From the NCBI RefSeq assembly GCF_000739875.1, contig NZ_BBJR01000044.1:1-64000 (forward strand): 64,000 bases of DNA, written 5' to 3'. The stretch is from Comamonas aquatica NBRC 14918. GTDB taxonomy: Bacteria > Pseudomonadota > Gammaproteobacteria > Burkholderiales > Burkholderiaceae_C. The notes below the pieces were generated by a model, which was not told the origin of the DNA, did not search any database, and saw nothing but the letters and a program-made list of their open reading frames with translations. Below are positions 1 through 64,000 of the stretch, one piece after another. Within the stretch, counting starts at the first letter, position 1; the number at the start of each line of letters is the position of its first letter. The translations under genes and the position numbers were made by a program.

Positions 1-1336
1 CAAGACCTAGGATGTTGCGAGGCCCTGTGTGCAGTTCAGTCTCTGCTTCAAGGCCAAGTTCTTCGGCTGTAACGTGGACTACTTTTTCAACATCTCGTAG
101 TGCCTTGAGTGCCAAATACAAAAAGTTTCCACTTCCACATGCAGGGTCTAGCACTCGGAACTGTGCTAGTTTGAGCAAGAAGGCAGAGTAAAGTTTTTGA
201 GCTTTGTTTCGGGCTTCCGTGCTTTTCTTTTTAGCCAAAGTAAGTTTGGCTTCTAATTCTTTTTTTGCTTCAACAGTCGTAACTTTCATACGGCCTGCTT
301 CGGCTTTTGCTTCATCTAGTTGATTGGCTTTTTCCAGTTCAATCTTAATCTTGTCCAGTGTCGCTGACCACTCTTCAAGCAATGGTTCGCTAACTATGGG
401 CGACACCAACTTTTCGATGGTCGATGTATCTGTGTAATGGGCGCCGAGTGCTGCTCGCTTGCTTCCTAGACCACGTTCAAACAGAGTGCCAAAAATTGTT
501 GGGTCTATCGCTCGCCAGTCCATATCAGCAGACGCTTGACGCAATGTTTCAAGGTCACTGACCGTCAGTGTTGGAATTGAAGTTTGCTTAAACAAGCCGC
601 CATTGAACCATTCAATATCGTCATTGCCGTAGGCACCATATGGCTTCTGCATCGCAACGAACAATTTTTTGATGCGGTCTGCTGCCTTGGTTACATCAGC
701 CTTGGCACTCTCCAATAAATTGGTGAAGATTTTTTCGGGCAGCAAGCCTTCATCTTCCGCAAACATGCAGAACAGGCATTGAACAAGAAAGTGGGCTACG
801 TGGTTGCTATCTAGCCCACGCAGCCGCATTACTTCTGCGAGGTCTGCGAACTTGCTTGCTGCTTCTTCTGTTACCGCAGCAGTAGTTTTTTCTGGCCTAA
901 GTTTTTGCGGGTCTGTGAACACCCACTTTAAAATTTGCCTTTTGCTTGGGTCAATCAGCTCTTCAATGCGTATCGTGTGAGGTTCATCAGGATAGCCTGT
1001 AAAGGCTTTGTGAATGATGATGCGCTCTCTGTCACAGACAACCCGAAGAGGAGGGTTTTCTAGATTGGGGGCATAGTCCGCGAGCTGTTTAAGTGCTTTG
1101 GCTAAGTCTCTTCCCGGCTTCTTGTTTTCCCAAGCAAAGTAGCCTCTTTTCCATACGTCTGCCCAACCATCACCGCCACTAGATTTTTTGGCACCACGTT
1201 CAAAACAATAGCTTTCAGGGTCACGAGGTTTCGGCACACCCAACAACTCACACAAGTCATCGAAGTGGCCTTGTGCTCCCGCCCTCTCCGAGAGTTTGTT
1301 TTTTTGCCAGCGTGCAATAAATTCTTCTGGTGTCAT
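1..1336 (-). CDS. MmeI-like restriction/DNA N6-methyltransferase, N-terminal part (runs off left edge)
   Basis: An uninterrupted minus-strand frame runs from an ATG at 1336 to base 1, giving about 445 residues with no stop, so the 3' part lies outside the window. The N-terminus MTPEEFIARW is typical of class I SAM-dependent DNA methyltransferases of the MmeI / type IIG kind. Asp60, Glu70 and Lys72 (in ADVW and WENKK) fit the PD-(D/E)xK nuclease site that precedes the helical spacer in this family. The stretch FERGLGSKRAALGAHYT and motif I, DPACGSGNFLY (Asp397), mark the start of the methyltransferase domain. A single polypeptide would cut and methylate, with the recognition domain in the missing part. 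The frame stays open some 180 bases upstream of the ATG and no good ribosome site is seen, so the start rests on homology. Base composition is clearly AT-richer than the genes to the right, which suggests transfer. Confidence 0.85.
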   Translation of the reverse strand, partial: MTPEEFIARWQKNKLSERAGAQGHFDDLCELLGVPKPRDPESYCFERGAKKSSGGDGWADVWKRGYFAWENKKPGRDLAKALKQLADYAPNLENPPLRVVCDRERIIIHKAFTGYPDEPHTIRIEELIDPSKRQILKWVFTDPQKLRPEKTTAAVTEEAASKFADLAEVMRLRGLDSNHVAHFLVQCLFCMFAEDEGLLPEKIFTNLLESAKADVTKAADRIKKLFVAMQKPYGAYGNDDIEWFNGGLFKQTSIPTLTVSDLETLRQASADMDWRAIDPTIFGTLFERGLGSKRAALGAHYTDTSTIEKLVSPIVSEPLLEEWSATLDKIKIELEKANQLDEAKAEAGRMKVTTVEAKKELEAKLTLAKKKSTEARNKAQKLYSAFLLKLAQFRVLDPACGSGNFLYLALKALRDVEKVVHVTAEELGLEAETELHTGPRNILGL

Positions 1337-1791
1337 GAGATTGAGACTAGTTTTCCATTTCCACTTGTAAGCACTCACACTTAAATCAGGCTTCAATGAA
1401 TTGTTGAAGACTTGTGCTTCGTATCCGCCCTTATAGAGTAAAGCAATTGCGGTTCTTCCCAATCGAGTGCACCTTGGTGCTTGAAGCGAGTAGGCGTTGA
1501 GATTGTGTTCGGTTTCGCGCTATCAACTACCTGTTTGAAGCGGTTTGCTTGACCTATCACGATGACCAGTCCGGGTGAAATGTAATAACCCTTATTGCAT
1601 TGGCTTCGCCTTCAGGGTTGAGCAACGGAGCACTCAGCGACCTCCGCACCAATTTCTTCCCAAATTTTTCCCAAACTCCCTCTGGAAAAAGCCGGAAAAA
1701 GCGGGAAAAACGGGGTCAAAAGCGGAAACTTGACCAAAAGAAAAGGGCTTACAGATCACTCCGTAAGCCCTTGAATTTACTAACAATTTTA
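1337..1791. other. Decayed or unrecognised stretch between the island gene and tRNA-Leu
   Basis: No intact gene is seen here. On the minus strand two overlapping open stretches in different frames (about 1396-1596 and 1337-1519) read like pieces of one protein split by frameshifts; one contains SPGLVIVIGQANRFKQVV and ends at a stop near 1396. I do not recognise the protein. Bases 1685-1740 are purine-rich and low in complexity. The right end holds the tRNA terminator. No integrase gene or second copy of the tRNA 3' end was found between the tRNA and the island gene. Confidence 0.4.
1745..1770 (-). terminator. Terminator of tRNA-Leu
   Basis: The 8-bp arms GGGCTTAC and GTAAGCCC, 10 bases apart, form a perfect stem 22 bases beyond the tRNA 3' end. 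Read on the minus strand, the stem is followed by TTTT. This is a standard intrinsic terminator for the tRNA. Confidence 0.75.
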
Positions 1792-1877
1792 TGGTGCGCG
1801 AGGCCGGACTCGAACCGGCACGGTGCATTACCGCCAAGACCTAAACCTGGTGCGTCTACCAATTTCGCCACCCGCGC
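1792..1877 (-). tRNA. tRNA-Leu (anticodon TAG)
   Basis: The minus strand reads GCGCGGGTGGCGAAATTGG at the 5' end and closes with CTCGCGC, A and an encoded CCA. Acceptor arms pair over 7 bp with one G-T. The anticodon loop is TTTAGGT with anticodon TAG. The T arm carries GGTTCGAGTCC, and the long variable arm is that of a class II tRNA. Its 3' end points at the AT-rich region to the left, the usual arrangement when an island has integrated at a tRNA. Confidence 0.95.
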
Positions 1878-1973
1878 GGTCTGGATAACAGCGGACCGGC
1901 GTACACCGACCCGCGTCATAGGTCAATCGGCGATTTTAACCGCGAAAACTTCGCAGCAGAACGACAGCGCCCA

Positions 1974-4900
1974 TCATTTTTCAGGGAAAAAGTGGACATC
2001 CGGACGTTTGACGCGGAACCACGCCGCATACATTGCCGGCAAGGCGAACAGCGTCAAGACCGTCGCCACGATCAAACCGCCCATTATGGCCACCGCCATT
2101 GGCCCCCAGAACACACTGCGTGACAGCGGGATCATGGCCAGGACCGCAGCGGCGGCCGTCAGCACGATGGGGCGCAAGCGCCGCACCGCTGCTTCCACGA
2201 TGGCATCCCAGGCCGGCACACCCCGCTCGCGGTCCGATTCAATCTGATCGATCAGGATGACCGAATTGCGCTGAATCATCCCCATCAGGGCGATCACCCC
2301 CAGCAGGGCCACGAAGCCAAACGGCCGGTTGAGCAGCAGCAAGGCGGCCGCCACGCCCGCAATCCCCAGCGGGCCGGTCATGAACACCAGCAAGGCACGG
2401 CTGAAGCTGTGCAATTGCAGCATCAGCAAGGTGAACACCAGGAACAGCATGACAGGAATGCCGGCTGCAATCGAGGAAGCCCCCTTGGCACTTTCCTCTA
2501 CCGCACCGGCCACGACGATGCGGTAGTCCCCCCAGCCTTCCGCAGTCCACTGCACCTGCAAACGGTCCAGCTGCGGCTTCAGTGCCTGTGTCAGCGTCGC
2601 GCCCTGCAGCCCCTCGCGGACATCGCCCTGCACCGTGATGGCATAGCTGCGCGCATCACGCCACAGCACCCCCGGCTCCCAGGCAAACACCGGCTGGGCA
2701 ATCTGCAGCAGAGGGATCGACTTGCCCGATGACGTGGGCACATAGGCCGCCGCCAGGTCCGACAACGCGTCGCGCTCTTCGACCGGCTGGCGCAAGACGA
2801 TGTTGATGAGCTTGTCGCCCTCGCGATACTGGCCGATCGTGGTGCCCGAGAACATCGTCTGCATGGCCTGGGCAATCGACTGGCTGCTGACACCCAAGGC
2901 ACGCGCCTTGTCCTGGTCGATCTCGAGGCGCATGGCCTTGACCGACTCGTTCCAGTTGTCATTGACCCCGCGCAGATCGGGGTGCTGCTGCATCACGGCC
3001 TTCACCCGGTCAGCCAGCACGCGCAGCTGCTGCGCATCCGGGCCCACCACCCGGAACTGCACGGGATAGGGCACGGGCGGCCCACTGGGGAGCAGCTTGG
3101 CGCGCGACCGCACCTCGGGAAACGCCTGCGCCAGCCCTGCCGGCAAAACCTGCATCAAATGGTTGCGTGCCGCCAGGTCATCCATCATCACGATGAATTG
3201 CGACACATTGGTTTGCGGGAACACCTGGTCCAGCGGCAGATAGAAACGCGGCACACCCGAGCCCACCCACACCGTCACGCTCTGCACCCCGGTCTGTGCC
3301 CGCAGGAAGGTCTCCATGCGCTGGGCCACCTGCTCGTTGCCGGCAAACGAAGTCCCCTCGGGGAACCAGGCGTCCACCAGGATCTCCGGCCGGTTGGAAT
3401 CCGGAAAGAACTGTTGCTGCACCCGCGTCATGCCGAACAGCCCCAGGCCAAACACCGCCGCCGTGACCGCGATCGTCAGCCAGCGGTGCGCGACGCACCA
3501 TGTGACCGCTGAGCGAAACCATCCATAGAAGGCACTGTCGAACACCTCGTGCGGATCCTGGGCAAATCCGGCCTGCACCGTGCGCTGCGGCTCCTTGAGG
3601 AACAGACTCCCCAGGTAGGGCACGAAATACACCGAAGCCACCCAGCTGATCACCAGTGCAATCACGGTGACCGCAAAGATGGCAAAGGTGTACTCCCCGG
3701 TCATGGACTGGGCCATGCCGATCGGCAGAAAGCCGGCCGCCGTGATCAGGGTCCCGGTCAGCATCGGTTTGGCGGTGATGTCATACGCGAAGGTGGCCGA
3801 GCGCAGCTTGTCGTAGCCCTCTTCCAGCTTGCGCACCATCATCTCGACCGCAATGATGGCGTCATCCACTAGCAAGCCCAGGGCGATGATCAGCGAGCCC
3901 AGGGAAACCTTGTGCAAGCCGATCTTCCAGTACCACATGGCCAGAAAGGTCGCCGCCAGCACCAGGGGAATGGTCACTGCCACCACCAGCCCCGGCCGGG
4001 GATCGATGTACCAGCGGCGCCACCACACGGTGGCCTCCGCACGTTGGTGCAGCCCCAGACTGACAAAGCTCACCGCCAGCACCACCACCACCGCCTCGAC
4101 CAGCACCTTGATGAACTCGTTGACCGATTCGGTCACCGCCTTCGGCTGGTCCTGGATGTTGACCAGTTCCACCCCCACCGGCAGCTTGGGCCCGATCTGC
4201 GCCACCGCCTGGCGCAGGGCGTGGCCCAGGCCAACAATGTCTCCGCCCTTGGTCATCGAAATGCCCAGGGCGATCACTTCGCGCCCTTCGTGGCGCACCT
4301 TGACGCTGGGCGGGTCCTCGTAGCCGCGCGTCACGCTGGCAATGTCGCCCAGCTTCATCAGCACCCCGGACGGCGCACGCACCGGCATGGACCGCACCTG
4401 CTCCAGCGCATCAAACTGACCGGCCACGCGGATCTGCACCTGCTCTTGCGGCAGCTGCAGCACGCCGGACCCCTCGATGGCGTTTTGCTGGTTCAACTGC
4501 CCCACCACCTGGTTGACGTCCAGCCCCATGGGCGCCAGGCGCTTCTGGGACAGCTCAACGAAGATGCGTTCGTTCTGCACGCCGAACAGCTCGACCTTGG
4601 CCACATCCTTGACCCGCAGCAGTTGCTGGCGCACGTCGTCGGCAAAGGTCTTCAGCTCGGCGTAGCTGTAGCCTTCGCCCGACAGGCCATAGATCACCCC
4701 GTAGACATCCCCGAACTCGTCGTTGAAGAACGGCCCCTGCACCCCCTGCGGCAGGGTGTAGCGCATGTCACCGATCTTCTTGCGCACCGTGTACCAGAGG
4801 TTGGCCACATCCTGGGGGCGCGAATTGTCCCGCAACTGGAAGATGACCTGGGACTCCCCGGGTTTGGAGTAGCTGCTGATCTTGTCGGCGTAGGGCACCT

Positions 4901-5165
4901 CCTGCAGGGTGCGCTCGATCTTGTCGGTCACCTGCTCCGCCACCTGCTGGGCCGATGCCCCCGGCCAGTAGGTGCGCACCACCATCGCACGGAAGGTAAA
5001 CGGCGGGTCCTCATCCTGCCCCAGCTGGAAATAGGCGGCCCCACCCAACAGCAGGATCACCACCATCAGGTAGCGCGTCAACGGGATGTGCTGCAGCGCC
5101 CAGCGCGACAGATTGAAGCCCTGCTTGTCCGGCGCCGATTGCGGCGCTTGGTCTTGGTCACTCAT
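1974..5165 (-). CDS. RND-family multidrug efflux permease (inner membrane)
   Basis: This 1063-residue protein has the length and layout of HAE1-type resistance-nodulation-division pumps: a first membrane helix at about 31-49, a large periplasmic loop, a helix bundle at about 350-530, a second loop and a final bundle. Asp434-Asp435 in GLLVDDAIIAVE are the proton-relay aspartates of TM4. The N-terminal half (LGQDEDPPFTFRAMVV) resembles the TriC/MexK-like subgroup rather than AcrB itself. It should exchange protons for export of hydrophobic compounds with the adaptor encoded just upstream (14-base gap). No outer-membrane channel gene is adjacent, so a TolC/OprM-type protein must come from elsewhere. 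The ATG has a GGAG about 6 bases upstream. The substrate cannot be read from sequence. Confidence 0.93.
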   Translation of the reverse strand: MSDQDQAPQSAPDKQGFNLSRWALQHIPLTRYLMVVILLLGGAAYFQLGQDEDPPFTFRAMVVRTYWPGASAQQVAEQVTDKIERTLQEVPYADKISSYSKPGESQVIFQLRDNSRPQDVANLWYTVRKKIGDMRYTLPQGVQGPFFNDEFGDVYGVIYGLSGEGYSYAELKTFADDVRQQLLRVKDVAKVELFGVQNERIFVELSQKRLAPMGLDVNQVVGQLNQQNAIEGSGVLQLPQEQVQIRVAGQFDALEQVRSMPVRAPSGVLMKLGDIASVTRGYEDPPSVKVRHEGREVIALGISMTKGGDIVGLGHALRQAVAQIGPKLPVGVELVNIQDQPKAVTESVNEFIKVLVEAVVVVLAVSFVSLGLHQRAEATVWWRRWYIDPRPGLVVAVTIPLVLAATFLAMWYWKIGLHKVSLGSLIIALGLLVDDAIIAVEMMVRKLEEGYDKLRSATFAYDITAKPMLTGTLITAAGFLPIGMAQSMTGEYTFAIFAVTVIALVISWVASVYFVPYLGSLFLKEPQRTVQAGFAQDPHEVFDSAFYGWFRSAVTWCVAHRWLTIAVTAAVFGLGLFGMTRVQQQFFPDSNRPEILVDAWFPEGTSFAGNEQVAQRMETFLRAQTGVQSVTVWVGSGVPRFYLPLDQVFPQTNVSQFIVMMDDLAARNHLMQVLPAGLAQAFPEVRSRAKLLPSGPPVPYPVQFRVVGPDAQQLRVLADRVKAVMQQHPDLRGVNDNWNESVKAMRLEIDQDKARALGVSSQSIAQAMQTMFSGTTIGQYREGDKLINIVLRQPVEERDALSDLAAAYVPTSSGKSIPLLQIAQPVFAWEPGVLWRDARSYAITVQGDVREGLQGATLTQALKPQLDRLQVQWTAEGWGDYRIVVAGAVEESAKGASSIAAGIPVMLFLVFTLLMLQLHSFSRALLVFMTGPLGIAGVAAALLLLNRPFGFVALLGVIALMGMIQRNSVILIDQIESDRERGVPAWDAIVEAAVRRLRPIVLTAAAAVLAMIPLSRSVFWGPMAVAIMGGLIVATVLTLFALPAMYAAWFRVKRPDVHFFPEK

Positions 5166-5179
5166 GCTTGGCTCCAGGC

Positions 5180-6292
5180 TCAGTGCGCAGCTTCAGGGTG
5201 GCGTGGCTGATAGACGCTGACCTTCTGGCCCTGCGTCAACACGTGGGTGCCCGTCACCACCACCTGCATGCCCGGCTCCAGACCCGAGGCAATCACCACC
5301 TCGCTGCCCTCGACGCTGCCCACCTCCACACGCTGCGCTTGCACGGTGGCACTGGCAGGATCGAAGCGCCAGACCATGGACGCACCCTGCTGCTGCCACA
5401 ACGCCGTGGTCGGCAGCTTCAAGGCGGCCTGGGCTGCCGCTGCCCCGGAATCCATGGACACATAGGCCGTCGCGCCCAGATCCGGCTGGGGCTGGCCTTG
5501 CAGACCCACCTTCACGCTGTAGGTGCGCGTGACCGGGTCGGCGCTGGCGGCCATCTCGCGCACCGTGGCCGACAGCCTCTCGGCCGTGGACCAGATGCGC
5601 ACCTGCACCGCCTGTCCCACGGCGATCTGACCGCGCGCACCTTCGGGCACGGCAATCACCGCATCGCGCGGCCCATCGTGGGCCAGTTGCAGCACCGCGG
5701 TGCCCGCAGACACCACCTGCCCCGGCTCGGCACTCACCGCCGTGATCACCCCGGCGGCCGGCGCCAGCAACCGGGCATAGCTGCTCTGGTTGCTCTGGGC
5801 CGCAGCCTGAGCCTGGGCCTGTTCCAGCTGTGCCTGGGCCGATTGCAGGCTGGCGCGGCGGCGGTCCAGCTCCACCCCACTGATGAAGCCCTTCTCCTTC
5901 AGGGCCGAGAAACGCTGCCAGTCCGCCTGCGCCAGATCCCGCTGCGTCCGTGCGGCGGCCACCTGGGCCTGCGCGGCCTGGGCGGCCAGCGCATAGTCCT
6001 GGCCGTCGATTTCGGCCAGCACCTGCCCCTGGCGCACCACATCGCCCACATTCACGGCACGCCGCACCAGCTTGCCAGCCACCTGAAAGCCCAGTCGCGA
6101 TTCGGTCTGTGCCCGCACATCCCCGGCATATTCCACCCGGGTCTGCAGTGGACTGGCCCCCACCTCCAGCAACTTCACCGCACGCACCGGCTCGGGCGCC
6201 GGCGCCTGGCGCGAACAGGCCGACAAGGTCAACGCCACCAGCGCGACAACGCAAAGGCCCAGGCTGGGCCGCAACCGAAGAGTAGAAACCAT
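5180..6292 (-). CDS. RND efflux periplasmic adaptor lipoprotein (HlyD/AcrA family)
   Basis: This is the membrane-fusion partner of the downstream RND permease and the first gene of the pair. The start at 6292 (370 residues) gives a lipoprotein signal with lipobox LSAC and modified Cys26. Next come the barrel-sandwich half-motif (VGDVVRQGQVLAEIDGQDY), a coiled-coil hairpin rich in Ala and Gln at roughly residues 90-160, the second lipoyl half (LAPAAGVITAVSAEPGQVV) and a beta-barrel. A longer frame opens 22 residues upstream but would spoil the signal peptide and cover the operator. No clear ribosome site precedes the chosen ATG. Expression is probably controlled at the TetR-type operator at 6310-6331. 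Confidence 0.9.
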   Translation of the reverse strand: MVSTLRLRPSLGLCVVALVALTLSACSRQAPAPEPVRAVKLLEVGASPLQTRVEYAGDVRAQTESRLGFQVAGKLVRRAVNVGDVVRQGQVLAEIDGQDYALAAQAAQAQVAAARTQRDLAQADWQRFSALKEKGFISGVELDRRRASLQSAQAQLEQAQAQAAAQSNQSSYARLLAPAAGVITAVSAEPGQVVSAGTAVLQLAHDGPRDAVIAVPEGARGQIAVGQAVQVRIWSTAERLSATVREMAASADPVTRTYSVKVGLQGQPQPDLGATAYVSMDSGAAAAQAALKLPTTALWQQQGASMVWRFDPASATVQAQRVEVGSVEGSEVVIASGLEPGMQVVVTGTHVLTQGQKVSVYQPRHPEAAH

Positions 6293-6309
6293 GGAGGGGG
6301 AAAGATAAG

Positions 6310-6331
6310 TTACTGACTGATTGGTTAGCAA
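6310..6331. promoter_or_regulatory. TetR-type operator ahead of the efflux pair
   Basis: The imperfect palindrome TTACTGACTGATTGG/TTAGCAA keeps 14 of 22 symmetric positions. It lies 18 bases upstream of the adaptor start. The CTGACTGATTGG core is typical of operators bound by TetR-family repressors of RND pumps. No tetR gene is next to it; hpnC reads away on the other side. Confidence 0.5.
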
Positions 6332-6372
6332 TCTAGGAGAGCCCCCGCAACCTGTCAAGCGACAATCACGGC

Positions 6373-7239
6373 GTGAACACGCCCGCCCCCTCCTCCAGCC
6401 CGCAAGCCGCCCCGGTCACGCACTACGAGAACTTCCCCGTCGCGTCCTGGCTGTGCCCGGCCCCGCTGCGCCAGCCGATTGCCGCGATCTATGCGTTTGC
6501 GCGTGCGGCCGACGATCTGGCCGACGAAGGCACGGCCACGCCTGCCCAGCGTTTGCAGCAATTGCAGGCCTACCGCAGCGAACTGCACGCCACGGCCGGC
6601 GGCCAACCACCGGCGCCCCACTGGGCGCACATTTTTGCGCCGCTGCAACACCAGCTGCAGCAGCGGCAGTTGCCGGTCGGGCTGCTGGACGACCTGCTCA
6701 GCGCCTTCATACAGGACATCGAGAAGACGCGCGATGGCGCCACCTATGCCGACCGGGAGGCGCTGCTGGACTATTGCCGCCTTTCGGCCAACCCGGTGGG
6801 CCGCCTGCTGCTGCACCTGTATGGCGTGCACGATGCGCAGGCCCTGGCGCACAGCGACGCCATCTGCACGGCGCTGCAGCTGATCAACTTCTGGCAGGAC
6901 CTGAGCGAAGACATTCCGCGCCAGCGGCACTACCTGACCGATGCCGACTGCCAACGCTGGGACGTCACCCGGCAGGACCTGGCACGGCAACAGGTCACCC
7001 CGTCCATACAAAAACTCATAGCTGACAACGTAGCATGGGCAAGGGCCAGCATGCAAAAAGGCTTGCCACTTGTGCACCGCCTGCCCGGGCGCATCGGCTG
7101 GGAGCTGCGCCTGGTGGTGCAAGGCGGCTTGCGCGTGCTGGACCGGGTGGAGGCACAACAAGGCGCCAGCCTGCACACGCGCCGCACCCTGGGCAAGGCC
7201 GACCTGCCGCGCATGCTCTGGCGTGCGCTGTGGATGTGA
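6373..7239 (+). CDS. hpnC: Squalene synthase-like HpnC (hydroxysqualene synthase)
   Basis: The 288-residue protein belongs to the squalene/phytoene synthase superfamily. The N-terminal HYENFPVASWLCPAPLR and the two Asp-rich motifs, DDLAD (47-51) and DLSED, bind diphosphate-Mg. In the HpnCDE route HpnC converts presqualene diphosphate into hydroxysqualene, acting after HpnD. The start is a GTG with a poor ribosome site, chosen because the conserved HYENFP block begins 16 residues in. It is divergent from the efflux adaptor and separated from hpnD and hpnE by a convergent chemotaxis-receptor gene. Residues 210-233 are encoded by DNA that resembles the dispersed repeat family of this genome (see the repeat at 7008). 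Confidence 0.9.
   Translation: MNTPAPSSSPQAAPVTHYENFPVASWLCPAPLRQPIAAIYAFARAADDLADEGTATPAQRLQQLQAYRSELHATAGGQPPAPHWAHIFAPLQHQLQQRQLPVGLLDDLLSAFIQDIEKTRDGATYADREALLDYCRLSANPVGRLLLHLYGVHDAQALAHSDAICTALQLINFWQDLSEDIPRQRHYLTDADCQRWDVTRQDLARQQVTPSIQKLIADNVAWARASMQKGLPLVHRLPGRIGWELRLVVQGGLRVLDRVEAQQGASLHTRRTLGKADLPRMLWRALWM
7008..7066. repeat. Possible dispersed-repeat copy inside hpnC
   Basis: Bases here read CAAAAACTCATAGCTGACAA, close to the AAAAACATAGCTGCTAGCGC arm of the repeat at 11346. The stretch lies in the hpnC reading frame without breaking it. The similarity is limited to about 20 bases, so this is a weak call. Confidence 0.35.
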
Positions 7240-7265
7240 TCGTGTGATCGCACGCCCGATGTAAA

Positions 7266-7287
7266 AGGCCGGTGCATGCACCGGCCT
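7266..7287 (-). terminator. Palindromic terminator between hpnC and the chemotaxis receptor
   Basis: A perfect 22-base palindrome (AGGCCGGTGCA and its complement) lies in the 71-base convergent spacer. On the minus strand it is followed by TTTTAC, so it best serves the receptor gene. Confidence 0.7.
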
Positions 7288-7310
7288 GGAACTGCAGAGG
7301 AGCTGCGGTT

Positions 7311-9038
7311 TTACGCGGCTTCGTTCGCCGACTCGGCCGGCGCCAGCGCAGGCGACGCCAGCGTGCGCTGACCCTGGGACACCGCAGGCTTGGCCGTGGC
7401 CGTCGACGCACCTGGGCGGCTGTAGCTGCTGATATACGGCGTGCCCGTGGTGGCACCAGCTTCCAGCACAAACTGGGTCGACATTTCCGCCATCTGGCGC
7501 GCCTGTTCTTGCAGCGCGCTCGAGGCGGCTGAGGTTTCCTCCACCAGGGCGGCGTTCTGCTGGGTCACATCGTCCAGGTTCGAGACCGCATCGTTGATCT
7601 GCGCCAGGCCCTTGGACTGCTCGCGGCTGGCATCGGCAATCTCGTGCACGATGCTGGACACCCGCGCGATGCTCTGCACGATGTCTTCCATGGTCTTGCC
7701 GGTGCGGTGCACCTGGTCGCTGCCCACACGCACGCGGTTGACCGAGTCGTTGATCAGCACCTTGATTTCCTTGGCCGCCTCGGCCGAGCGGCCGGCCAGC
7801 GAACGCACCTCGCTGGCCACCACGGCAAAGCCACGGCCTTGTTCACCGGCGCGCGCGGCTTCCACGGCCGCGTTCAGCGCCAGGATGTTGGTCTGGAAGG
7901 CAATGCTGTCGATGACCCCGATGATGGCCTCGATCTTCTTGGCCGAGGTGTTGATGTCCTCCATGGTCGCCACCACCTGCGACACCATCTCGCCGCCACG
8001 CTGCGCCACCTCGGTGGCCCCCGAGGCCAGTTCGCTGGCGCGCGAGGCGCTGTCCGCGTTCTGCTGCACCGTGCTCGACAACTCCTCGGTGGCCGAGGCC
8101 GTCTGCTGCAGCGAGGCCGCCTGCTGCTCGGTGCGCATCGACAAATCGCCCGTGCCAGCCGCCACCTGGGTCGAGGCGCCGGCAATCGCATCGGCACCGC
8201 TGCGCACCTTGTAGATGATGTCGTGCAAGTGCATGCGCATGCGCATGTCTTCCATCTGCACCAGCAGTTCGGTGATTTCATCCTTGCCGCTGACCGGCAC
8301 GCGCTGGGAGATGTCGCCCGCCGCAATCGCCTGGGCGGTGTGGTGCGCGGACTTGAAGCCATGGCTCATGCGGCGCAGCAGCGACACCGACAGCAGCGTG
8401 GCCGGCAGACCGCCCAGCAGCACGCACAGCACGAACACCAGGATGCTGAAGTGGTAGCGCTCGGACGCCGCCTGGTAGGCCACGTCCGCCTGGGAGATCT
8501 GCAGGCCCTTGAAGGCGCCGACCAGGGCCACCAGCATGTCGCCCTCCTCGCGCCCCAGGGCCAGGAAGCGCGACATCTGCTCGCTGCTGAAGTCGCCGCT
8601 CTCCAGGCCACGCACAATCTCGCCCAGCTTGGCGTTCCATGCGTTCTGCGCACGGATGGCCTCCGCGAACATTTCCTTTTCCATGGGCTCGGTGACGATC
8701 TTGGCCAGTTGCTGCTGCCACTCCACGCCCTTGTCGAGATTGTGTCGGATCAGCTCCAGGTGACTGGACGTGGGGTGGTCGTGCAGGGCCGACAGGGGGT
8801 TGTCGGGGGCGTGCTGGAACGACAGCAGGGTCTGCATGCGCATCTGCGACACGCTTTCGTTGATCGAGTCGGCCAGCAAGATGCGCTGCAGTGACTCGTC
8901 GTGCAAGGAACGCAGGCTATCCCGAGAGCTCATCAAGCCATACCAGCTCATGCCGATGACCACCGCCATCGATGCGAAGTAACCGAAAAAGACCAGCATG
9001 TACCGCTGTGTCAGACGCAGGGAATTGAAGCTCGGCAT
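7311..9038 (-). CDS. Methyl-accepting chemotaxis protein
   Basis: The protein is a transmembrane chemoreceptor of about 575 residues. A first membrane helix near the N-terminus ([20 protein letters not shown]) is followed by a helical periplasmic sensor domain of about 160 residues, probably a four-helix bundle. Then come a second helix ([19 protein letters not shown]), a HAMP linker and the signalling hairpin with the conserved tip [19 protein letters not shown]. An Ala/Ser/Thr-rich tail follows and has no CheR-binding pentapeptide. It should signal to CheA/CheW; no che genes are nearby. A TTG start at 9056 is also possible; the ATG at 9038 was preferred. The gene sits convergent to hpnC and divergent from hpnD, splitting the squalene genes. 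Confidence 0.93.
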
Positions 9039-9187
9039 CTCGTATGCTTGTATCAAATTGCAACCCTATGATCTTAGGGGCTTGCCTGAAAAATCAGCAC
9101 ACCCTTCCATTGATGCAAATCAAGCCGCGCACTAATCCAGTACACAGCGCCGCGGCCCTGCCCAAGCATGTGACAATCGTCCGCCAT

Positions 9188-10027
9188 ATGAATCCGGAAA
9201 CCTACGTCCAAGAAAAAGCCGCCGCCTCGGGCAGCAGCTTTTATTACGCCTTCCTCTTTCTGCCAGCCAACCGCCGGGCCGCGATCACCGCGTTCTATGC
9301 GTTCTGCCGCGAAGTGGACGATGTCGTGGACGAGGTGCAGGACGTGGGCGTGGCCGCCCAGAAGCTGGCCTGGTGGCAGCAGGAAGTCGCCCAGGCCTTT
9401 GGCGGCCAACCCGGCCACCCGGTGACACTGGCCCTGATGCCCCACGTGGCCGAATTCGGGATCGAGCAGCGCCACCTGCAGGCGGTGATTGAGGGCTGCC
9501 AGATGGACCTGGAGCAGACACGCTACCTCGACTTTGCCGGCCTGCAGCGCTATTGCCACCTGGTCGCCGGCGTCGTCGGCGAAGTGGCGGCCCGCATCTT
9601 CGGCCAGACCGACCCGGCCACCACCGCCTACGCCCACAAGCTGGGCCTGGCCTTCCAGCTCACCAACATCATCCGTGACGTGGGCGAAGACGCCATGCGC
9701 GGGCGCATCTACCTGCCCATCAGCGAGCTGCAGCAGTTCGACGTCAAGGCCCACGAGATCACCAAGCGCGAATACTCGGACCGCTTCACGGCCCTGATGC
9801 GCTTTCAGGCGCAACGCGCCCACCAGCTCTACGACGAAGCCCTGGCGCTGCTGCCGGCGGCCGACCTCCGCACCCAGAAGCCGGGGCTGATGATGGCCAG
9901 CATCTACCGCACCCTGCTGCGCGAGATCGAAGCCGGCCAGTTCCAGGTGCTGCATCAGCGCATTGCCCTGACGCCGCTGCGCAAGCTGTGGCTGGCGTGG
10001 AAGATGCAGGCCCTGGGCCGCATGTAA
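9188..10027 (+). CDS. hpnD: Presqualene diphosphate synthase HpnD
   Basis: The 279-residue squalene/phytoene synthase family protein has both Asp-rich motifs, DDVVD (in FCREVDDVVDEV) and DVGED (in NIIRDVGEDAMRGRIYLP). The second motif block is typical of HpnD. It condenses two farnesyl diphosphates to presqualene diphosphate. The start at 9188 gives the standard MNPETYVQEKAAAS N-terminus; the frame is open for 48 more codons upstream but those residues are not like the family. hpnE follows after 5 bases, so the two are co-transcribed. Confidence 0.93.
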   Translation: MNPETYVQEKAAASGSSFYYAFLFLPANRRAAITAFYAFCREVDDVVDEVQDVGVAAQKLAWWQQEVAQAFGGQPGHPVTLALMPHVAEFGIEQRHLQAVIEGCQMDLEQTRYLDFAGLQRYCHLVAGVVGEVAARIFGQTDPATTAYAHKLGLAFQLTNIIRDVGEDAMRGRIYLPISELQQFDVKAHEITKREYSDRFTALMRFQAQRAHQLYDEALALLPAADLRTQKPGLMMASIYRTLLREIEAGQFQVLHQRIALTPLRKLWLAWKMQALGRM

Positions 10028-10032
10028 GGGCC

Positions 10033-11355
10033 ATGCCCCAGCCGCAGCGCATCGCCATCGTGGGCGGCGGCTGGGCCGGCATGGCCGCCGCCGTCGCCCT
10101 GCAGCAGCAGGGCCACCAGGTGCAGGTCTGGGAAGCCAGCCGCCAGTGGGGCGGCCGTGCACGCGCACTGGACATTCCCGCACCCGACGGTGGCCACTGG
10201 ACGGTCGACAACGGCCAGCACATCCTGATCGGCGCCTACCAGGCCTGCCTGCAGCTGCTGCGCACCGTCGGCGTGGAAGCCGCAGCCCTGCAGCGCCTGC
10301 CGCTGGATCTGCGCTACGCCGATGGCCAGGGGCTGCACCTGCCCGACTGGCCTCCGCCCTGGGACGCGGCCTGGGGCATTGCCTGCGCCCGCGGCTGGCA
10401 CTGGCGTGAGAAGCTGGCCCTGCTGCGCACGGCCCAGCGCTGGCAGCGCCAGCAGTTCCAGTGCCCGGCCAGCGCCAGCGTGGCCGACCTGTGCCAGGGC
10501 CTGCCGGCGCGCCTGCTGCAGGACTTTGTCGATCCTCTGTGCATTTCGGCCCTGAACCTGCCGGCCAGCGCCGCCAGCGGGCAGATCTTCTTGCGGGTGC
10601 TGCAGGATGGGCTGTTCAGCGGACGGGGCGGCTCCAACCTGCTGATTCCGCGCACCGACCTGTCCACCCTGTTCCCGGCCACGGCCGCCGCCTGGCTGCA
10701 GCAGCGCGGTGCCCGGCTGCGCCTGGGTGAACGCGTGCAGGCCCTCACCCCCCCGACAGACCATGGCGCTGCCTGGCAGGTGGATGGCGAAAACATGGAT
10801 GCCGTGGTGCTGGCCACGCCCTGCGCCGAGGCGGCACGCCTGGTGCAGGCCCTGCAGGGGGTGCCCGCACCGCTGTCCGGGCGCACCACCGCCTGGGCCA
10901 ACTGCGCACAGGCGCTGCCGCACACGGCAATCGCCACGGTCTATGCCCACACAGCGCAGGGCCCTGGCCTGCCGGCGCCCATGGTGGCCCTGCGCAGCCA
11001 GGCGGACGCCCCCGCGCAGTTCGCCTTTGACAAGGGGCAACTGGGTGGGCCGGCCGGCCTGCTGGCCCTGGTGGTCAGCGCCAGCCAGGGCGATAAGGCA
11101 TTGCTGCAGTCGCAGGTGCTGGCGCAAGCCCGCACGCAGCTGCGCCTGCCCGATCTGCAGCCGCTGAAAACCGTGGTCGACAAGCGCGCCACCTTTGCCT
11201 GCACGCCCGGCGTGCAGCGCCCCGCTGCCGACATCCTGCCGGGCCTGTGGGCCTGCGGCGACTATGTGCAAGGCCCCTACCCTGCCACGCTGGAAGGCGC
11301 GGTGCGCAGCGGCCTGCAGGCGGCTGCGGCGGTGGGCAACTTTCTAAAAACATAG
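10033..11355 (+). CDS. hpnE: Hydroxysqualene dehydroxylase HpnE
   Basis: The 440-residue FAD-dependent amine-oxidase-like protein has a Rossmann start IAIVGGGWAGMAAAVAL and a C-terminal FAD-contact block (WACGDYVQGPYPATLEGA). HpnE reduces hydroxysqualene to squalene, completing the HpnCDE route towards hopanoids or other squalene products. No squalene-hopene cyclase gene is in the window. TAAGGG lies just upstream of the ATG, overlapping the hpnD stop region. The last residues FLKT and the stop codon are already part of the dispersed repeat that follows. Confidence 0.92.
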   Translation: MPQPQRIAIVGGGWAGMAAAVALQQQGHQVQVWEASRQWGGRARALDIPAPDGGHWTVDNGQHILIGAYQACLQLLRTVGVEAAALQRLPLDLRYADGQGLHLPDWPPPWDAAWGIACARGWHWREKLALLRTAQRWQRQQFQCPASASVADLCQGLPARLLQDFVDPLCISALNLPASAASGQIFLRVLQDGLFSGRGGSNLLIPRTDLSTLFPATAAAWLQQRGARLRLGERVQALTPPTDHGAAWQVDGENMDAVVLATPCAEAARLVQALQGVPAPLSGRTTAWANCAQALPHTAIATVYAHTAQGPGLPAPMVALRSQADAPAQFAFDKGQLGGPAGLLALVVSASQGDKALLQSQVLAQARTQLRLPDLQPLKTVVDKRATFACTPGVQRPAADILPGLWACGDYVQGPYPATLEGAVRSGLQAAAAVGNFLKT

Positions 11356-11436
11356 CTGCTAGCGCTTAAAGACAAAGCACTTCAGGCCTTTTATGACCCG
11401 AAGTGCTTGCATCGCATGCGCTGACAGCTATGGTTT
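11346..11436. repeat. Dispersed palindromic repeat, copy A (convergent spacer)
   Basis: Outer arms CATAGCTGCTAGCGC (11351) and GCGCTGACAGCTATG (11418) enclose a perfect inner stem AAGCACTTC / GAAGTGCTT (11375 and 11400). The element starts inside the last codons of hpnE and fills the spacer to the convergent DUF2788 gene, so it may end transcription from both sides. Confidence 0.75.
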
Positions 11437-11445
11437 AAGAAGCGA

Positions 11446-11658
11446 TCATTTTTCCAAGTACCACTGGATCACGACCTTCGCCAGAAAGCCGATGAAGCCC
11501 ACGGCCAGGCCAAGAAACAGCACAAAGGTGCCGAACTTGCCCGCCTTGGACTGCCAGGCCAGGTGACCGATGATGAACAGCATGAAGAGAATGAAGGCCC
11601 CCACGCCGTAGGTCAGGAAAAATTCCGAAATTTGTTGTTCTGTAAAACCGAAGATCAC
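11446..11658 (-). CDS. DUF2788 small membrane protein
   Basis: The 70-residue protein starts at a GTG preceded by TAGGACC and has two membrane helices (FFLTYGVGAFILFMLFIIGHLAW and FVLFLGLAVGFIGFLAKVVI) joined by a short basic loop QSKAGKFG. Size, the FTEQQISEF start and the SKAGKFGTFVLFL core match DUF2788, a family of unknown function common in proteobacteria. Longer frames opening upstream are rejected because they overlap the neighbouring gene's coding end. It follows the DUF2189 gene by 19 bases on the same strand and could be co-transcribed. Confidence 0.8.
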   Translation of the reverse strand: MIFGFTEQQISEFFLTYGVGAFILFMLFIIGHLAWQSKAGKFGTFVLFLGLAVGFIGFLAKVVIQWYLEK

Positions 11659-11677
11659 AACACAGGTCCTAGAAACC

Positions 11678-12523
11678 TCACCGCCCTGGCACGCCGTGCG
11701 CCGCCTCCCGCAGCGCAAAGTCGGAGGCATCCACCAGATCGCGGTAGGCATGCCAGCTTGCATGGCCCAGCATGGGCATCACAAACACCAACCCCAGCAG
11801 CAACGACGCCAGGCCCAGCAAGGTAAACATCAAAATCAACCCCGCCCACACGGCCATGGGAATGGGGTTTTGCAAAATCACCAACCAGCTAGTGAGCACC
11901 GCCTGCGGCAAAGAAACCTTGCGATCCAGCAACAAAGGCATAGAAACCACGCTGGAAGCGAAGATGGGTGCCGCCAGCAGGCTGCCCAGTGCCAGCCACA
12001 GATGGAACAGGTTGCCATCCGCCGCCAGCACCACGTGCTGCATGAAGTCCAGCGGCGTGGCGATGCGCACGGGGGACATCAGCGTGATCAGCGAGGCCGA
12101 CACCAGCACCCAGCCCGTGGCCGAGATGGACAGCAAGACACCGAACTGCACCAAGCACCAGTAGTCGTTGCCGAGCTTGCTGTGCCCCTGTTGCCAGTGG
12201 GACCAAGTATGCCGCACCAGGCGCCAGCCCACCGGCTCACCACGCTCCAGGGCACGGCTGATGGCGTACAGGCTGGTGGCCACCACCGGCCCCATGACCA
12301 GAAAACCCGACAAGGCGCCGGCCATCAGCCAGAAGCGGTCATGCCCGATCCACAGGATCAACAGGCCGAACAGCGTCAGGCACAGGCCATGCGCCAGGCT
12401 CAGTGCCGGGGCTCGGCACATGTCCTTCCAGCCCAGGGCCAGCCAGCCCAGGGGCTGCATCAGGCCGACGGACAGGGGGACGGGCAGATCCGTGCTGGGG
12501 TTGCGCGACAAAGTGCTGGGCAT
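11678..12523 (-). CDS. DUF2189 integral membrane protein
   Basis: The protein has 281 residues and about six membrane helices, an N-terminal amphipathic lead (PLGWLALGWKDMCRAPALSLAHG) and repeated small-residue-rich helices. This pattern matches DUF2189, a family of predicted inner-membrane proteins of unknown function, often next to cytochrome or electron-transfer genes. The start at 12523 is chosen because CAGGAG lies about 8 bases upstream. It reads in the same direction as the HAD phosphatase gene 35 bases upstream, so the three small genes may form one unit. Confidence 0.75.
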   Translation of the reverse strand: MPSTLSRNPSTDLPVPLSVGLMQPLGWLALGWKDMCRAPALSLAHGLCLTLFGLLILWIGHDRFWLMAGALSGFLVMGPVVATSLYAISRALERGEPVGWRLVRHTWSHWQQGHSKLGNDYWCLVQFGVLLSISATGWVLVSASLITLMSPVRIATPLDFMQHVVLAADGNLFHLWLALGSLLAAPIFASSVVSMPLLLDRKVSLPQAVLTSWLVILQNPIPMAVWAGLILMFTLLGLASLLLGLVFVMPMLGHASWHAYRDLVDASDFALREAAHGVPGR

Positions 12524-12558
12524 ACGCTGGCTCCTGCGCCCCGCTGGGGGCAAAACCC

Positions 12559-13257
12559 TCAGGCAGCCAGCATGTCACACAGCGCTTGCAAGCTGGCCAC
12601 CGTGGTGGGTGGGTGCTCTTTCTCTATTGGCCAATCTAAGCCGCTGCGGTTCAGCCAAACAGCGTGCATACCCGCATCCCGGGCCGCCACGGCATCCAGT
12701 TTGGCGTCGTCTCCTACATGCAGCACGGCCGAAGGCGGCACATCGACGGCCGCCGCCGCCAGGTGAAAGATGCGCGCATCGGGTTTGGCAAAGCCGGTGC
12801 GCATGACGTTGAAACTGTCGCGAAAGAAGCGGCCGATCCCGATGTGGTGGATGTCGGCATTGCCATTCGTCACGGCCACCACGGGCCAGCGCTGAGCGAG
12901 GAACTGCAGCGCCGGCAAAGCGTCGTCAAACAGCTGCACGCGCTGGCGCTCGGCAAAAAAAAGATCAAACGCGGGGGTCGCCAAATCCTCATCGTCGCCG
13001 GCCTGGCGCAGCGCCAGCCGGATGGACTCGCGGCGCATCGCGCTCAGGTCGTGGCGCAGGTCGGGGCGCTCCTGCTCCACGCGCTCGCGGATGGCACGCA
13101 GGGCCTTGGGGGTGTCAAACAGCTGTGCCGTCTTGGCTGCACGCTCTTTCAACCATAGCAACAGCACTTCTTCAGCGCGGTGGATGGTGGGCCAGATCGG
13201 CCACAGCGTGTCGTCCAGATCCAGGGTGATGGCGCGGATTTGCGATGGGTCAAGCAT
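12559..13257 (-). CDS. HAD-superfamily hydrolase, subclass IA
   Basis: The 232-residue phosphatase carries motif I DLDDTLWP with the nucleophile and acid aspartates, motif II VVAVTNGN, motif III lysine in GFAKPDARIF, and motif IV HVGDDAKLDAVAARDAG. A helical cap lies between motifs I and II. The layout resembles YigB-type FMN/5-nucleotide phosphatases, but HAD substrates cannot be deduced from sequence. It is divergent from hemH with an 79-base gap. Confidence 0.85.
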   Translation of the reverse strand: MLDPSQIRAITLDLDDTLWPIWPTIHRAEEVLLLWLKERAAKTAQLFDTPKALRAIRERVEQERPDLRHDLSAMRRESIRLALRQAGDDEDLATPAFDLFFAERQRVQLFDDALPALQFLAQRWPVVAVTNGNADIHHIGIGRFFRDSFNVMRTGFAKPDARIFHLAAAAVDVPPSAVLHVGDDAKLDAVAARDAGMHAVWLNRSGLDWPIEKEHPPTTVASLQALCDMLAA

Positions 13258-13336
13258 GGGCCGAGGTTACTGCAAGCCGCCACACGCAACAGCCCCCGCG
13301 GTGCGGAGCCCACCCGGGTTTTGCGACAATCACTGC

Positions 13337-14404
13337 ATGCTCTCCCGCTTTGCCCCCGAACCCCAGCTCCCTTCCGGCCAGCCTGAACGCACGGGCGTGC
13401 TGCTGTGCAACCTTGGCACCCCCGATGCCGCCACCGCCCCGGCGGTGCGCCGCTACCTGGCGCAATTCCTCAGCGATGACCGCGTGGTGGAAATTCCCAA
13501 GCTGCTGTGGTGGCCCATCCTGCACGGCATCATCCTGCGGCTGCGCCCCAAGGCCTCGGCCGCCAAGTACGCCACCGTCTGGGACCAGGGTGGCGCCACG
13601 GGCTCGCCACTGCTGTACTTCACCGAGCGCCAGGCCACCCTGCTGCGCGGCTGGCTGGGCGAAGCCGGCGCGAATGTGCTGGTGGCACCGGCCATGCGCT
13701 ATGGCAATCCGTCCATCCCGGCGCAGCTCGACGCCCTCAAGGCGCAGGGCGCCACCCGCATCCTGATCCTGCCGCTGTACCCCCAGTACTCCGGCACCAC
13801 CACGGCCAGCGTGTGCGATGCGGTCTACGACTGGGCCAAGACCCAGCGCCACATCCCCGAACTGCGCTTCGTGCACCGCTACCACGAGCACCCGGGCTAC
13901 ATCGAAGCGCTGGCACAGACCGTGGAGCAGCACTGGCGCGAGAACGGCCGGGCGCAGAAACTGTTCCTGAGCTTCCACGGCGTACCCGAGCGCACCTGGC
14001 AGCTGGGCGACCCCTACCGCGACGAGTGCTATGCCACCGGCCGGCTGCTGGCCGCGCGCCTGGGGCTGGACGAGAGCCAGTATGTGCTGACCTTCCAGTC
14101 GCGCTTTGGCAAGGCCAAGTGGCTGGAGCCCTACACCGAGCCGACCTTGGTCGAGATGGCCCGCCAGGGCCTGGAGAGCGTGGACATCATGTGCCCCGGC
14201 TTCACCAGCGACTGCATCGAGACCCTGGAGGAAATCAACCAGGAAGCGCGCGAAGCCTTTGTGCACGCCGGGGGCAAGGACTACCGCTTCATCCCCTGCC
14301 TGAACGACCACGCCACCTGGATCGGTGCGCTGCGCGACGTGGCGCGCCAGCACCTGCAGGGCTGGCCGGTGCAACCGGTGCCCCCCACAACCCTCGGGAC
14401 CTGA
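13337..14404 (+). CDS. hemH: Ferrochelatase HemH
   Basis: The 355-residue protein inserts ferrous iron into protoporphyrin IX in the last step of haem synthesis. Signature features are GVLLCNLGTPDAATAPAVR at the N-terminus, LPLYPQYSGTTTAS, the catalytic-histidine block LFLSFHGVPERT, and CPGFTSDCIETLEEI near the C-terminus. The start at 13337 fits the normal family length; the frame is open further upstream across the HAD gene's 5' end, which is not credible coding. It stands as a single gene. Confidence 0.95.
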   Translation: MLSRFAPEPQLPSGQPERTGVLLCNLGTPDAATAPAVRRYLAQFLSDDRVVEIPKLLWWPILHGIILRLRPKASAAKYATVWDQGGATGSPLLYFTERQATLLRGWLGEAGANVLVAPAMRYGNPSIPAQLDALKAQGATRILILPLYPQYSGTTTASVCDAVYDWAKTQRHIPELRFVHRYHEHPGYIEALAQTVEQHWRENGRAQKLFLSFHGVPERTWQLGDPYRDECYATGRLLAARLGLDESQYVLTFQSRFGKAKWLEPYTEPTLVEMARQGLESVDIMCPGFTSDCIETLEEINQEAREAFVHAGGKDYRFIPCLNDHATWIGALRDVARQHLQGWPVQPVPPTTLGT

Positions 14405-14484
14405 GGCGACCCAGGCACCGTGCACGCCAGGGCTGCGGGCGTGCACGCTAATTGCTTGCATGGCGGTACACACTTTCTGTACCC

Positions 14485-15003
14485 ATGACTGCCACACCTC
14501 ACCCCTTGCCCGCCCAGGGCCTTGCCCCGACGCACGAGCAACTGTGCCGCCACCTGCGCCACACCCAGCGGGTGGCCGAACGGGCCATGGCCCTGGGCCA
14601 CCACCCGTTTGGCGCCATCCTGGTCGGCCCGGACCAGGAGACGGTGTTGATGGAGCAGTGCAACATCAACACCGTCAACAATGCCGAGTCCACCCTGGCG
14701 CGCATGGCGGCCACCAACTTCACGCCCGCATACCTGTGGAGCTGCACGCTCTACACGAACGTCGAGCCCTGCTGCATGTGCGCCGGTACGGCCTACTGGG
14801 CCAACATCGGCCGCGTGGTGTTCGGCATGACAGAGCATGCGCTGCTGCAATGCACCGGCAACCACGGCGAGAACCCGACGATGAGCGTGCCCGCACGCTA
14901 CATCTTTGACCACTGCCAAAAGCCCGTGGCGCTGATCGGCCCGGTGCCCGAGCTGGCCGCGGAGATCGCCGCCCAGCAGCAGCGCTTCTGGTCCCGCCGC
15001 TGA
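14485..15003 (+). CDS. Nucleoside deaminase-family protein with altered zinc site
   Basis: The 172-residue protein has the cytidine-deaminase fold signatures HPFGAILVG, the NAE triad and EPCCMCAG. In active family members a His (or Cys) precedes the Ala-Glu pair and binds zinc with the two later cysteines. Here residue 66 is Asn (codon AAT at 14680-14682; CAT would differ by one base), while Glu68 and both cysteines of PCCMC are kept. The rest (LWSCTLYTNVEP, AYWANIGRVVFGMTE) is intact, so the gene is not otherwise decayed. Substrate is unknown; TadA, guanine deaminase and cytosine deaminase groups share these motifs. The ATG at 14485 lies 80 bases beyond hemH. Confidence 0.78.
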   Translation: MTATPHPLPAQGLAPTHEQLCRHLRHTQRVAERAMALGHHPFGAILVGPDQETVLMEQCNINTVNNAESTLARMAATNFTPAYLWSCTLYTNVEPCCMCAGTAYWANIGRVVFGMTEHALLQCTGNHGENPTMSVPARYIFDHCQKPVALIGPVPELAAEIAAQQQRFWSRR

Positions 15004-15131
15004 CCGCGCGCGGTCATCCCCGACCTGCACCCTGCATGGCACATTCCGACATTTTTTGCAGGGCTGCCGAATTAAGCTGGTGCAGTTGCGGGCCTGTTGC
15101 ACCGGTGCGGTGCAGGCCGCGCGATTGCCCC

Positions 15132-15179
15132 TAGAATCACGCTCCGAATCCACGGCCTGCACTTTTCTGCAGGCCTTTT
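15132..15179 (+). promoter_or_regulatory. Promoter -10 and terminator-like hairpin in the MFS gene leader
   Basis: A TAGAAT (-10-like) at 15132 is followed at 15154-15175 by a perfect 7-bp stem (GGCCTGC / GCAGGCC) and TTTT. If transcription starts near 15144 the hairpin lies in a leader of about 165 bases before the MFS start at 15309. It could instead end transcripts from the deaminase gene. The rest of the 305-base spacer from 15004 holds no gene I can support. Confidence 0.35.
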
Positions 15180-15308
15180 GCTGCGCCCCATCCAGCGGCG
15201 CCAGCATATTTCGGTGATTGCTTTTGCCCCCATGGCCTGCGCGCCCTGGGGTTTGGCCTGTTGGAGGCACATGCCCGTGCCCCAGCAAAAAACAGGACAA
15301 CAACAGCC

Positions 15309-16547
15309 ATGACCTCCCCCTCTTCGACTGCAAGCGGCCAGCCCACGACCGTCAACAGCTACAGCTGGAAAGCCCTGTGCGGCTCGGCCGTTGGCTACGC
15401 CATGGACGGCTTTGACCTGCTGATCCTGGGCTTCATGCTCACAGCGATTTCGGCCGACCTGAACCTCACCCCCGGCCAGGCCGGCTCCCTGGTCACCTGG
15501 ACCCTGATCGGTGCCGTGTTCGGCGGCATCGTGTTTGGCGCGCTGTCGGACCGCTATGGCCGCATCCGCGTGCTGACCTGGACCATCGTGCTGTTTGCCG
15601 TGTTCACCGGGTTGTGCGCCTTCGCCACCGGCTACTGGGACCTGCTGGTCTACCGCACCATCGCCGGCATCGGCCTGGGCGGTGAATTCGGCATCGGCAT
15701 GGCCCTGGCGGCCGAGGCCTGGCCGGCCCGCCACCGTGCGCGCGTGTCGTCCTATGTGGCCCTGGGCTGGCAGGTGGGCGTGCTGGGCGCCGCCTTGCTG
15801 ACCCCGCTGCTGCTGCCACTGATCGGCTGGCGCGGCATGTTCCTGGTCGGAGTGATTCCCGCGCTGGTGGCCTGGTTCATCCGCCACAAGATCCACGAAC
15901 CCGAAGTCTTTGTGCGCAAGCCCGCCGCCCCGAAAGCCTCGCGTTTCGAAGCCTTCCGCCTGCTGGTCAAGGACAAGGCCACCGCCAAGGTCAGCCTGGG
16001 TGTGATCGTGCTGACCTCGGTACAGAACTTTGGCTACTACGGCATCATGATCTGGATGCCCAGCTTCCTATCCAAGCAGCTGGACTTCAGCCTGACCAAG
16101 TCATCGATGTGGACGGCAGTCACCATCGTCGGGATGATGGCTGGCATCTGGATTTTTGGCCAGCTGGCCGACCGCATCGGCCGCAAGCCCAGCTTCCTGC
16201 TGTTCCAGCTGGGCGCCGTCATCATGGTGCTGACCTATGCGCAGCTGTCCGACCCCATCGCCATGCTCTGGGCCGGCGCTGTGCTCGGCATGTTCGTGAA
16301 CGGCATGATGGGCGGCTATGGGGCCGTGATGAGCGAGGCCTACCCCACTGAGGCCCGCGCCACGGCGCAGAACGTGCTGTTCAACATTGGCCGCGGCGTT
16401 GGCGGTCTGGGGCCGGTGGTGGTGGGGGCGGTGGCCATGGGCTATGGCTTCCAGATGGCAATCGCCCTGCTGGCCGCCATCTATGTGATCGACATGATTG
16501 CCACGGCAGTGCTGATCCCCGAGCTCAAGGGCAAGGAACTGCACTGA
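15309..16547 (+). CDS. Major facilitator superfamily transporter
   Basis: The 412-residue protein has 12 predicted membrane helices. The loop 2-3 motif GALSDRYGRIRVLTW and its second-half counterpart GQLADRIGRKPSFL are clear. MDGFDLLILGFML in helix 1 and RTIAGIGLGGEFGIGMALAAEAWP are typical of aromatic-acid/metabolite:H+ symporters (AAHS-like or sialate-like carriers). The ligand is not identifiable. The ATG at 15309 follows ACAGGACAACAACAGCC. It is convergent with the Bug protein gene across a shared terminator. Confidence 0.88.
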   Translation: MTSPSSTASGQPTTVNSYSWKALCGSAVGYAMDGFDLLILGFMLTAISADLNLTPGQAGSLVTWTLIGAVFGGIVFGALSDRYGRIRVLTWTIVLFAVFTGLCAFATGYWDLLVYRTIAGIGLGGEFGIGMALAAEAWPARHRARVSSYVALGWQVGVLGAALLTPLLLPLIGWRGMFLVGVIPALVAWFIRHKIHEPEVFVRKPAAPKASRFEAFRLLVKDKATAKVSLGVIVLTSVQNFGYYGIMIWMPSFLSKQLDFSLTKSSMWTAVTIVGMMAGIWIFGQLADRIGRKPSFLLFQLGAVIMVLTYAQLSDPIAMLWAGAVLGMFVNGMMGGYGAVMSEAYPTEARATAQNVLFNIGRGVGGLGPVVVGAVAMGYGFQMAIALLAAIYVIDMIATAVLIPELKGKELH

Positions 16548-16568
16548 GCCCAGCGGCGTCATCCCACC

Positions 16569-16598
16569 AAAAAAGGGCATCCGAGGATGCCCTTTTTT
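16569..16598. terminator. Bidirectional terminator
   Basis: An 8-bp stem GGGCATCC / GGATGCCC with a 2-base loop is flanked by six A on the left and six T on the right. It serves both the MFS gene and the convergent Bug gene. Confidence 0.85.
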
Positions 16599-16623
16599 CA
16601 TCGGCGGCGGGTCGCCCAGGCCA

Positions 16624-17604
16624 TCAATCGGCCTTGATGTTGGCGGCCTTGACCACCTTGCCCCACAGGTCCCAGTCGCGCTTGACCATGGCCCCCAGTG
16701 CCTTGCTGTCCATGAAGTCGGCCGTGGCCCCCTGGTCCAGCGCCTTTTTCTGGAACGCCGGGTCGCTGAGCATGGCGCGCACATCGCCTTCCAGCTTGCG
16801 CACGATGGCCTCGGGCGTCTTGGCCGGCGCAAACAGCGCAAACCAGGACGTGGCATTCACCCCGGGCAGACCGGCTTCGGCCGTGGTGGGCACCGACGCC
16901 AGGCTGGGCAGGCGCGCCTGGCTGGTCACGGCCAGCACCTTCAGCTTGCCGGCCTGGATGTGGGGCATGAAGGGCGGTGCGGTGCCGAAGGTCAGGTCCA
17001 CCTGGCCGCCCAGCAGGTCCTGCAGCGCCGGGCCGGTGCCCTTGTAGGGCACGTGCACCATCTGGATGCCAGCGGCCTGCTCCAGCTGCACGCCGGTGAC
17101 GTGCTGCAGCGAGCCGTTGCCCGAGGAGGCGTAGTTCAGCTTCATCGGGTGGGCCTTGGCATAGGCCACCAGCTCCTGCAAGGTGTTGACCGGCAGGTCC
17201 CCGCGCACCACCACGATCTGCGGGGCCGACAGCACGTTGGCCACGGGCACAAAGTCGTCACGCTCCCAGCTGGACTTGCCCAGGTGCGGCGAGATCACGT
17301 GGAAACCGGAGTACTGCATCAGCAAGGTGTAGCCATCGGCCTCGGCGCGCTTGACCTGCGCGGCCGCAATGTTGCCGTTGCCACCGCCCTTGTTTTCGAC
17401 CACCAGGGTCTGGCCCAGCGTGGGACCCAGGGCCTGGGCGGTCATGCGGGCGGCCAGGTCGGTGGTGCCGCCTGCCGCAGCGGGCACGACCATGGCGATC
17501 GGTTTGTGGGGGTAGGCCGTCTGCGCCAGGGCCGTGCCTGCCACGGTCGTGGCCAGTACCGAGGCCAGCGCCAGACGTCCAAATTGCTTGCGAGTCATCG
17601 ACAT
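16624..17604 (-). CDS. Bug/TctC-family periplasmic substrate-binding protein
   Basis: The 326-residue secreted protein has a signal peptide ending near TVAGTALAQTAYP. The family start YPHKPIAMVVPAAAGGTTDLAAR and VVENKGGGNGNIAAAQV are those of Bug receptors, which bind carboxylates or amides. Many Bug genes in Burkholderiales are orphans without TctAB partners, as here. AAGGAGATGAAACT precedes the ATG at good spacing. It lies 55 bases downstream of the HMG-CoA-lyase-like gene on the same strand, so the ligand is probably the acid metabolised by those enzymes (inference). Confidence 0.9.
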   Translation of the reverse strand: MSMTRKQFGRLALASVLATTVAGTALAQTAYPHKPIAMVVPAAAGGTTDLAARMTAQALGPTLGQTLVVENKGGGNGNIAAAQVKRAEADGYTLLMQYSGFHVISPHLGKSSWERDDFVPVANVLSAPQIVVVRGDLPVNTLQELVAYAKAHPMKLNYASSGNGSLQHVTGVQLEQAAGIQMVHVPYKGTGPALQDLLGGQVDLTFGTAPPFMPHIQAGKLKVLAVTSQARLPSLASVPTTAEAGLPGVNATSWFALFAPAKTPEAIVRKLEGDVRAMLSDPAFQKKALDQGATADFMDSKALGAMVKRDWDLWGKVVKAANIKAD

Positions 17605-17659
17605 AGTTTCATCTCCTTCTTTGTTGTCATACGCCTGGGCAGGGGACCTGCCCAGGCTG

Positions 17660-18637
17660 CTAGCGCGCCATCGCCCGGGCGCGAATTTCTGGCAGGGATG
17701 CCGGTGCCGGGTGCAGCTGGTGCGCCGGCCCGGCCTTGACGATGGGGCTGGGGATGTCGTGGCCCAGCAAGCCCGGCAGCCCGGCAGCGATCTGCGTCAG
17801 TGCCGCCAGGTCCACCCCGGTGTCATAACCCATCAGTTGCAGGGCGTGCACCAGCTCCTCGGTGCAGGCGTTGCCACTGGCGCCAGGGGCGTAGGGGCAG
17901 CCGCCCAGGCCACCGACCGAGGCATCAAAGCGGTCGGCCCCGGCGTCGATGGCGGCCAGCACATTGGCCAGTGCCATGCCCCGCGTGTCGTGGAAATGCA
18001 GGGTCAGCGTGGTGGCCGGCCAGCGCGCCTTGAAGGCCTGGACCATGGCATGCACCTGGCGCGGATGGGCCATGCCCGTGGTGTCGCACAAGGTGATGCC
18101 CTGCACGCCAGCCGCCACAAAGCGCTGCCCCCAGGCGAACACCTCGTCCACCGGCACATCGCCCTCCATCGGGCAGCCAAAGCTGCACGACAGCGACACA
18201 TTGACAGCCACCCCCGCCTGCTGGGCGGTGGCGATCACGGCCTGCAGCCCGGCCCAGGACTGCTCGCGCAGCATGCGCAGATTGCACAGGTTGTGGGTTT
18301 CGCTGGCCGACATGACCAGGTTCAGTTCGTCGGCGCCGGCAGCGATCGCGCGCTCTGCGCCCTTGACGTTTGGCACCAGGCAGGTCAGCACAGTGCCCGG
18401 ACGGCGCGTGGTGCGGGCCAGCACCTCCTGTGCATCGGCCAGCGCCGGGATCGCCTGGGGCGAGACAAAGGCGGTCACCTCCACCTTGGCCATGCCGGTG
18501 GCCACCAGCGCATTGACCAGGGTGATCTTGTGCGCCGTGGGCACGAACACCGACTCCATCTGCAGGCCATCGCGCGGCCCGACCTCCTGGATGAACAGGC
18601 GCCGCCCGGCCCCTTGCCACACGCCGGGGCCGCTCAT
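17660..18637 (-). CDS. HMG-CoA lyase family protein
   Basis: The 325-residue DRE-TIM metallolyase has VGPRDGLQ (substrate and metal contacts), the metal histidines in LHFHDTRGMALANV, and the flexible catalytic-cysteine loop GGLGGCPYAPGASGN. The family cleaves 3-hydroxy-3-methylglutaryl-CoA to acetoacetate and acetyl-CoA, or related 3-hydroxyacyl-CoAs in degradative pathways. The gene overlaps the end of the CaiB gene by 4 bases (ATGA), so translation is coupled. The pairing suggests that a free hydroxy-dicarboxylic acid is activated by the CoA-transferase and then split here. Confidence 0.88.
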   Translation of the reverse strand: MSGPGVWQGAGRRLFIQEVGPRDGLQMESVFVPTAHKITLVNALVATGMAKVEVTAFVSPQAIPALADAQEVLARTTRRPGTVLTCLVPNVKGAERAIAAGADELNLVMSASETHNLCNLRMLREQSWAGLQAVIATAQQAGVAVNVSLSCSFGCPMEGDVPVDEVFAWGQRFVAAGVQGITLCDTTGMAHPRQVHAMVQAFKARWPATTLTLHFHDTRGMALANVLAAIDAGADRFDASVGGLGGCPYAPGASGNACTEELVHALQLMGYDTGVDLAALTQIAAGLPGLLGHDIPSPIVKAGPAHQLHPAPASLPEIRARAMAR

Positions 18638-19857
18638 TGGATCACCCCCTGGCTGCGCAACTGCGCAATCTGTGCGGCGTTCAAGCCCATGCCGGCCAGC
18701 ACGGCATCCGTGTCATCACCCAGGTGCGGCGCACTGCTGCGCACCGTGCCCGGGGTGGCCGACAGCTTGGGCACGACACCCGGCACCTCCACGGTGTAGC
18801 CGTCGCGCGTGGCTTGCTGCAGGATCATGTCGCGCGCCCGGTAGTGCGGGTCTTCGCAGATGTCCTTGGCGGTGTACACCCGGCCGGCCGGCACACGGGC
18901 CTGGGCCAGGACGTCCAGCACCTCGCTGATACTGCGGCAGCGGGTCCAGTCGCCAATGGCGGCATCGATCTCCTGCACCCGTGCCACCCGGCCTGCGTTG
19001 TTGGCCAGGTCGGGGGCTTGGCCCAGGTCCTCGCGGCCAATCGCCTGCATCAGGCGCTTGAAGATGCTGTCGCCGTTGCCGGCCACCAGCACCCAGCCGT
19101 CGGCGCAGGGGTAGGCGTTCGAGGGGGCAATCCCCGGCAGGGCGCTGCCGGCGGACTCGCGCACGGCACCGAAAGCGCTGTACTCAGGCACCAGGCTTTC
19201 CATGACGTTGAACACCGCCTCGTGCAGGGCCACGTCGATCACCTGGCCCTGACCGCCGTTGACCTTGCGGTGGTACAGCGCCGTCAGCACGCCGATCGTG
19301 CCGTGCAGCGCGGCCAGCGTATCGCCGATGGACACGCCGACACGCACCGGCACCCGCCCGGGCTCGCCGGTCAGGTGGCGCAGGCCACCCATGGCCTCGC
19401 CCACCACGCCAAAGCCCGGCAGGTCACGGTAGGGCCCGGTCTGGCCATAGCCGGAAATGCGCAGGATCACCAGCCCGGGGTTGATGGCATGCAGCGCCTC
19501 GGGCGACATGCCCCAGCCCTCGAGCGTGCCGGGGCGGAAGTTCTCGATCAGCACGTCGGCTTCGCGCAGCAGCTGGCGCGCCAGGTCCTGGCCCTGCGGC
19601 TGGCGCAGGTCCAGCGCCACCGACTTCTTGTTGCGCGACTGCACCTGCCACCACACGGAGGTGCCGTCCTTGATCATGCGCCAGTTGCGCAAGGGATCGC
19701 CCGCGCCGGGCGCCTCGATCTTGATGACCTCGGCGCCGAATTCGCCCAAGGTCTTGCCGGCAAACGGGCCGGCAATCAGTTGTCCCATTTCCACCACGCG
19801 CACCCCGGCCAGGGCGCCTGGCTGGAGGGTGGTGGGGGCCATCGTGCTGTCTTGCAT
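18634..19857 (-). CDS. CaiB/BaiF family (class III) CoA-transferase
   Basis: The 407-residue protein begins with LAGVRVVEMGQLIAGPFAGK and has the class III CoA-transferase core IENFRPGTLEGWGM, GYGQTGPYRDLPGFG and a C-terminal VPAGRVYTAKDICEDPHY. Family members move CoA between carboxylic acids by way of an aspartyl-CoA intermediate. The start at 19857 is chosen because ACGGAG precedes it; a longer frame reaches 19971 but overlaps the promoter region. It is the first gene of a three-gene unit with the lyase and Bug genes, divergent from the LysR gene. Confidence 0.88.
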   Translation of the reverse strand: MQDSTMAPTTLQPGALAGVRVVEMGQLIAGPFAGKTLGEFGAEVIKIEAPGAGDPLRNWRMIKDGTSVWWQVQSRNKKSVALDLRQPQGQDLARQLLREADVLIENFRPGTLEGWGMSPEALHAINPGLVILRISGYGQTGPYRDLPGFGVVGEAMGGLRHLTGEPGRVPVRVGVSIGDTLAALHGTIGVLTALYHRKVNGGQGQVIDVALHEAVFNVMESLVPEYSAFGAVRESAGSALPGIAPSNAYPCADGWVLVAGNGDSIFKRLMQAIGREDLGQAPDLANNAGRVARVQEIDAAIGDWTRCRSISEVLDVLAQARVPAGRVYTAKDICEDPHYRARDMILQQATRDGYTVEVPGVVPKLSATPGTVRSSAPHLGDDTDAVLAGMGLNAAQIAQLRSQGVIQ

Positions 19858-20058
19858 CTGCTTTCTCCGTGCTGGCAGCCCTGCACCGTGTGCGGGCTGC
19901 CGTCGCATGATGCAAAAGTCCAGGCCCGGTGCAAAACGCTGATTGGCGAAACTGCCATCGCATTTCAGCAAAGCAACACTTCATACTGGTAATTACCCTT
20001 AATAAAAATCACCACATCGGCCATCGGCAATGCCCATACAGCAAAGCAAAATGTAGGA

Positions 20059-20979
20059 ATGCGCCTAGACCCCACCTCCCTGCGTCTGTTTGTGGCCGTG
20101 ATGGAAGAGCAGGCCATCGCCCGGGCCGCCGTACGCGAGCACATCGCCACCTCGGCCGCCAGCCGCCGCCTGGCCGAACTGGAAAACCAGCTCAAGGTGC
20201 GCCTGTTCGAGCGCAGCAACCGCGGCATCGCCCCCACCCCGGCGGCCTACACCCTGCTGGACCTGGCGCGCAGCGTGCTGGGCGAGATGGACGGCATCGC
20301 CCGCCAGATGCGCGAGTACGGCAGCGGCATGCGCGGCCACGTGCGCATGGTGGCCAACATCTCTGCCATCACGCAGTTCCTGCCGGCCCAGCTCAAGGGC
20401 TTTCTGGCCCAGCACCCCGAGGTGCAGGTCCACCTGCAGGAAAAGATCTCCACCGACATCGCCCTGGCCGTGGCCCAGAACACGGCGGACTTCGGCATCC
20501 TCAACGCCGGGCGCTATGGCGGCGAGCTGACCTACATGCCCTACCGCCGGGACGAGCTGATCCTGATCGCCCCCCAGGGCCACCCGCTGACGGCCCAGAC
20601 CCGCGTGCGCATGCGCGAAGCGCTGGCCTACGACTTTGTGGGCGCCCACACCGGCAGCGCCATCAACGGCGTGCTGACCCGCAGCGCGGCGCAGCTGGAC
20701 CTGCCGCTCAAGCTGCGCATCCAGGTGACCAGCTACGACGCGCTGTGCCTGATGGTCGCCGCCGGCCTGGGCGTGGGCGTGCTGCCGCGCCAGAGCGCAG
20801 CGCTCTACCAGGGTAGCCTGCCGATCCAAGCCCTGCGCCTGGACGAGCCCTGGGCCCAGCGCGAACTGGTGCTGTGCCTGCGCCATTACGCCTCGCTGCC
20901 GCCGGTGGCGCGGGCCCTGGTGGACCACCTGGTCGCACCGGCTTCGGGTGCCCCGGAGGGACCCGGCCTTATTCCCTGA
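20059..20979 (+). CDS. LysR-family transcriptional regulator
   Basis: The 306-residue regulator has an N-terminal winged helix-turn-helix (LRLFVAVMEEQAIARAAV, then TSAASRRLAELENQLKVRLFER) and a LysR effector-binding domain (about residues 90-290). It is divergent from the CoA-transferase gene across a 201-base spacer, the usual place for LysR control of the neighbouring operon; the inducer would be the pathway's acid. The spacer is AT-richer than its surroundings. TAGGA sits directly on the ATG, too close to be a normal ribosome site. Confidence 0.88.
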   Translation: MRLDPTSLRLFVAVMEEQAIARAAVREHIATSAASRRLAELENQLKVRLFERSNRGIAPTPAAYTLLDLARSVLGEMDGIARQMREYGSGMRGHVRMVANISAITQFLPAQLKGFLAQHPEVQVHLQEKISTDIALAVAQNTADFGILNAGRYGGELTYMPYRRDELILIAPQGHPLTAQTRVRMREALAYDFVGAHTGSAINGVLTRSAAQLDLPLKLRIQVTSYDALCLMVAAGLGVGVLPRQSAALYQGSLPIQALRLDEPWAQRELVLCLRHYASLPPVARALVDHLVAPASGAPEGPGLIP

Positions 20980-21085
20980 CGGCATAAGTTTGAAAGCGAT
21001 GGTTCGTTCAAGCAACCTGTCGCTGCCACGACAATAGGGCCCTTCGTCACTTCCGTGGGTGCCTGCTGCTCCAGGCACACATGCC

Positions 21086-22033
21086 ATGACCTCTTCCAAG
21101 CTGATTGCCTTCTCCCTGTGCCTGGGTGCCAGCGGCTGGGCGCTGGCCGCTGAGCCACTGCTCACCCCCCAAGCCCTGTCGCCCCTGCTGCAACAACCCG
21201 GCGTGCGCGTGATCGACATCCGCGATCCCAAAGCCTTTGCCGCCCAGCACATTCCCGGCGCCGTGAACGCGCCCTACGGCCAGTGGCGCGGCCCGGCCAC
21301 CAACCCGGGCGAGCTGCCCGACCACGACAAGCTGGTCGCCCTGGTACAAAAACTGGGACTGACCGCCGCCACCCATGCCGTGGTGGTCTCCACCGGCAAG
21401 GACGCCACCGACTTCGGCGCCATGGCCCGCGTGTACTGGACGCTCAAGTCCCTGGGGCTGACCGAGCTGTCCATCGTCAACGGCGGCATGCAGGCTTGGC
21501 AGCAGGCCCAGCTGCCGCTGTCGACCACCCCGGTGCAGGTGGCGCCCAGCACCTACGCCCCCACGTTCGATGCCACTTGGCTGTCGACGCGCGAGGACGT
21601 GCAGCAAAGCCTCAAGCTGAGCAATGCCGTGCTGGTCGATTCGCGCCCCGACGCCTTCTACCAGGGCAAGACCCAGGCGCCCGCCGCCAAGCTGGCCGGC
21701 ACCCTGCCCGGCGCCGTGCAGTTGGACTTCAACCAATGGTTCGAGCCCAAGACCGCGCTGTTCGTCGACAAGGCCAAGGCCCAGGCGATTGCCGCGCAGA
21801 TCCAGGTGCCCAGCGGCCAGGGGGCCGTGGCCTTTTGCAACACCGGCCACTGGGCCGCGACCGACTGGTTCGGCATGAGCGAAGTGGCCGGCATGCCGCA
21901 CGTCAAGCTGTACGCCGGCTCCATGGTCGACTGGACCCAGCAGCCCGATTACCCGGCCCTGCAGAACGCCCCCGGCCGCGGCGAGCAGCTGATGCGCGCC
22001 ACCCAGCAGTGGTGGCAGCGCAAGTTCAACTGA
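21086..22033 (+). CDS. Periplasmic tandem-rhodanese thiosulfate sulfurtransferase
   Basis: The 315-residue protein has a signal peptide (MTSSKLIAFS..., cleavage near ALA-AEP) and two rhodanese domains. The first (VIDIRDPKAFAAQHIPGAV) has Ser-Thr-Gly in its active-site loop (VVSTGKDATD) and no cysteine, so it is structural. The second (VLVDSRPDAFYQ) keeps Cys251 in VAFCNTGHWAATDWF. Such proteins move sulfane sulfur from thiosulfate in the periplasm. The next genes on the strand encode a YeeE/YedE transporter and a tiny membrane protein, which suggests a thiosulfate-use module. Confidence 0.87.
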   Translation: MTSSKLIAFSLCLGASGWALAAEPLLTPQALSPLLQQPGVRVIDIRDPKAFAAQHIPGAVNAPYGQWRGPATNPGELPDHDKLVALVQKLGLTAATHAVVVSTGKDATDFGAMARVYWTLKSLGLTELSIVNGGMQAWQQAQLPLSTTPVQVAPSTYAPTFDATWLSTREDVQQSLKLSNAVLVDSRPDAFYQGKTQAPAAKLAGTLPGAVQLDFNQWFEPKTALFVDKAKAQAIAAQIQVPSGQGAVAFCNTGHWAATDWFGMSEVAGMPHVKLYAGSMVDWTQQPDYPALQNAPGRGEQLMRATQQWWQRKFN

Positions 22034-22045
22034 TCCCACACTACA

Positions 22046-22142
22046 TAAAAAGAGAGCAGTTGGCGCTGGCTCCACAAGCACTTCCGACATCAACCAGCGG
22101 AAAGTGCAAGCGCAGCGCACGCTGAGCGCTCCTGTTTTTTTC
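22046..22142. repeat. Dispersed palindromic repeat, copy B
   Basis: The left arm AAAAAGAGAGCAGTTGGCGCT and right arm AGCGCTCCTGTTTTTTT flank an inner stem GCACTTCCG / CGGAAAGTGC. It fills the spacer between the rhodanese and transporter genes, which read in the same direction, and ends 18 bases before the transporter ATG. It may reduce read-through. Confidence 0.7.
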
Positions 22143-22160
22143 AAGAGAGGCTGTCTTCGA

Positions 22161-23258
22161 ATGAAGCGATTACCCTTGGCCATCCTGATGGCCGTGTTCT
22201 TTGGCTGGCTGCTGTGGTCGGTGTCCGTGCGCCAGGCCGCACTGTTTGCCGTCGGCATCGGCCTGGGCGCCGTGCTGGCTGGCAAGCGCTTTGGCTTCAC
22301 CACCGGCTGGCGCCTGCTGGTCGAGGACAAGGACCCGTCCGGCGTCTTCGGCCAGTTGCTGCTGCTGGCCCTGGCCGCCATCCTGGCCATGCCCCTGCTG
22401 GGCCACTTCCCCGAGCTGACCGCCGCCCTGGGCCCACCCAGCGTCAGCCTGATCGTCGGCGCCTTCGTCTTCGGCCTGTGCATGCAGATTGCCGACGGCT
22501 GCGGCAGCGGCACGCTGTACAAGGCCGGCCTGGGCATCCCCATGAACGCCGCCATCCTGCCCGTGTTTGCCATCGGCAGCTTCCTGGGCAGCATGCACCT
22601 GGGCTGGTGGCTGGACCTGGGCCGCGCCCAGCCCGTGGGCCTGGTGAGCGCCTGGGGCTGGCCCACCGCCCTGCTGGCCACCCTGGCCGGTCTGGCCGCC
22701 GTGGCCGCCGGCGTGAGCGCGTACTGCAAGCGCGCCAACCACCGCGCCGGGCGTGCACCCAAGCCCCTGTTCGTGCGCAAATGGGTGGTCGGCGCCGTGC
22801 TGCTGGCCGTGCTGGCCACGCTGAACCTGGTCATCGCCGGCCAGCCCTGGGGGGTGGTCTACGGCTTTGGCCTGTGGGCCGCCAAGGTCGCCAACGCCAC
22901 CGGCGCGGTCGACGTGGGCAGCAGCTGGTTCTGGAGCCAGCCCGGCAACGCCCTGCGCCTGCAGGAGACGGTGCTGCTGGACGTGACCAGCATCACCAAC
23001 ATCGGCATCCTGGCCGGTGCCCTGTGGATCAGCGCCAGCACACCGGCCAGCGCCAAGCCGTTGACGGGCACGCAATGGGCCGTGGCCCTGGTCGCTGGCC
23101 TGGTGCTGGGCTACAGCTCGCGCCTGGCCTTTGGCTGCAATGTGGGGGCCATGTTCTCGGGCATCTCCACGGGCTCCATCCACGGCTGGATCTGGGTGCC
23201 GCTGGCGTTTGCCGGCACCATCTTCGGCCTGCGCATCCGCCGCCATTTCGGCTTCTGA
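22161..23258 (+). CDS. YeeE/YedE-family sulfur-compound transporter (TsuA-like)
   Basis: The 365-residue inner-membrane protein has about nine to ten helices and two cysteine motifs, ADGCGSGTLYK (Cys114) and FGCNVGAMFSG (Cys326), that mark YeeE/YedE (DUF395) proteins. In characterised members such cysteines pass thiosulfate across the membrane. The neighbouring periplasmic rhodanese supports sulfur traffic. The ATG at 22161 lies 11 bases after AGAGAGG, directly behind the repeat. The 55-residue gene follows after 17 bases. Confidence 0.85.
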   Translation: MKRLPLAILMAVFFGWLLWSVSVRQAALFAVGIGLGAVLAGKRFGFTTGWRLLVEDKDPSGVFGQLLLLALAAILAMPLLGHFPELTAALGPPSVSLIVGAFVFGLCMQIADGCGSGTLYKAGLGIPMNAAILPVFAIGSFLGSMHLGWWLDLGRAQPVGLVSAWGWPTALLATLAGLAAVAAGVSAYCKRANHRAGRAPKPLFVRKWVVGAVLLAVLATLNLVIAGQPWGVVYGFGLWAAKVANATGAVDVGSSWFWSQPGNALRLQETVLLDVTSITNIGILAGALWISASTPASAKPLTGTQWAVALVAGLVLGYSSRLAFGCNVGAMFSGISTGSIHGWIWVPLAFAGTIFGLRIRRHFGF

Positions 23259-23275
23259 CCCCGGAGGACAAGACC

Positions 23276-23443
23276 ATGAGCCAATCGACCGTGCTGCGCA
23301 CTGCGTTCTGGGTGATCCTGGTGGCCTTTCTGGCCTGGGACTACACCCACTCCCAACCCGTGGACCTGCGCTTCGAAGCCCCGCTGATCGCGGCCGGCTC
23401 CGGCGTTGCCGTGCAAGGCGGCCACTGCTCCATGCCGGATTGA
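23276..23443 (+). CDS. Small membrane protein downstream of the YeeE-type transporter
   Basis: The 55-residue reading frame starts at an ATG behind a strong CCGGAGGACAAGACC. It has one membrane helix (VLRTAFWVILVAFLAWDY) and a short tail with one cysteine (GGHCSMPD). It is close to the transporter gene and ends just before an intrinsic terminator, so it is the last gene of the unit. I do not know a family name. The tail cysteine could take part in sulfur transfer, which is speculation. Confidence 0.65.
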   Translation: MSQSTVLRTAFWVILVAFLAWDYTHSQPVDLRFEAPLIAAGSGVAVQGGHCSMPD

Positions 23444-23467
23444 ACGCCGCACGCCCACCCTGCCCAA

Positions 23468-23490
23468 GGCCGCTGCATGCGGCCTTTTTT
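23468..23490 (+). terminator. Terminator of the sulfur-transport unit
   Basis: The stem GGCCGC / GCGGCC with a 5-base loop is followed by six to seven T. It lies 24 bases beyond the small gene's stop. Confidence 0.8.
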
Positions 23491-23897
23491 CATGCCGCAA
23501 TAGCACAACAGACCGGGGCCGTCGATGCCGGCACCACAGGGTGCCACCTGGTGGGCACCTCCGACTCCGGCCAGTAAGACCTTGTATACAGCAGGGTCTT
23601 AACCGTATTTCAACCATGCCGCCACACCATCGCCAATTTCGATTTCACACCCCGCGCAAAAGAAGACGGAAATGCCCAGCCCGTGCGCGCCAGCGGATAC
23701 AAGCGAAAAGTTACAAATAGGAGCACCCCGGGCGCGACAGCGCGTGCGTTGCGTCATGTGAGCGTCTCCTCATCCATTAACAATCTGCCACAATTTGTCA
23801 CACAGAACCCGCAGGGCACAGTCTTTGCATCAGGTTCCATGGTGCACATCAAGGAATGTGCAGTTTCTGGAAGACCTTGGTTAGGAACACGTAAGCA
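23491..23897. other. Intergenic region before the second chemotaxis receptor
   Basis: No gene is supported here. An inverted repeat TAAGACC / GGTCTTA lies at about 23575-23601. The 23700-23890 part is AT-richer and probably carries the receptor promoter, but I could not settle on -35/-10 or sigma-28 boxes. Confidence 0.4.
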
Positions 23898-25553
23898 ATG
23901 AGAAATATGAGTATTCGGGGCAAGCTGTGGTCCCTCGTCGCGGGCCTTTTGCTGTTGACAGCGGCCATGACCGGCATGCTGGGCTATCAGCTCTTCAAGA
24001 GCAATCAACACCTGTCCAGCATCTACAGCAACGAGGTTGTGCCGATGAAGGAGCTCAAGCAGATCTCGGACGGCTATGGCATCAAGCTGGTGGAAATCAC
24101 CAACAAGGTCTACAACCAGCAGATCCTGGCCGATTCGGGCAAGGAACAGCTGACCGAGGTGAAGAAGAACGCCGAGGCGGCCTGGCAGGCCTACCTGTCC
24201 ACGGTGCTCACCCCCGAGGAAAAGGAACTGTCCGACCGCGTGGGCGTGCTGCTGGACGCCATCACCCCGCGCATTGACGACGTGCTGCGCCTGTTCGAGC
24301 GCCAGGACCACGACTCGCTGGGCTCCTTCATCGAATACCGCCTGTTCCCCAGCGTGAGCCCCCTGGCCGCGGCCTTGCAGCAGCTGTCGGCGATGCAGGA
24401 AGCGCAGGCCCAGAGCGCCTACAACGAGGCCCAGTCCAGCCTGCGCCAGGCCGTGATTGCCGCCGGCGTGACGGCCGCCATCGTGCTGGTGCTGGCCCTG
24501 GCCGGCGCCACCCTGCTGATCCGCACCATCACCCGCAGCCTGGACCGTGCCGTGCAAGTGGCCGAGACTGTGGCCCAGGGCGATCTGAGCTCCAGCATCC
24601 AGGTCACGTCCAAGGACGAGCTGGGCCGCCTGATGCTGGCCCTGCAGACCATGAACGGCAACCTGATCGGCATCGTGAACCGCATCCGCGAAAGCAGCGA
24701 ATCGATTGCCACCGGCGCCAACCAGATCTCCACCGGCAACAACGACCTGTCGCAGCGCACCGAAGAGCAGGCCAGCAACCTGCAGCAGACTGCCGCCAGT
24801 ATGGAAGAGCTGACCTCCACCGTGCGCCACAACACCGACAACGCCCAGCAGGCCACCCAGCTGGCGCGCGGTGCCGCACAAAGCGCCAACGCAGGCGGCC
24901 AGGCCATGGAACAGGTCACCCAGACCATGGAAACCATCGCGGCCAGCTCGCGCAAGATTGCCGACATCATCGGCGTGATCGACGGCATCGCCTTCCAGAC
25001 CAACATCCTGGCGCTGAACGCGGCGGTGGAAGCCGCGCGTGCCGGCGAGCAAGGCCGTGGCTTTGCCGTGGTGGCCGGTGAGGTGCGTTCCCTGGCCGGC
25101 CGCAGCGCCGAAGCCGCCAAGGAAATCAAGCAACTGATCCAGCAAAGCGTGAACCAGGTCAACGAAGGCACGCGCCTGGTGGACACTACGGGCCAGACCA
25201 TCAACGAGGTCGTTCGCCAGGTGCAGAGCGTGGCCACGCTGATCCAGGAAATCAGCAACGCCAGCAACGAGCAAAGCCAGGGCACCAGCCAGGTCAGCGA
25301 TGCGATTGCCCAGCTGGACCAGGTGACCCAGCAGAACGCTGCCCTGGTCGAGGAAAGCGCCGCCGCCGCCAGCAGCCTGAACATGCAGGCGGCCGAGCTG
25401 AACCAGCTGGTGGCCGTCTTCAAGACCGGCACCGGCACCTCGGCGCGCTTCGCGGCGGTGGCGCCCAAGCTGGCGCCCACCAGCCAGGCTGCACCAGCCC
25501 GTCAGCTGGCCGCCGAATCGCAGCCCCAGAACGAGCCTGCGCTGCTGAACTGA
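23898..25553 (+). CDS. Methyl-accepting chemotaxis protein
   Basis: The 551-residue chemoreceptor has a membrane helix at about 8-30, a helical periplasmic domain with four-helix-bundle character, a second helix ([22 protein letters not shown]), a HAMP region and the signalling hairpin with tip [19 protein letters not shown]. The tail is Ala/Pro-rich with no CheR-binding pentapeptide. It differs from the receptor at 7311 in the sensor domain but shares most of the signalling domain. The ATG follows GTAAGCA. No other chemotaxis genes are near. Confidence 0.92.
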
Positions 25554-25856
25554 GCCCCCACCCCTCCCGCACAACCGCCCGGCTGTGCGGCCCCCCTCCC
25601 CGCCCGCCGCACCCTGCCGTGTTGCGCAGGCACCGCGCCCACCAGGCCACAGCGTGCGCGCAGCTTCAGCACCCAAAGTGCCGATGACGCTGGTGCAGCA
25701 AGCGCTGACAGCTCTCAATTTCAAAGCACATCCGGCCGCTGCTGCGCACGCACCGCTGGCGGCATAAGCACATCACGGATGCGTAGTTGGCGCCGCCAGG
25801 GTTCTTCTCCACAATCGTTGCACCTTCTACAACGATTGAACCCGGAGACCCTTGTC
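25554..25856. other. Spacer between the chemotaxis receptor and metY
   Basis: No gene is supported. A GC-rich stem CCGCACA / TGTGCGG (25567-25590) without a T-run follows the receptor. A fragment like repeat copy E (CAGCAAGCGCTGACAGCTCTC) lies at about 25697-25735. The inverted repeat at 25812 precedes metY. Confidence 0.45.
25812..25838. promoter_or_regulatory. Perfect 9-bp inverted repeat upstream of metY
   Basis: CAATCGTTG and CAACGATTG are separated by 9 bases and end 18 bases before the metY ATG. It could be a regulator site or a hairpin in the mRNA leader. It has no T-run, so it is not a terminator. Confidence 0.5.
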
Positions 25857-27134
25857 ATGCGCATTGAAACCCTGGCCGTCCATGCCGGCTACAGCCCCGA
25901 CCCCACCACCAAGGCCGTGGCCGTCCCCATCTACCAGACGGTGGCTTATGCCTTCGACAGCGCGCAGCATGGCGCCGACCTGTTCGATCTGAAGGTGCCG
26001 GGCAACATCTACACCCGCATCATGAACCCCACCACCGACGTGCTGGAAAAGCGCGTCGCGGCGCTGGAAGGCGGCATTGCCGCGCTGGCCGTGGCCTCGG
26101 GCATGGCCGCCATCACCGCCGCCATCCAGACCCTGGCCGAAGCGGGCGACAATATCGTCAGCGCCAGCACGCTCTACGGCGGTACCTACAACCTGTTTGC
26201 CCACACCTTCCCGCAGCAAGGCATCGAGGTGCGCTTTGCCGATCCGCGCGACCCAGCCAGCTTCGGCGCGCTGATCGACGCCAAGACCAAGGCGGTGTTC
26301 ATTGAGTCCATCGGCAACCCGCTGGGCAATGTCACCGACATCCGCGCGCTGGCCGATGTGGCCCATGCGCATGGCGTGCCGCTGATCGTGGACAACACCG
26401 TGCCCAGCCCCTACCTGCTGCGCCCGTTTGAATTTGGTGCCGACATCGTCGTGCACTCGCTGACCAAGTACCTGGGCGGCCACGGGACCAGCGTGGGCGG
26501 CGCCATCGTGGACAGCGGTAAGTTCCCCTGGGCCGAGCACAAGGCCCGCTTCAAGCGCCTGAACGAGCCCGACGTCAGCTACCACGGTGTGGTCTACACC
26601 GAAGCCCTGGGCCCTGCGGCCTTCATCGGCCGCGCGCGCGTGGTGCCGCTGCGCAACATGGGCGCGGCCATCTCGCCGCAAAACGCTTTCCAGATCCTGC
26701 AAGGCATTGAAACCCTGGCCCTGCGCATGGACCGCATCTGCGAGAACACGCAAAAGATTGCCGAAACCCTGCAAAACCACCCCAAGGTGGAATGGGTGCG
26801 CTATGCCGGCCTCAAGGACCACCCGGACCACGCCATCGTGCAAAAGCAGTCGGGCGGCCGCGCCTCGGGCATCCTGTCGTTCAGCCTCAAGGGCACAGAA
26901 GGCCGCGCGGCCGGTACGCGCTTCCTCGATGCCCTGCAGCTGTTCACGCGCCTGGTGAACATTGGCGATGCCAAGTCGCTGGCCACGCACCCGGCTTCCA
27001 CCACGCACCGCCAGTTGGACGCGGCCGAACTGGCCAAGGCCGGTGTGACCGAAGGCATGGTGCGCCTGTCCGTGGGCATCGAGCACATCGACGACCTGCT
27101 GGCCGACCTGGACCAGGCCCTGGCCCAGGTCTGA
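25857..27134 (+). CDS. metY: O-acetylhomoserine sulfhydrylase
   Basis: The 425-residue PLP enzyme of the Cys/Met metabolism family has the N-terminal ETLAVHAGYSPDPTTKAVAVP and YTRIMNPTTDVLEKRVAALEGG. The lysine block VVHSLTKYLGGHGTSVGG binds PLP, and THPASTTHRQLD lies near the C-terminus. It makes homocysteine from O-acetylhomoserine and sulfide. CCGGAG lies 10 bases before the ATG at 25857. The long homology and usual family length fix the start. It is convergent with a decayed LysR gene. Its place after the sulfur-transport genes fits sulfur assimilation. Confidence 0.93.
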   Translation: MRIETLAVHAGYSPDPTTKAVAVPIYQTVAYAFDSAQHGADLFDLKVPGNIYTRIMNPTTDVLEKRVAALEGGIAALAVASGMAAITAAIQTLAEAGDNIVSASTLYGGTYNLFAHTFPQQGIEVRFADPRDPASFGALIDAKTKAVFIESIGNPLGNVTDIRALADVAHAHGVPLIVDNTVPSPYLLRPFEFGADIVVHSLTKYLGGHGTSVGGAIVDSGKFPWAEHKARFKRLNEPDVSYHGVVYTEALGPAAFIGRARVVPLRNMGAAISPQNAFQILQGIETLALRMDRICENTQKIAETLQNHPKVEWVRYAGLKDHPDHAIVQKQSGGRASGILSFSLKGTEGRAAGTRFLDALQLFTRLVNIGDAKSLATHPASTTHRQLDAAELAKAGVTEGMVRLSVGIEHIDDLLADLDQALAQV

Positions 27135-27144
27135 GGACTGGGGT

Positions 27145-27931
27145 TCAGGCCCCAGGCACCTGTGCAGGGCCCTTGGCCTGTGCGCAGGTGGGCGGCGGCA
27201 GGCATTGCGCCAGGATGAGCTCCTTGAGCCGCTCTGCCGCCGGGGGCAGCGCATGGCCGCGCGGCCAGATCATGTTCAGGTGCGTGCGCAGCTTGGCATC
27301 GGCCAGCGGCACCAGCACAGGCAGGCCCTGCATGCCCAACTGGGCAAAGCTGTCGGGGGCAAAGGCCACGCCCAGGCCTTTTTGCACCATCAGCAGCATG
27401 GGCAAGGTTTCCACCCCCCAGTAGGCCACTTCCGGCGTGAACCCGGCTTCCTGGCAGGCGCGCAGCAGCATGTCCGAAATGCCGGTGCCCAGCAGCGCGC
27501 TGTGCAGCAAAAAGCGCTCTGCGCGCAACGCCCCCAAGGCAATCTGGGCCTGCCCGCACAAGGGATGCTGCGGCGGCAAGGCCACCCGCAAGGGTTCGTT
27601 CATCACCTCATGGTTCTGCAGCTCCGGCGCCGCCAACTGGCTGCGGCAGATGACCAGGTCCAGGCTGCGCTCGCGCAGGCGCTGGAGCAGATAGCCGGTT
27701 TCACCCTCGTGCACATGGACCGTGATCTTCATCGCACTGGCCAGCAATTGCTCCATCACGCGCGGTATGATGAACAAACTGGCCGCCGTGGCGCAGCCAA
27801 TGTGCACCGAGCCCCTGCTGGCCTGGCACTGCAGGTGTCGCCGATGGCCTTGCGCCGGCACATCTGCGACCTAGTGGGTGCTGAGCGGTTTGCGCCTGAT
27901 GGCCCACGCCCTGATGGCGTCGCTCTAATGC
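27145..27931 (-). pseudogene. LysR-family regulator, N-terminus lost
   Basis: Bases 27145-27861 encode 238 residues that match only the effector-binding part of LysR proteins (SRGSVHIGCATAASLF..., LDLVICRSQL, MVQKGLGVAFAPDSFAQ). The DNA-binding helix-turn-helix is missing. A relic of its end, LERRHQGV, is readable in another frame at about 27905-27931, and a stop lies in frame just upstream of the GTG at 27861. Only about 15 bases separate this from the ompW terminator, so the 5' part has been deleted and the rest frameshifted. A short effector-domain-only protein could still be made, but this looks like decay. Confidence 0.75.
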
Positions 27932-27947
27932 CCCGGGGTTGCGGGCA

Positions 27948-27975
27948 TAAAAAAACCGCTGCCATGGCAGCGGTT
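27948..27975 (-). terminator. Terminator of ompW
   Basis: A 22-base perfect palindrome (AACCGCTGCCA and its complement) is followed on the minus strand by a run of seven T. It lies 26 bases beyond the ompW stop. Confidence 0.85.
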
Positions 27976-28001
27976 GGAAGCCCTTGGAGAGAGCAGGAAA
28001 T

Positions 28002-28613
28002 TTAGAAGCGGTAGCCAACGCCCACGCCAACCAGCAGAGGATCGACCTTGAACTTGCCCATGTTGGCACCATTCACCGATACGTCGGTATCGATGTACAC
28101 CTTCTTCACGTCGAAGTTCAGCGACCAGTTCTTGTCCAGCGCATAGTCAAAGCCCACTTGCAAAGCGCCGCCCCAGCTGTTGCGCTTCACATCCCAAGGA
28201 GCGCCAGCAGCACCGTTGTCTTTCACGCTGGAAAAACGTGTGTAGTTGATACCAGCACCCACGTAAGGCTTGAAAGCGCCAAAGTTGGTGAAGTGGTACT
28301 GGGCCAGCAGGGTGGGAGGCAGGTGCTTCAGGCTACCGATCTTGGCGCCGCCCGCACGCACATTGTGCTTTTGGGGATAGGTCAGGATCAGTTCGGCGGC
28401 GAAGTTGGGGGTGAAGTAGTAGCTGATGTCGAACTCAGGAATCACCTTGTCGTTGACCGTCAGCTTCAACGCATCGGCAGCAGCACCCTTGTTTGCTGCG
28501 TCCAGGTTCACAGCGCGCACGCGCACTTGCCACTTGCCATCTTGCTGCTGCGCCATGGCAGCACCGGAAGTCATTGCACACAGAGCGGCCACGGCCAGCA
28601 GAGTCTTTTTCAT
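28002..28613 (-). CDS. ompW: OmpW-family outer-membrane protein
   Basis: The 203-residue protein has a signal peptide (MKKTLLAVAALCAMTSGAAMAQ) and an eight-stranded barrel pattern with alternating hydrophobic residues. Family blocks are PEFDISYYFTPNFAAEL, FGAFKPYVGAGINYTRF and a C-terminal aromatic VGVGVGYRF for BAM recognition. OmpW proteins form small channels for hydrophobic molecules. The start at 28613 is set by the signal peptide; the frame opens 18 codons earlier. A hexamer tandem repeat lies about 155 bases upstream. Confidence 0.9.
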   Translation of the reverse strand: MKKTLLAVAALCAMTSGAAMAQQQDGKWQVRVRAVNLDAANKGAAADALKLTVNDKVIPEFDISYYFTPNFAAELILTYPQKHNVRAGGAKIGSLKHLPPTLLAQYHFTNFGAFKPYVGAGINYTRFSSVKDNGAAGAPWDVKRNSWGGALQVGFDYALDKNWSLNFDVKKVYIDTDVSVNGANMGKFKVDPLLVGVGVGYRF

Positions 28614-28768
28614 AGTAGGTGTTTGGTCAAAGTCCGGGGACAACCCCCGTGAAAGCCATTGCATCACTGCGCCCCACCCTCGGGTTTGCCTTAGGTCAAC
28701 CCGGCCACCAGCACGATTTCAGAGTTTGCTGAAATGTTGGAATTGAGCAACAAACCCTGCCACAGCAA

Positions 28769-28796
28769 CACTCCCACTCCCACTCCCACTCCCATA
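28769..28796. repeat. Hexanucleotide tandem repeat
   Basis: Four exact copies of CACTCC are followed by the variants CATACC and CATGCG. The array lies in the spacer between the DUF808 stop and the ompW start, about 155 bases upstream of ompW. It is short but could slip. Confidence 0.85.
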
Positions 28797-28809
28797 CCCA
28801 TGCGCAGGG

Positions 28810-29817
28810 CTAGCGCGCATCCACGGTGCCGCGCAGGCGCTGCACCGCTTGCACCAGCACGACGATCACCCCGCCAATGAAGGCGCCCACCCCGACATGG
28901 ACCAGCAGCGGCACCAGCAAGGCCACGACGCCACCCAGCGGGGCAATGCTGGCATCCAGCCAGGCCTGGATCGGCCGCAGGCCGTGCACCAGCAGGCTGC
29001 CGCCCACCAGGAACATGGCCGCCGTGCCCACGATCGACAAGCCCTTCATCAACCAGGGGGTGAAGGCAATCAGGCCGCGGCCCAGGGCCTGCAGGCTGGC
29101 ACGGTCCTTGGACATCCAGGCGTTGCCAACATCGTCCATGCGCACAATGCAGGCCACCAGGCCATACACGAACACAGTGATGGCCAGCGACACCGCCACC
29201 AGCACGCTGAACTGCTTGACCAACGGCTCGTTGGCCACGGTGCTCAGCGCAATCGCCAGGATTTCGGCCGAGAGGATGAAGTCCGTGCGGATGGCACCTT
29301 TGATCTTTTGCTGCTCATAGTCTGCGGCGTCCATGCCACGCTGCTTGGCCTCACGCACCGAGGACTGCGCCACGCCCTGGGCCTGGGCTTCCTGGGCCTC
29401 CTGCACGGGATCGTGGCCGTTGCGGCGCTGGTGCAGGGTGTGCAAGATCTTCTCCACCCCTTCAAAGCACAGGAAGGCGCCGCCCACCATCAGCAACGGG
29501 GTGATCAGCCAGGGCATGAAGGCGCTGATCAGCAAGAAGGCAGGCACCAGGATCACCTTGTTGAGCAGCGATCCCTTGGCCACGCCCCAGACCACGGGCA
29601 GTTCGCGGTGGGTGCGCACGCCGGTCACCTGCTCGGCGTTCAGGGCCAGGTCATCGCCCAGCACGCCCGCGGTCTTTTGCATGGCCACCTTGGTCATGCC
29701 CGCCACGTCGTCGGCCATGGCGGCCGATTTGCGCGCGGCCACCTTGCTCATCAGAGCCACCTCGTCCAACACGGCGGCAATGTCATCCAGCAGCATCAAC
29801 AGTCCAGCACCGGCCAT
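28810..29817 (-). CDS. DUF808 family membrane protein (YedI-like)
   Basis: The 335-residue protein has the DUF808 N-terminus AGAGLLMLLDDIAAVLDEVA and TKVAMQKTAGVLGDDLALN, followed by several membrane helices and GAIRTDFILSAEILAIAL. The family is widespread and its function is unknown. GGAGTCGAG precedes the ATG. It lies downstream of the rhodanese lipoprotein on the same strand with a 102-base gap. Confidence 0.88.
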   Translation of the reverse strand: MAGAGLLMLLDDIAAVLDEVALMSKVAARKSAAMADDVAGMTKVAMQKTAGVLGDDLALNAEQVTGVRTHRELPVVWGVAKGSLLNKVILVPAFLLISAFMPWLITPLLMVGGAFLCFEGVEKILHTLHQRRNGHDPVQEAQEAQAQGVAQSSVREAKQRGMDAADYEQQKIKGAIRTDFILSAEILAIALSTVANEPLVKQFSVLVAVSLAITVFVYGLVACIVRMDDVGNAWMSKDRASLQALGRGLIAFTPWLMKGLSIVGTAAMFLVGGSLLVHGLRPIQAWLDASIAPLGGVVALLVPLLVHVGVGAFIGGVIVVLVQAVQRLRGTVDAR

Positions 29818-29919
29818 CTCGACTCCTTGGTGAATGTCCGCAGCACGCTTGCTTGCGCGGCATGACGTGAATCTTCAAAACATGGCAGCCGCCCTGCCAC
29901 AGCCGGGCGGCTGCGGGAC

Positions 29920-30798
29920 TCAGGGCTTGTCGTAATACGCCTGGGCCGCGTCGCTCAGCAGGTTGGGGTGCATGCTGACCGCATACGGCAGGCCCAGGAA
30001 GTTGCGCCAGCCGCCCCGGTCGGCCTCGGTGAGCTTGCCGTCCTTGTTGACGTCCAGCGCCACCGGCGCCACGCCGTAGAAGCTGCCGCCCACGCCATCC
30101 AGCTTGAGCTTGTCGCCCTTCTTGTCCGTGCTGAGCACGCGGCCACTGGCGGCATCCACGGCCACCAGCGGTTCGCCGACAAAGCCTTCGCGGATCACAT
30201 ACACCTCGGTATAGCCCTGGCCGGCCCAGCGCTGATCGACCAGCAGGTCGGGCCGCGCCAGCACATTGGCCGCCTCGGCCGCGCAGGCGCCCGTGCGGCA
30301 CAGCACGGCCACTGGGGCATCCTTGTACGGCAGCACCGCCTGCACGGCCTGCCAGAAGTCCGCCGCGCTGACGCGCACCTCGGTGCCCGGCACCACGCCA
30401 TAGCGGCATTGGCTGCCATCGTCCGAACGGATCTGTGCCTCGGCCGCCCCAAACGGGTGGGGCTGGCACTGCTGGTACAGGCGCGGAAACGGCAGGTGGC
30501 GCGCCCCCTCGGGGTGGCCCAGGCGGTATTCCGTGGCATCGCGCACATCGATCAGCGCCATGCGCTGGCTGGCCGGCAGTTGCGTGCCCACATAGGCCCG
30601 GGCCGCGCTGATGTCACCCGCGTAATGGCGCACGGGGGCGTACAGGGGCTGCGCCGGTGCCGCCTTGGCCACGGTGGTGGTGGCCGTGCTCTTGCCGCCG
30701 CCATACCAGCCTTGGACATAGGCACAGCCTGAAGTGAGCAGCACGGACGACAAGGCCAACGCCTTCAGGACCCAGGAAGAAGAGGTTTGCATACACAT
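29920..30798 (-). CDS. Rhodanese-domain lipoprotein with an EF-hand-like loop
   Basis: The 292-residue protein has a lipoprotein signal with lipobox LTSGC. It continues with a rhodanese domain (MALIDVRDATEYRLGHPEGA ... VAVLCRTGACAAEAANVL, with the cysteine in the active-site loop). The last third has a calcium-type loop DVNKDGKLTEAD (D-x-N-x-D-G-x-L-x-x-x-D), ending LSDAAQAYYDKP. It should sit on a membrane facing the periplasm and may pass sulfur under calcium control (inference). An ATG at 30792 is also possible. The frame continues 90 codons further upstream, but without a signal-like sequence. Confidence 0.78.
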   Translation of the reverse strand: MCMQTSSSWVLKALALSSVLLTSGCAYVQGWYGGGKSTATTTVAKAAPAQPLYAPVRHYAGDISAARAYVGTQLPASQRMALIDVRDATEYRLGHPEGARHLPFPRLYQQCQPHPFGAAEAQIRSDDGSQCRYGVVPGTEVRVSAADFWQAVQAVLPYKDAPVAVLCRTGACAAEAANVLARPDLLVDQRWAGQGYTEVYVIREGFVGEPLVAVDAASGRVLSTDKKGDKLKLDGVGGSFYGVAPVALDVNKDGKLTEADRGGWRNFLGLPYAVSMHPNLLSDAAQAYYDKP

Positions 30799-31198
30799 GG
30801 TGAAAGAAGAACCCGCGGGCACGAAGACTGCGCCTGCGCTGTGGCCGCCATCATAGAGGGGCGCCGGGCCCGCGCCACCGCATCGCCGCCGTGAACATGG
30901 CTGGGCCTGCACCAGGCCGCCACTCCGTGCTGCGCCGCCGGCAGCCCGCCCAGCGATGTGTTGGCAGGCATGCTGGCCCTGCTGCGCTGGCTGGGTCCGG
31001 TATTGCCCGGTTTGCAATTTAAAAAAAGAGAGCGGCTTGCGCTGCCCCAATCTGCTGTTCAACGCCATTCAGGCTTGAAGTGCTTGAATGACCAGCGCAG
31101 CACGCTCTTTTTTTGATTCAGTGTCCATAAAAAAGGCCCTGCCTGCGCAGAGGCTTGTGTGCCAAGCGCGCAAGCTGCCTAGCAGCTTGCGGTGGCCA
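30799..31198. other. Spacer between the rhodanese lipoprotein and purL
   Basis: The region contains repeat copy C (31021-31115) and hairpins beyond the purL stop. One is a perfect 10-bp stem CGCAAGCTGC / GCAGCTTGCG at 31169-31191. Another GC-rich stem at about 31129-31155 is followed on the minus strand by T6 and probably terminates purL. No further gene is supported. Confidence 0.5.
31021..31115. repeat. Dispersed palindromic repeat, copy C
   Basis: The arms AAAAAAAGAGAGCGGCTTGCG and CAGCGCAGCACGCTCTTTTTTT bracket an inner imperfect stem CATTCAGGC / GCTTGAATG. The flanking A-run and T-run give it the look of a bidirectional terminator, downstream of purL. Confidence 0.75.
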
Positions 31199-34100
31199 TC
31201 AACCCAACCACTTGCGGGCGTTGCGCCAGACGCGCATCCAGGGGCTGAAGGCGGACTTGTCGCCCGAGGTCCAGCTCATCTGCACGTTGCGGAACACGCG
31301 CTCGGGGTGGGGCATCATGGCCGTGAAGCGGCCATCGGCCGTGGTCACTGCCGTCAGGCCACCGGCCGAGCCGTTGGGATTGAACGGATACTGCTCGGTC
31401 GGCTGGCCGTGGTTGTCCACATAGCGCATGGCCTTCACGACTTGGTCTGCATTCCCACGGAACTGGAAGTTGGCGTAGCCCTCGCCGTGTGCCACGGCGA
31501 TCGGCAGGCGCGAACCGGCCATGCCCTGCAGGAAGATGGAGGGCGACTCCAGCACTTCCACCATGGACAGGCGCGCCTCGAAGCGGTTGCTCTGGTTCTG
31601 CGTGAAGCGTGGCCAGTCCTGTGCGCCGGGGATGATGTCGGCCAGCTCGGCAAACATCTGGCAGCCGTTGCACACGCCCAGACCGAAGGTGTCCTGGCGG
31701 CCAAAGAAGGCCTGGAACTGCTCGGACAGGCGGTCGTTGAAGGTGATGGAACGCGCCCAGCCAATGCCAGCGCCCAGGGTGTCGCCGTAGCTGAAACCGC
31801 CACAGGCGACCACACCGGCAAAGTTCTTCAACTCTGCACGACCGGCTTGCAGGTCGCTCATGTGCACGTCGAAGGCGTCGAAACCGGCTTCGGTGAAGGC
31901 GTAGGCCATTTCCACGTGCGAGTTCACGCCCTGCTCGCGCAGCACGGCCACGCGGGGCTTGGCAGCCACATTGATGAAGGGCGCCGCCACGTTGTCCTGG
32001 GGGTCGAACGTCAGGTGCACGTGCATGCCGGGGTCGGTGGGCTCACCGGCGGCGGCGTGCTCGCTGTCAGCACACACGGGGTTGTCGCGCTGCTGGCAGA
32101 TCTTCCAGCTCACGGCGTCCCAGACCTGGTGCAGGTCGCTTAATGTCGCGCCAAACACCTTTTGTGCATCGCGCCAGACCTGCAGCTCGCCCTTACCGGC
32201 GTCCACGGGGGACGATGCGGGGCGGGTCTTGCCGATGGTGTGGCTGCACTGGATCAGGCCGTGCTCGCGCAGCACGTGCATGACTTCGGCGCGGTCTTCG
32301 GTCTTGATCTGCAGCACCACGCCCAGCTCTTCGTTGAACAGCGCGCGCAGCGTCAGGTCCTCGCGGCGGCCGGCCACCTGCTTGCCCCAGTTCTTGCCCT
32401 CGCCACTGTCCATGCGACTGTCGCTGATGCCGTCGCCTTCGGTGATCAGCATGTCCACGTTCAGCGCCACGCCCACATGGCCGGCAAAGGCCATCTCGGC
32501 CACAGTGGCCAGCAGGCCGCCGTCGCCCTTGTCGTGGTAGGCCAGGATCAGGCCCTTGGCGCGCAGTGCGTTCACTGCATCGACCAAGGCGATCAGATCC
32601 TTGGCGTCATCCAGGTCGGGCGTCTCGTTGCCCGACTGGTTCAGCACCTGGCCGATGATGGAGCCGCCCATGCGCATCTTGCCGCGGCCCAGGTCGATCA
32701 GCACCAGGGTGCTGTCCTCCACCTCGGCGTCCAGCTGCGGGGTCAGCGTGGTGCGTACGTCGTCAATCGCGGCAAAGCCGGTGATGATCAGGCTCACGGG
32801 CGAGGTGACCTTTTTGGTCACGCCGTTCTCGTTCCACTGCGTGCGCATGGACAGGCTGTCCTTGCCCACGGGAATCGAGATGTTCAGCGCGGGGCACAGC
32901 TCCATGCCTACGGCCTTGACGGTGGCGTACAGCGCGGCGTCTTCACCGGCTTCCCCGCAGGCGGCCATCCAGTTGGCCGACATCTTGACCTTGGGCAACT
33001 CAATCGGCGCGGCCAGCATGTTGGTGATGGCTTCGGCCACGGCCATGCGGCCCGAGGCCGGGGCGTTGATGGCGGCCAGCGGCGTGCGCTCGCCCATGGC
33101 CATGGCTTCGCCCTTGAAGCCCTGGTAGTCGGCCAGGGTCACGGCCACGTCGGCCACCGGCACCTGCCAGGGGCCGACCATCTGGTCGCGGTGGGTCAGG
33201 CCGCCCACGGCGCGGTCGCCGATGGTGATCAGGAAGCGCTTGGACGCCACGGTGGGGTGGGCCAGCACGTCGATCACGGCCTGCTCCAGCGCCACGCCGG
33301 TCAGGTCCATCGCGGGCAGCGTGCGTTCCACGCTGGTCACGTCCTTGTGCATCTTGGGCGGCTTGCCCAACAGCACGTTCATGGGCATGTCCACGGGGAA
33401 CTTCTGGTCGCCGGACTCGACCGCTGTGTCTTCCAGCACCAGCTGGCGCTCTTCGGTGGCCACACCGATCACGGCGAACGGGCAGCGCTCGCGCTCGCAG
33501 AAGGCGGTGAACTGGGCCAGCGATTCGGGCGCGATGGCCAGCACGTAGCGCTCTTGCGATTCGTTGGACCAGATTTCCTTGGGCGACAGGCCCGACTCTT
33601 CCAGCTTCACAGCGCGCAGGTCAAAGCGCGCGCCACGGCCGGCGTCGTTGGTCAGCTCGGGGAAGGCGTTGGAGATACCGCCGGCGCCCACGTCGTGGAT
33701 GGCCAGGATGGGGTTCTCGGTGCCCTGCGCCCAGCAGTGGTTGATGACTTCCTGCGCCCGGCGCTCGATCTCGGGGTTGCCGCGCTGCACCGAGTCGAAG
33801 TCCAGTTCCGCCGCGTTCGTGCCCGAAGCCATGGAGCTGGCCGCACCACCGCCCATGCCGATGCGCATGCCGGGGCCGCCCAGCTGGATCAGCAGCGTGC
33901 CAGCGGGGAATTCGATCTTCTTGGTCAGCTCGGCGTCGATCACGCCCAGGCCGCCGGCGATCATGATGGGCTTGTGGTAGCCACGGGTGATGTCGCCGAC
34001 CTGCTGCTCGTACTCGCGGAAATAGCCGGTCAGGTTGGGGCGGCCGAACTCGTTGTTGAACGCCGCGCCACCCAGGGGGCCTTCGATCATGATCTGCAGC

Positions 34101-35209
34101 GGGCTGGCAATGTGCTCGGGCTTGCCGACTTCGCTGCCCCACAGCTTGGAGACGGTGAAGCCGGTCAGGCCGGCCTTGGGCTTGGAGCCACGGCCGGTCG
34201 CGCCTTCGTCACGGATTTCGCCGCCGGCACCGGTCGAGGCACCGGGGAAGGGCGAGATGGCCGTGGGGTGGTTGTGCGTTTCCACCTTCATCAGCACATG
34301 GTTGGTCGCGACCTTCTTTTGATAGCTGGGCGCGCTGACTGTGCCTGCCTTGGCATCGAATTGGGCCACGAAGCGCTCGACCACATGGCCTTCCATGATG
34401 GAGGCGTTGTCGGAGTACGCCACCACGGTGTGCTGGGGAGAGACGGCTTCGGTGTTGCGGATCATGCCGAACAGCGACCTGTCCTGCTCTACACCGTCGA
34501 TGGTGAACTTGGCGTTGAAGATTTTGTGGCGGCAGTGCTCGGAATTGGCCTGCGCAAACATCATCAGCTCCACGTCCGTGGGGTTGCGCTTGAGGTCATT
34601 GAAAGCGTTGACCAGGTACTCGATCTCGTCGTCGGCCAGGGCCAGGCCCCACTGCTTGTTCGCGGTTTCCAGCGCCGCGCGGCCACCGCCCAGCACGTCC
34701 ACGAACTCCATGGGCTGGGCCTGCAGGGTGGAGAACAGCTGCTCGGCTTCGGCACGGGTGGCGAAGACCGATTCGGTCATGCGGTCGTGCAGCAAGGCCG
34801 CGATCTGCGCGGTCTGCGCTTGCGACAGCTCGGGCTTGCCACCCAGCAGACCGGACTTCACCTCCACGCGGTACTCGGTCATGCGTTCGACGCGGAACAC
34901 CTCCAGGCCGCAGTTGCGCGCGATGTCGGTGGCCTTGGAGGCCCAGGGCGAGATGGTGCCCAGGCGCGGGGTGACGACCAGGGCCACGCCGTCGCTGCCG
35001 CCGACATACGGGTCGCCATACGTCAACAAGGCCGCCAGACGCTGAGCTTGCTCGGCGGTCGGGGCGGCCTCGGTGGCAACCAGGTGCACAAATCGGGCGC
35101 TGATGCCCGTGATCTTGGGGTGGATGGCGACCAGATCGGTCAGGAGTTGCTGGGCGCGGAACGAGCTCAGGGCGTTTCCACCCTCAAACTGAGTCAAATG
35201 CAAGGTCAC
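31199..35209 (-). CDS. purL: Phosphoribosylformylglycinamidine synthase
   Basis: The 1336-residue large-form PurL catalyses the fourth step of purine synthesis, FGAR + ATP + glutamine to FGAM. Order of parts: N-terminal PurS-like domain; linker; two AIRS-like halves with the ATP/FGAR block [21 protein letters not shown] and [13 protein letters not shown]; and a C-terminal class I glutaminase with nucleophile in [14 protein letters not shown] and [11 protein letters not shown] holding the His/Glu pair. Length matches the gamma/beta-proteobacterial single-chain type. It is monocistronic, with a hairpin in its leader (35242-35281). A 1063-codon antisense open frame is a composition artefact. Confidence 0.97.
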
Positions 35210-35241
35210 GAGGCGGCCTGTTTATGTGAAGGCTGGTCAAA

Positions 35242-35281
35242 AGCGTCCCGCCCTGAGGACAAGCACCAAGGCAGGGACGCT
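35242..35281 (-). promoter_or_regulatory. Terminator-like hairpin in the purL leader
   Basis: The arms AGCGTCCCTGCC and GGGCGGGACGCT pair across a 16-base loop and are followed on the minus strand by TTTT, 33 bases before the purL ATG. Its position in the leader suggests attenuation, though the T-run is short. Sequence further upstream (35320-35345) is AT-rich (CATATATAGGG) and may hold the promoter. Confidence 0.5.
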
Positions 35282-35450
35282 GAATTGAGAGAGTGGCGAT
35301 TTTACCGGGTCGAATACCCTATATATGGAAAGCAATATGAGCAGGGGGAATAGACACATGCTTTGCACACAATCGCCAACACCCTGCTAGCAACTTCCCC
35401 AAACGGGCCTGTGCCGCCACCGAAAGCCGGCCGATGGAATAATCCAGGGC

Positions 35451-36266
35451 ATGAGCATCACCATCAAAACCCCGCAAGACATCGAGCGCATGCGCATTGC
35501 AGGCCGACTGGCTTCGGAAGTGCTGGACTACATCACCCCCCACATCAAGCCCGGCATCACCACCGCAGAGATCGACCGCCTGGGCGCCGAGTGCATGGCC
35601 CAGCAGGGCACCCGGTCCGCCACCATCGGCTACCAGCCCCCGGGCTACCCTCCCTACCCCGGCCACCTGTGCACCTCGCCCAACCACGTGGTGTGCCACG
35701 GCATCCCGAACGACAAGCCGCTGAAGAAGGGCGACATCATCAACGTGGACGTCACCGTCATCACCGAAGACGGCTGGTACGGCGACAACAGCCGCATGTT
35801 CATGATCGGCGAGGGCACCATCGCCGGCAAGCGCCTGTCCAAGCTGACCTTTGAAGCCATGTGGCTGGGCATCCAGCAAGTCAAGCCCGGCGCCACGCTG
35901 GGCGATATTGGCCACGCCATCCAAACTTTTGCCGAAAAGCACAACCTGTCGGTGGTGCGCGAATACTGCGGCCACGGCATCGGCCAGAAATTCCACGAAG
36001 AACCCCAGGTGCTGCACTACGGCAAGCCCGGCACGGGCACGGTGCTGGAAGAAGGCATGGTCTTCACCATCGAGCCCATGCTGAACCTGGGCAAGCGCGA
36101 GGTGAAGGAACTGGGCAACGACGGCTGGACCATCATCACCAAGGACCGCAGCCTGTCGGCCCAGTGGGAACTGATGCTGGCCGTGACCAAGACCGGCTAC
36201 GACATCCTGACCTGGTCCGAGGGCTCGCCCACGCCGCCGGACTTCATCAGCGGCATCCGCACCTGA
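35451..36266 (+). CDS. map: Type I methionine aminopeptidase
   Basis: The 271-residue enzyme removes the initiator methionine from nascent proteins. Metal ligands are visible: two Asp in NVDVTVITEDGWYGDNSRMF, His in GHGIGQKFHEEPQV, Glu in FTIEPML and Glu in SAQWELML. The last block usually reads EHT; the Glu ligand is kept. CAGGG lies directly upstream of the ATG. It ends before a good intrinsic terminator and is divergent from purL. Confidence 0.95.
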   Translation: MSITIKTPQDIERMRIAGRLASEVLDYITPHIKPGITTAEIDRLGAECMAQQGTRSATIGYQPPGYPPYPGHLCTSPNHVVCHGIPNDKPLKKGDIINVDVTVITEDGWYGDNSRMFMIGEGTIAGKRLSKLTFEAMWLGIQQVKPGATLGDIGHAIQTFAEKHNLSVVREYCGHGIGQKFHEEPQVLHYGKPGTGTVLEEGMVFTIEPMLNLGKREVKELGNDGWTIITKDRSLSAQWELMLAVTKTGYDILTWSEGSPTPPDFISGIRT

Positions 36267-36295
36267 TGCGGCACCGGCCCTGACGCCCAGTGACA

Positions 36296-36328
36296 AGGCA
36301 GTCCCGCTGCAGGCGGACTGCCTTTTTT
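36296..36328 (+). terminator. Terminator of map
   Basis: The 9-bp stem AGGCAGTCC / GGACTGCCT with a 10-base loop is followed by six T. Confidence 0.85.
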
Positions 36329-36435
36329 CATGGCGGGATCGTGCACACTCGGGCTCCAGGTCCATGCCGCCGCCACGCCTTGCATATTTCTTGCTTGCCT
36401 GTGGTCCAGTTTTTGCCTGACAGGTCTTTCTTGCC

Positions 36436-39027
36436 ATGAACATCGAACTCGGCGCCCTGCGCACTGCCTACCGCCAGGACAAGGCGACCCTCACCGACGC
36501 CTTGCGCACCCCTGCCAGCAGCACCCGGGGCATCCGCAGCGTGCTGCAAAAGCTCTCGCGGCTGACCGACCAGCACCTGTGTGCCATCCGCGCGGCCAGC
36601 GGGCTGCCGGCCGAGGTGGCCCTGGTGGCCGTGGGCGGCTATGGCCGCGAGCAGTTGTTCCCCGCCTCCGACGTGGACGTGCTGTTGCTGCTGCCCGGCC
36701 ACAGCACCGAGGGGCACGCCCCGCTGAAGGAGGACCTGGAGCGCTTCATCGGCGCCTGCTGGGATGCGGGCCTGGAAATCGGCTCCAGCGTGCGCACCAT
36801 CAGCGAATGCGTGGCCGAGGCACAGAACGATGTGACCGTGCAGACCTCGCTGCTGGAAGCCCGGCTGATCGACGGCGATGCGGCACTGTTTGCCGAGTTC
36901 CAGCGCCAGTACCGCGCCTCGCTCAACCCCAAGGCCTTCTTCACCGCCAAGACGCTGGAGCTGCGCCAGCGCCACATCAAGCACGAGGGCACGCCCTATT
37001 CGCTGGAGCCCAACTGCAAGGAATCACCCGGCGGCCTGCGCGACCTGCACACCATCCTGTGGGTGGCGCAGGCGGCCGGTCTGGGCAGCAACTGGCGCGA
37101 GCTGGCGGCCAGCGGCATTGCCACCGAGTTCGAGGCCACGCAGCTGGAGCGCAACGAGGCCACGCTGAGCCTGATCCGCGCCAAGCTGCACGCCCTGTCG
37201 GGCCGGCACGAGGACCGGCTGATCTTCGATTTGCAGACCGCCGTCGCCGAGTCCTTCGGCATCCAGAGCCACACGCCCGTGGGCGAGACCATGCCCGTGC
37301 GTGCCAGCGAGGTGCTGATGCGCCGCTACTACTGGGCGGCCAAGGCGGTGATGCAGCTGCAGCAGATCCTGCTGCTGAACATCGAGGAGCACCTGTACCC
37401 GAACAACGCCGAGCTCAAGCGCATCGACGACCGCTTCTTCGACAAGGACGGGCTGATCGAGGTGGCCAGCGACGACCTGTACCAGAAAGACCCGCAGGCC
37501 ATCCTGGCGACCTTCCTGACCTACCAGAAGTCGCCCGGCCTGCGCGACCTGTCGGCGCGCACGCTGCGCGCCCTGTACAGCGCGCGCGACCTGATGGACA
37601 ACACCTTCCGCCAGGACCCGGTGAACCGCGACACCTTCATGCAGATCCTGCAGGAACCGCGCGGCCAGACCCATGCCTTCCGGCTGATGAACGCCACCTC
37701 GGTGCTGGGGCGGTACCTGTGGTCCTTCCGCCGCATCGTGGGCCAGATGCAGCACGACCTGTTCCACGTCTACACCGTGGACCAGCACACGCTGATGGTG
37801 CTGCGCAACATGCGGCGCTTCTTCATGGCCGAGCACGTGCACGAGTACCCGCTGTGCTCGCAACTGGCCAGCGGCTGGGACAAGCCCTGGCTGCTGTACC
37901 TGGCAGCGCTGTTCCACGACATCGGCAAGGGCCGCGGCGGCGACCACTCCGAGATCGGCGCCATCGAGGTGCGGCGCTTCGCCCGCCAGCACAACATGGC
38001 CGCCGAGGACGCCGAGCTGGTCGAATTCCTGGTGCGCGAGCACCTGCAGATGAGCACCGTGGCGCAAAAGCAGGACACCAGCGACCCGGACGTGATCCGC
38101 GCCTTTGCCGACCGCGTGGGCACCGAGCGCCGCCTGACGGCGCTGTACCTGCTGACCGTGGCCGACATCCGCGGCACCAGCCCCAAGGTCTGGAACGCCT
38201 GGAAGGGCAAGCTGCTGGAAGACCTGTACCACGCCACGCTGCGCGTGCTGGGCGGGCGCGCGCCCGATGCCGCCGCCCTGGTGGAGGCGCGCAAGCGCGA
38301 GGCCCAGGTGGCCCTGGCCCTGACGGCCCAGCCCTACGAGTCGCACAAGGCGCTGTGGGACACGCTGGATGTGAGCTACTTCATGCGCCACGAGCCGGCC
38401 GACATCGCCTGGCATGCGCGCCAGCTGTCACGCCACGTGGGCAGCCCGGCGCCCGTGGTGCGCGCGCGCCAGTCCCTGGTGGGCGAAGGCGTGCAGGTGC
38501 TGGTGTACGCCCCGGACCAGTCCGACCTGTTCGCCCGCATCTGTGGCTACTTCGACAACGCCGGCCTGATGGTGGTGGACGCCCGCATCCACACGGCGCG
38601 CAATGGCTATGCGCTGGACACCTTCCAGATCGCCTCCGAGCAGTTGCAGATGCACTACCGCGAGCTGACGACGCTGATCGAAAACGGCCTGCCCCAGGCC
38701 ATCCTCAGCAAGGAGCCGCTGCCCGAGCCCGGCAAGCGCCGCCTGTCGCGGCGCGTGCGCAGCTTCCCCATGGTGCCGCGCGTCACGCTCACGCCGGACG
38801 ACAAGGCGCAGAGCTGGCTGCTCAACATCTCGGCCAGCGACCGCGCCGGCCTGCTTTATTCCGTGGCGCGCATCCTGGCGGCGCACGGTTTGAGCGTGCA
38901 GCTGGCCAAGGTCTCCACCCTGGGCGAGCGCGTGGAAGACAGCTTCCTGGTGCAAGGCCCGCGGCTGAACAGCAACGCCCAGCAACTGCTGATCGAAACC
39001 CAGTTGGTGCAGATGCTGCAGGAGTGA
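36436..39027 (+). CDS. glnD: [Protein-PII] uridylyltransferase / uridylyl-removing enzyme
   Basis: The 863-residue sensor of glutamine modifies PII proteins (GlnB/GlnK). It has a nucleotidyltransferase domain with VGGYGREQLFPASDVDV (metal aspartates), a linker, an HD hydrolase domain with ALFHDIGKGRGGDHSE, and two C-terminal ACT domains (about residues 690-760 and 790-863) that bind glutamine. Length and order are normal for betaproteobacteria. It is separated from map by a terminator and ends at repeat copy D. Confidence 0.96.
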   Translation: MNIELGALRTAYRQDKATLTDALRTPASSTRGIRSVLQKLSRLTDQHLCAIRAASGLPAEVALVAVGGYGREQLFPASDVDVLLLLPGHSTEGHAPLKEDLERFIGACWDAGLEIGSSVRTISECVAEAQNDVTVQTSLLEARLIDGDAALFAEFQRQYRASLNPKAFFTAKTLELRQRHIKHEGTPYSLEPNCKESPGGLRDLHTILWVAQAAGLGSNWRELAASGIATEFEATQLERNEATLSLIRAKLHALSGRHEDRLIFDLQTAVAESFGIQSHTPVGETMPVRASEVLMRRYYWAAKAVMQLQQILLLNIEEHLYPNNAELKRIDDRFFDKDGLIEVASDDLYQKDPQAILATFLTYQKSPGLRDLSARTLRALYSARDLMDNTFRQDPVNRDTFMQILQEPRGQTHAFRLMNATSVLGRYLWSFRRIVGQMQHDLFHVYTVDQHTLMVLRNMRRFFMAEHVHEYPLCSQLASGWDKPWLLYLAALFHDIGKGRGGDHSEIGAIEVRRFARQHNMAAEDAELVEFLVREHLQMSTVAQKQDTSDPDVIRAFADRVGTERRLTALYLLTVADIRGTSPKVWNAWKGKLLEDLYHATLRVLGGRAPDAAALVEARKREAQVALALTAQPYESHKALWDTLDVSYFMRHEPADIAWHARQLSRHVGSPAPVVRARQSLVGEGVQVLVYAPDQSDLFARICGYFDNAGLMVVDARIHTARNGYALDTFQIASEQLQMHYRELTTLIENGLPQAILSKEPLPEPGKRRLSRRVRSFPMVPRVTLTPDDKAQSWLLNISASDRAGLLYSVARILAAHGLSVQLAKVSTLGERVEDSFLVQGPRLNSNAQQLLIETQLVQMLQE

Positions 39028-39050
39028 GCCACGGCCTGCACGCGGCCCGA

Positions 39051-39140
39051 AGAAAAAAAGAGCGCCTGGCGCAGGCTTGACAAGGATTTCAGAGGATTTT
39101 GACTCTGAAAGCCTTGCAGGACCTGCGCTAGGCGCTCTGT
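39051..39140. repeat. Dispersed palindromic repeat, copy D (convergent spacer)
   Basis: Outer arms AGAGCGCCTGGCGCAGG (39059) and CCTGCGCTAGGCGCTCT (39122) pair almost perfectly, with inner arms AAGGATTTCAGAG / CTCTGAAAGCCTT. It lies between the convergent glnD and slyX genes and likely terminates both. Confidence 0.8.
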
Positions 39141-39195
39141 TCGTGGAAGTGGCTCCACCGGCACCGGGCCCCTGCAGGCCCGTGCGCCACACCGC

Positions 39196-39423
39196 TCAAT
39201 AGTGCGGTGGCAGCTCGTCGCGCAGATTGCGCGGCGCGCCCTGCCCGCCTTCCGGCACCTGCTGGCGCAGTTGTCGCACCTCGTTGATCAGCGCGTCGAT
39301 CTGCTGCTGCTGGCGGTAGATGGTCATGTTCAGCTGCTCCAACAGATCGTCGGTGTAGCTGGCCTTCACCTCCAGGTCCATGATGCGCGCCTCCAGCGCC
39401 TCGGGCGTGGGCTGCACGCTCAT
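39196..39423 (-). CDS. slyX: SlyX family protein
   Basis: The 75-residue protein is a predicted coiled coil (LEARIMDLEVKASYTDDLLE, then IYRQQQQIDALINEVRQLRQQ) and ends with the family tail ELPPHY. Function is unknown. Its ATG overlaps the stop of the upstream aminotransferase gene by 4 bases, so translation is coupled. Confidence 0.9.
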   Translation of the reverse strand: MSVQPTPEALEARIMDLEVKASYTDDLLEQLNMTIYRQQQQIDALINEVRQLRQQVPEGGQGAPRNLRDELPPHY

Positions 39424-40616
39424 GCCCGCAGCGCCTTGGCCAGGCGTGCCACGCCTTCGCGGATCTTGTCCTCGTCCGCCGTCGCGAACGACAGGCGGAA
39501 GGTGGACAGGTCGGGGTGCTGGCTGAAGAACGGCGCCCCCGGCACAAAGGCCACGCCCTGCGCGATGGCCTGCTTGGCCAGCACGTTGGCATCGGCCAGC
39601 GCACCGTGCGCGCCGGTCAGGCGCACCCACAGGAACAGGCCGCCCAGCGGCTCGGTGAATGCCACGGCATCGCCCAGCTCGCTGCGCAGCGCCGCCATCA
39701 TGGTCTGGGCGCGCTGGGCATAGACCTTGCGCACCTTGGCCAGCGTGGCGGGCATGTGGCCGGCCAGCAGGTAGTGCGCCGCGGTGGCCTGGGCAAAGGT
39801 GCTGGTGTGGGCGTCGCTGAACTGCTTGCACATCACGGCCTTGGCCAGCAGCTCGGGCGGGGCGATCAGCCAGCCGATGCGCAGGCCGGGGCTGAGCACC
39901 TTGGACAGCGAGCCGCAGTGCGCCAGCCAGTCACGGCTGCCGGGCACCTCGCTGGACAGCGCCAGCAGGCTGGCGGGCGGGGGAGCGTCGAAGTACAGGT
40001 CGCCATACGGGTCGTCCTCGACCACCAGGGTCTGGTACTTCACGGCCAGCTCCAGCACGCGCTGACGGCGCTCCAGGCTCAGCGTGGCGCCGCTGGGATT
40101 GCCGAAGGTGGGGATCAGGTAGACCAGCTTGGGCTGGTGCTCGGCGATCAGCTTTTCCAGCTCGTCCACGATCACGCCCTGGCTGTCGATGGGCGCGCTG
40201 ATCACTTCGGCGCCGTACAGGCGGAAGCACTGGATGGTGGCCAGGAAGGTCGGGCCTTCGACGATCACCTTGTCGCCGGGCGAGATCATGCACTTGCCCA
40301 GCAGGTCCAGCGCCTGCTGGCTGCCCGTGGTCACGACCAGGTTGTCGGCGTACACATCCTTGGCGCCCTTGGCCGCGGTGAAGGCGGCCAGCTGTTCGCG
40401 CAGCGGCATGAAGCCTTCGGTCGCGCCGTACTGCAGGGCCAGGCCGGCGTCCTGGGCCAGGGCCTTCTGCGCGGCGTCCTGGATGCCCGCCACGTCGAAC
40501 ATGGCGCTGTCGGGAAAGCCCCCGGCAAAACTGATGATCCCGGGCTTGCCCAGCAGCTTGAATAATTCACGGATCGCGGATGTTTCTACGTTGTCCAAAC
40601 GTTGTGCAAACTGCAT
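39420..40616 (-). CDS. PLP-dependent aminotransferase (2-aminoadipate/MocR-type, fold I)
   Basis: The 398-residue class I/II aminotransferase has ISFAGGFPDSAMFDV, YGATEGFMPLREQLA, TTGSQQALDLL, PTFGNPSGATLSLERR, VVEDDPYGDLYFD (Asp for the pyridine nitrogen), and the PLP lysine in GSLSKVLSPGLRIGW. It groups with alpha-aminoadipate / valine-pyruvate-type enzymes annotated as MocR-like aminotransferases, but no HTH is present. The start at 40616 follows GAGAGGACATGCTCC. The amino-acid substrate cannot be deduced. It is divergent from nth. Confidence 0.88.
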   Translation of the reverse strand: MQFAQRLDNVETSAIRELFKLLGKPGIISFAGGFPDSAMFDVAGIQDAAQKALAQDAGLALQYGATEGFMPLREQLAAFTAAKGAKDVYADNLVVTTGSQQALDLLGKCMISPGDKVIVEGPTFLATIQCFRLYGAEVISAPIDSQGVIVDELEKLIAEHQPKLVYLIPTFGNPSGATLSLERRQRVLELAVKYQTLVVEDDPYGDLYFDAPPPASLLALSSEVPGSRDWLAHCGSLSKVLSPGLRIGWLIAPPELLAKAVMCKQFSDAHTSTFAQATAAHYLLAGHMPATLAKVRKVYAQRAQTMMAALRSELGDAVAFTEPLGGLFLWVRLTGAHGALADANVLAKQAIAQGVAFVPGAPFFSQHPDLSTFRLSFATADEDKIREGVARLAKALRA

Positions 40617-40796
40617 GGAGCATGTCCTCTCGGTAAAAATCCAGTGCCTGGTGCCGGGGCTGTGCACCAGGCCGGCGGCGGCCTGCCGCCTATGCGCTGC
40701 ATTATCGCGCCTGCCACAGGCCGCGCCGCGCCATGGCCGGCCACCGCCGCCCGGCGCTTGAAGGAAAATCCGCAGCAACCATCCCCACCGAGCGCC

Positions 40797-41447
40797 ATGA
40801 AAAAATCCGAGATCGTTCCCTTCTTCACCCTGCTGCGCGACGCCAACCCCAGCCCGCAGACCGAGCTGGAATACACCACCGTCTTCGAGCTGCTGGCGGC
40901 CGTGCTGCTGTCGGCCCAGGCCACGGACGTGGGCGTCAACAAGGCCACGCGCAAGCTGTTTCCGGTGGCCAACACGCCGCAGGCCATCCTGGACCTGGGC
41001 CTGGAGGGGCTGGAGGGCTACATCAAGACCATCGGCCTGTACCGCAGCAAGGCCAAGCACCTGATGGCCGCCTGCCGCATCCTGGTTGACCAGCATGGCG
41101 GCCAGGTGCCCGCCACGCGCGAAGCCCTGGAGGCCCTGCCCGGCGTGGGCCGCAAGACGGCCAACGTGGTCCTGAACGTGGCCTTCGGCCAGCCGACGAT
41201 GGCGGTGGACACGCACATCTTCCGCGTCAGCAACCGCACCGGTCTGGCGCCCGGCAAGACCCCGCTGGAGGTGGAAAAGCAGCTGCTCCAACGGGTGCCG
41301 GACGAATTTGCCGTGGACTCGCACCACTGGCTGATCCTGCTGGGACGCTACGTCTGCCAGGCGCGCAAGCCCAAGTGCTGGGAATGCCTGGTCGCGGCGC
41401 ACTGCGATTTCAAGCCCAAGACCGTAGCACCCACCGGACGCGCCTAG
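40797..41447 (+). CDS. nth: Endonuclease III (DNA glycosylase/AP lyase)
   Basis: The 216-residue base-excision repair enzyme removes oxidised pyrimidines. It has LLSAQATDVGVNKAT, the helix-hairpin-helix and catalytic lysine in LPGVGRKTANVVLNVAFG, the catalytic Asp in AVDTHIFRVSNR, and a C-terminal [4Fe-4S] cluster with spacing C-x6-C-x2-C-x5-C. The ATG at 40797 matches the usual length. It is convergent with the tct operon. Confidence 0.95.
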   Translation: MKKSEIVPFFTLLRDANPSPQTELEYTTVFELLAAVLLSAQATDVGVNKATRKLFPVANTPQAILDLGLEGLEGYIKTIGLYRSKAKHLMAACRILVDQHGGQVPATREALEALPGVGRKTANVVLNVAFGQPTMAVDTHIFRVSNRTGLAPGKTPLEVEKQLLQRVPDEFAVDSHHWLILLGRYVCQARKPKCWECLVAAHCDFKPKTVAPTGRA

Positions 41448-41512
41448 GCCCGGGCCCGCAACGCCTGAACGCCCTCCGCACCACGGGCCCAGTGCTGCGG
41501 GTTCAACCCATG

Positions 41513-41537
41513 AAAAAAGCCCCGCACAGCGGGGCTT
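41513..41537 (-). terminator. Terminator of the tctCBA operon
   Basis: The 9-bp stem AAGCCCCGC / GCGGGGCTT with a 3-base loop is followed on the minus strand by T6. Confidence 0.85.
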
Positions 41538-41559
41538 GGAAGGGTCAACGGCAGACCGT

Positions 41560-43083
41560 TCAGTGGGCCGCGAAATCGTGGCGTTGCACGGCACGGCGGG
41601 CCGCCCAGTACTGCAGCGCACGTGGCACGATCAGCACCAGCAGCACGATCACCACCAGCGTGAGCGACATAGGGCGCTGCAGGAAGATCCAGAAGCTGCC
41701 CTCGCCGATCGACACGGCGTTGCGCATCTGGGCTTCGGCCAGCGGGCCCAGGATCATGCCGACCACCACGGGGGCCGTTGGGAAGTCAAAGCGGCGCATC
41801 AGCACGCCCAGCAGACCAATGCCATACAGCAGGAACAAATCGAACGTGCTCTGGCGCATGCCATAGGCACCGACGGTGGCGAAAATCAGGATCCCGGCGT
41901 ACAGCTGTGGGCGGGGAATCTTCAGCAGCTTCACCCACAGGCCCACCATGGGCAGGTTCAGCACCAGCAGCATCAGGTTGCCGATGTACAGCGAGGCGAT
42001 CAGCGCCCACACCAGGGCACCGGCGCTGCTGAACAGCTGGGGCCCGGGGTTGATACCGTAGTTCTGGAACGCGCCCAGCAGCACTGCCGTGGTGTTGCTG
42101 GTGGGAATGCCCAGGGTCAGCAGCGGAATCAGCGCCGCCGTCACCGTGGCGTTGTTGGCCGCCTCGGGACCGGCCACGCCTTCGATGGCGCCCTTGCCGC
42201 CGAACTCGGCCTTGTCCTCGCCCTTGGCCAGCTTCTTCTCGGTGGCGTAGCTCAGGAAGGTCGGGATCTCCGTCCCGCCGGCGGGAATGCAGCCAAACGG
42301 CGTGCCGATGATGGTGCCGCGCAGCCAGGCCGGCACGGAACGCTTCCAGTCACGGCGCGTCATGTGCACGCGCGTCACCTTGTTCTGCGACTGGTCGACC
42401 TTGCCTTCGTACAGGGCGGCGTACAGCACCTCAGCCACGGCGAACAGGCCCACGGCCACCAGCACGATGTCCACGCCGTCCATCAGTTCCATCTTGCCGC
42501 CGGTGTAACGGGCCGAACCGGTGATCTGGTCCATGCCCACGCACCCCAGGGCCAGGCCGACGAACAAGGCCGTCATGCCGCGCAGGCTGCTTTGCCCCAG
42601 CACCGCGCTCACGGTGGTGAAGGCCAGCACCATCAGCATGAAGTACTCGGGCGGGCCCAGGCGCACGGCAAAGTCCGCCACAGTGGGCGCGAACAGCGTC
42701 ACCACCACGGTGGCCACCGTGCCCGCCACGAAGGAGCCGATGGCCGCCGTGGCCAGCGCCGCGCCGGCGCGGCCACTCTTGGCCATCTTGTTGCCCTCCA
42801 TGGCCGTGACCATGCTGGCGGTTTCCCCCGGCGTGTTCAGCAAGATGGAGGTGGTCGAGCCCCCGTACATGGCACCGTAGTAGATGCCCGAGAAGAAGAT
42901 CATGGAGGCGGTGATTTCCACCTTGGCCGTGATTGGCAGCAGCATGGCCACGGCCACGGCGGGGCCGATGCCCGGCAGCACGCCCACGGCCGTGCCCAGG
43001 GCGCAGCCCAGCAGCGCCCACAGCAGATTGATCGGAGTGGCCGCCGTGGCAAAGCCTTGCATCAGTGCGTCGAACATGTCCAT
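41560..43083 (-). CDS. tctA: Tripartite tricarboxylate transporter large membrane subunit TctA
   Basis: The 507-residue inner-membrane protein has about 11-12 helices. TctA blocks are [40 protein letters not shown] and [18 protein letters not shown]. Together with TctB it imports citrate-like carboxylates delivered by the periplasmic TctC. The chosen ATG overlaps the tctB stop (TGATG), and AGGGTGG lies upstream. It is the last gene of the tctCBA unit. Confidence 0.95.
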
Positions 43084-43637
43084 CACAGCCACCCTGTTTC
43101 CGTCAGACCTGGCAGGTTGATGGCCAGGAACTGTGTGAAGGCCCAGAACACAGGGGCCGCAATCGTGAAGCCCACCAGCACGTCCTTGAGCAGGGCCTTG
43201 CCGCTCAGGGTGCCCGTCTGGCCCTGGGCCCGGCGCAGGCCTTGCACGGCCAGGGTGAAGCACAGCGTGCAGCTGATGATGAAGCCCAGGTGCTCGATCA
43301 GTCCGGCATTGAGCAGCAGACCCGCAGAGACCCAGACGAAGGGGCCGACATCGGCCTTGGCACTGCCGCCGGGCTCACCTGCCTTGCGGTAACCCCCAGT
43401 CAGGGCCTCCCACACCAGCCAGACGCCGCACAGGGCCAGCACTGCGGCACACAACCAGGGCAGAAAACTGGGGCCTACTCCGCCGTAGCCGGCGTCGCCG
43501 GCAATCTGGCTGGCACCGACGCCCATGCCCACGGCGACCAGCACCACCCCCACGCCCACGGCGGCTTGCCAGCGCGCGGACGGAATTGCACTGTGCCAGG
43601 CCGGCTCGGCGGGCACAGGGTTCAAGCTCTCAGACAT
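43083..43637 (-). CDS. tctB: Tripartite tricarboxylate transporter small membrane subunit TctB
   Basis: The 184-residue protein has four predicted helices and a long Gly/Ala-rich first loop ([21 protein letters not shown]). It matches TctB in size and position. A strong AAAGGAGCTCTGC precedes the ATG. Its end is coupled to tctA by a one-base overlap. Confidence 0.9.
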
Positions 43638-43650
43638 GCAGAGCTCCTTT

Positions 43651-43706
43651 AAGAGAGAAATCAGGCTCTAGCGCTTGTGCAGCAAGCGCTTTCAGCTATC
43701 AAGTTC
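43651..43706. repeat. Short dispersed-repeat copy E between tctC and tctB
   Basis: The perfect stem AGCGCTTG / CAAGCGCT (43670 and 43683) is followed by TTCAGCTATCAAGTTC, shared in part with the fragment at 25697. It sits between the binding-protein gene and tctB on the transcript, where a hairpin can set the ratio of the two products. Confidence 0.6.
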
Positions 43707-43744
43707 TGCAGCACGGCGCACGCACCGTGCTGCAGGACCGCGCG

Positions 43745-44707
43745 TTACACCATGCCGGCGCGGGTCATGGTGTCTTGCAGGCTGCTGAACTCCTTGTCCA
43801 CAAAGGTGGCGAAGGCATCGCCGGCCAGCCATGCCGGGGTCCAGTCGTTCTTCTTCAGGGCTTCCTGCCAGACCGCGCTCTTGGTGGCCTTTTCCAGCTT
43901 GGCGATCAGCTCGTCGCGCTGCTGCTTGCTGATGCCGGGGGCGCCGTAGACACCGCGCCAGTTGCCGATTTCCACGTCAATGCCCTGCTCCTTCAGCGTG
44001 GGTACGTCCAGCGACGGCAGGCGCTCGGCCGAAGTCACGCCCACGGGCTTCATCTTGCCGCTGGCGATGTACTCGGCAAACTCGCTGTAGCCGCTGCCGC
44101 CGATGGTGACGTTGCCACCCAGGATGGCCGAGATCGCCTCGCCGCCCCCACGGAAAGCCACGTAGTTGATCTTGGCGGGGTCCACGCCCACGGCCTTGGC
44201 AATCATTGCAGCCGCAATGTGCTCGGTCGATCCGCGCGAGCCACCACCCCACTTCACACTGCCGGGGTCTTTCTTGAGCTGGGCGATCACCTCGCCCATG
44301 TTCTTGAACGGCGAATTGGCGGGCAGCACGAACACGTTGTATTCGCTGGTCAGTCGCGCCAGGGGCGTCACCTGCTTGAGGGTCACCGGGGGCTTGCCGG
44401 TGATGATGCCGCCCAGCATGACCGCGCCCATCACCATCAGGGCGTTCGCATCGTTCTTGCTGCCGTTGACGAACTGCGCCAGGCCGATGGCACCGGCCGC
44501 GCCGCCCTTGTTGTCATAGGTCACCGACGAGGCCACACCCGCATCCTGCAAGGCCTTGCCCAGAGCACGGCCCGTGGTGTCCCAGCCGCCACCGGGATTG
44601 GCGGGCAGCATCATCTTCATGGCAGCAGCCTGGGCCCAGCTGGTGGGGACGGTGCCGGCCACCGCCAGGGCAGCCATGCTCTTCAAGAAAGTATCGCGTC
44701 GCATCAT
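43745..44707 (-). CDS. tctC: Tripartite tricarboxylate transporter binding protein TctC
   Basis: The 320-residue periplasmic protein has a signal peptide (AALAVAGTVPTSWAQA) and the TctC/Bug core ANPGGGWDTTGRALGKALQ, YDNKGGAAGAIGLAQFV and INYVAFRGGGEAISAILGG. It delivers tricarboxylates to TctAB. ACAGGAGACAAG precedes the ATG. It is the first gene of tctCBA and divergent from tctDE, which should control it. Confidence 0.94.
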   Translation of the reverse strand: MMRRDTFLKSMAALAVAGTVPTSWAQAAAMKMMLPANPGGGWDTTGRALGKALQDAGVASSVTYDNKGGAAGAIGLAQFVNGSKNDANALMVMGAVMLGGIITGKPPVTLKQVTPLARLTSEYNVFVLPANSPFKNMGEVIAQLKKDPGSVKWGGGSRGSTEHIAAAMIAKAVGVDPAKINYVAFRGGGEAISAILGGNVTIGGSGYSEFAEYIASGKMKPVGVTSAERLPSLDVPTLKEQGIDVEIGNWRGVYGAPGISKQQRDELIAKLEKATKSAVWQEALKKNDWTPAWLAGDAFATFVDKEFSSLQDTMTRAGMV

Positions 44708-44880
44708 CTTGTCTCCTGTTTATAGGTTCGTCGTCAGGAAAAGCAGCACCAGCCGCAACCTGCACTGCTTGAGCAGCATGATGCGGCGACTGCCTGTCAA
44801 ATGGCTGTCCTGCAGGGGCCGTGAAAACCCCAAGCTGCACAGCGACAAAACCCGGTCGCCGCAGTGCTAACGTGCCGCCC

Positions 44881-45579
44881 ATGCACATTCTCCTGGTCGA
44901 AGACGATCCCGCCATGCAAACCAGCCTGCAGCGCGCCCTGGCGCGCCGCGGCATCCATGTCAGCCTGTGCGCGGACGGGCTGCAGGCCATCCCGCAGTGG
45001 CAGGCCCTGCAACCCGACGTGGTGGTGCTGGACCTGACGCTGCCCGGCCAGGATGGCCTGCAGGTGCTGGAGCACCTGCGCGCGCTGCGCGCCACCACGC
45101 CGGTGCTGATCCTGACCGCGCGCAGCACCGTGGGCGACCGCGTGCTGGGCCTGAACGCCGGGGCCGACGACTACCTGGCCAAGCCCTTCGACCTGGACGA
45201 ACTGGAAGCACGCCTGCGTGCCCTGGAGCGGCGCGCCCAGGGCGCGGGCGGCACCTCCGCCCAGGCCGACCATGACAGCTTCGGCACCCTGCGCCTGGAC
45301 CGCGCCAGCGGCGCCATCTACCACCTGGGCCTGCCCATGGACTTCACGCCGCGCGAGCGGGCGCTGATGCTGGCCCTGCTGGCACGCCCGGGCCAGGCCA
45401 TCGCCAAGGAGCGCCTGTACGAGCTGGTCTTCCCCGGCGAGGTCGACGTCAAGTACGAAGCCATCGAGGTGGTGGTCTACCGCCTGCGCAAGAAGCTGTC
45501 CGGCACCGGCATGGACCTGGTCACGCTGCGCGGCCTGGGCTACCTGCTCAAGCCCACGCCGCCGGGGGCCGCGGCATGA
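44881..45579 (+). CDS. tctD: Response regulator TctD (OmpR/PhoB type)
   Basis: The 232-residue protein has an N-terminal receiver (VEDDP, phospho-Asp in VVVLDLTLPGQDG, switch Thr in LILTAR, Lys in YLAKPFD) and a winged-helix output domain (RERALMLALLARPGQAIAKE, YRLRKKL). In TctDE systems it activates tctCBA in response to tricarboxylates; the divergent spacer of 173 bases is the likely binding site. No strong ribosome site precedes the ATG. Confidence 0.93.
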   Translation: MHILLVEDDPAMQTSLQRALARRGIHVSLCADGLQAIPQWQALQPDVVVLDLTLPGQDGLQVLEHLRALRATTPVLILTARSTVGDRVLGLNAGADDYLAKPFDLDELEARLRALERRAQGAGGTSAQADHDSFGTLRLDRASGAIYHLGLPMDFTPRERALMLALLARPGQAIAKERLYELVFPGEVDVKYEAIEVVVYRLRKKLSGTGMDLVTLRGLGYLLKPTPPGAAA

Positions 45580-47015
45580 GCGAGGCCCAGCACCGCGGCA
45601 TCTGGTCCTTGCGCAGCCAGCTGCTGGTGGGCATCTTGCTGCCGGTGATCGCCTGTATCGCGCTGAACATGCTGTGGTCCTACCGCGCCTCGCTGCAGGC
45701 GCTGCACACCGCCTACGACCGCACGCTGCTGGCCTCGGCCAAGACGATCGGCGAGCAGCTGGACGTGGACGGCTATGACGAGCACGCCCGCATCCACGCG
45801 CTGGTGCCGTATTCGGCGCTGGAGGCCTTCGAGGCCGACACCCACACGCGCCTGTACTACCGCGTGTCCAGCCTGGATGGGCAGCTGATCTCCGGCTTTG
45901 ACGACCTGCCCTTCTGGCGCGGCAGCATCCCGGCCCAGCCCCCCTACGCGGCCCTGGTGGACTTCTACGACAGCAGCTACCGCGACCAGCCGGTGCGCAT
46001 CGCCGTGCTGCTGCAACCCGTGTCCAGCGCCACGGGGCGCAGCATGGCCGTGATCCAGGTGGCCGAAACCCTGCAGCTGCGCCACAACCTGGCCTGGAAC
46101 CTACTGACCGAGACCCTGTGGCAGAACGCCGTGCTCCTGGGCCTGCTGGTGCTGACCATCATGATCGTCGTGCAGCGCGTCACGCGCGCCGTGCGCGAGG
46201 TCGGCCACGCCATCGGCCAGCGGCCGCACCATAATTTCCAACCGCTGCAGCGCGACGCCGTGCCGCGTGAGCTGCAGCCCTGGATCGACGGCATGAACCG
46301 CGCCATCGAGCGCCTGCGCGAACTGCTCAGCCACCAAAAGCGCTTTGTGCGCGATGCCTCGCACCAGCTGCGCACCCCGCTGGCGGTGCTGAAGGTGCAG
46401 GTGCAGTCGGCCCGCCAGGGCGACATGCCGCCCGCCACGGCCTTGCAGGAACTCGAGGCCACCGTGGACCGTGCCACGCAGCTGGCCAACCAGATGCTGT
46501 CGCTGGCCAAGGTGGAACAGCTGCGCCAGCAGCCGCAGGCCGCCACCGCCACCGGCTGGGACGCCATCGTGCGCGAGGTGGCGCTGGACCTGGCCCCGCT
46601 GATCGCCGACAAGATGCTGGACTTCGAGCTGCGCGCCGACACGCCCGTGCCGCTGTCCGCACACGAATGGATGCTGCGCGAGCTGGTGCGCAACCTGCTG
46701 CACAACGCCATCCGCCATGCGCCACCGGGCAGCGCCCTGCTGGTCACGCTGACCCCGCAGGCCGACAGGCAGCACGCCTGCCTGCACATCATCGACCAGG
46801 GCCCGGGCCTGTCCGAAGAGCTGCTGCAGCGCCTGTACCAGCCGTTTTCGGCCGGGGACACGCGCAATGGCTCCGGCCTGGGGCTGGCCATCTGCCTGGA
46901 AATCGTCCAGGCGCTGCACGGCCGCCTGGAGCTGCACAACCGCCAGCAGGGCCCGCGCATCCTGGGCCTGGAGGCCATGGCCTGCCTGCCCATGGCCCCG
47001 GCCGAGGGCGCCTGA
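45576..47015 (+). CDS. tctE: Sensor histidine kinase TctE
   Basis: The 479-residue kinase has an N-terminal membrane helix, a periplasmic sensor of about 130 residues, a second helix (NAVLLGLLVLTIMIVVQRV), the phospho-His in FVRDASHQLRTPLAVLK, and ATPase boxes N (LVRNLLHNAIRH), G1 (IIDQGPGLSEE) and G2 (NGSGLGLAICLEIVQALHG). Its ATG overlaps the tctD stop by 4 bases. It should sense external tricarboxylates. Confidence 0.93.
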   Translation: MSEAQHRGIWSLRSQLLVGILLPVIACIALNMLWSYRASLQALHTAYDRTLLASAKTIGEQLDVDGYDEHARIHALVPYSALEAFEADTHTRLYYRVSSLDGQLISGFDDLPFWRGSIPAQPPYAALVDFYDSSYRDQPVRIAVLLQPVSSATGRSMAVIQVAETLQLRHNLAWNLLTETLWQNAVLLGLLVLTIMIVVQRVTRAVREVGHAIGQRPHHNFQPLQRDAVPRELQPWIDGMNRAIERLRELLSHQKRFVRDASHQLRTPLAVLKVQVQSARQGDMPPATALQELEATVDRATQLANQMLSLAKVEQLRQQPQAATATGWDAIVREVALDLAPLIADKMLDFELRADTPVPLSAHEWMLRELVRNLLHNAIRHAPPGSALLVTLTPQADRQHACLHIIDQGPGLSEELLQRLYQPFSAGDTRNGSGLGLAICLEIVQALHGRLELHNRQQGPRILGLEAMACLPMAPAEGA

Positions 47016-47294
47016 GGGCGGCCGCCCGCGCCCGCAATAACCTCGAACCCTGAGCGGTTATCGCCCGGTTTTTGCGGGCCCGGGGAACGGTGGCCGCAAC
47101 GCCCGCCCGGCCCATGCGCCTGGGGCGCTATGCATAGCGAAGCACTCTGCTGTAAGACATAAATCCCAAGCAATCCTAAGCCCATCCTGCACATCGCGCT
47201 ATCAAAAATATCAGCAGAATGCCCGTTTCGCCGCGCATGCCGGGTGCATGCGCGCAGCCGCAACAACATTCGATAGCACAGGCAGGAAACAACA

Positions 47295-48602
47295 ATGGGT
47301 GAAGCGCAGCAGGACAAGGCCGCACGGGTCGTGATCGTGGGGGGTGGGGTCGCGGGGCTGGAAATCGCCTCGGCACTGGGCAAGCTGCGCGACCCGCACA
47401 CCGCCTCGGTGACCCTGGTCGATGCCGATTCCGCCCACGTCTGGAAGCCCATGCTGCACACGATTGCCGCCGGCACGCGCGACCTGGCGCAGCAGCAGAC
47501 CACCTACCTGGCCCAGGCCACGGACGCCCGCTTCGCCTACCAGCCCGGCGCCATGGAAGGGCTGGACCGCGCACGCAAGGAAATCATCCTGTCCGCCATC
47601 TGTGCCCCCGACGGGCGTGAAATGGTGCCCGCGCGCCGCATCGGTTACGACAAGCTGGTCATCGCTGTCGGCAGCGGGGCCAACGACTTCGGCACGCCCG
47701 GCGTGCTGGAGCATTGCTACATGATCGATTCGCGCCGCAAGGCCGACGACTTCAACCGCGAAATCCGCCTGCGCATGGTGCGCGGCATGACCGAGGGCGA
47801 GACCCTGCAGGTGGCCATCGTCGGCGCCGGCGCCACCGGCGTGGAGCTGGCAGCCGAGCTGGTGCAGCTGTCCGAAAGCGCCGAAGCCTATGGCGCGCTG
47901 GGGCGGGCCGCCAAATTCCGCATCGTGCTGATCGAGGCCGGGCCGCGCATCCTGCCCAGCTTCCCCGAGGAGATCTCCCAGGCCACCCAGCAGCGCCTGG
48001 AGCACCTGGGCGTGCGGGTGCTGGTCGGCCGCCGCGTGCAGGCGGCACTGGCCAACGGCCTGCTGCTGGATGGCGACGAGGTCATCCCCGCCGGGCTCAG
48101 CGTCTGGGCCGCCGGCGTGAAGGCGCCCAGTTTCCTGGCCCAACTGGGCCTGCCCGTCACGCGCGGCAACCAGTTGATCGTGAACGACGACCTGCAGACC
48201 GCCGACCCCGACATCTACGCCGTGGGCGACTGCGCCAGCTACACCCTGCCCGGCCAGAGCACACCGCTGCCGCCCACCGCCCAGGTGGCCCACCAGCAGG
48301 CGCGCTACCTGATCGAACTGCTGCCCAAGGTGCTGGCCAGCCGCCAGCCGTATGCCGGCAAGGGCTTTGCCTACCGCGACTTCGGGGCGCTGGTGTCGCT
48401 GGCCAACTACGACGCCTATGGCTCGCTGGGCAAGTTCGGGCTGTTCAACGGCGGCATGATCAAGGGCCGGCTGGCCATGCTCAGCCACATCTGGCTGTAC
48501 CGCTCGCACCAGGCGCGCCTGTACGGCTTCTGGCGCGGCGGCCTGCTGTGGCTGGTGGATTTGATGAACTCCCGCCTGCGCCCCACCATCCGGCTGGATT
48601 GA
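47295..48602 (+). CDS. ndh: Type II NADH:quinone oxidoreductase
   Basis: The 435-residue membrane-attached flavoprotein passes electrons from NADH to quinone without pumping protons. It has an FAD-binding start VVIVGGGVAGLEIASALG, an NADH-binding fold VAIVGAGATGVELAAELVQ, and DIYAVGDCASY plus TAQVAHQQARYL for FAD/quinone contact. The C-terminal amphipathic helix (SHIWLYRSHQARLYGF...) attaches it to the membrane. GGCAGGAAACAAC precedes the ATG. It is a single gene; the 279-base spacer behind tctE shows a small stem ATAACC / GGTTAT near 47037. Confidence 0.93.
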   Translation: MGEAQQDKAARVVIVGGGVAGLEIASALGKLRDPHTASVTLVDADSAHVWKPMLHTIAAGTRDLAQQQTTYLAQATDARFAYQPGAMEGLDRARKEIILSAICAPDGREMVPARRIGYDKLVIAVGSGANDFGTPGVLEHCYMIDSRRKADDFNREIRLRMVRGMTEGETLQVAIVGAGATGVELAAELVQLSESAEAYGALGRAAKFRIVLIEAGPRILPSFPEEISQATQQRLEHLGVRVLVGRRVQAALANGLLLDGDEVIPAGLSVWAAGVKAPSFLAQLGLPVTRGNQLIVNDDLQTADPDIYAVGDCASYTLPGQSTPLPPTAQVAHQQARYLIELLPKVLASRQPYAGKGFAYRDFGALVSLANYDAYGSLGKFGLFNGGMIKGRLAMLSHIWLYRSHQARLYGFWRGGLLWLVDLMNSRLRPTIRLD

Positions 48603-48726
48603 CCCCAAGCGCCGCTAACCCCCAGCCCATCGAAGATTGGCGTCCGAGACGCAGCGTAAAGCCGCAGGCAGTCCCCGCGTACGACCAGGCCCAGCAACGA
48701 CGTACCAGGGGTCACGCTAGTGGGTA

Positions 48727-48822
48727 TAAAAAATGGAGCTGACCACGCAGCCCCTCCGCGCTTTTCAGAACGATTCGCTTTGAAATGCAGGCGGAAGGCG
48801 CGCAGTCAGCTCCTTTTTTTGA
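48727..48822. repeat. Dispersed palindromic repeat, copy F (convergent spacer)
   Basis: The arms AAAAAATGGAGCTGACCACGC and GCGCAGTCAGCTCCTTTTTTT flank a less regular inner part with CCTCCGC / GCGGAAGG. It lies between the convergent ndh and cobT stops and can terminate both. Confidence 0.75.
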
Positions 48823-48829
48823 AAAAGCT

Positions 48830-49909
48830 TCAGCCGGCCTTGGTAGCCACGCCGGCCGAGGTGAAGCTGGCCATCTCGCGCAGGATGGCGCAGGCCGCGG
48901 GCAGCAGCGGCCAGGCTGCCGCCGCCCCGGAACCCTCGCCCAGGCGCAACTGCCAGTCCAGCAAGGGCCGCGCACCCAGCGCCTGCAGCAGCAGGGTGTG
49001 GCCGGGCTCGCCGGAGCGGTGGGCGTACACGCAGCGCTGCAGCACCGCAGGCTGCAGGCGGCTGGCCACCAGCACCGCCGCCGTGGTGATGAAGCCATCG
49101 ACCACGATCACGCGCCGCTCGGCCGCGGCCTGCAGCACGGCGCCGACCATGGTCGCCACCTCCAGCCCACCCATGGCGGCCAGCACCGGCAGCGGCTCGG
49201 TCACGGCGGCATGCGTCTGCAGCACCTGCAGCAGCAAAGCGATCTTGCGTTGCACGCCCTGCGGATCCAGGCCCGTGCCCATGCCCGTGACCTCCGCCAC
49301 GGACACACCGCACAGCCGCGACAGCAGCAGCGAGGCGGTGGAGGTGTTGCCAATCCCCATCTCGCCCAGCAGCAAGGCATTGCCCGGCAGGCGCTTGACC
49401 AGCTCCACCCCGTTGCGGATGGCCAGCGCGCATTCCTGCTCGGTCATGGCTGGACCCTGGCTGCAGTCCTGCGTGCCATAGGCCACCTTGCGACGCCACA
49501 GGCGCGGCTGGCCGGCCTTGGGCAGCTTGTCCTCGGGGTCCTGCTCGCGGGCGGCAAAGTCGCGCGCCACGCCGCAGTCCACCACATTCAGGGCAATGCC
49601 ATGCTGGCGCGCCAGCACGCTCACGGCCGCGCCGCCGGCCATGAAGTTCTCCACCATCTGCCAGGTCACGTCCACGGGGTAGGCCGACACACCGCGCGCC
49701 GCCAGGCCATGGTCGGCCGCAAACACCACCATCTGCGGCGCCTCCAGCACCGGGGTGTCGCTGCCCAGGATGCAGGCCAGGCGGTGCGCCAGCTGCTCCA
49801 GCACGCCCAGGGAGCCCACGGGCTTGGTCTTCACGTCCAGCAAGCCCTGCACATGGGCGGCAAATGTGGCGTCCTCGATCGAAGCCACGTCAGGAATCAC
49901 GGTCGACAT
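48830..49909 (-). CDS. cobT: Nicotinate-nucleotide:dimethylbenzimidazole phosphoribosyltransferase
   Basis: The 359-residue CobT activates 5,6-dimethylbenzimidazole as alpha-ribazole phosphate for the cobalamin lower loop. Family blocks are DHGLAARGVSAYP, MAGGAAVSVLARQHGI, LLLGEMGIGNTSTASLL (with the catalytic Glu) and VDGFITTAAVLVA. The start at 49909 is preferred over the ATG at 49915 because GAGGG then has normal spacing. A terminator-like hairpin lies only 22-40 bases upstream. It is the last gene of the cobalamin block; BluB, which makes its substrate, is encoded in the same block. Confidence 0.94.
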   Translation of the reverse strand: MSTVIPDVASIEDATFAAHVQGLLDVKTKPVGSLGVLEQLAHRLACILGSDTPVLEAPQMVVFAADHGLAARGVSAYPVDVTWQMVENFMAGGAAVSVLARQHGIALNVVDCGVARDFAAREQDPEDKLPKAGQPRLWRRKVAYGTQDCSQGPAMTEQECALAIRNGVELVKRLPGNALLLGEMGIGNTSTASLLLSRLCGVSVAEVTGMGTGLDPQGVQRKIALLLQVLQTHAAVTEPLPVLAAMGGLEVATMVGAVLQAAAERRVIVVDGFITTAAVLVASRLQPAVLQRCVYAHRSGEPGHTLLLQALGARPLLDWQLRLGEGSGAAAAWPLLPAACAILREMASFTSAGVATKAG

Positions 49910-49929
49910 TTCCATCCCTCATCACACAC

Positions 49930-49949
49930 AAAAAAGGCGCTCCAGCGCC
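49930..49949 (-). terminator. Terminator-like hairpin directly before cobT
   Basis: The stem GGCGC / GCGCC with a 4-base loop is followed on the minus strand by T6 and then, after about 16 bases, by the cobT start. As it lies before, not after, a gene, it may be an attenuator or a second barrier to read-through. Confidence 0.55.
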
Positions 49950-50010
49950 CGGGCCCAAGTATGCGCCTGCGTCCATGGCCTTGCCCCGCACCACATCAAT
50001 CGCGGGCAAG

Positions 50011-50032
50011 AAAAAACCCGGCCAGGCCGGGT
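50011..50032 (-). terminator. Terminator of the His/Met-rich protein gene
   Basis: The palindromic stem ACCCGGCC / GGCCGGGT is followed on the minus strand by T6. It lies 26 bases beyond the stop. Confidence 0.8.
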
Positions 50033-50057
50033 CGGGGGTACTGGGCAGCGCAGGCGC

Positions 50058-50609
50058 TTACTTGCGCATCGGCTCCATGGGCTGGGGCATCGGCTGCTGC
50101 ATCATGGGCGCGTGCGGCATGGGCTGCTGCATCATGTGGGGGTGCTGGGCGGGCGGTGCGGCGGGCACCTCGATGGTCTGGGTGTATTCGCGGATCACCC
50201 CCCCGCCCTCGACGCTGCCGGAGAGCTGCGGTTGCTGCACGCGCGCCACACAGGCACTGCGGTCCAGCTCCTTGAAGATGTCGCAGCGGCGCAAGGCGTT
50301 GCGCTGCAGTTCATCCATGCCCATGCCCGGGGGGTTGACCGGCCCCTGCCCGCGGCGCTGTTCCGCCGCGACGGCCGCGGCCTCGCGCTGCTGCGGGCTC
50401 ATGGCCGTGCCCTGGGTCCCGTGGTGCGGCATGGCGCGATGGTGCGGCGCCTTGGCCGGATGGTGGGGGGCTGCAGGGTGGTGCGCCCCAGGGGTGAGCG
50501 CAGCGGGAGCGGACGCGGGAGCAGCGGTTTGCGCCTGGGCCAAGCTTGCGCCGGCCAGTGCCACCATGCACAGGCCCAGGCGCCAGGAAGGGGTCCATTG
50601 CAACTTCAT
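50058..50609 (-). CDS. Secreted His/Met/Pro-rich protein in the cobalamin block
   Basis: The 183-residue protein has a signal peptide (MKLQWTPSWRLGLCMVALAG..., cleavage near AQA-Q). A low-complexity region of His pairs follows (HHPAAPHHPAKAPHH, PHHG), then a small domain with two cysteines (LRRCDIFKELDRSACVARVQ) leading into SGSVEGGGVIREY. The C-terminal tail repeats MMQQPMP twice. The Cys/GSVEGGG pattern is one I recall from small secreted proteins of unknown function in this family of bacteria. His and Met runs suggest metal binding; the neighbouring genes suggest cobalt, which is speculation. AAGGAG lies 9 bases before the ATG. Confidence 0.65.
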   Translation of the reverse strand: MKLQWTPSWRLGLCMVALAGASLAQAQTAAPASAPAALTPGAHHPAAPHHPAKAPHHRAMPHHGTQGTAMSPQQREAAAVAAEQRRGQGPVNPPGMGMDELQRNALRRCDIFKELDRSACVARVQQPQLSGSVEGGGVIREYTQTIEVPAAPPAQHPHMMQQPMPHAPMMQQPMPQPMEPMRK

Positions 50610-50727
50610 CAAAGCATTCTCCTTGGATGACAAACAATGCCAACAGCATGCCTGCCATGGCCCGGCATGGACTATCAGCCCAGCCCGCCCAGCCTTGCAG
50701 GCACAAGCCTACAACCGTAGCACCCGC

Positions 50728-52227
50728 TTACACCTCTTGCGCAAACCAGGCCTGCACGCCCTCGGCCAGGCGGGCAAACACCACCTCCAGCGACGGGGCC
50801 TGGGCGCCGAACAAGGCCTGGACAAAGGCCGTGTTCTCCAGCATGCCGTGCCAGTAGGTGCCCCAAATGTGGCCGGGGCCGTTCTGCCAGACCAGGCCCG
50901 GCACCACCTCCCGGGAACGCTGCGGCTGGCCGGCCTCCATGTCGGTGCGCAGCTGCGTCTGGCCGTGGTGGATTTCATAGACGTCCAACGCCATGCCCGC
51001 CAGCGACGACCAGGGCCCGTGCAGCGCCGGCAGGTGCACGCGCACGCGGCGCACGGTCTTGTCCGGCGCAAACAGCGTGACCAGTGGCAGCAGGCCCAGG
51101 CCGGCGGCGTTACCGTCCACACCGTGCAGGTCGATCAGGGCCTCGCCCAACATCTGCAGCCCCCCGCAAATGCCCAGCACCCGGCGCCCGGCATGGGCAT
51201 GCGCCACGACCGCAGCGTCCAGCCCCTGGCTGCGCATCCAGTCCAGGTCGGCCGCCGTGGCCTTGGAGCCCGGCAGGATCACCCAGTCCGCACCCTGCAG
51301 TTGGGCCGGGCTGCGCGCCCAGACCACGCGCACGCCGGGCAGGTTCAGCAACGGCTGGAATTCATCGTGGTTGCTCATGCGCGGATAGGCCACGATGGCC
51401 ACCGTGGTGTGGATGGCCCCGGCGCCCGTGCTGCGGGCATCGAACACGCCGTCCTCCTCGGGCAGGCCATGGTTCCACTGCATGGGGATGGTGGCCACCG
51501 TGGGCACGCCGGTACGCTCCTGCAGCATCTGCGGCGCCGGGGCCAGCAGGCGTGCATCGCCCCGGAACTTGTTGAGCACGAAGCCGCGCAGCAAGGCCTG
51601 CTCCTCGGGCGGCAGCAGGGCCCAGGTGCCGTACAGGTGGGCGAAGGCGCCGCCCCGGTCGATGTCCGCCACCAGCAGGCAGTGCGCCTGGCCATGCCGG
51701 GCCACGCGCATGTTGACCACATCGCTGCTGTGCAGGTTGATCTCGGCCGGGGAGCCGGCCCCCTCGATCACCACCACGTCGTTCTCGGCCCGCAGGCTGT
51801 CCAGGGCCTGGGCAATCTGCGGCCACACGTGCTGGCTGCGCCCGCGCCAGGGCATGGCCGACAGCGCGGCATCCACCTGGCCCAGCAGCACCACCTGGCT
51901 GCGCGTGTCGGCCTCGGGCTTGAGCAGCAGCGGGTTCATGCGCACATCGGGCACGCAGCCGGCGGCCAGGGCCTGCAGGTACTGGGCCGTACCGATCTCG
52001 CCCCACTGCCCGTCCGGCGTGGCCACCACGCGGGCGTTGTTGCTCATGTTCTGCGCCTTGAAAGGCGCCACCTTGTAGCCCTGGGCGCGGTACCAGGCGC
52101 ACAGGGCCGTGGCCACCCAGCTCTTGCCGGCGTTGCTGCTGGTGCCCAGCACCATGACGCACAGGGCCTGGGTCTGCCCGGGCTGCGGCCGCGGCAGGCG
52201 GACGGGATCGAATGCGGTCGGACTCAT
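50728..52227 (-). CDS. cobQ: Cobyric acid synthase (amidotransferase)
   Basis: The 499-residue enzyme amidates four carboxyls of adenosylcobyrinate a,c-diamide. It has an N-terminal P-loop-like synthetase domain (VMVLGTSSNAGKSWVATALC, KAQNMSNNARVV) and a C-terminal triad glutaminase domain with Cys in VLGICGGLQMLGE and His in GTYWHGMLEN. The start overlaps the stop of the decarboxylase gene by 4 bases. Missing corrin-ring genes mean its substrate would come from elsewhere in the genome or from salvage. Confidence 0.94.
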   Translation of the reverse strand: MSPTAFDPVRLPRPQPGQTQALCVMVLGTSSNAGKSWVATALCAWYRAQGYKVAPFKAQNMSNNARVVATPDGQWGEIGTAQYLQALAAGCVPDVRMNPLLLKPEADTRSQVVLLGQVDAALSAMPWRGRSQHVWPQIAQALDSLRAENDVVVIEGAGSPAEINLHSSDVVNMRVARHGQAHCLLVADIDRGGAFAHLYGTWALLPPEEQALLRGFVLNKFRGDARLLAPAPQMLQERTGVPTVATIPMQWNHGLPEEDGVFDARSTGAGAIHTTVAIVAYPRMSNHDEFQPLLNLPGVRVVWARSPAQLQGADWVILPGSKATAADLDWMRSQGLDAAVVAHAHAGRRVLGICGGLQMLGEALIDLHGVDGNAAGLGLLPLVTLFAPDKTVRRVRVHLPALHGPWSSLAGMALDVYEIHHGQTQLRTDMEAGQPQRSREVVPGLVWQNGPGHIWGTYWHGMLENTAFVQALFGAQAPSLEVVFARLAEGVQAWFAQEV

Positions 52228-53246
52228 GCCAACTCCTTGAGGTTCATCGCCGCCCAGGCCTGCGCCAGGGCCTGCTGGGAGGCCGGCGGCAGCACGCCCA
52301 GGCGCACACAGCCGGGCAGGCCAAAGCTGTGGGCATCGCGCAGCTTGATGCCCTGCGCGCGCAACACGGCCAGGGCCTGCGCCATGCGCGCCTGCCCGTC
52401 CTGGGGCCAGCGCGCCACGAAATAATTGGCCCGGTGCCCCGGCAGCACCTGCCAGCCCAGCCGGGCACACAGCTGCACTTGCTGCGCCTTCCAGGCCCGC
52501 AGCTGCACCAGGCTGGCCTGCAGCCAGGCCTGCACCGGCGGGGTGGTCCAGGCCTGCAGCATGGCCACGCCGTGGGCCCCCACCACCCAGGAGGGGGCCA
52601 GATCGCGCAGCGCCGCCAGCTCCTGCGGCGTGGCCTGTACGGGCGCAATCGCGTAAGCGGCGCGCACCCCGGTCATGCCCAGGGCCTTGTTGGGGGTCCA
52701 CATCTGCCACACGTGGTCCAGGTTCGGCTGCACCGCGGCCGGCTCCAGCTGCAACGGGACATAGGCGCAGTCCAGCACGCGCCAGGCCCCCGCCGGGGCC
52801 GGCGATGGCCACAGCGGCCAGACGTCCTCGTCCAGGCCCAGGGGGCTGGACGGGGCACAGGCCCAGTGCAGCCCGGGGCCACCCGCGTGCGGGCTGCGCG
52901 GAACCACCGGCAACTGCCACAGACGCGCGGCATGCGGGTAGTCGCCATAGTGGTGCGGCGGCAGGCTGACCTGGCGGGCCCCGCTGCGCACGGCATGCAG
53001 GGTCAGGCGGTGGATGCATTCGCTGGCACTGCCGGCCAGCAGCACGCGCGCCGGGTCCACGCCGTGGAAGGCCGCGAGGGCTGCGCGCAGGTCGGTGTAG
53101 GCCGGGTCCGGGTACTGGGCCACGTGCGCGGCCTGCAGCGCCGCCACGACCTGCGGGCACGGGCCGCAGGCATTGCGATTGGTGGAAAAATCGTGCGCCG
53201 GCACGCCCAGTGCGTCCGTGCCACCGTGGATCTGGGCCTCAGCCAT
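52224..53246 (-). CDS. cobC: Threonine-phosphate decarboxylase-like aminotransferase (CobC/CobD)
   Basis: The 340-residue fold I PLP enzyme has HDFSTNRNACGP near the N-terminus, VLDCAYVPL (Asp for PLP) and the PLP lysine in TPNKALGMTGVRAAYA. In this genomic setting it should make (R)-1-amino-2-propanol phosphate from threonine phosphate for CbiB to attach. It overlaps cbiB by 8 bases and cobQ by 4. The name differs between systems: cobD in Salmonella, cobC in Pseudomonas. Lower similarity than its neighbours leaves some doubt over exact substrate. Confidence 0.85.
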   Translation of the reverse strand: MAEAQIHGGTDALGVPAHDFSTNRNACGPCPQVVAALQAAHVAQYPDPAYTDLRAALAAFHGVDPARVLLAGSASECIHRLTLHAVRSGARQVSLPPHHYGDYPHAARLWQLPVVPRSPHAGGPGLHWACAPSSPLGLDEDVWPLWPSPAPAGAWRVLDCAYVPLQLEPAAVQPNLDHVWQMWTPNKALGMTGVRAAYAIAPVQATPQELAALRDLAPSWVVGAHGVAMLQAWTTPPVQAWLQASLVQLRAWKAQQVQLCARLGWQVLPGHRANYFVARWPQDGQARMAQALAVLRAQGIKLRDAHSFGLPGCVRLGVLPPASQQALAQAWAAMNLKELA

Positions 53247-54306
53247 GGGCGATCACCCCCAGGCCCAGCAGCACCACCAGCGCGGCCACCGCGCAGGCCC
53301 CGACCACGCGCGCGGCCAGGCCCACGGCCTGCTGCACCTGCGCGGCCTGGGGCACCTGGCCCTGCGGGTTCAGCACATAGACGCCGGGCTTGCCCAGGCG
53401 CACGCCCAGGGCCAGCGCCATGCAGCCCATGGGCCAGCCGCCATTGGGCGAAGGCGTGATGGCCGCATCGCGGCGCAACGCGGACCAGGCCACGCCATGT
53501 GCCACGCCGGCCAGCAGCAGGGCCGTCAGGCGCGCAGGCAACCAGTTCAGCACATCGTCCGCACGCGCTGCCCATTTGCCGGCCCACTGCCAGTGGCGGC
53601 GCTGCGCGCCCTGCCCGCGCCAACCCGGGTAGCCCCACATGGCATCGGCGGTGTTGGCCAGCCGGTACAGCGCCGCGCCCGGCAGGCCGGCCAGCAGGAA
53701 CCAGAACAAGGGAGCGATGACGGAGTCGCTGAGGTTCTCAGCCAGGGTCTCGATCACGCTTTCGCGCACCGTGCCCGCGTCCAGCTGCGTGGTGTCGCGG
53801 CTGACCAGCCAGGACAGGCGCTCGCGCCCTGCGGGCAACGACTGCTGCAGGGCGGCCTCGACGGCCAGCACCTCGTCCTGGAGCATGCGCCACGCCAGCA
53901 GCGGCTTGAGCAGCACGCCCAGCACCAGGCCCTGCCCCCACCAGGCCTGCGGTGGCAACAGCCACTGGCACAGGGCATAGACCACAAAAAAGAGAGCTGC
54001 CAGCGCGCACCACGCGGTCATTCCCAGTACAAAAGACCTGTAATCCCTGGTTCTTTCAGCGCAGGGCGCTATCCATTTACCCAAGGCCCCCAGCAGCTTG
54101 CCCATCAGCACCACGGGGTGCAGCCACACAGGGGGTTCGCCCCACAGGCGGTCCAGCAGCAGGGCCACCAGCACCGCCAGCGCGGCCGACATGAGTTGCT
54201 GCGCCCAGAAAAGCTGCGAGGCGCCCTCGGCGCCCCACAGTTGCCAGGCCCAGGCCAGCGGGCTCAGGGCCACGGCCAGCACGGCCGTCACATCCATAGC
54301 GATCAT
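53239..54306 (-). CDS. cbiB: Adenosylcobinamide-phosphate synthase CbiB, with a repeat-derived segment
   Basis: The 355-residue inner-membrane enzyme attaches aminopropanol phosphate to adenosylcobyric acid. Family marks are LLLDRLWGEPPVWLHPVVLMGK, SVIAPLFWFLLAGLPGAALYR and ANTADAMWGYPGWRGQGA. Residues about 77-108 (KWIAPCAERTRDYRSFVLG and the next dozen) are encoded by a copy of the dispersed repeat at 53984-54078. They replace the usual basic link between the first conserved block and the next helix, and the reading frame is kept. The ATG overlaps the bluB stop by 4 bases, and the gene overlaps the decarboxylase gene by 8. Confidence 0.92.
   Translation of the reverse strand: MIAMDVTAVLAVALSPLAWAWQLWGAEGASQLFWAQQLMSAALAVLVALLLDRLWGEPPVWLHPVVLMGKLLGALGKWIAPCAERTRDYRSFVLGMTAWCALAALFFVVYALCQWLLPPQAWWGQGLVLGVLLKPLLAWRMLQDEVLAVEAALQQSLPAGRERLSWLVSRDTTQLDAGTVRESVIETLAENLSDSVIAPLFWFLLAGLPGAALYRLANTADAMWGYPGWRGQGAQRRHWQWAGKWAARADDVLNWLPARLTALLLAGVAHGVAWSALRRDAAITPSPNGGWPMGCMALALGVRLGKPGVYVLNPQGQVPQAAQVQQAVGLAARVVGACAVAALVVLLGLGVIAHG
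53984..54078. repeat. Dispersed palindromic repeat, copy G, inside cbiB
   Basis: The arm ACAAAAAAGAGAGCTGCCAGC matches the AAAAAAGAGAGC arms of copies B and C. The far arm reads TTCAGCGCAGGGCGCTATCC, as in copy H (TTCAGCGCCAGGCGCTATCT). The inner part has AAAAGACCTGTAATCCCTGGTT. The element is about 95 bases and is read through in frame by cbiB. Confidence 0.75.
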
Positions 54307-55016
54307 TCCATCTCGGCCGGTGGCGGGGTCTGCGGCGCCTGCCCCCAGCGTTCTTCAAACAGCATGTCCTGCAGGGGCGCGCGGGCGGCCCACTTTTCCT
54401 GCTGCAGCATGGGTTCGGCGTAATAGGCCTGCACCGGCCCCAGGCACAGCACGGCCAAGGGGTAGCTGCCGGCCGGCATCTCCAACAACTGGGCCAGGGC
54501 CTGCGGGTCGTAGATCGACACCCAGCCCATGCCCAGCCCTTCGGCGCGCGCGGCCAGCCACAGGTTCTGGATGGCGCAGGCGGCCGAGGCCAGGTCCATC
54601 TCGGGCATGGTGCGGCGACCGAACACATGGGCCTCGCGCCCGGGCGGCAGGGCCACCACCAGCAGCTCAGCAGCGTCCAGCACGCCCTGCACCTTGAGCT
54701 GCATGAAATCTTCCTCGCGCTCGCCCAGGGCCTGGGCGGTGAGCACGCGCTCCTGCTCCACCAGCGTGTGGATGCCTTCGCGCAGCGCGCGCTCCCGCAC
54801 GCGGATGAAGCGCCACGGCTGCATGAAGCCCACGCTGGGCGCATGGTGGGCGGCGCGCAGCAGGCGCAGCAGCACCTCGTCACTGACCGTGCCGCCGGCA
54901 AAGTGGCGCATGTCGCGCCGCTCATGGATGGCGCGGTAGACGGCCGCCCGCTCGCTGTCCGTGAACGCGGTGGCGGCAATCGTGCGGTAGTGGTCGAGGT
55001 CGTGGGTGTCGTTCAT
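54303..55016 (-). CDS. bluB: 5,6-dimethylbenzimidazole synthase
   Basis: The 237-residue nitroreductase-fold enzyme cannibalises reduced FMN with oxygen to make 5,6-dimethylbenzimidazole. The N-terminal RRDMRHFAGGTVSDEVLLRLL, PSVGFMQPWRFIRVR and GMGWVSIYDPQALAQLL are characteristic of BluB. It supplies CobT. It lies 10 bases behind cobO and is coupled to cbiB by a 4-base overlap. Confidence 0.94.
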   Translation of the reverse strand: MNDTHDLDHYRTIAATAFTDSERAAVYRAIHERRDMRHFAGGTVSDEVLLRLLRAAHHAPSVGFMQPWRFIRVRERALREGIHTLVEQERVLTAQALGEREEDFMQLKVQGVLDAAELLVVALPPGREAHVFGRRTMPEMDLASAACAIQNLWLAARAEGLGMGWVSIYDPQALAQLLEMPAGSYPLAVLCLGPVQAYYAEPMLQQEKWAARAPLQDMLFEERWGQAPQTPPPAEME

Positions 55017-55026
55017 GCTGCGATTG

Positions 55027-55596
55027 TCAGTCTTCGATGCCCCGCTGCGCAGGGACCCCCGCCTGGAAGGCGTGCTTGATCATCTGCATCTCGGTCACGG
55101 TATCGGCCATATCGATGATTTCCTGCGGGCAGCGGCGGCCCGTCAGGCAGACGTGCACGTCCTTGGGGCGCGCACGCAGAGTGTCGAGCACCTCCTGCAG
55201 GGGCAACCAGCCATAGATCAAGGGATACGTCACTTCGTCCAGCACCACCAGGAAATAGTCACCCGACAGGATGTCGGCCTTGGCCTTGTCCCAGCCTTCG
55301 CGGGCCAGCTGCGCCGACTGCTCCAGGTCCTTGCTCTTCCAGCTGAAGCCATCGCCCAGGCCCTGCACGGGCAGGCCCACCTGGTCGGCCAGGCGGTGCT
55401 CGCCAAAGCGTGCCGTGGGCACCTTCATGAACTGGTAGACCTTGACGGCCTTGCCACGGCCCGTTGCACGGAAGGCCAGGCCAAAGGCCGCCGTGGTCTT
55501 GCCCTTGCCATTGCCGGTGTTGACGATGACCAGGCCGCGGCGCTCGCCATCGGGCTTCTCGTAGGGTTTGGTGGAAGGTGGGGTTTCGATTTGCAT
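55027..55596 (-). CDS. cobO: Corrinoid adenosyltransferase (CobO/BtuR)
   Basis: The 189-residue ATP:cob(I)alamin adenosyltransferase has the P-loop VNTGNGKGKTTAAFGLAFRA, VYQFMKVPTARFGE and LDEVTYPLIYGWL. It adds the upper 5'-deoxyadenosyl ligand. The ATG at 55596 is set by the family start; the frame is open 50 codons further up through the spacer. The 172-base spacer to cbiM holds stem-loops (55739-55761 and a GGCAC/GTGCC stem at 55663 near T6), so a new promoter or partial terminator may lie here. Confidence 0.93.
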   Translation of the reverse strand: MQIETPPSTKPYEKPDGERRGLVIVNTGNGKGKTTAAFGLAFRATGRGKAVKVYQFMKVPTARFGEHRLADQVGLPVQGLGDGFSWKSKDLEQSAQLAREGWDKAKADILSGDYFLVVLDEVTYPLIYGWLPLQEVLDTLRARPKDVHVCLTGRRCPQEIIDMADTVTEMQMIKHAFQAGVPAQRGIED

Positions 55597-55768
55597 AACA
55601 GAAGGGTCCCCGCGTGCAGCGCACGCCGGGTGAACAAGGTCCTGGCATCCAGGAAAAAAGCAAGGCACGGCGTGCCCTGCACGGGTAGCGGGTACCCACC
55701 GGCCGCGCGCAGGACGCCGCACCGGTGGAACGGGGCACGGGCGCACAGGGGATGTGCGCCCGCCGGCT

Positions 55769-56446
55769 TCAGACGGCCTGGTAGACGCGGCGCTCCAGCA
55801 CGGCGCTGCCCTGCAGGCGGCGCCAGGACTTGGCCGCGGCCAGCACGGCCAGATCGATCAGGGGCTCCAGCAGCACCACGGTCATGTAGGCCGCGCCAAA
55901 GCTGCCGATGCTGGCGAGGTTCTCTGCGCCCACACCATGGCCGTAGATCGCCCAGAAGCCCACCCACAGCACAATGCCGCCCTGGTAGGCCACCGACAGC
56001 TTGAAGGTCTGGGCATAGCTCAGGTCCACATAGGCCATGTCGGCCGGAATCACCCGGCGCGCCAACACGGCCGTGGCGAACAGCGGCACCAGCAAGGTGG
56101 TCACGTTCATGCCGTACTGCGGCAGATCCTGCGGCGCAAAGAACAGGCTTTGCACCAGCAGGCCGGCCGCCAGGCCGATGGCCGCCGGTGCTGCGCCGAA
56201 GATGAGCAGCAGCGTGGTGCCCAGGATCAGGTGCACCTCGGACACCCCGACCGGGTGGTGCGGAAACACTTCAAAGAAGGCAAACACCAGGGCCGTGGCC
56301 ACCACCGAGCGCAGCAACAGGGCCTGCACGCTGTTGCTGCGCACCATGTCCCAGGCCAGCTTGGCGGTATAGGCCAACGCCGCCGTGGCCGTGGCATAGC
56401 TCAGCAGAATCTTGGTTCCATCGACGAGACCGGGTTCGATATGCAT
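55769..56446 (-). CDS. cbiM: CbiM-family cobalt-uptake membrane protein
   Basis: The 225-residue protein begins MHIEPGLVDG, the N-terminal motif in which His2 binds cobalt or nickel in CbiM/NikM. Six or seven membrane helices and EVHLILGTTLLLIFGAAPAAIGL follow. In complete systems CbiM works with CbiN, CbiQ and CbiO, none of which is seen here. A solitary CbiM may use a shared energy unit or act alone at low rate (inference). AAAGGAAATCTGCG precedes the ATG. It sits between btuD and cobO. Confidence 0.85.
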   Translation of the reverse strand: MHIEPGLVDGTKILLSYATATAALAYTAKLAWDMVRSNSVQALLLRSVVATALVFAFFEVFPHHPVGVSEVHLILGTTLLLIFGAAPAAIGLAAGLLVQSLFFAPQDLPQYGMNVTTLLVPLFATAVLARRVIPADMAYVDLSYAQTFKLSVAYQGGIVLWVGFWAIYGHGVGAENLASIGSFGAAYMTVVLLEPLIDLAVLAAAKSWRRLQGSAVLERRVYQAV

Positions 56447-56506
56447 CGCAGATTTCCTTTCAGAGTGGGTGCTTGCGAAGAAGCGGGAGGGACGAAAAAA
56501 CAGGGT

Positions 56507-57301
56507 TCAGCCGGGCAGTGCCATCCACATGTCCTCGACCTGGCGGATGCGGATGCGCTGGTCGAACACCGCCTCCAGCGCGGCGTGCGTGGCCGCATCG
56601 TGCGTGGCGCCCTGGTGCAGCACCCGCCCGGCCTGCATGACCAGCATGTGGTCGGACTGCAGGGCAATGCCCAGCTCGTGCAGCACGCTGACCACGGTAT
56701 GGCCTTGGCGCACCAGTTGCTGCACGGTCTGCATCCAGTCGCTCTGGTGCGGCGGGTCCAGGTTGGCCAGGGGCTCATCCATCAGCACCACCTGCGCCTG
56801 CACGGCCAGGGTGCGGGCCAGCAGCACGCGCTGGCGCTCGCCCCCGGACAGTTCGGCCAGCGGGCGATGGCGCCAGTCCCAGGCCTGCGTCATCTCCAGG
56901 CACTGCCGCACCACGGCGTGGTCGTAGGCACTGGGGGGGGCCAGCCAGGCTTGGTGGGGCAGGCGTCCCAGCATGACCACGTCATAGCTGCACAGCTCCT
57001 GCGCCACCGCTTCGTTCTGCCCCATCCAGGACAGGGCGCGCGCACGCTGCCGGCCCGACCATGCGGCCAAGGGGCGGCCCAGCAGGTCCAGTTGGCCCTG
57101 CCAGGCCTTGCGCGGCTGCAAACCCGCCAGGGCCCGCAGCAGCGTGGATTTGCCGGCGCCGTTCGGGCCGACCACGGCGGTCCAGCGCTGGGCCGGCACC
57201 TGCACCTGCACACCATGCAGCAGCAGCTGGGCACCGGCGGACACCCGCAGGTCACGCGCCTGCAGGGCGGGGGATGACGTCAAGATGGGCACCTCGGTCA
57301 T
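56507..57301 (-). CDS. btuD: Cobalamin ABC transporter ATPase
   Basis: The 264-residue ATPase has Walker A GPNGAGKSTLLRALAG, the Q-loop region SWMGQNEAVAQEL, signature LSGGERQRVLLARTL, Walker B VVLMDEPLANLD and a switch His in VSVLHELGIAL. It powers vitamin B12 import through BtuC. The ATG lies 3 bases beyond the btuC stop. Confidence 0.92.
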   Translation of the reverse strand: MTEVPILTSSPALQARDLRVSAGAQLLLHGVQVQVPAQRWTAVVGPNGAGKSTLLRALAGLQPRKAWQGQLDLLGRPLAAWSGRQRARALSWMGQNEAVAQELCSYDVVMLGRLPHQAWLAPPSAYDHAVVRQCLEMTQAWDWRHRPLAELSGGERQRVLLARTLAVQAQVVLMDEPLANLDPPHQSDWMQTVQQLVRQGHTVVSVLHELGIALQSDHMLVMQAGRVLHQGATHDAATHAALEAVFDQRIRIRQVEDMWMALPG

Positions 57302-57304
57302 GGT

Positions 57305-58342
57305 CTAGCCCCGCACCTGCCGGGCCGCATGGCCCCGGTGCATCAGCCACAGCAGGTAGCTGCCGCCCAGCAAGGCAGTCAGCACGCCCACGGGCAATTC
57401 CTCGGGCGCCATCACCCAGCGCGCCAGGATGTCGGCCACCAGCAGCACCACGCCGCCCATCAGACTGGCCAGCCAGATGCTGCGGGCATGGCCCACGCGC
57501 ACCATGCTGCGCACCAGGTGGGGCGCGGCCAGGCCCACAAAGGCGATCAATCCGGTCTGCGCCACCGCCGTGCCCGTGGCCAGCGCCATCACGGCGATCA
57601 GGCCGGCGCGCATGGGCGCCAGCGGCAGGCCCAGGCTGGCGGCCGTGGATTCGCCCAGCGTCAGCGCATCCAGCACCCGGGACAAGGCCCAGGCCACGCC
57701 GCTGCACAGGGCCCAGGCCCCGAGCAGCAGCGCGCAGGCCGGCCAGCCGATGAAGGCCGTGCTGCCCAGGCCAAAGGCCTTCATGGGCTGCAGGATGTCG
57801 GGGTAGCGCAGCTCCAGCATGTCGCGCACGGCGCCCAGCACCACGCCCACCACCACACCGGCCAGCAGCATGCGCAGGCTGTTTTGCACGCCCTGCGCCA
57901 GCACCAGCGTCAGCACCACCGCTGCGGCCGCGCCGGCAAACGCCATGCCGGTCATGCCCAGGCGCTGCATCCAGGCCATGCCGATGGCCGCGGTACCGCT
58001 GAGCACCATGGCCAGCGCGCCGCCCAGGGCCGCGCCCGAGGCGCTGCCCAAAAGGTACGGGTCGGCCAGCGGGTTGCGAAACAGCCCCTGGGCCACGGCA
58101 CCCGCCAAGCCCAGCAAGGCCCCGGCAAGCCAGGCGCCCAGGGTGCGCGGCAGGCGGATGTCCCAGACGATCTGCTGCACCACCGGGTCGTCCCGCAGCG
58201 ACCACATGCTTTCCCAGCCGGTGCTGCCCACGCTGGCGCCCAGAAGCAGCAACACGGCGGTCAGCGCCAGCAGGCCTGCGGCCAGCCAGCGGCTGCGCGC
58301 GGCTTCGTGCGACAGGGCGCCCTGTGGCGGGTTACGGTGCAT
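57305..58342 (-). CDS. btuC: Cobalamin ABC transporter permease
   Basis: The 345-residue FecCD-family permease has about ten helices, LPRTLGAWLAGALLGLAGA, GLFRNPLADPYLLGSASGA and TGLIAFVGLAAPHLVRSM. With BtuD and BtuF it imports corrinoid across the inner membrane. The start at 58342 overlaps the end of btuF by 11 bases. Confidence 0.92.
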   Translation of the reverse strand: MHRNPPQGALSHEAARSRWLAAGLLALTAVLLLLGASVGSTGWESMWSLRDDPVVQQIVWDIRLPRTLGAWLAGALLGLAGAVAQGLFRNPLADPYLLGSASGAALGGALAMVLSGTAAIGMAWMQRLGMTGMAFAGAAAAVVLTLVLAQGVQNSLRMLLAGVVVGVVLGAVRDMLELRYPDILQPMKAFGLGSTAFIGWPACALLLGAWALCSGVAWALSRVLDALTLGESTAASLGLPLAPMRAGLIAVMALATGTAVAQTGLIAFVGLAAPHLVRSMVRVGHARSIWLASLMGGVVLLVADILARWVMAPEELPVGVLTALLGGSYLLWLMHRGHAARQVRG

Positions 58343-59252
58343 GGCGGGGGGCCTTGTCACGCAGGCAGCGGGCGATGATGCGCGCGGCCTCGTCCATGCG
58401 GGGGCCGGGGCGCACGACGATGCTGGACTCGCGGGCATCGAAGGCGCAGATGCGCTGCTGCCGAACCGCCTCCAGCGTGGTCCAGCCCGGGTAGGTGTGC
58501 GCCAGCTGCATGCTGTGGTTGCCCATCATGATCACGTCGGGGCGGGCGCGCACAATGAATTCGGGGTTTAGGCGCGGAAACGGCCCCATCGCATCGGGCA
58601 CCACGTTGCGCATGCCCAGGCGCGTCAGCAGCTCGCCGATGAAGGACGATGGCCCGGCCGCAAACGGGCCGCGGCTGACCTCGAAGTACACCCGCCCGCC
58701 CTGCACGCCGGCAGGCAGCGTGCGCGCTGCGGCATCGATGCCGTCCTGCATGCGTTGCCACTGCTGCTGCACCTGCGCCGGCGGCAGGCGCAGCAGGTGG
58801 CCCACGCTGTGCAGCACGCGCTGCACATCGGCTTGGGTGCGCGGCTCCAGCGCCACGGTGCGCAGGCCCAGGGCCTCCAAGCGCTCCACCACGCGGGCCG
58901 AGTTGGACAGCAGCACCACATCGGGCTTGAGGGCGACGATGGCCTCGACGTTCGGGTCCAGGCCGCCGCCCAGCACGGGCAACCTGCGCTGCAGGTCTTC
59001 GGGCCAGTTGGAATAGCGGTCCACGCCCACCAAGCGGTCGCAGGCGCCCAGGGCGCAGACGGTTTCCGTCAGCGACGGCAGCAGGCTGACGATGCGCTGC
59101 GGCGCCTGCACGCGCGCCACCGGGCGGCCGCGATCATCCTGGGCCCCCAACGCCGCCAGGTCGGTCGCCGGATCGGCGGCCTGGACCTGGCCCAGACCGG
59201 CCGCCCACAGGCCCAGCGCCAGCCACAGGCTGCGGCGTGACAGCCGGATCAT
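58332..59252 (-). CDS. btuF: Periplasmic cobalamin-binding protein
   Basis: The 306-residue class III solute-binding protein has a signal peptide (MIRLSRRSLWLALGLWAAG, cleavage near VQA-A). It shows PQRIVSLLPSLTETVCALGA, VGVDRYSNWP and ALKPDVVLLSNS, all as in BtuF/TroA-like corrinoid receptors. The start at 59252 overlaps the cobU stop by 4 bases; a frame 16 codons longer lacks a signal sequence. Confidence 0.88.
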   Translation of the reverse strand: MIRLSRRSLWLALGLWAAGLGQVQAADPATDLAALGAQDDRGRPVARVQAPQRIVSLLPSLTETVCALGACDRLVGVDRYSNWPEDLQRRLPVLGGGLDPNVEAIVALKPDVVLLSNSARVVERLEALGLRTVALEPRTQADVQRVLHSVGHLLRLPPAQVQQQWQRMQDGIDAAARTLPAGVQGGRVYFEVSRGPFAAGPSSFIGELLTRLGMRNVVPDAMGPFPRLNPEFIVRARPDVIMMGNHSMQLAHTYPGWTTLEAVRQQRICAFDARESSIVVRPGPRMDEAARIIARCLRDKAPRHAP

Positions 59253-59851
59253 TTGAGCTGCAGCGGCAAGCCGGCCGCCATCAAGGTGACGTGGCGGCAC
59301 ACCTGCGCCACGTCCTGGTTCAGGCTGCCCAGGGCATCCACGAAGGCACGCACTTCGCGCCCCATGGGAATCACCCCCAGGCCAATTTCGTTGCCCACCA
59401 CCACCACCGGGCCGGGGCAGGTCGCCAGCACTTCCAAAAACAAAGCACGCTGCGCGCTCCAGTCCTGGGCTGGAGCCTGATCAGACCCAAAATCCACGCC
59501 CTCCATGGGCATCATCCAGTGCGTCAGCCACAGGGTCAGGCAATCGACCACCACCAGGGTCTGCGGCTGGCTGCAGGCCTGCAGCGCCTGCGCCAGGGCC
59601 CGCGGGGCCTCCTGGGTGCGCATGCCGGGCACGCGGACGGCACGGTCGTCCTGGTGGCGCTGGATGCGCTGGCGCATCTCGGCATCCCAGGCCTGGCCCG
59701 TGGCCAGGTAGACGGCCTCGCGCCCGGGAGCGCCGTCCAGCCAGGTGCGCGCCGCCTGCTCGGCCCGGCGGGTCTTGCCGCTTTTCTGGCCGCCCAGGAT
59801 CAATTCCTGCCAGGGCAGCGCGGGGGCGGAGGGTTGCATCGGAGAAGTCAT
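59249..59851 (-). CDS. cobU: Adenosylcobinamide kinase / GTP:adenosylcobinamide-phosphate guanylyltransferase
   Basis: The 200-residue bifunctional enzyme phosphorylates adenosylcobinamide and transfers GMP to it. It has P-loop ELILGGQKSGKTRRAE, YLATGQAWDAEMRQRIQRH (nucleotide and GMP-site residues) and VVVVGNEIGLGVIPMGRE. Also usable in cobinamide salvage, which fits the adjacent uptake genes. Its 5' end lies 15 bases behind cobB. Confidence 0.94.
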   Translation of the reverse strand: MTSPMQPSAPALPWQELILGGQKSGKTRRAEQAARTWLDGAPGREAVYLATGQAWDAEMRQRIQRHQDDRAVRVPGMRTQEAPRALAQALQACSQPQTLVVVDCLTLWLTHWMMPMEGVDFGSDQAPAQDWSAQRALFLEVLATCPGPVVVVGNEIGLGVIPMGREVRAFVDALGSLNQDVAQVCRHVTLMAAGLPLQLK

Positions 59852-59866
59852 GGTGTGGAGCGCAAA

Positions 59867-61264
59867 TTATGGCTGTGCGGCCGTGTCCCATTGCACGGGC
59901 TCGGCCCCCAGCAAGGCGGCCACGGCACGCGGGTGCGAGGGAAACCAGGCATGGAAGTAACTGGCATGGACGCTGCCGTGCTGGTAGATGGCCTCGCCCT
60001 TGTCGGGCGCCACCGGCTGCCGGGGGCGGCTGGTGCGCGCCACCTCGGCCGCCTGGCAGGTGAAGCGCGAGTAATGGAAGGTGTGCCCACGCAGCACCCC
60101 ACCCTGCAGCGCGCACTGCTGCATGCCCAGGCCGGCCAGGCGTTCCTGCATCCGCGCCTCGCCCGGCAGGATGCCCCACAGCGGCTGGCTCTGGTCCTGG
60201 GCATCGGTCATGCGCTGGCCCAGGGCCAGCATGCCGCCACATTCGGCCCACACGGGCTTGCCGGCCTGCACGTGCTGCTGCAGGTCGGCCTGCAGCCCGG
60301 TGTTGGCCGCCAGGGTGGCGGCGTGCAATTCGGGGTAGCCACCGGGCAGCCAGACGGCATCGCACACCGGCAGGCGCTCGCCCGCCAGGGGCGAGAAGAA
60401 GGCCAGGTTGGCGCCCATGGCCTGCAGGCAGTCCAGGTTGGCGGGGTAGATGAAGCTGAAGGCCGCATCGCTGGCCACGGCCACGGTGCGCCCGCGCAGC
60501 CAGGGCTGGGGGGCTGCCACGGGCTGCGCCGGGGCTTCAAACGCCACCGACCAGCGCTGCCAGTCCTGCCAGTCCATGCGCCCCAGGGGCGTGTCGGCCA
60601 GGGCATCGGCCGCGGCATTCAGGCGCGCCATGGCATCGGGCAGCTCGTGGGCCGCCACCAGGCCCAGGTGGCGCTCGGGCAGCAACTGCGCGTCCTTGCC
60701 CGGCCCCATGCGCTGCAAGCCGCCCAGCCACAGCTGTGGGTCGCGCAGGCTGCTTTGCAGCATCTGCGTGTGCATGCCGGTGGCCACGCGGTTGGCCAGC
60801 ACGCCGGCCCAGGGCACGCCCGGCTGGTACTGCTGCATGCCCAGCACCAACGCGCCAAAGCTGCCTGCCATGGCCGAGGCATCGACCACCAGCAGCACCG
60901 GCACGCCCAGCTGGGTGGCCAGATCGGCCGCGGTGGGGCTGCCGTCAAACAGGCCCATCACGCCTTCGATCAGGATCACATCGGCCTGCGCGGCCGCGGC
61001 ATGCAGGCGCGCGCGCACCTCGTCCATGCCCACCATCCAGCCATCGAGGTTGTGCACCGTGGCCCCGCTGGCCAGTTGGTGCCAGTACGGGTCCAGGTAA
61101 TCCGGCCCGCACTTGAAGACCCGCACGCGGCGCCCCTGGCGGGCATGCCAGCGCGCCAGCGCCGCGGTGATGGTGGTCTTGCCCTGGCCCGAAGCGGGGG
61201 CGGCAATCAGCACCGCCACGCAGTGGTGCACGGGAGGGGATGGAGGGGTGATCAGTGGTGACAT
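59867..61264 (-). CDS. cobB: Cobyrinate a,c-diamide synthase (CobB/CbiA)
   Basis: The 465-residue glutamine amidotransferase amidates the a and c side chains of cobyrinate or hydrogenobyrinate. It has an ATP-binding N-terminus LIAAPASGQGKTTITAALA, VILIEGVMGLFDGSPTAADLA, and a C-terminal glutaminase with Cys in VWAECGGMLALGQ and a His-containing HTFHYSRF block. GAGAG lies before the ATG, 55 bases beyond btuB. Whether the cobalt-early or cobalt-late route is used cannot be told. Confidence 0.93.
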   Translation of the reverse strand: MSPLITPPSPPVHHCVAVLIAAPASGQGKTTITAALARWHARQGRRVRVFKCGPDYLDPYWHQLASGATVHNLDGWMVGMDEVRARLHAAAAQADVILIEGVMGLFDGSPTAADLATQLGVPVLLVVDASAMAGSFGALVLGMQQYQPGVPWAGVLANRVATGMHTQMLQSSLRDPQLWLGGLQRMGPGKDAQLLPERHLGLVAAHELPDAMARLNAAADALADTPLGRMDWQDWQRWSVAFEAPAQPVAAPQPWLRGRTVAVASDAAFSFIYPANLDCLQAMGANLAFFSPLAGERLPVCDAVWLPGGYPELHAATLAANTGLQADLQQHVQAGKPVWAECGGMLALGQRMTDAQDQSQPLWGILPGEARMQERLAGLGMQQCALQGGVLRGHTFHYSRFTCQAAEVARTSRPRQPVAPDKGEAIYQHGSVHASYFHAWFPSHPRAVAALLGAEPVQWDTAAQP

Positions 61265-61319
61265 GCAAGCTCTCGGGGGTGCCCGCCAGGGCCACGGCGG
61301 GCAGATACAGCGTCGGCGG

Positions 61320-63191
61320 TTACCAGGGCATCCATTTCACGCCCAGCCACAGCGTACGCCCGGCGGTGGCGTAGTCCTTGACCAGGGTGTAGTCACGGTC
61401 CAGCGCATTGTCGATGCGCGCGGTCAGCGTGAAGTCCCTGGCCAGCTGGCGCGAGGCGGACAGGTTCACCAGGGTGTAGCCACCCAGGGATTTGACGGCC
61501 TCCGCATCGTCGTTGAAGCGGCGGCTGGCCGCCTGCAGCTCGGTGCCCAGGGTCCAGCCCGCCAGGGTGGTCTCTACCCCCAGGGTGGCAAAGCGCTTGG
61601 AGCGGCGCTTCAACAAGCGGTCATTGTCCACGTCGTGAGGATTCTGAAAGTCCACCGACGCGTACCACTTCAGCATGCCTGTGCGCCATTTACCCGCCAG
61701 AGTGATCCCCTCAAGCTGGGCTCTGTCCACGTTCATGTAGCAATAATTCTCGCCACAAGAACCCAAGCCCTTTTCATAGCTCACCAAATTGTCAACCTTG
61801 CTACGGTAGGCCGTAGCACTAAATGACAGGTCCTTGTCGCTCCAGCGCAGCCCCAGCTCCATGTTGCGACTTTCTTCGGGCTTCAGGCTGCTGTCGCCAT
61901 TTTTCGAGAAACGTTGAAACAGGGTGGGAACTTTAAAGCCTGTACCGACAGAAGCCGTGGCCTTCCAGTGCGTGGCGAAGTCCCAGCCATAGGCCAGCGT
62001 GGCCGTGTTCTTGCCGCCAAAGTCGCTGTCCCGGTCATGGCGCAGATTCAACTGCACGGCATGCTGCTGCCAGTGCAGGCCATAGCCCAGGCCCAGCGCG
62101 TTCTGGTGGCGCGAGCGCTCGTGGCCGCCCACCAGGCTGGTGTTCTCCAGCGTGTCCTCGCGCCGCTCGGCCAGCACCGTGAAAGTGCCCACGCGGCTGC
62201 GCCATTCGTTGTGCACCAGGTAATTGCGCAGCAGGGTTTCGGTGCGGTAGTGCGTGGCCGTCCAGGTGTCGTAGCCGTGGCGCGACTGGCTCACGGCCAC
62301 ACGCGTGCGCCACGCGGATGTCCAGTCGCCCTGCCAGTTCAGGCCATAGGCATCCAGGGTGCGGACCGCACGGTCGTTGCCCTGGGCGCGGCTGTCGTAG
62401 CCGGCGTTCGAATCGCTGGTCAGGGCCGTGACGTCCAGGCGCTGGCCCGCGCTGAGCTGCAGGCCCACGCGCGCATTCGCCGATTTGCGCACGTAGCCGT
62501 CCTTGTCCAGATTGCGCTTGGAACCGCCAGTCTTGGCATCGAAGCCCTCGCTGTCGGCATAGGACAGGCCCAGGGCATAGTCCCAGACGCCCTGGCCGCC
62601 GCTGAATCCGGCTGTGCCCTTCTTGGTGCCGTACGAGCCCGCACCCACGGACACATGGGGCTTGAAGCCGGTCTCGCCACGGCGGGTGAAGATCTGCACC
62701 GTGCCCGCCATGGCGTCCGAGCCATACAGCGCACCGGCCGCGCCGCGCAATACCTCGATGCGCTCGATCGATTCCAGCGGCAGCGTCTCCCAAGGTGCGC
62801 CGCCGGAGCCATTCTGGGCATCGATGCGGATGCCGTCGACATACACCGCCGTGTGCTGTTTGTTAGCGCCCCGCATGAACAGATCTGTATCTGCACCCGG
62901 GCCACCGTTGCGTGTGATCTGGATGCCCGGCACCTTGGCCATGACATCTTCCAGCGCCAGGGCGCCGCTGCGCTCCAGGGCCTCCCCGTCCAGTACCGTC
63001 ACATCCGCCAGCACCTCGCTCAGGCGCTGCTCGGAGCGCGTGGCCGAGACCACCACCTCATCCAGGGCCGCCGCAGCCGCCGGCAGCACCAGGCCCGCCA
63101 GACAGACCACAGCCAGAGAGACCGGGCGCCACGCCATCGCCGGCATCCAGGCACGCTGACGCCGTTGTTCGAACACATTCATTGGAAACAT
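61320..63191 (-). CDS. btuB: TonB-dependent outer-membrane cobalamin receptor
   Basis: The 623-residue receptor has a signal peptide, a TonB box near DEVVVSATR, a plug domain (LEDVMAKVPGIQITRNGG, FMRGANKQHTAVYVDGIRI, IERIEVLRGAAGALYGSDAM) and a 22-strand barrel ending in an aromatic LWLGVKWMPW. It takes up corrinoid with energy from TonB. ATGs at 63191 and 63182 are both possible; GGTGGAA lies upstream of the first. The B12 riboswitch lies directly upstream, and it heads the cobalamin block. Confidence 0.93.
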   Translation of the reverse strand: MFPMNVFEQRRQRAWMPAMAWRPVSLAVVCLAGLVLPAAAAALDEVVVSATRSEQRLSEVLADVTVLDGEALERSGALALEDVMAKVPGIQITRNGGPGADTDLFMRGANKQHTAVYVDGIRIDAQNGSGGAPWETLPLESIERIEVLRGAAGALYGSDAMAGTVQIFTRRGETGFKPHVSVGAGSYGTKKGTAGFSGGQGVWDYALGLSYADSEGFDAKTGGSKRNLDKDGYVRKSANARVGLQLSAGQRLDVTALTSDSNAGYDSRAQGNDRAVRTLDAYGLNWQGDWTSAWRTRVAVSQSRHGYDTWTATHYRTETLLRNYLVHNEWRSRVGTFTVLAERREDTLENTSLVGGHERSRHQNALGLGYGLHWQQHAVQLNLRHDRDSDFGGKNTATLAYGWDFATHWKATASVGTGFKVPTLFQRFSKNGDSSLKPEESRNMELGLRWSDKDLSFSATAYRSKVDNLVSYEKGLGSCGENYCYMNVDRAQLEGITLAGKWRTGMLKWYASVDFQNPHDVDNDRLLKRRSKRFATLGVETTLAGWTLGTELQAASRRFNDDAEAVKSLGGYTLVNLSASRQLARDFTLTARIDNALDRDYTLVKDYATAGRTLWLGVKWMPW

Positions 63192-63258
63192 CACCAGATT
63201 CCACCCGTGTCAGCCTCCCCGCCGACCATGGGCAAACATGCCTGCCCTGGGGGCAGAC

Positions 63259-63466
63259 ACACGAATGTTGGCCGGTATCCGGGCTGGTCCCTCAGTCCAT
63301 CGCCTTCCCAGGTGCTTGTTCAAGGCACCCAGTGGCTGTGTTGATGGAGGGGCGCTATGACAGGCGCCAGGGACTCACCGTTGCGGGGGCAGCGCAGGCT
63401 AGGCCGGGTCGAAGGCCGACCCACCATCCTGCTTCCCGTTGAACTGCAATCTTGCGAACCAAGTTG
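63259..63466 (-). promoter_or_regulatory. Cobalamin (AdoCbl) riboswitch
   Basis: On the minus strand the leader contains, in order, GGTTCGC, AACGGGAAGCAGG, the conserved core GCTGCCCCCGCAACGGTGAG, GCCACTGGGTGCC, CACCTGGGAAGGCGATGG and the B12 box AGCCCGGATACCGGCC (63285-63271, with the leading A at 63286). This is the conserved order of RF00174-type riboswitches. It ends about 70 bases before btuB. A GC-rich inverted repeat (CTGCCCCCAGGGCAG, near 63245) follows and could be the expression platform. TAGAAT at 63497-63492 is a fitting -10 box. Ligand binding should shut down btuB and perhaps the genes behind it. Confidence 0.93.
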
Positions 63467-63584
63467 CGAGCACCAACAATGCAAGCTGGCGATTCTAACT
63501 GGGCGTGACGGGCCATGGTGCACCGCACAGCAGTGCCGCAGCCGAATGCAGGGCTGCACAAAAAATGAGCGGCATGCGCACAAA

Positions 63585-63656
63585 AACAAAGGACTTCAGA
63601 TACAAACCGATCTGAAGCCCTTGTTCATTCAGCGCCAGGCGCTATCTTTTTCAAAT
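63585..63656. repeat. Dispersed palindromic repeat, copy H, behind rnhA
   Basis: The inner stem CTTCAGAT / ATCTGAAG and the arm TTCAGCGCCAGGCGCTATCT match copy G in cbiB. The T-run falls at the minus-strand end of the element (TTTGTTTTTG), so it likely terminates rnhA. It starts at the rnhA stop codon. Confidence 0.75.
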
Positions 63657-64000
63657 TCTGCCCAGCGCCCGGTCCACGCCCAGGTTGGCCAGGGCATCGG
63701 CCCGCTCGTTGCCCGGATCGCCCGCATGGCCCTTGACCCAGCGCCATTCGATGCGGTGCCCCGCGCCGCTGACCAGTGCATCCAGCGCCTGCCACAGCTC
63801 GACGTTCTTCACCGGCTGCTTGGTCGAGGTCTTCCAGCCCTTGGCTTTCCAGCCGTGGATCCATTCCGTGATGCCCTTGCGCACGTACTCGCTGTCCAGG
63901 AACAGCGTCACATCGCAGGGGCGCTTGAGGGCGCGCAACGCTTCGATCACGGCGGTCAGCTCCATGCGGTTGTTGGTGGTCTCGCGCTCGCCGCCAAACA
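63651..64000 (-). CDS. rnhA: Ribonuclease HI, C-terminal part (runs off right edge)
   Basis: The visible 116 residues start beyond the window edge. They contain [20 protein letters not shown] (metal-binding Glu), [13 protein letters not shown] (catalytic Asp), [18 protein letters not shown] (His and last Asp). The enzyme degrades RNA in RNA-DNA hybrids. The ATG at 63965 is an internal Met, because the family block before it is present in frame. The full length would be about 150 residues. Confidence 0.95.

Follow-up and report, generated by a model that had tools for sequence, protein, structure and literature searches.

The cbiB gene in a 64,000-nucleotide stretch of the Comamonas aquatica NBRC 14918 genome (hereafter, the window) contains a genuine copy of a dispersed DNA element, as an initial annotation of the sequence had claimed: the copy scores 46.5 bits (E 2.5e-9) against a covariance model of the element and lies within one open frame (53239–54306, minus strand). 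We lean toward reading this copy as a DNA site recognized by its sequence, one that took shape inside cbiB when that was already coding and that several Comamonas lineages have kept for the sake of the DNA. Judged from its sequence, the dispersed element would be a DNA site read by sequence, most likely a candidate protein-binding site with two inverted half-sites. Its cbiB member would have arisen in pre-existing coding sequence through substitutions, possibly with gene-conversion patches, rather than by insertion, and would be kept as a DNA site in several Comamonas lineages with the protein remaining a normal CbiB. We infer that selection rather than conversion is the keeper, that a putative protein recognizes the site, and that its function lies perhaps in chromosome organization. 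The features concerned are as follows.

11340..11443 (model site 11344), no strand assigned: intergenic copy, 81.3 bits
22041..22144 (model site 22045), no strand assigned: intergenic copy, 50.2 bits
31017..31120 (model site 31021), no strand assigned: intergenic copy, 57.5 bits
39047..39150 (model site 39051), no strand assigned: intergenic copy, 55.2 bits
48723..48825 (model site 48727), no strand assigned: intergenic copy at the B12 gene row's downstream end, flanked by a plus-strand gene and the convergent cobT, 57.2 bits
48830–49915: cobT, adjoining the element copy at 48723..48825
53239..54306, minus strand: cbiB (adenosylcobinamide-phosphate synthase), 355 aa; TIGR00380 212.8 bits (cut-off 165.9), Pfam CobD_Cbib 281 bits
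53985..54084 (model site 53985), no strand assigned: intragenic element copy in cbiB, 46.5 bits on the plus strand and 36.5 bits on the minus strand (53981–54080)
53986..54006, plus strand: first arm of the cbiB copy, with AGCTGC and GCGC blocks identical to the family consensus; read on the minus strand, it encodes ALAALFF
54058..54078, plus strand: second arm of the cbiB copy, diverged, where the protein retains IAP, from the commonest form
63253–63478, minus strand: cobalamin riboswitch, 76.8 bits
63553..63657 (model site 63558), no strand assigned: copy on the immediate upstream side of the cobalamin riboswitch that heads the B12 gene row, 58.7 bits

The element family is near-palindromic, dispersed, and ~100 bp long, with inverted arms. 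Its layout runs from an A-run through an AGCTGC..GCGC arm, an inner hairpin around TTTCAG..CTGAAA, and a mirror arm to a T-run, and its inverted half-sites (AGCTGC..GCGC and GCGC..GGCGCT) lie about 64 positions apart. The covariance model (CM R1) was seeded with 19 own-genome copies, the cbiB copy excluded, and found the seven window sites given above. A single-arm search gave five matches against 2.5 expected, not significant alone, and an ungapped repeat finder returned no family containing the cbiB copy, its inverted pair I2 linking two other copies. A search of window positions 44001–64000 against Rfam (E up to 1) returned the cobalamin riboswitch and one subthreshold mir-431 match only, with no element family. 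Two further repeat structures were seen. A short form of the element (~59 nt), in which both arms surround a short loop and the inner hairpin is absent, occurs in the own genome (C83:7696–7758, L140) and accounts for 9 of 15 strand hits in genome G055 (loci including L183, L187, L193, and L195). Separately, an inverted repeat (7678–7937 / 24954–25213; 260 nt, 79% complementary, 17 kb apart) perhaps represents paralogous coding segments.

Across the own genome, at least 150 element matches were counted among the candidates listed, all of which were matches, and the true total is larger. Four stretches totaling 667 kb hold 60 sites, or ~1 per 11 kb. The other copies in the window are intergenic (6/6 by a crude codon-bias gene caller), as the initial annotation had also stated, with four of the six overlapping a neighboring gene's end or called start by 6–48 bases. 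Intergenic copies favor positions just past gene ends: neighboring 3′ ends lie within 60 bp in 44/70 cases and 5′ ends in 22/50, again by crude gene calls. A genic copy is indeed exceptional: at ≥30 bits, the cbiB copy alone is genic among the 45 sites in the 667 kb. Three others of the 60 sites were called genic, all weak (19.7–24.9 bits) and maybe the product of wrong start codons, and no further copy inside a gene was found at 59 loci checked (several of them the same site), a check in which the cbiB control passed. The 24.9-bit match at C103:137033 (own genome) lies in a called gene (135310–137253, minus strand), 121 bp from its called start; either a second intragenic copy or a miscalled start could explain it.

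The cbiB gene sits within a row of B12 uptake and biosynthesis genes, and the cobalamin riboswitch precedes a BtuB-like gene (61320–63194). The element-bearing segment of cbiB corresponds to residues ~75–108, a loop and the start of the next helix. Its composition departs from its surroundings, with a GC content of 53% against 71–73% in the flanks and a GC3 of 0.56 against 0.88 for the whole gene.

We defined a carrier as a cbiB locus with an element match of at least 30 bits at the same place. A cbiB match was present in 59 genomes, the own genome included, and 56 were scanned for the element, leaving out G015 (half a gene, L117) and two with weak hits (G080 and G091). Eight of the 56 loci are carriers: the own locus (46.5–46.6 bits), C. 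kerstersii (L034, 54.5), C. testosteroni NFYY023 (L038, 52.4), C. terrae (L042, 45.6), L040 (40.4), C. jiangduensis (L094, 38.4), C. avium (L032, 37.6), and Comamonas MAG NTP6 (L036, 32.5). Below the threshold fall L100 (24.9 bits), L048 (21.4), L039 (17.9), and, from another genus, L102 (14.1). In 37 own-genome copies, 39 columns reach a conservation of 70% or more; each cbiB copy retains 29–34 of these, and the best-retained blocks are AGCT.C, GCGC, and GCT.

Synonymous recoding separates the DNA from the protein it encodes. With the protein fixed, synonymous codons were redrawn 5,000 times, using either the codon usage of the gene or a GC3 matched to the segment, for rows hand-picked from the aligned loci (21 in the first test, 22 in a repeat with other matrices). 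The observed element score was reached by 0/5000 recodings in each of the eight carriers under both codon schemes. A matrix of 37 copies that were not seeds, none of them found by cbiB similarity, again gave 0/5000 in all eight; a matrix of 20 copies from two other species gave 0/5000 in six carriers and 1/5000 in L032 and L040. Sliding along the window cbiB, the extreme block was codons 76–120 (z 4.2, 0/1000), followed by codons 31–75 (z 2.3, 12/1000).

Noncarriers span a wide range in the same test. With the 37-copy matrix, counts per 5,000 were 1 for L039, 5 for L100, 13 for L048, 16 for L102, 19 for L103, 48 for L108, and 57 for L098, and at least 182 for L033, L041, L045, L055, L110, L111, and L035. 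The foreign matrix gave 0/5000 for L048 and 30/5000 for L033, and gene codon usage gave 0/5000 for L039, L102, and L103. Low counts in noncarriers are taken as element remnants. Some bias in the test is possible, since L108 stands at 48/5000 although its genome has no match at E 1e-5.

Codon conservation among carriers is concentrated in the segment. At sites with the same residue, carrier pairs share the same codon at a frequency of 0.73 in the segment versus 0.56 elsewhere, and the segment exceeds the rest in 28/28 pairs, which are not independent; the corresponding values in noncarriers are 0.51 and 0.57 (12 chosen of 37 same-genus noncarriers). Amino acid identity in the segment is mostly below that of the rest of the gene, so the codon sharing is not due to protein constraint. 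In a CbiB tree built without the segment and without the five most distant CbiBs (L112–L116), carriers fall by eye in three places—{own, L032, L034, L036, L094}, {L040, L042}, and L038—with noncarriers interspersed. This pattern reflects either one old gain and several losses or several gains.

Carriers are confined to genomes rich in the element, as judged by strand hits per genome (77 candidates scored in each). Of the genus genomes, 45 have an aligned cbiB; among them, carriers number 0/17 in genomes with three hits or fewer and 8/28 in those with more, and the cbiB score correlates with genome element count (rho 0.76, 45 genomes), a correlation confounded by ancestry because the element-free genomes represent a few clades. 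The best single contrast is Comamonas sp. NoAH 4 (G050), which is nested in a carrier clade, has three hits, and has no cbiB copy. Other element copies occur in the 31–40 kb around cbiB in 6/6 carriers examined; none was found in that interval in G050, G004, G022, or G013. No element match at E 1e-9 was found in 18/53 genus genomes, some of them incomplete, and whole clades placed in this genus are affected (Delftia, the C. koreensis group, and the genomes of L104–L107) where other genomes have dozens of matches, which reflects either clade-wide loss or lack of the element or variants that escape the model. Several element-rich genomes have no cbiB copy at ≥30 bits, including the C. testosteroni ATCC 11996 group (G013, 58/77 scored) and G040 (76/77), and the site is therefore not essential.

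Recurrent ectopic gene conversion is a rival reading. On this view, the codons for CALAAL and IAP happen to resemble the arms, letting genomic copies overwrite parts of cbiB from time to time and leaving a site with no function. The carriers are restricted to element-bearing genomes, and their protein is itself nearer the element: null means under gene codon usage range from −13.5 to +18.4 in the eight carriers and are −22 or lower in 11/13 noncarriers tested (exceptions, L039 at −10.3 and L100 at −6.4). A donor is also available, as the GGCGCT-type arm of the cbiB copy is present in the intergenic window copies 39051 and 63558, which weakens one argument against conversion. However, most intergenic donors would bring strong pairing, seen in 0/8 cbiB copies, and descent under protein constraint would explain equally well why the lineages share an arm type. 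We regard conversion without function as unlikely, and continue to prefer a DNA site retained as such.

That the site formed in existing coding sequence follows from the protein alignments. In the CbiB proteins of the 29 closest relatives, the segment (residues 75–108) aligns without a gap in 29/29. Within a wider set, same-genus rows L098, L106, and L107 differ by 3–5 residues in the segment, and the G..AW helix is still recognizable in other families (L113, L114, and L116). Relatives from clades or genera without detected elements (Delftia and L108) also have the IAP, F.LG, and AWC or FWC residues. Because homologues that include element-free relatives have the segment, the coding segment is older than the element copy. 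The gap-free alignment shows no sign of an MITE-type insertion adding DNA at cbiB, and the normal length of CbiB relative to its homologues shows none of a Rickettsia-type lengthening of the host protein. The proposal that a repeat had been inserted and then domesticated as coding sequence does not hold; its corollary, that the repeat supplies ~32 residues in frame, stands insofar as the copy is coding in an open frame, but no residues have been added.

An older event, in which an MITE or REPIN entered cbiB in an ancestor of the family, the old segment was deleted, and the repeat was then domesticated, we consider quite improbable. It would accommodate the weak residual recoding signal in other element-holding genera (L102 in G056 and L103 in G055), but it has against it the same gap-free alignments and the residues shared with element-free relatives, as well as the complement of transposases. 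At E 1e-6, Y1_Tnp (PF01797, RAYT) has no match in the own genome (G000) or in G010, G040, and G042, genomes with 58–77 element hits of 77 scored. It has a match in 35/53 genus genomes, and across these 53 its presence does not, by eye, track element counts.

Folding sets the cbiB copies apart from their intergenic counterparts. Against shuffles, five of the six intergenic window copies have fold z values of −5.1 to −10.2 and one of −1.9. The cbiB copies of the eight carriers range from −1.4 to +0.2 (window copy: coding strand +0.20, opposite strand −0.79). Dyad pairing amounts to 20–23/44 in the cbiB copies, compared with a median of 29 for the intergenic ones; in all eight carriers the pairing exceeds the null mean, but clearly so only in L032 (27/2000 recodings; 137–536/2000 in the other seven). 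No terminator-like site (a stable G+C-rich hairpin followed by a T-run) was found at the window cbiB copy. A terminator in cbiB is unlikely because the hairpin is not retained in the cbiB copies; the terminator-like structure that the initial annotation ascribed to this copy is not borne out, and an effect on the genes behind it finds no support in the folds. That the cbiB copy attenuates or terminates transcription at the RNA level within the B12 gene row, as the strong hairpins of intergenic copies adjoining gene 3′ ends might suggest, is for the same reasons very improbable, all the more so as dyad pairing stands clearly above the recodings in L032 alone. A sequence kept without a strong hairpin would instead favor recognition of the DNA sequence.

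Inherited chance resemblance is hardly credible: a lone arm is not significant and ordinary membrane-helix codons do resemble an arm, but the covariance-model score, the recoding tests, and the codon conservation among carriers contradict it. The initial annotation had named, as what would refute it, a segment that is ancestral and a match due to chance; the segment is ancestral at the protein level, but the chance match fails, with eight carriers at ≥30 bits and codons fitted to the element.

If the preferred reading of a retained DNA site is correct, spacing along the chromosome bears on what the site might do. The seven window copies lie 5.3–10.7 kb apart (CV 0.22, P = 0.0025 versus randomly placed intergenic sites); without the cbiB copy, a 14.8-kb gap (48727 to 63558) would span the B12 gene row. 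For all sites elsewhere, spacing gave CV 0.52 and P = 0.0005 in C103 (22 copies), 0.63 and 0.06 in C82 (15 copies), and 1.03 and 0.80 in C83 (16 copies); at ≥30 bits, P was 0.019, 0.0085, and 0.67, respectively, and at ≥40 bits, low P values occur in the window only. Even spacing, which would speak for a role in the chromosome, is not established. The B12 gene row itself has intergenic gaps (e.g., one of 142 bases following 49915, and two spanning 55–60 bases), so that an intragenic place was not forced. A bolder proposal, which we hold as possible yet doubtful, is that the element is a chromosome-organizing DNA site needed about every 10 kb and that, with ~14.8 kb of B12 genes lying between the copies at 48727 and 63558, one was written into cbiB by codon choice; if true, cbiB carries a dual code, and its silent sites serve the chromosome.

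When a conserved enzyme gene keeps such a copy for its sequence although the hairpin is not strong, this points to the DNA itself as what is recognized. Because the copy is also under coding constraint, the parts that the site needs (the arm blocks) can be told apart from the perhaps dispensable pairing, and the bases of interest reduce to a short list. Genomes in which hardly any copies or none were detected (Delftia, the C. koreensis group, and Comamonas sp. NoAH 4) provide a natural subtraction for a partner protein.

The usual explanations for palindromes dispersed in bacterial genomes are mobile debris, terminators, and mRNA stabilizers. The element resembles REP sequences and REPINs in its pair of conserved, inverted arms separated by a spacer, its hairpin, its high copy number, and its mainly extragenic location, often near gene 3′ ends (PMC3116915, PMC3733652), and intragenic REPs have been described (PMC3733652). 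Unlike REPINs, the consensus of 37 element copies shows by eye no GTAG or CGTC tag, and the cbiB copy is neither an insertion nor the bearer of a strong hairpin (z +0.20). Rickettsia palindromic elements (RPEs), as cited in PMC3733652, likewise place a repeat in frame in protein genes; RPEs are insertions (PMC3733652), whereas the segment in cbiB has normal length and is of ancestral origin. The enterobacterial RU-1/2/3 elements are small MITE-type repeats that, as in cbiB, serve as coding sequence (PMC2759123), but there the repeat is said to supply amino acids by fusion (PMC2759123), whereas in cbiB the coding sequence came first. Intragenic REPs and RPEs (PMC3733652), like RU elements (PMC2759123), are presented as insertions by which residues are added or supplied. 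PMC2267715 treats stem-loop families from 40 genomes; Comamonas, Delftia, and Acidovorax do not appear in its main text or in that of PMC3733652. Within a partial coverage of the literature on Comamonas and Comamonadaceae repeat families, no description of this element was found. Sites such as parS, matS, Chi, and uptake sequences are DNA motifs of ~8–16 bp maintained inside genes via codon choice. The cbiB element would likewise be a motif kept in a gene, but it spans 100 bp and has two arms.
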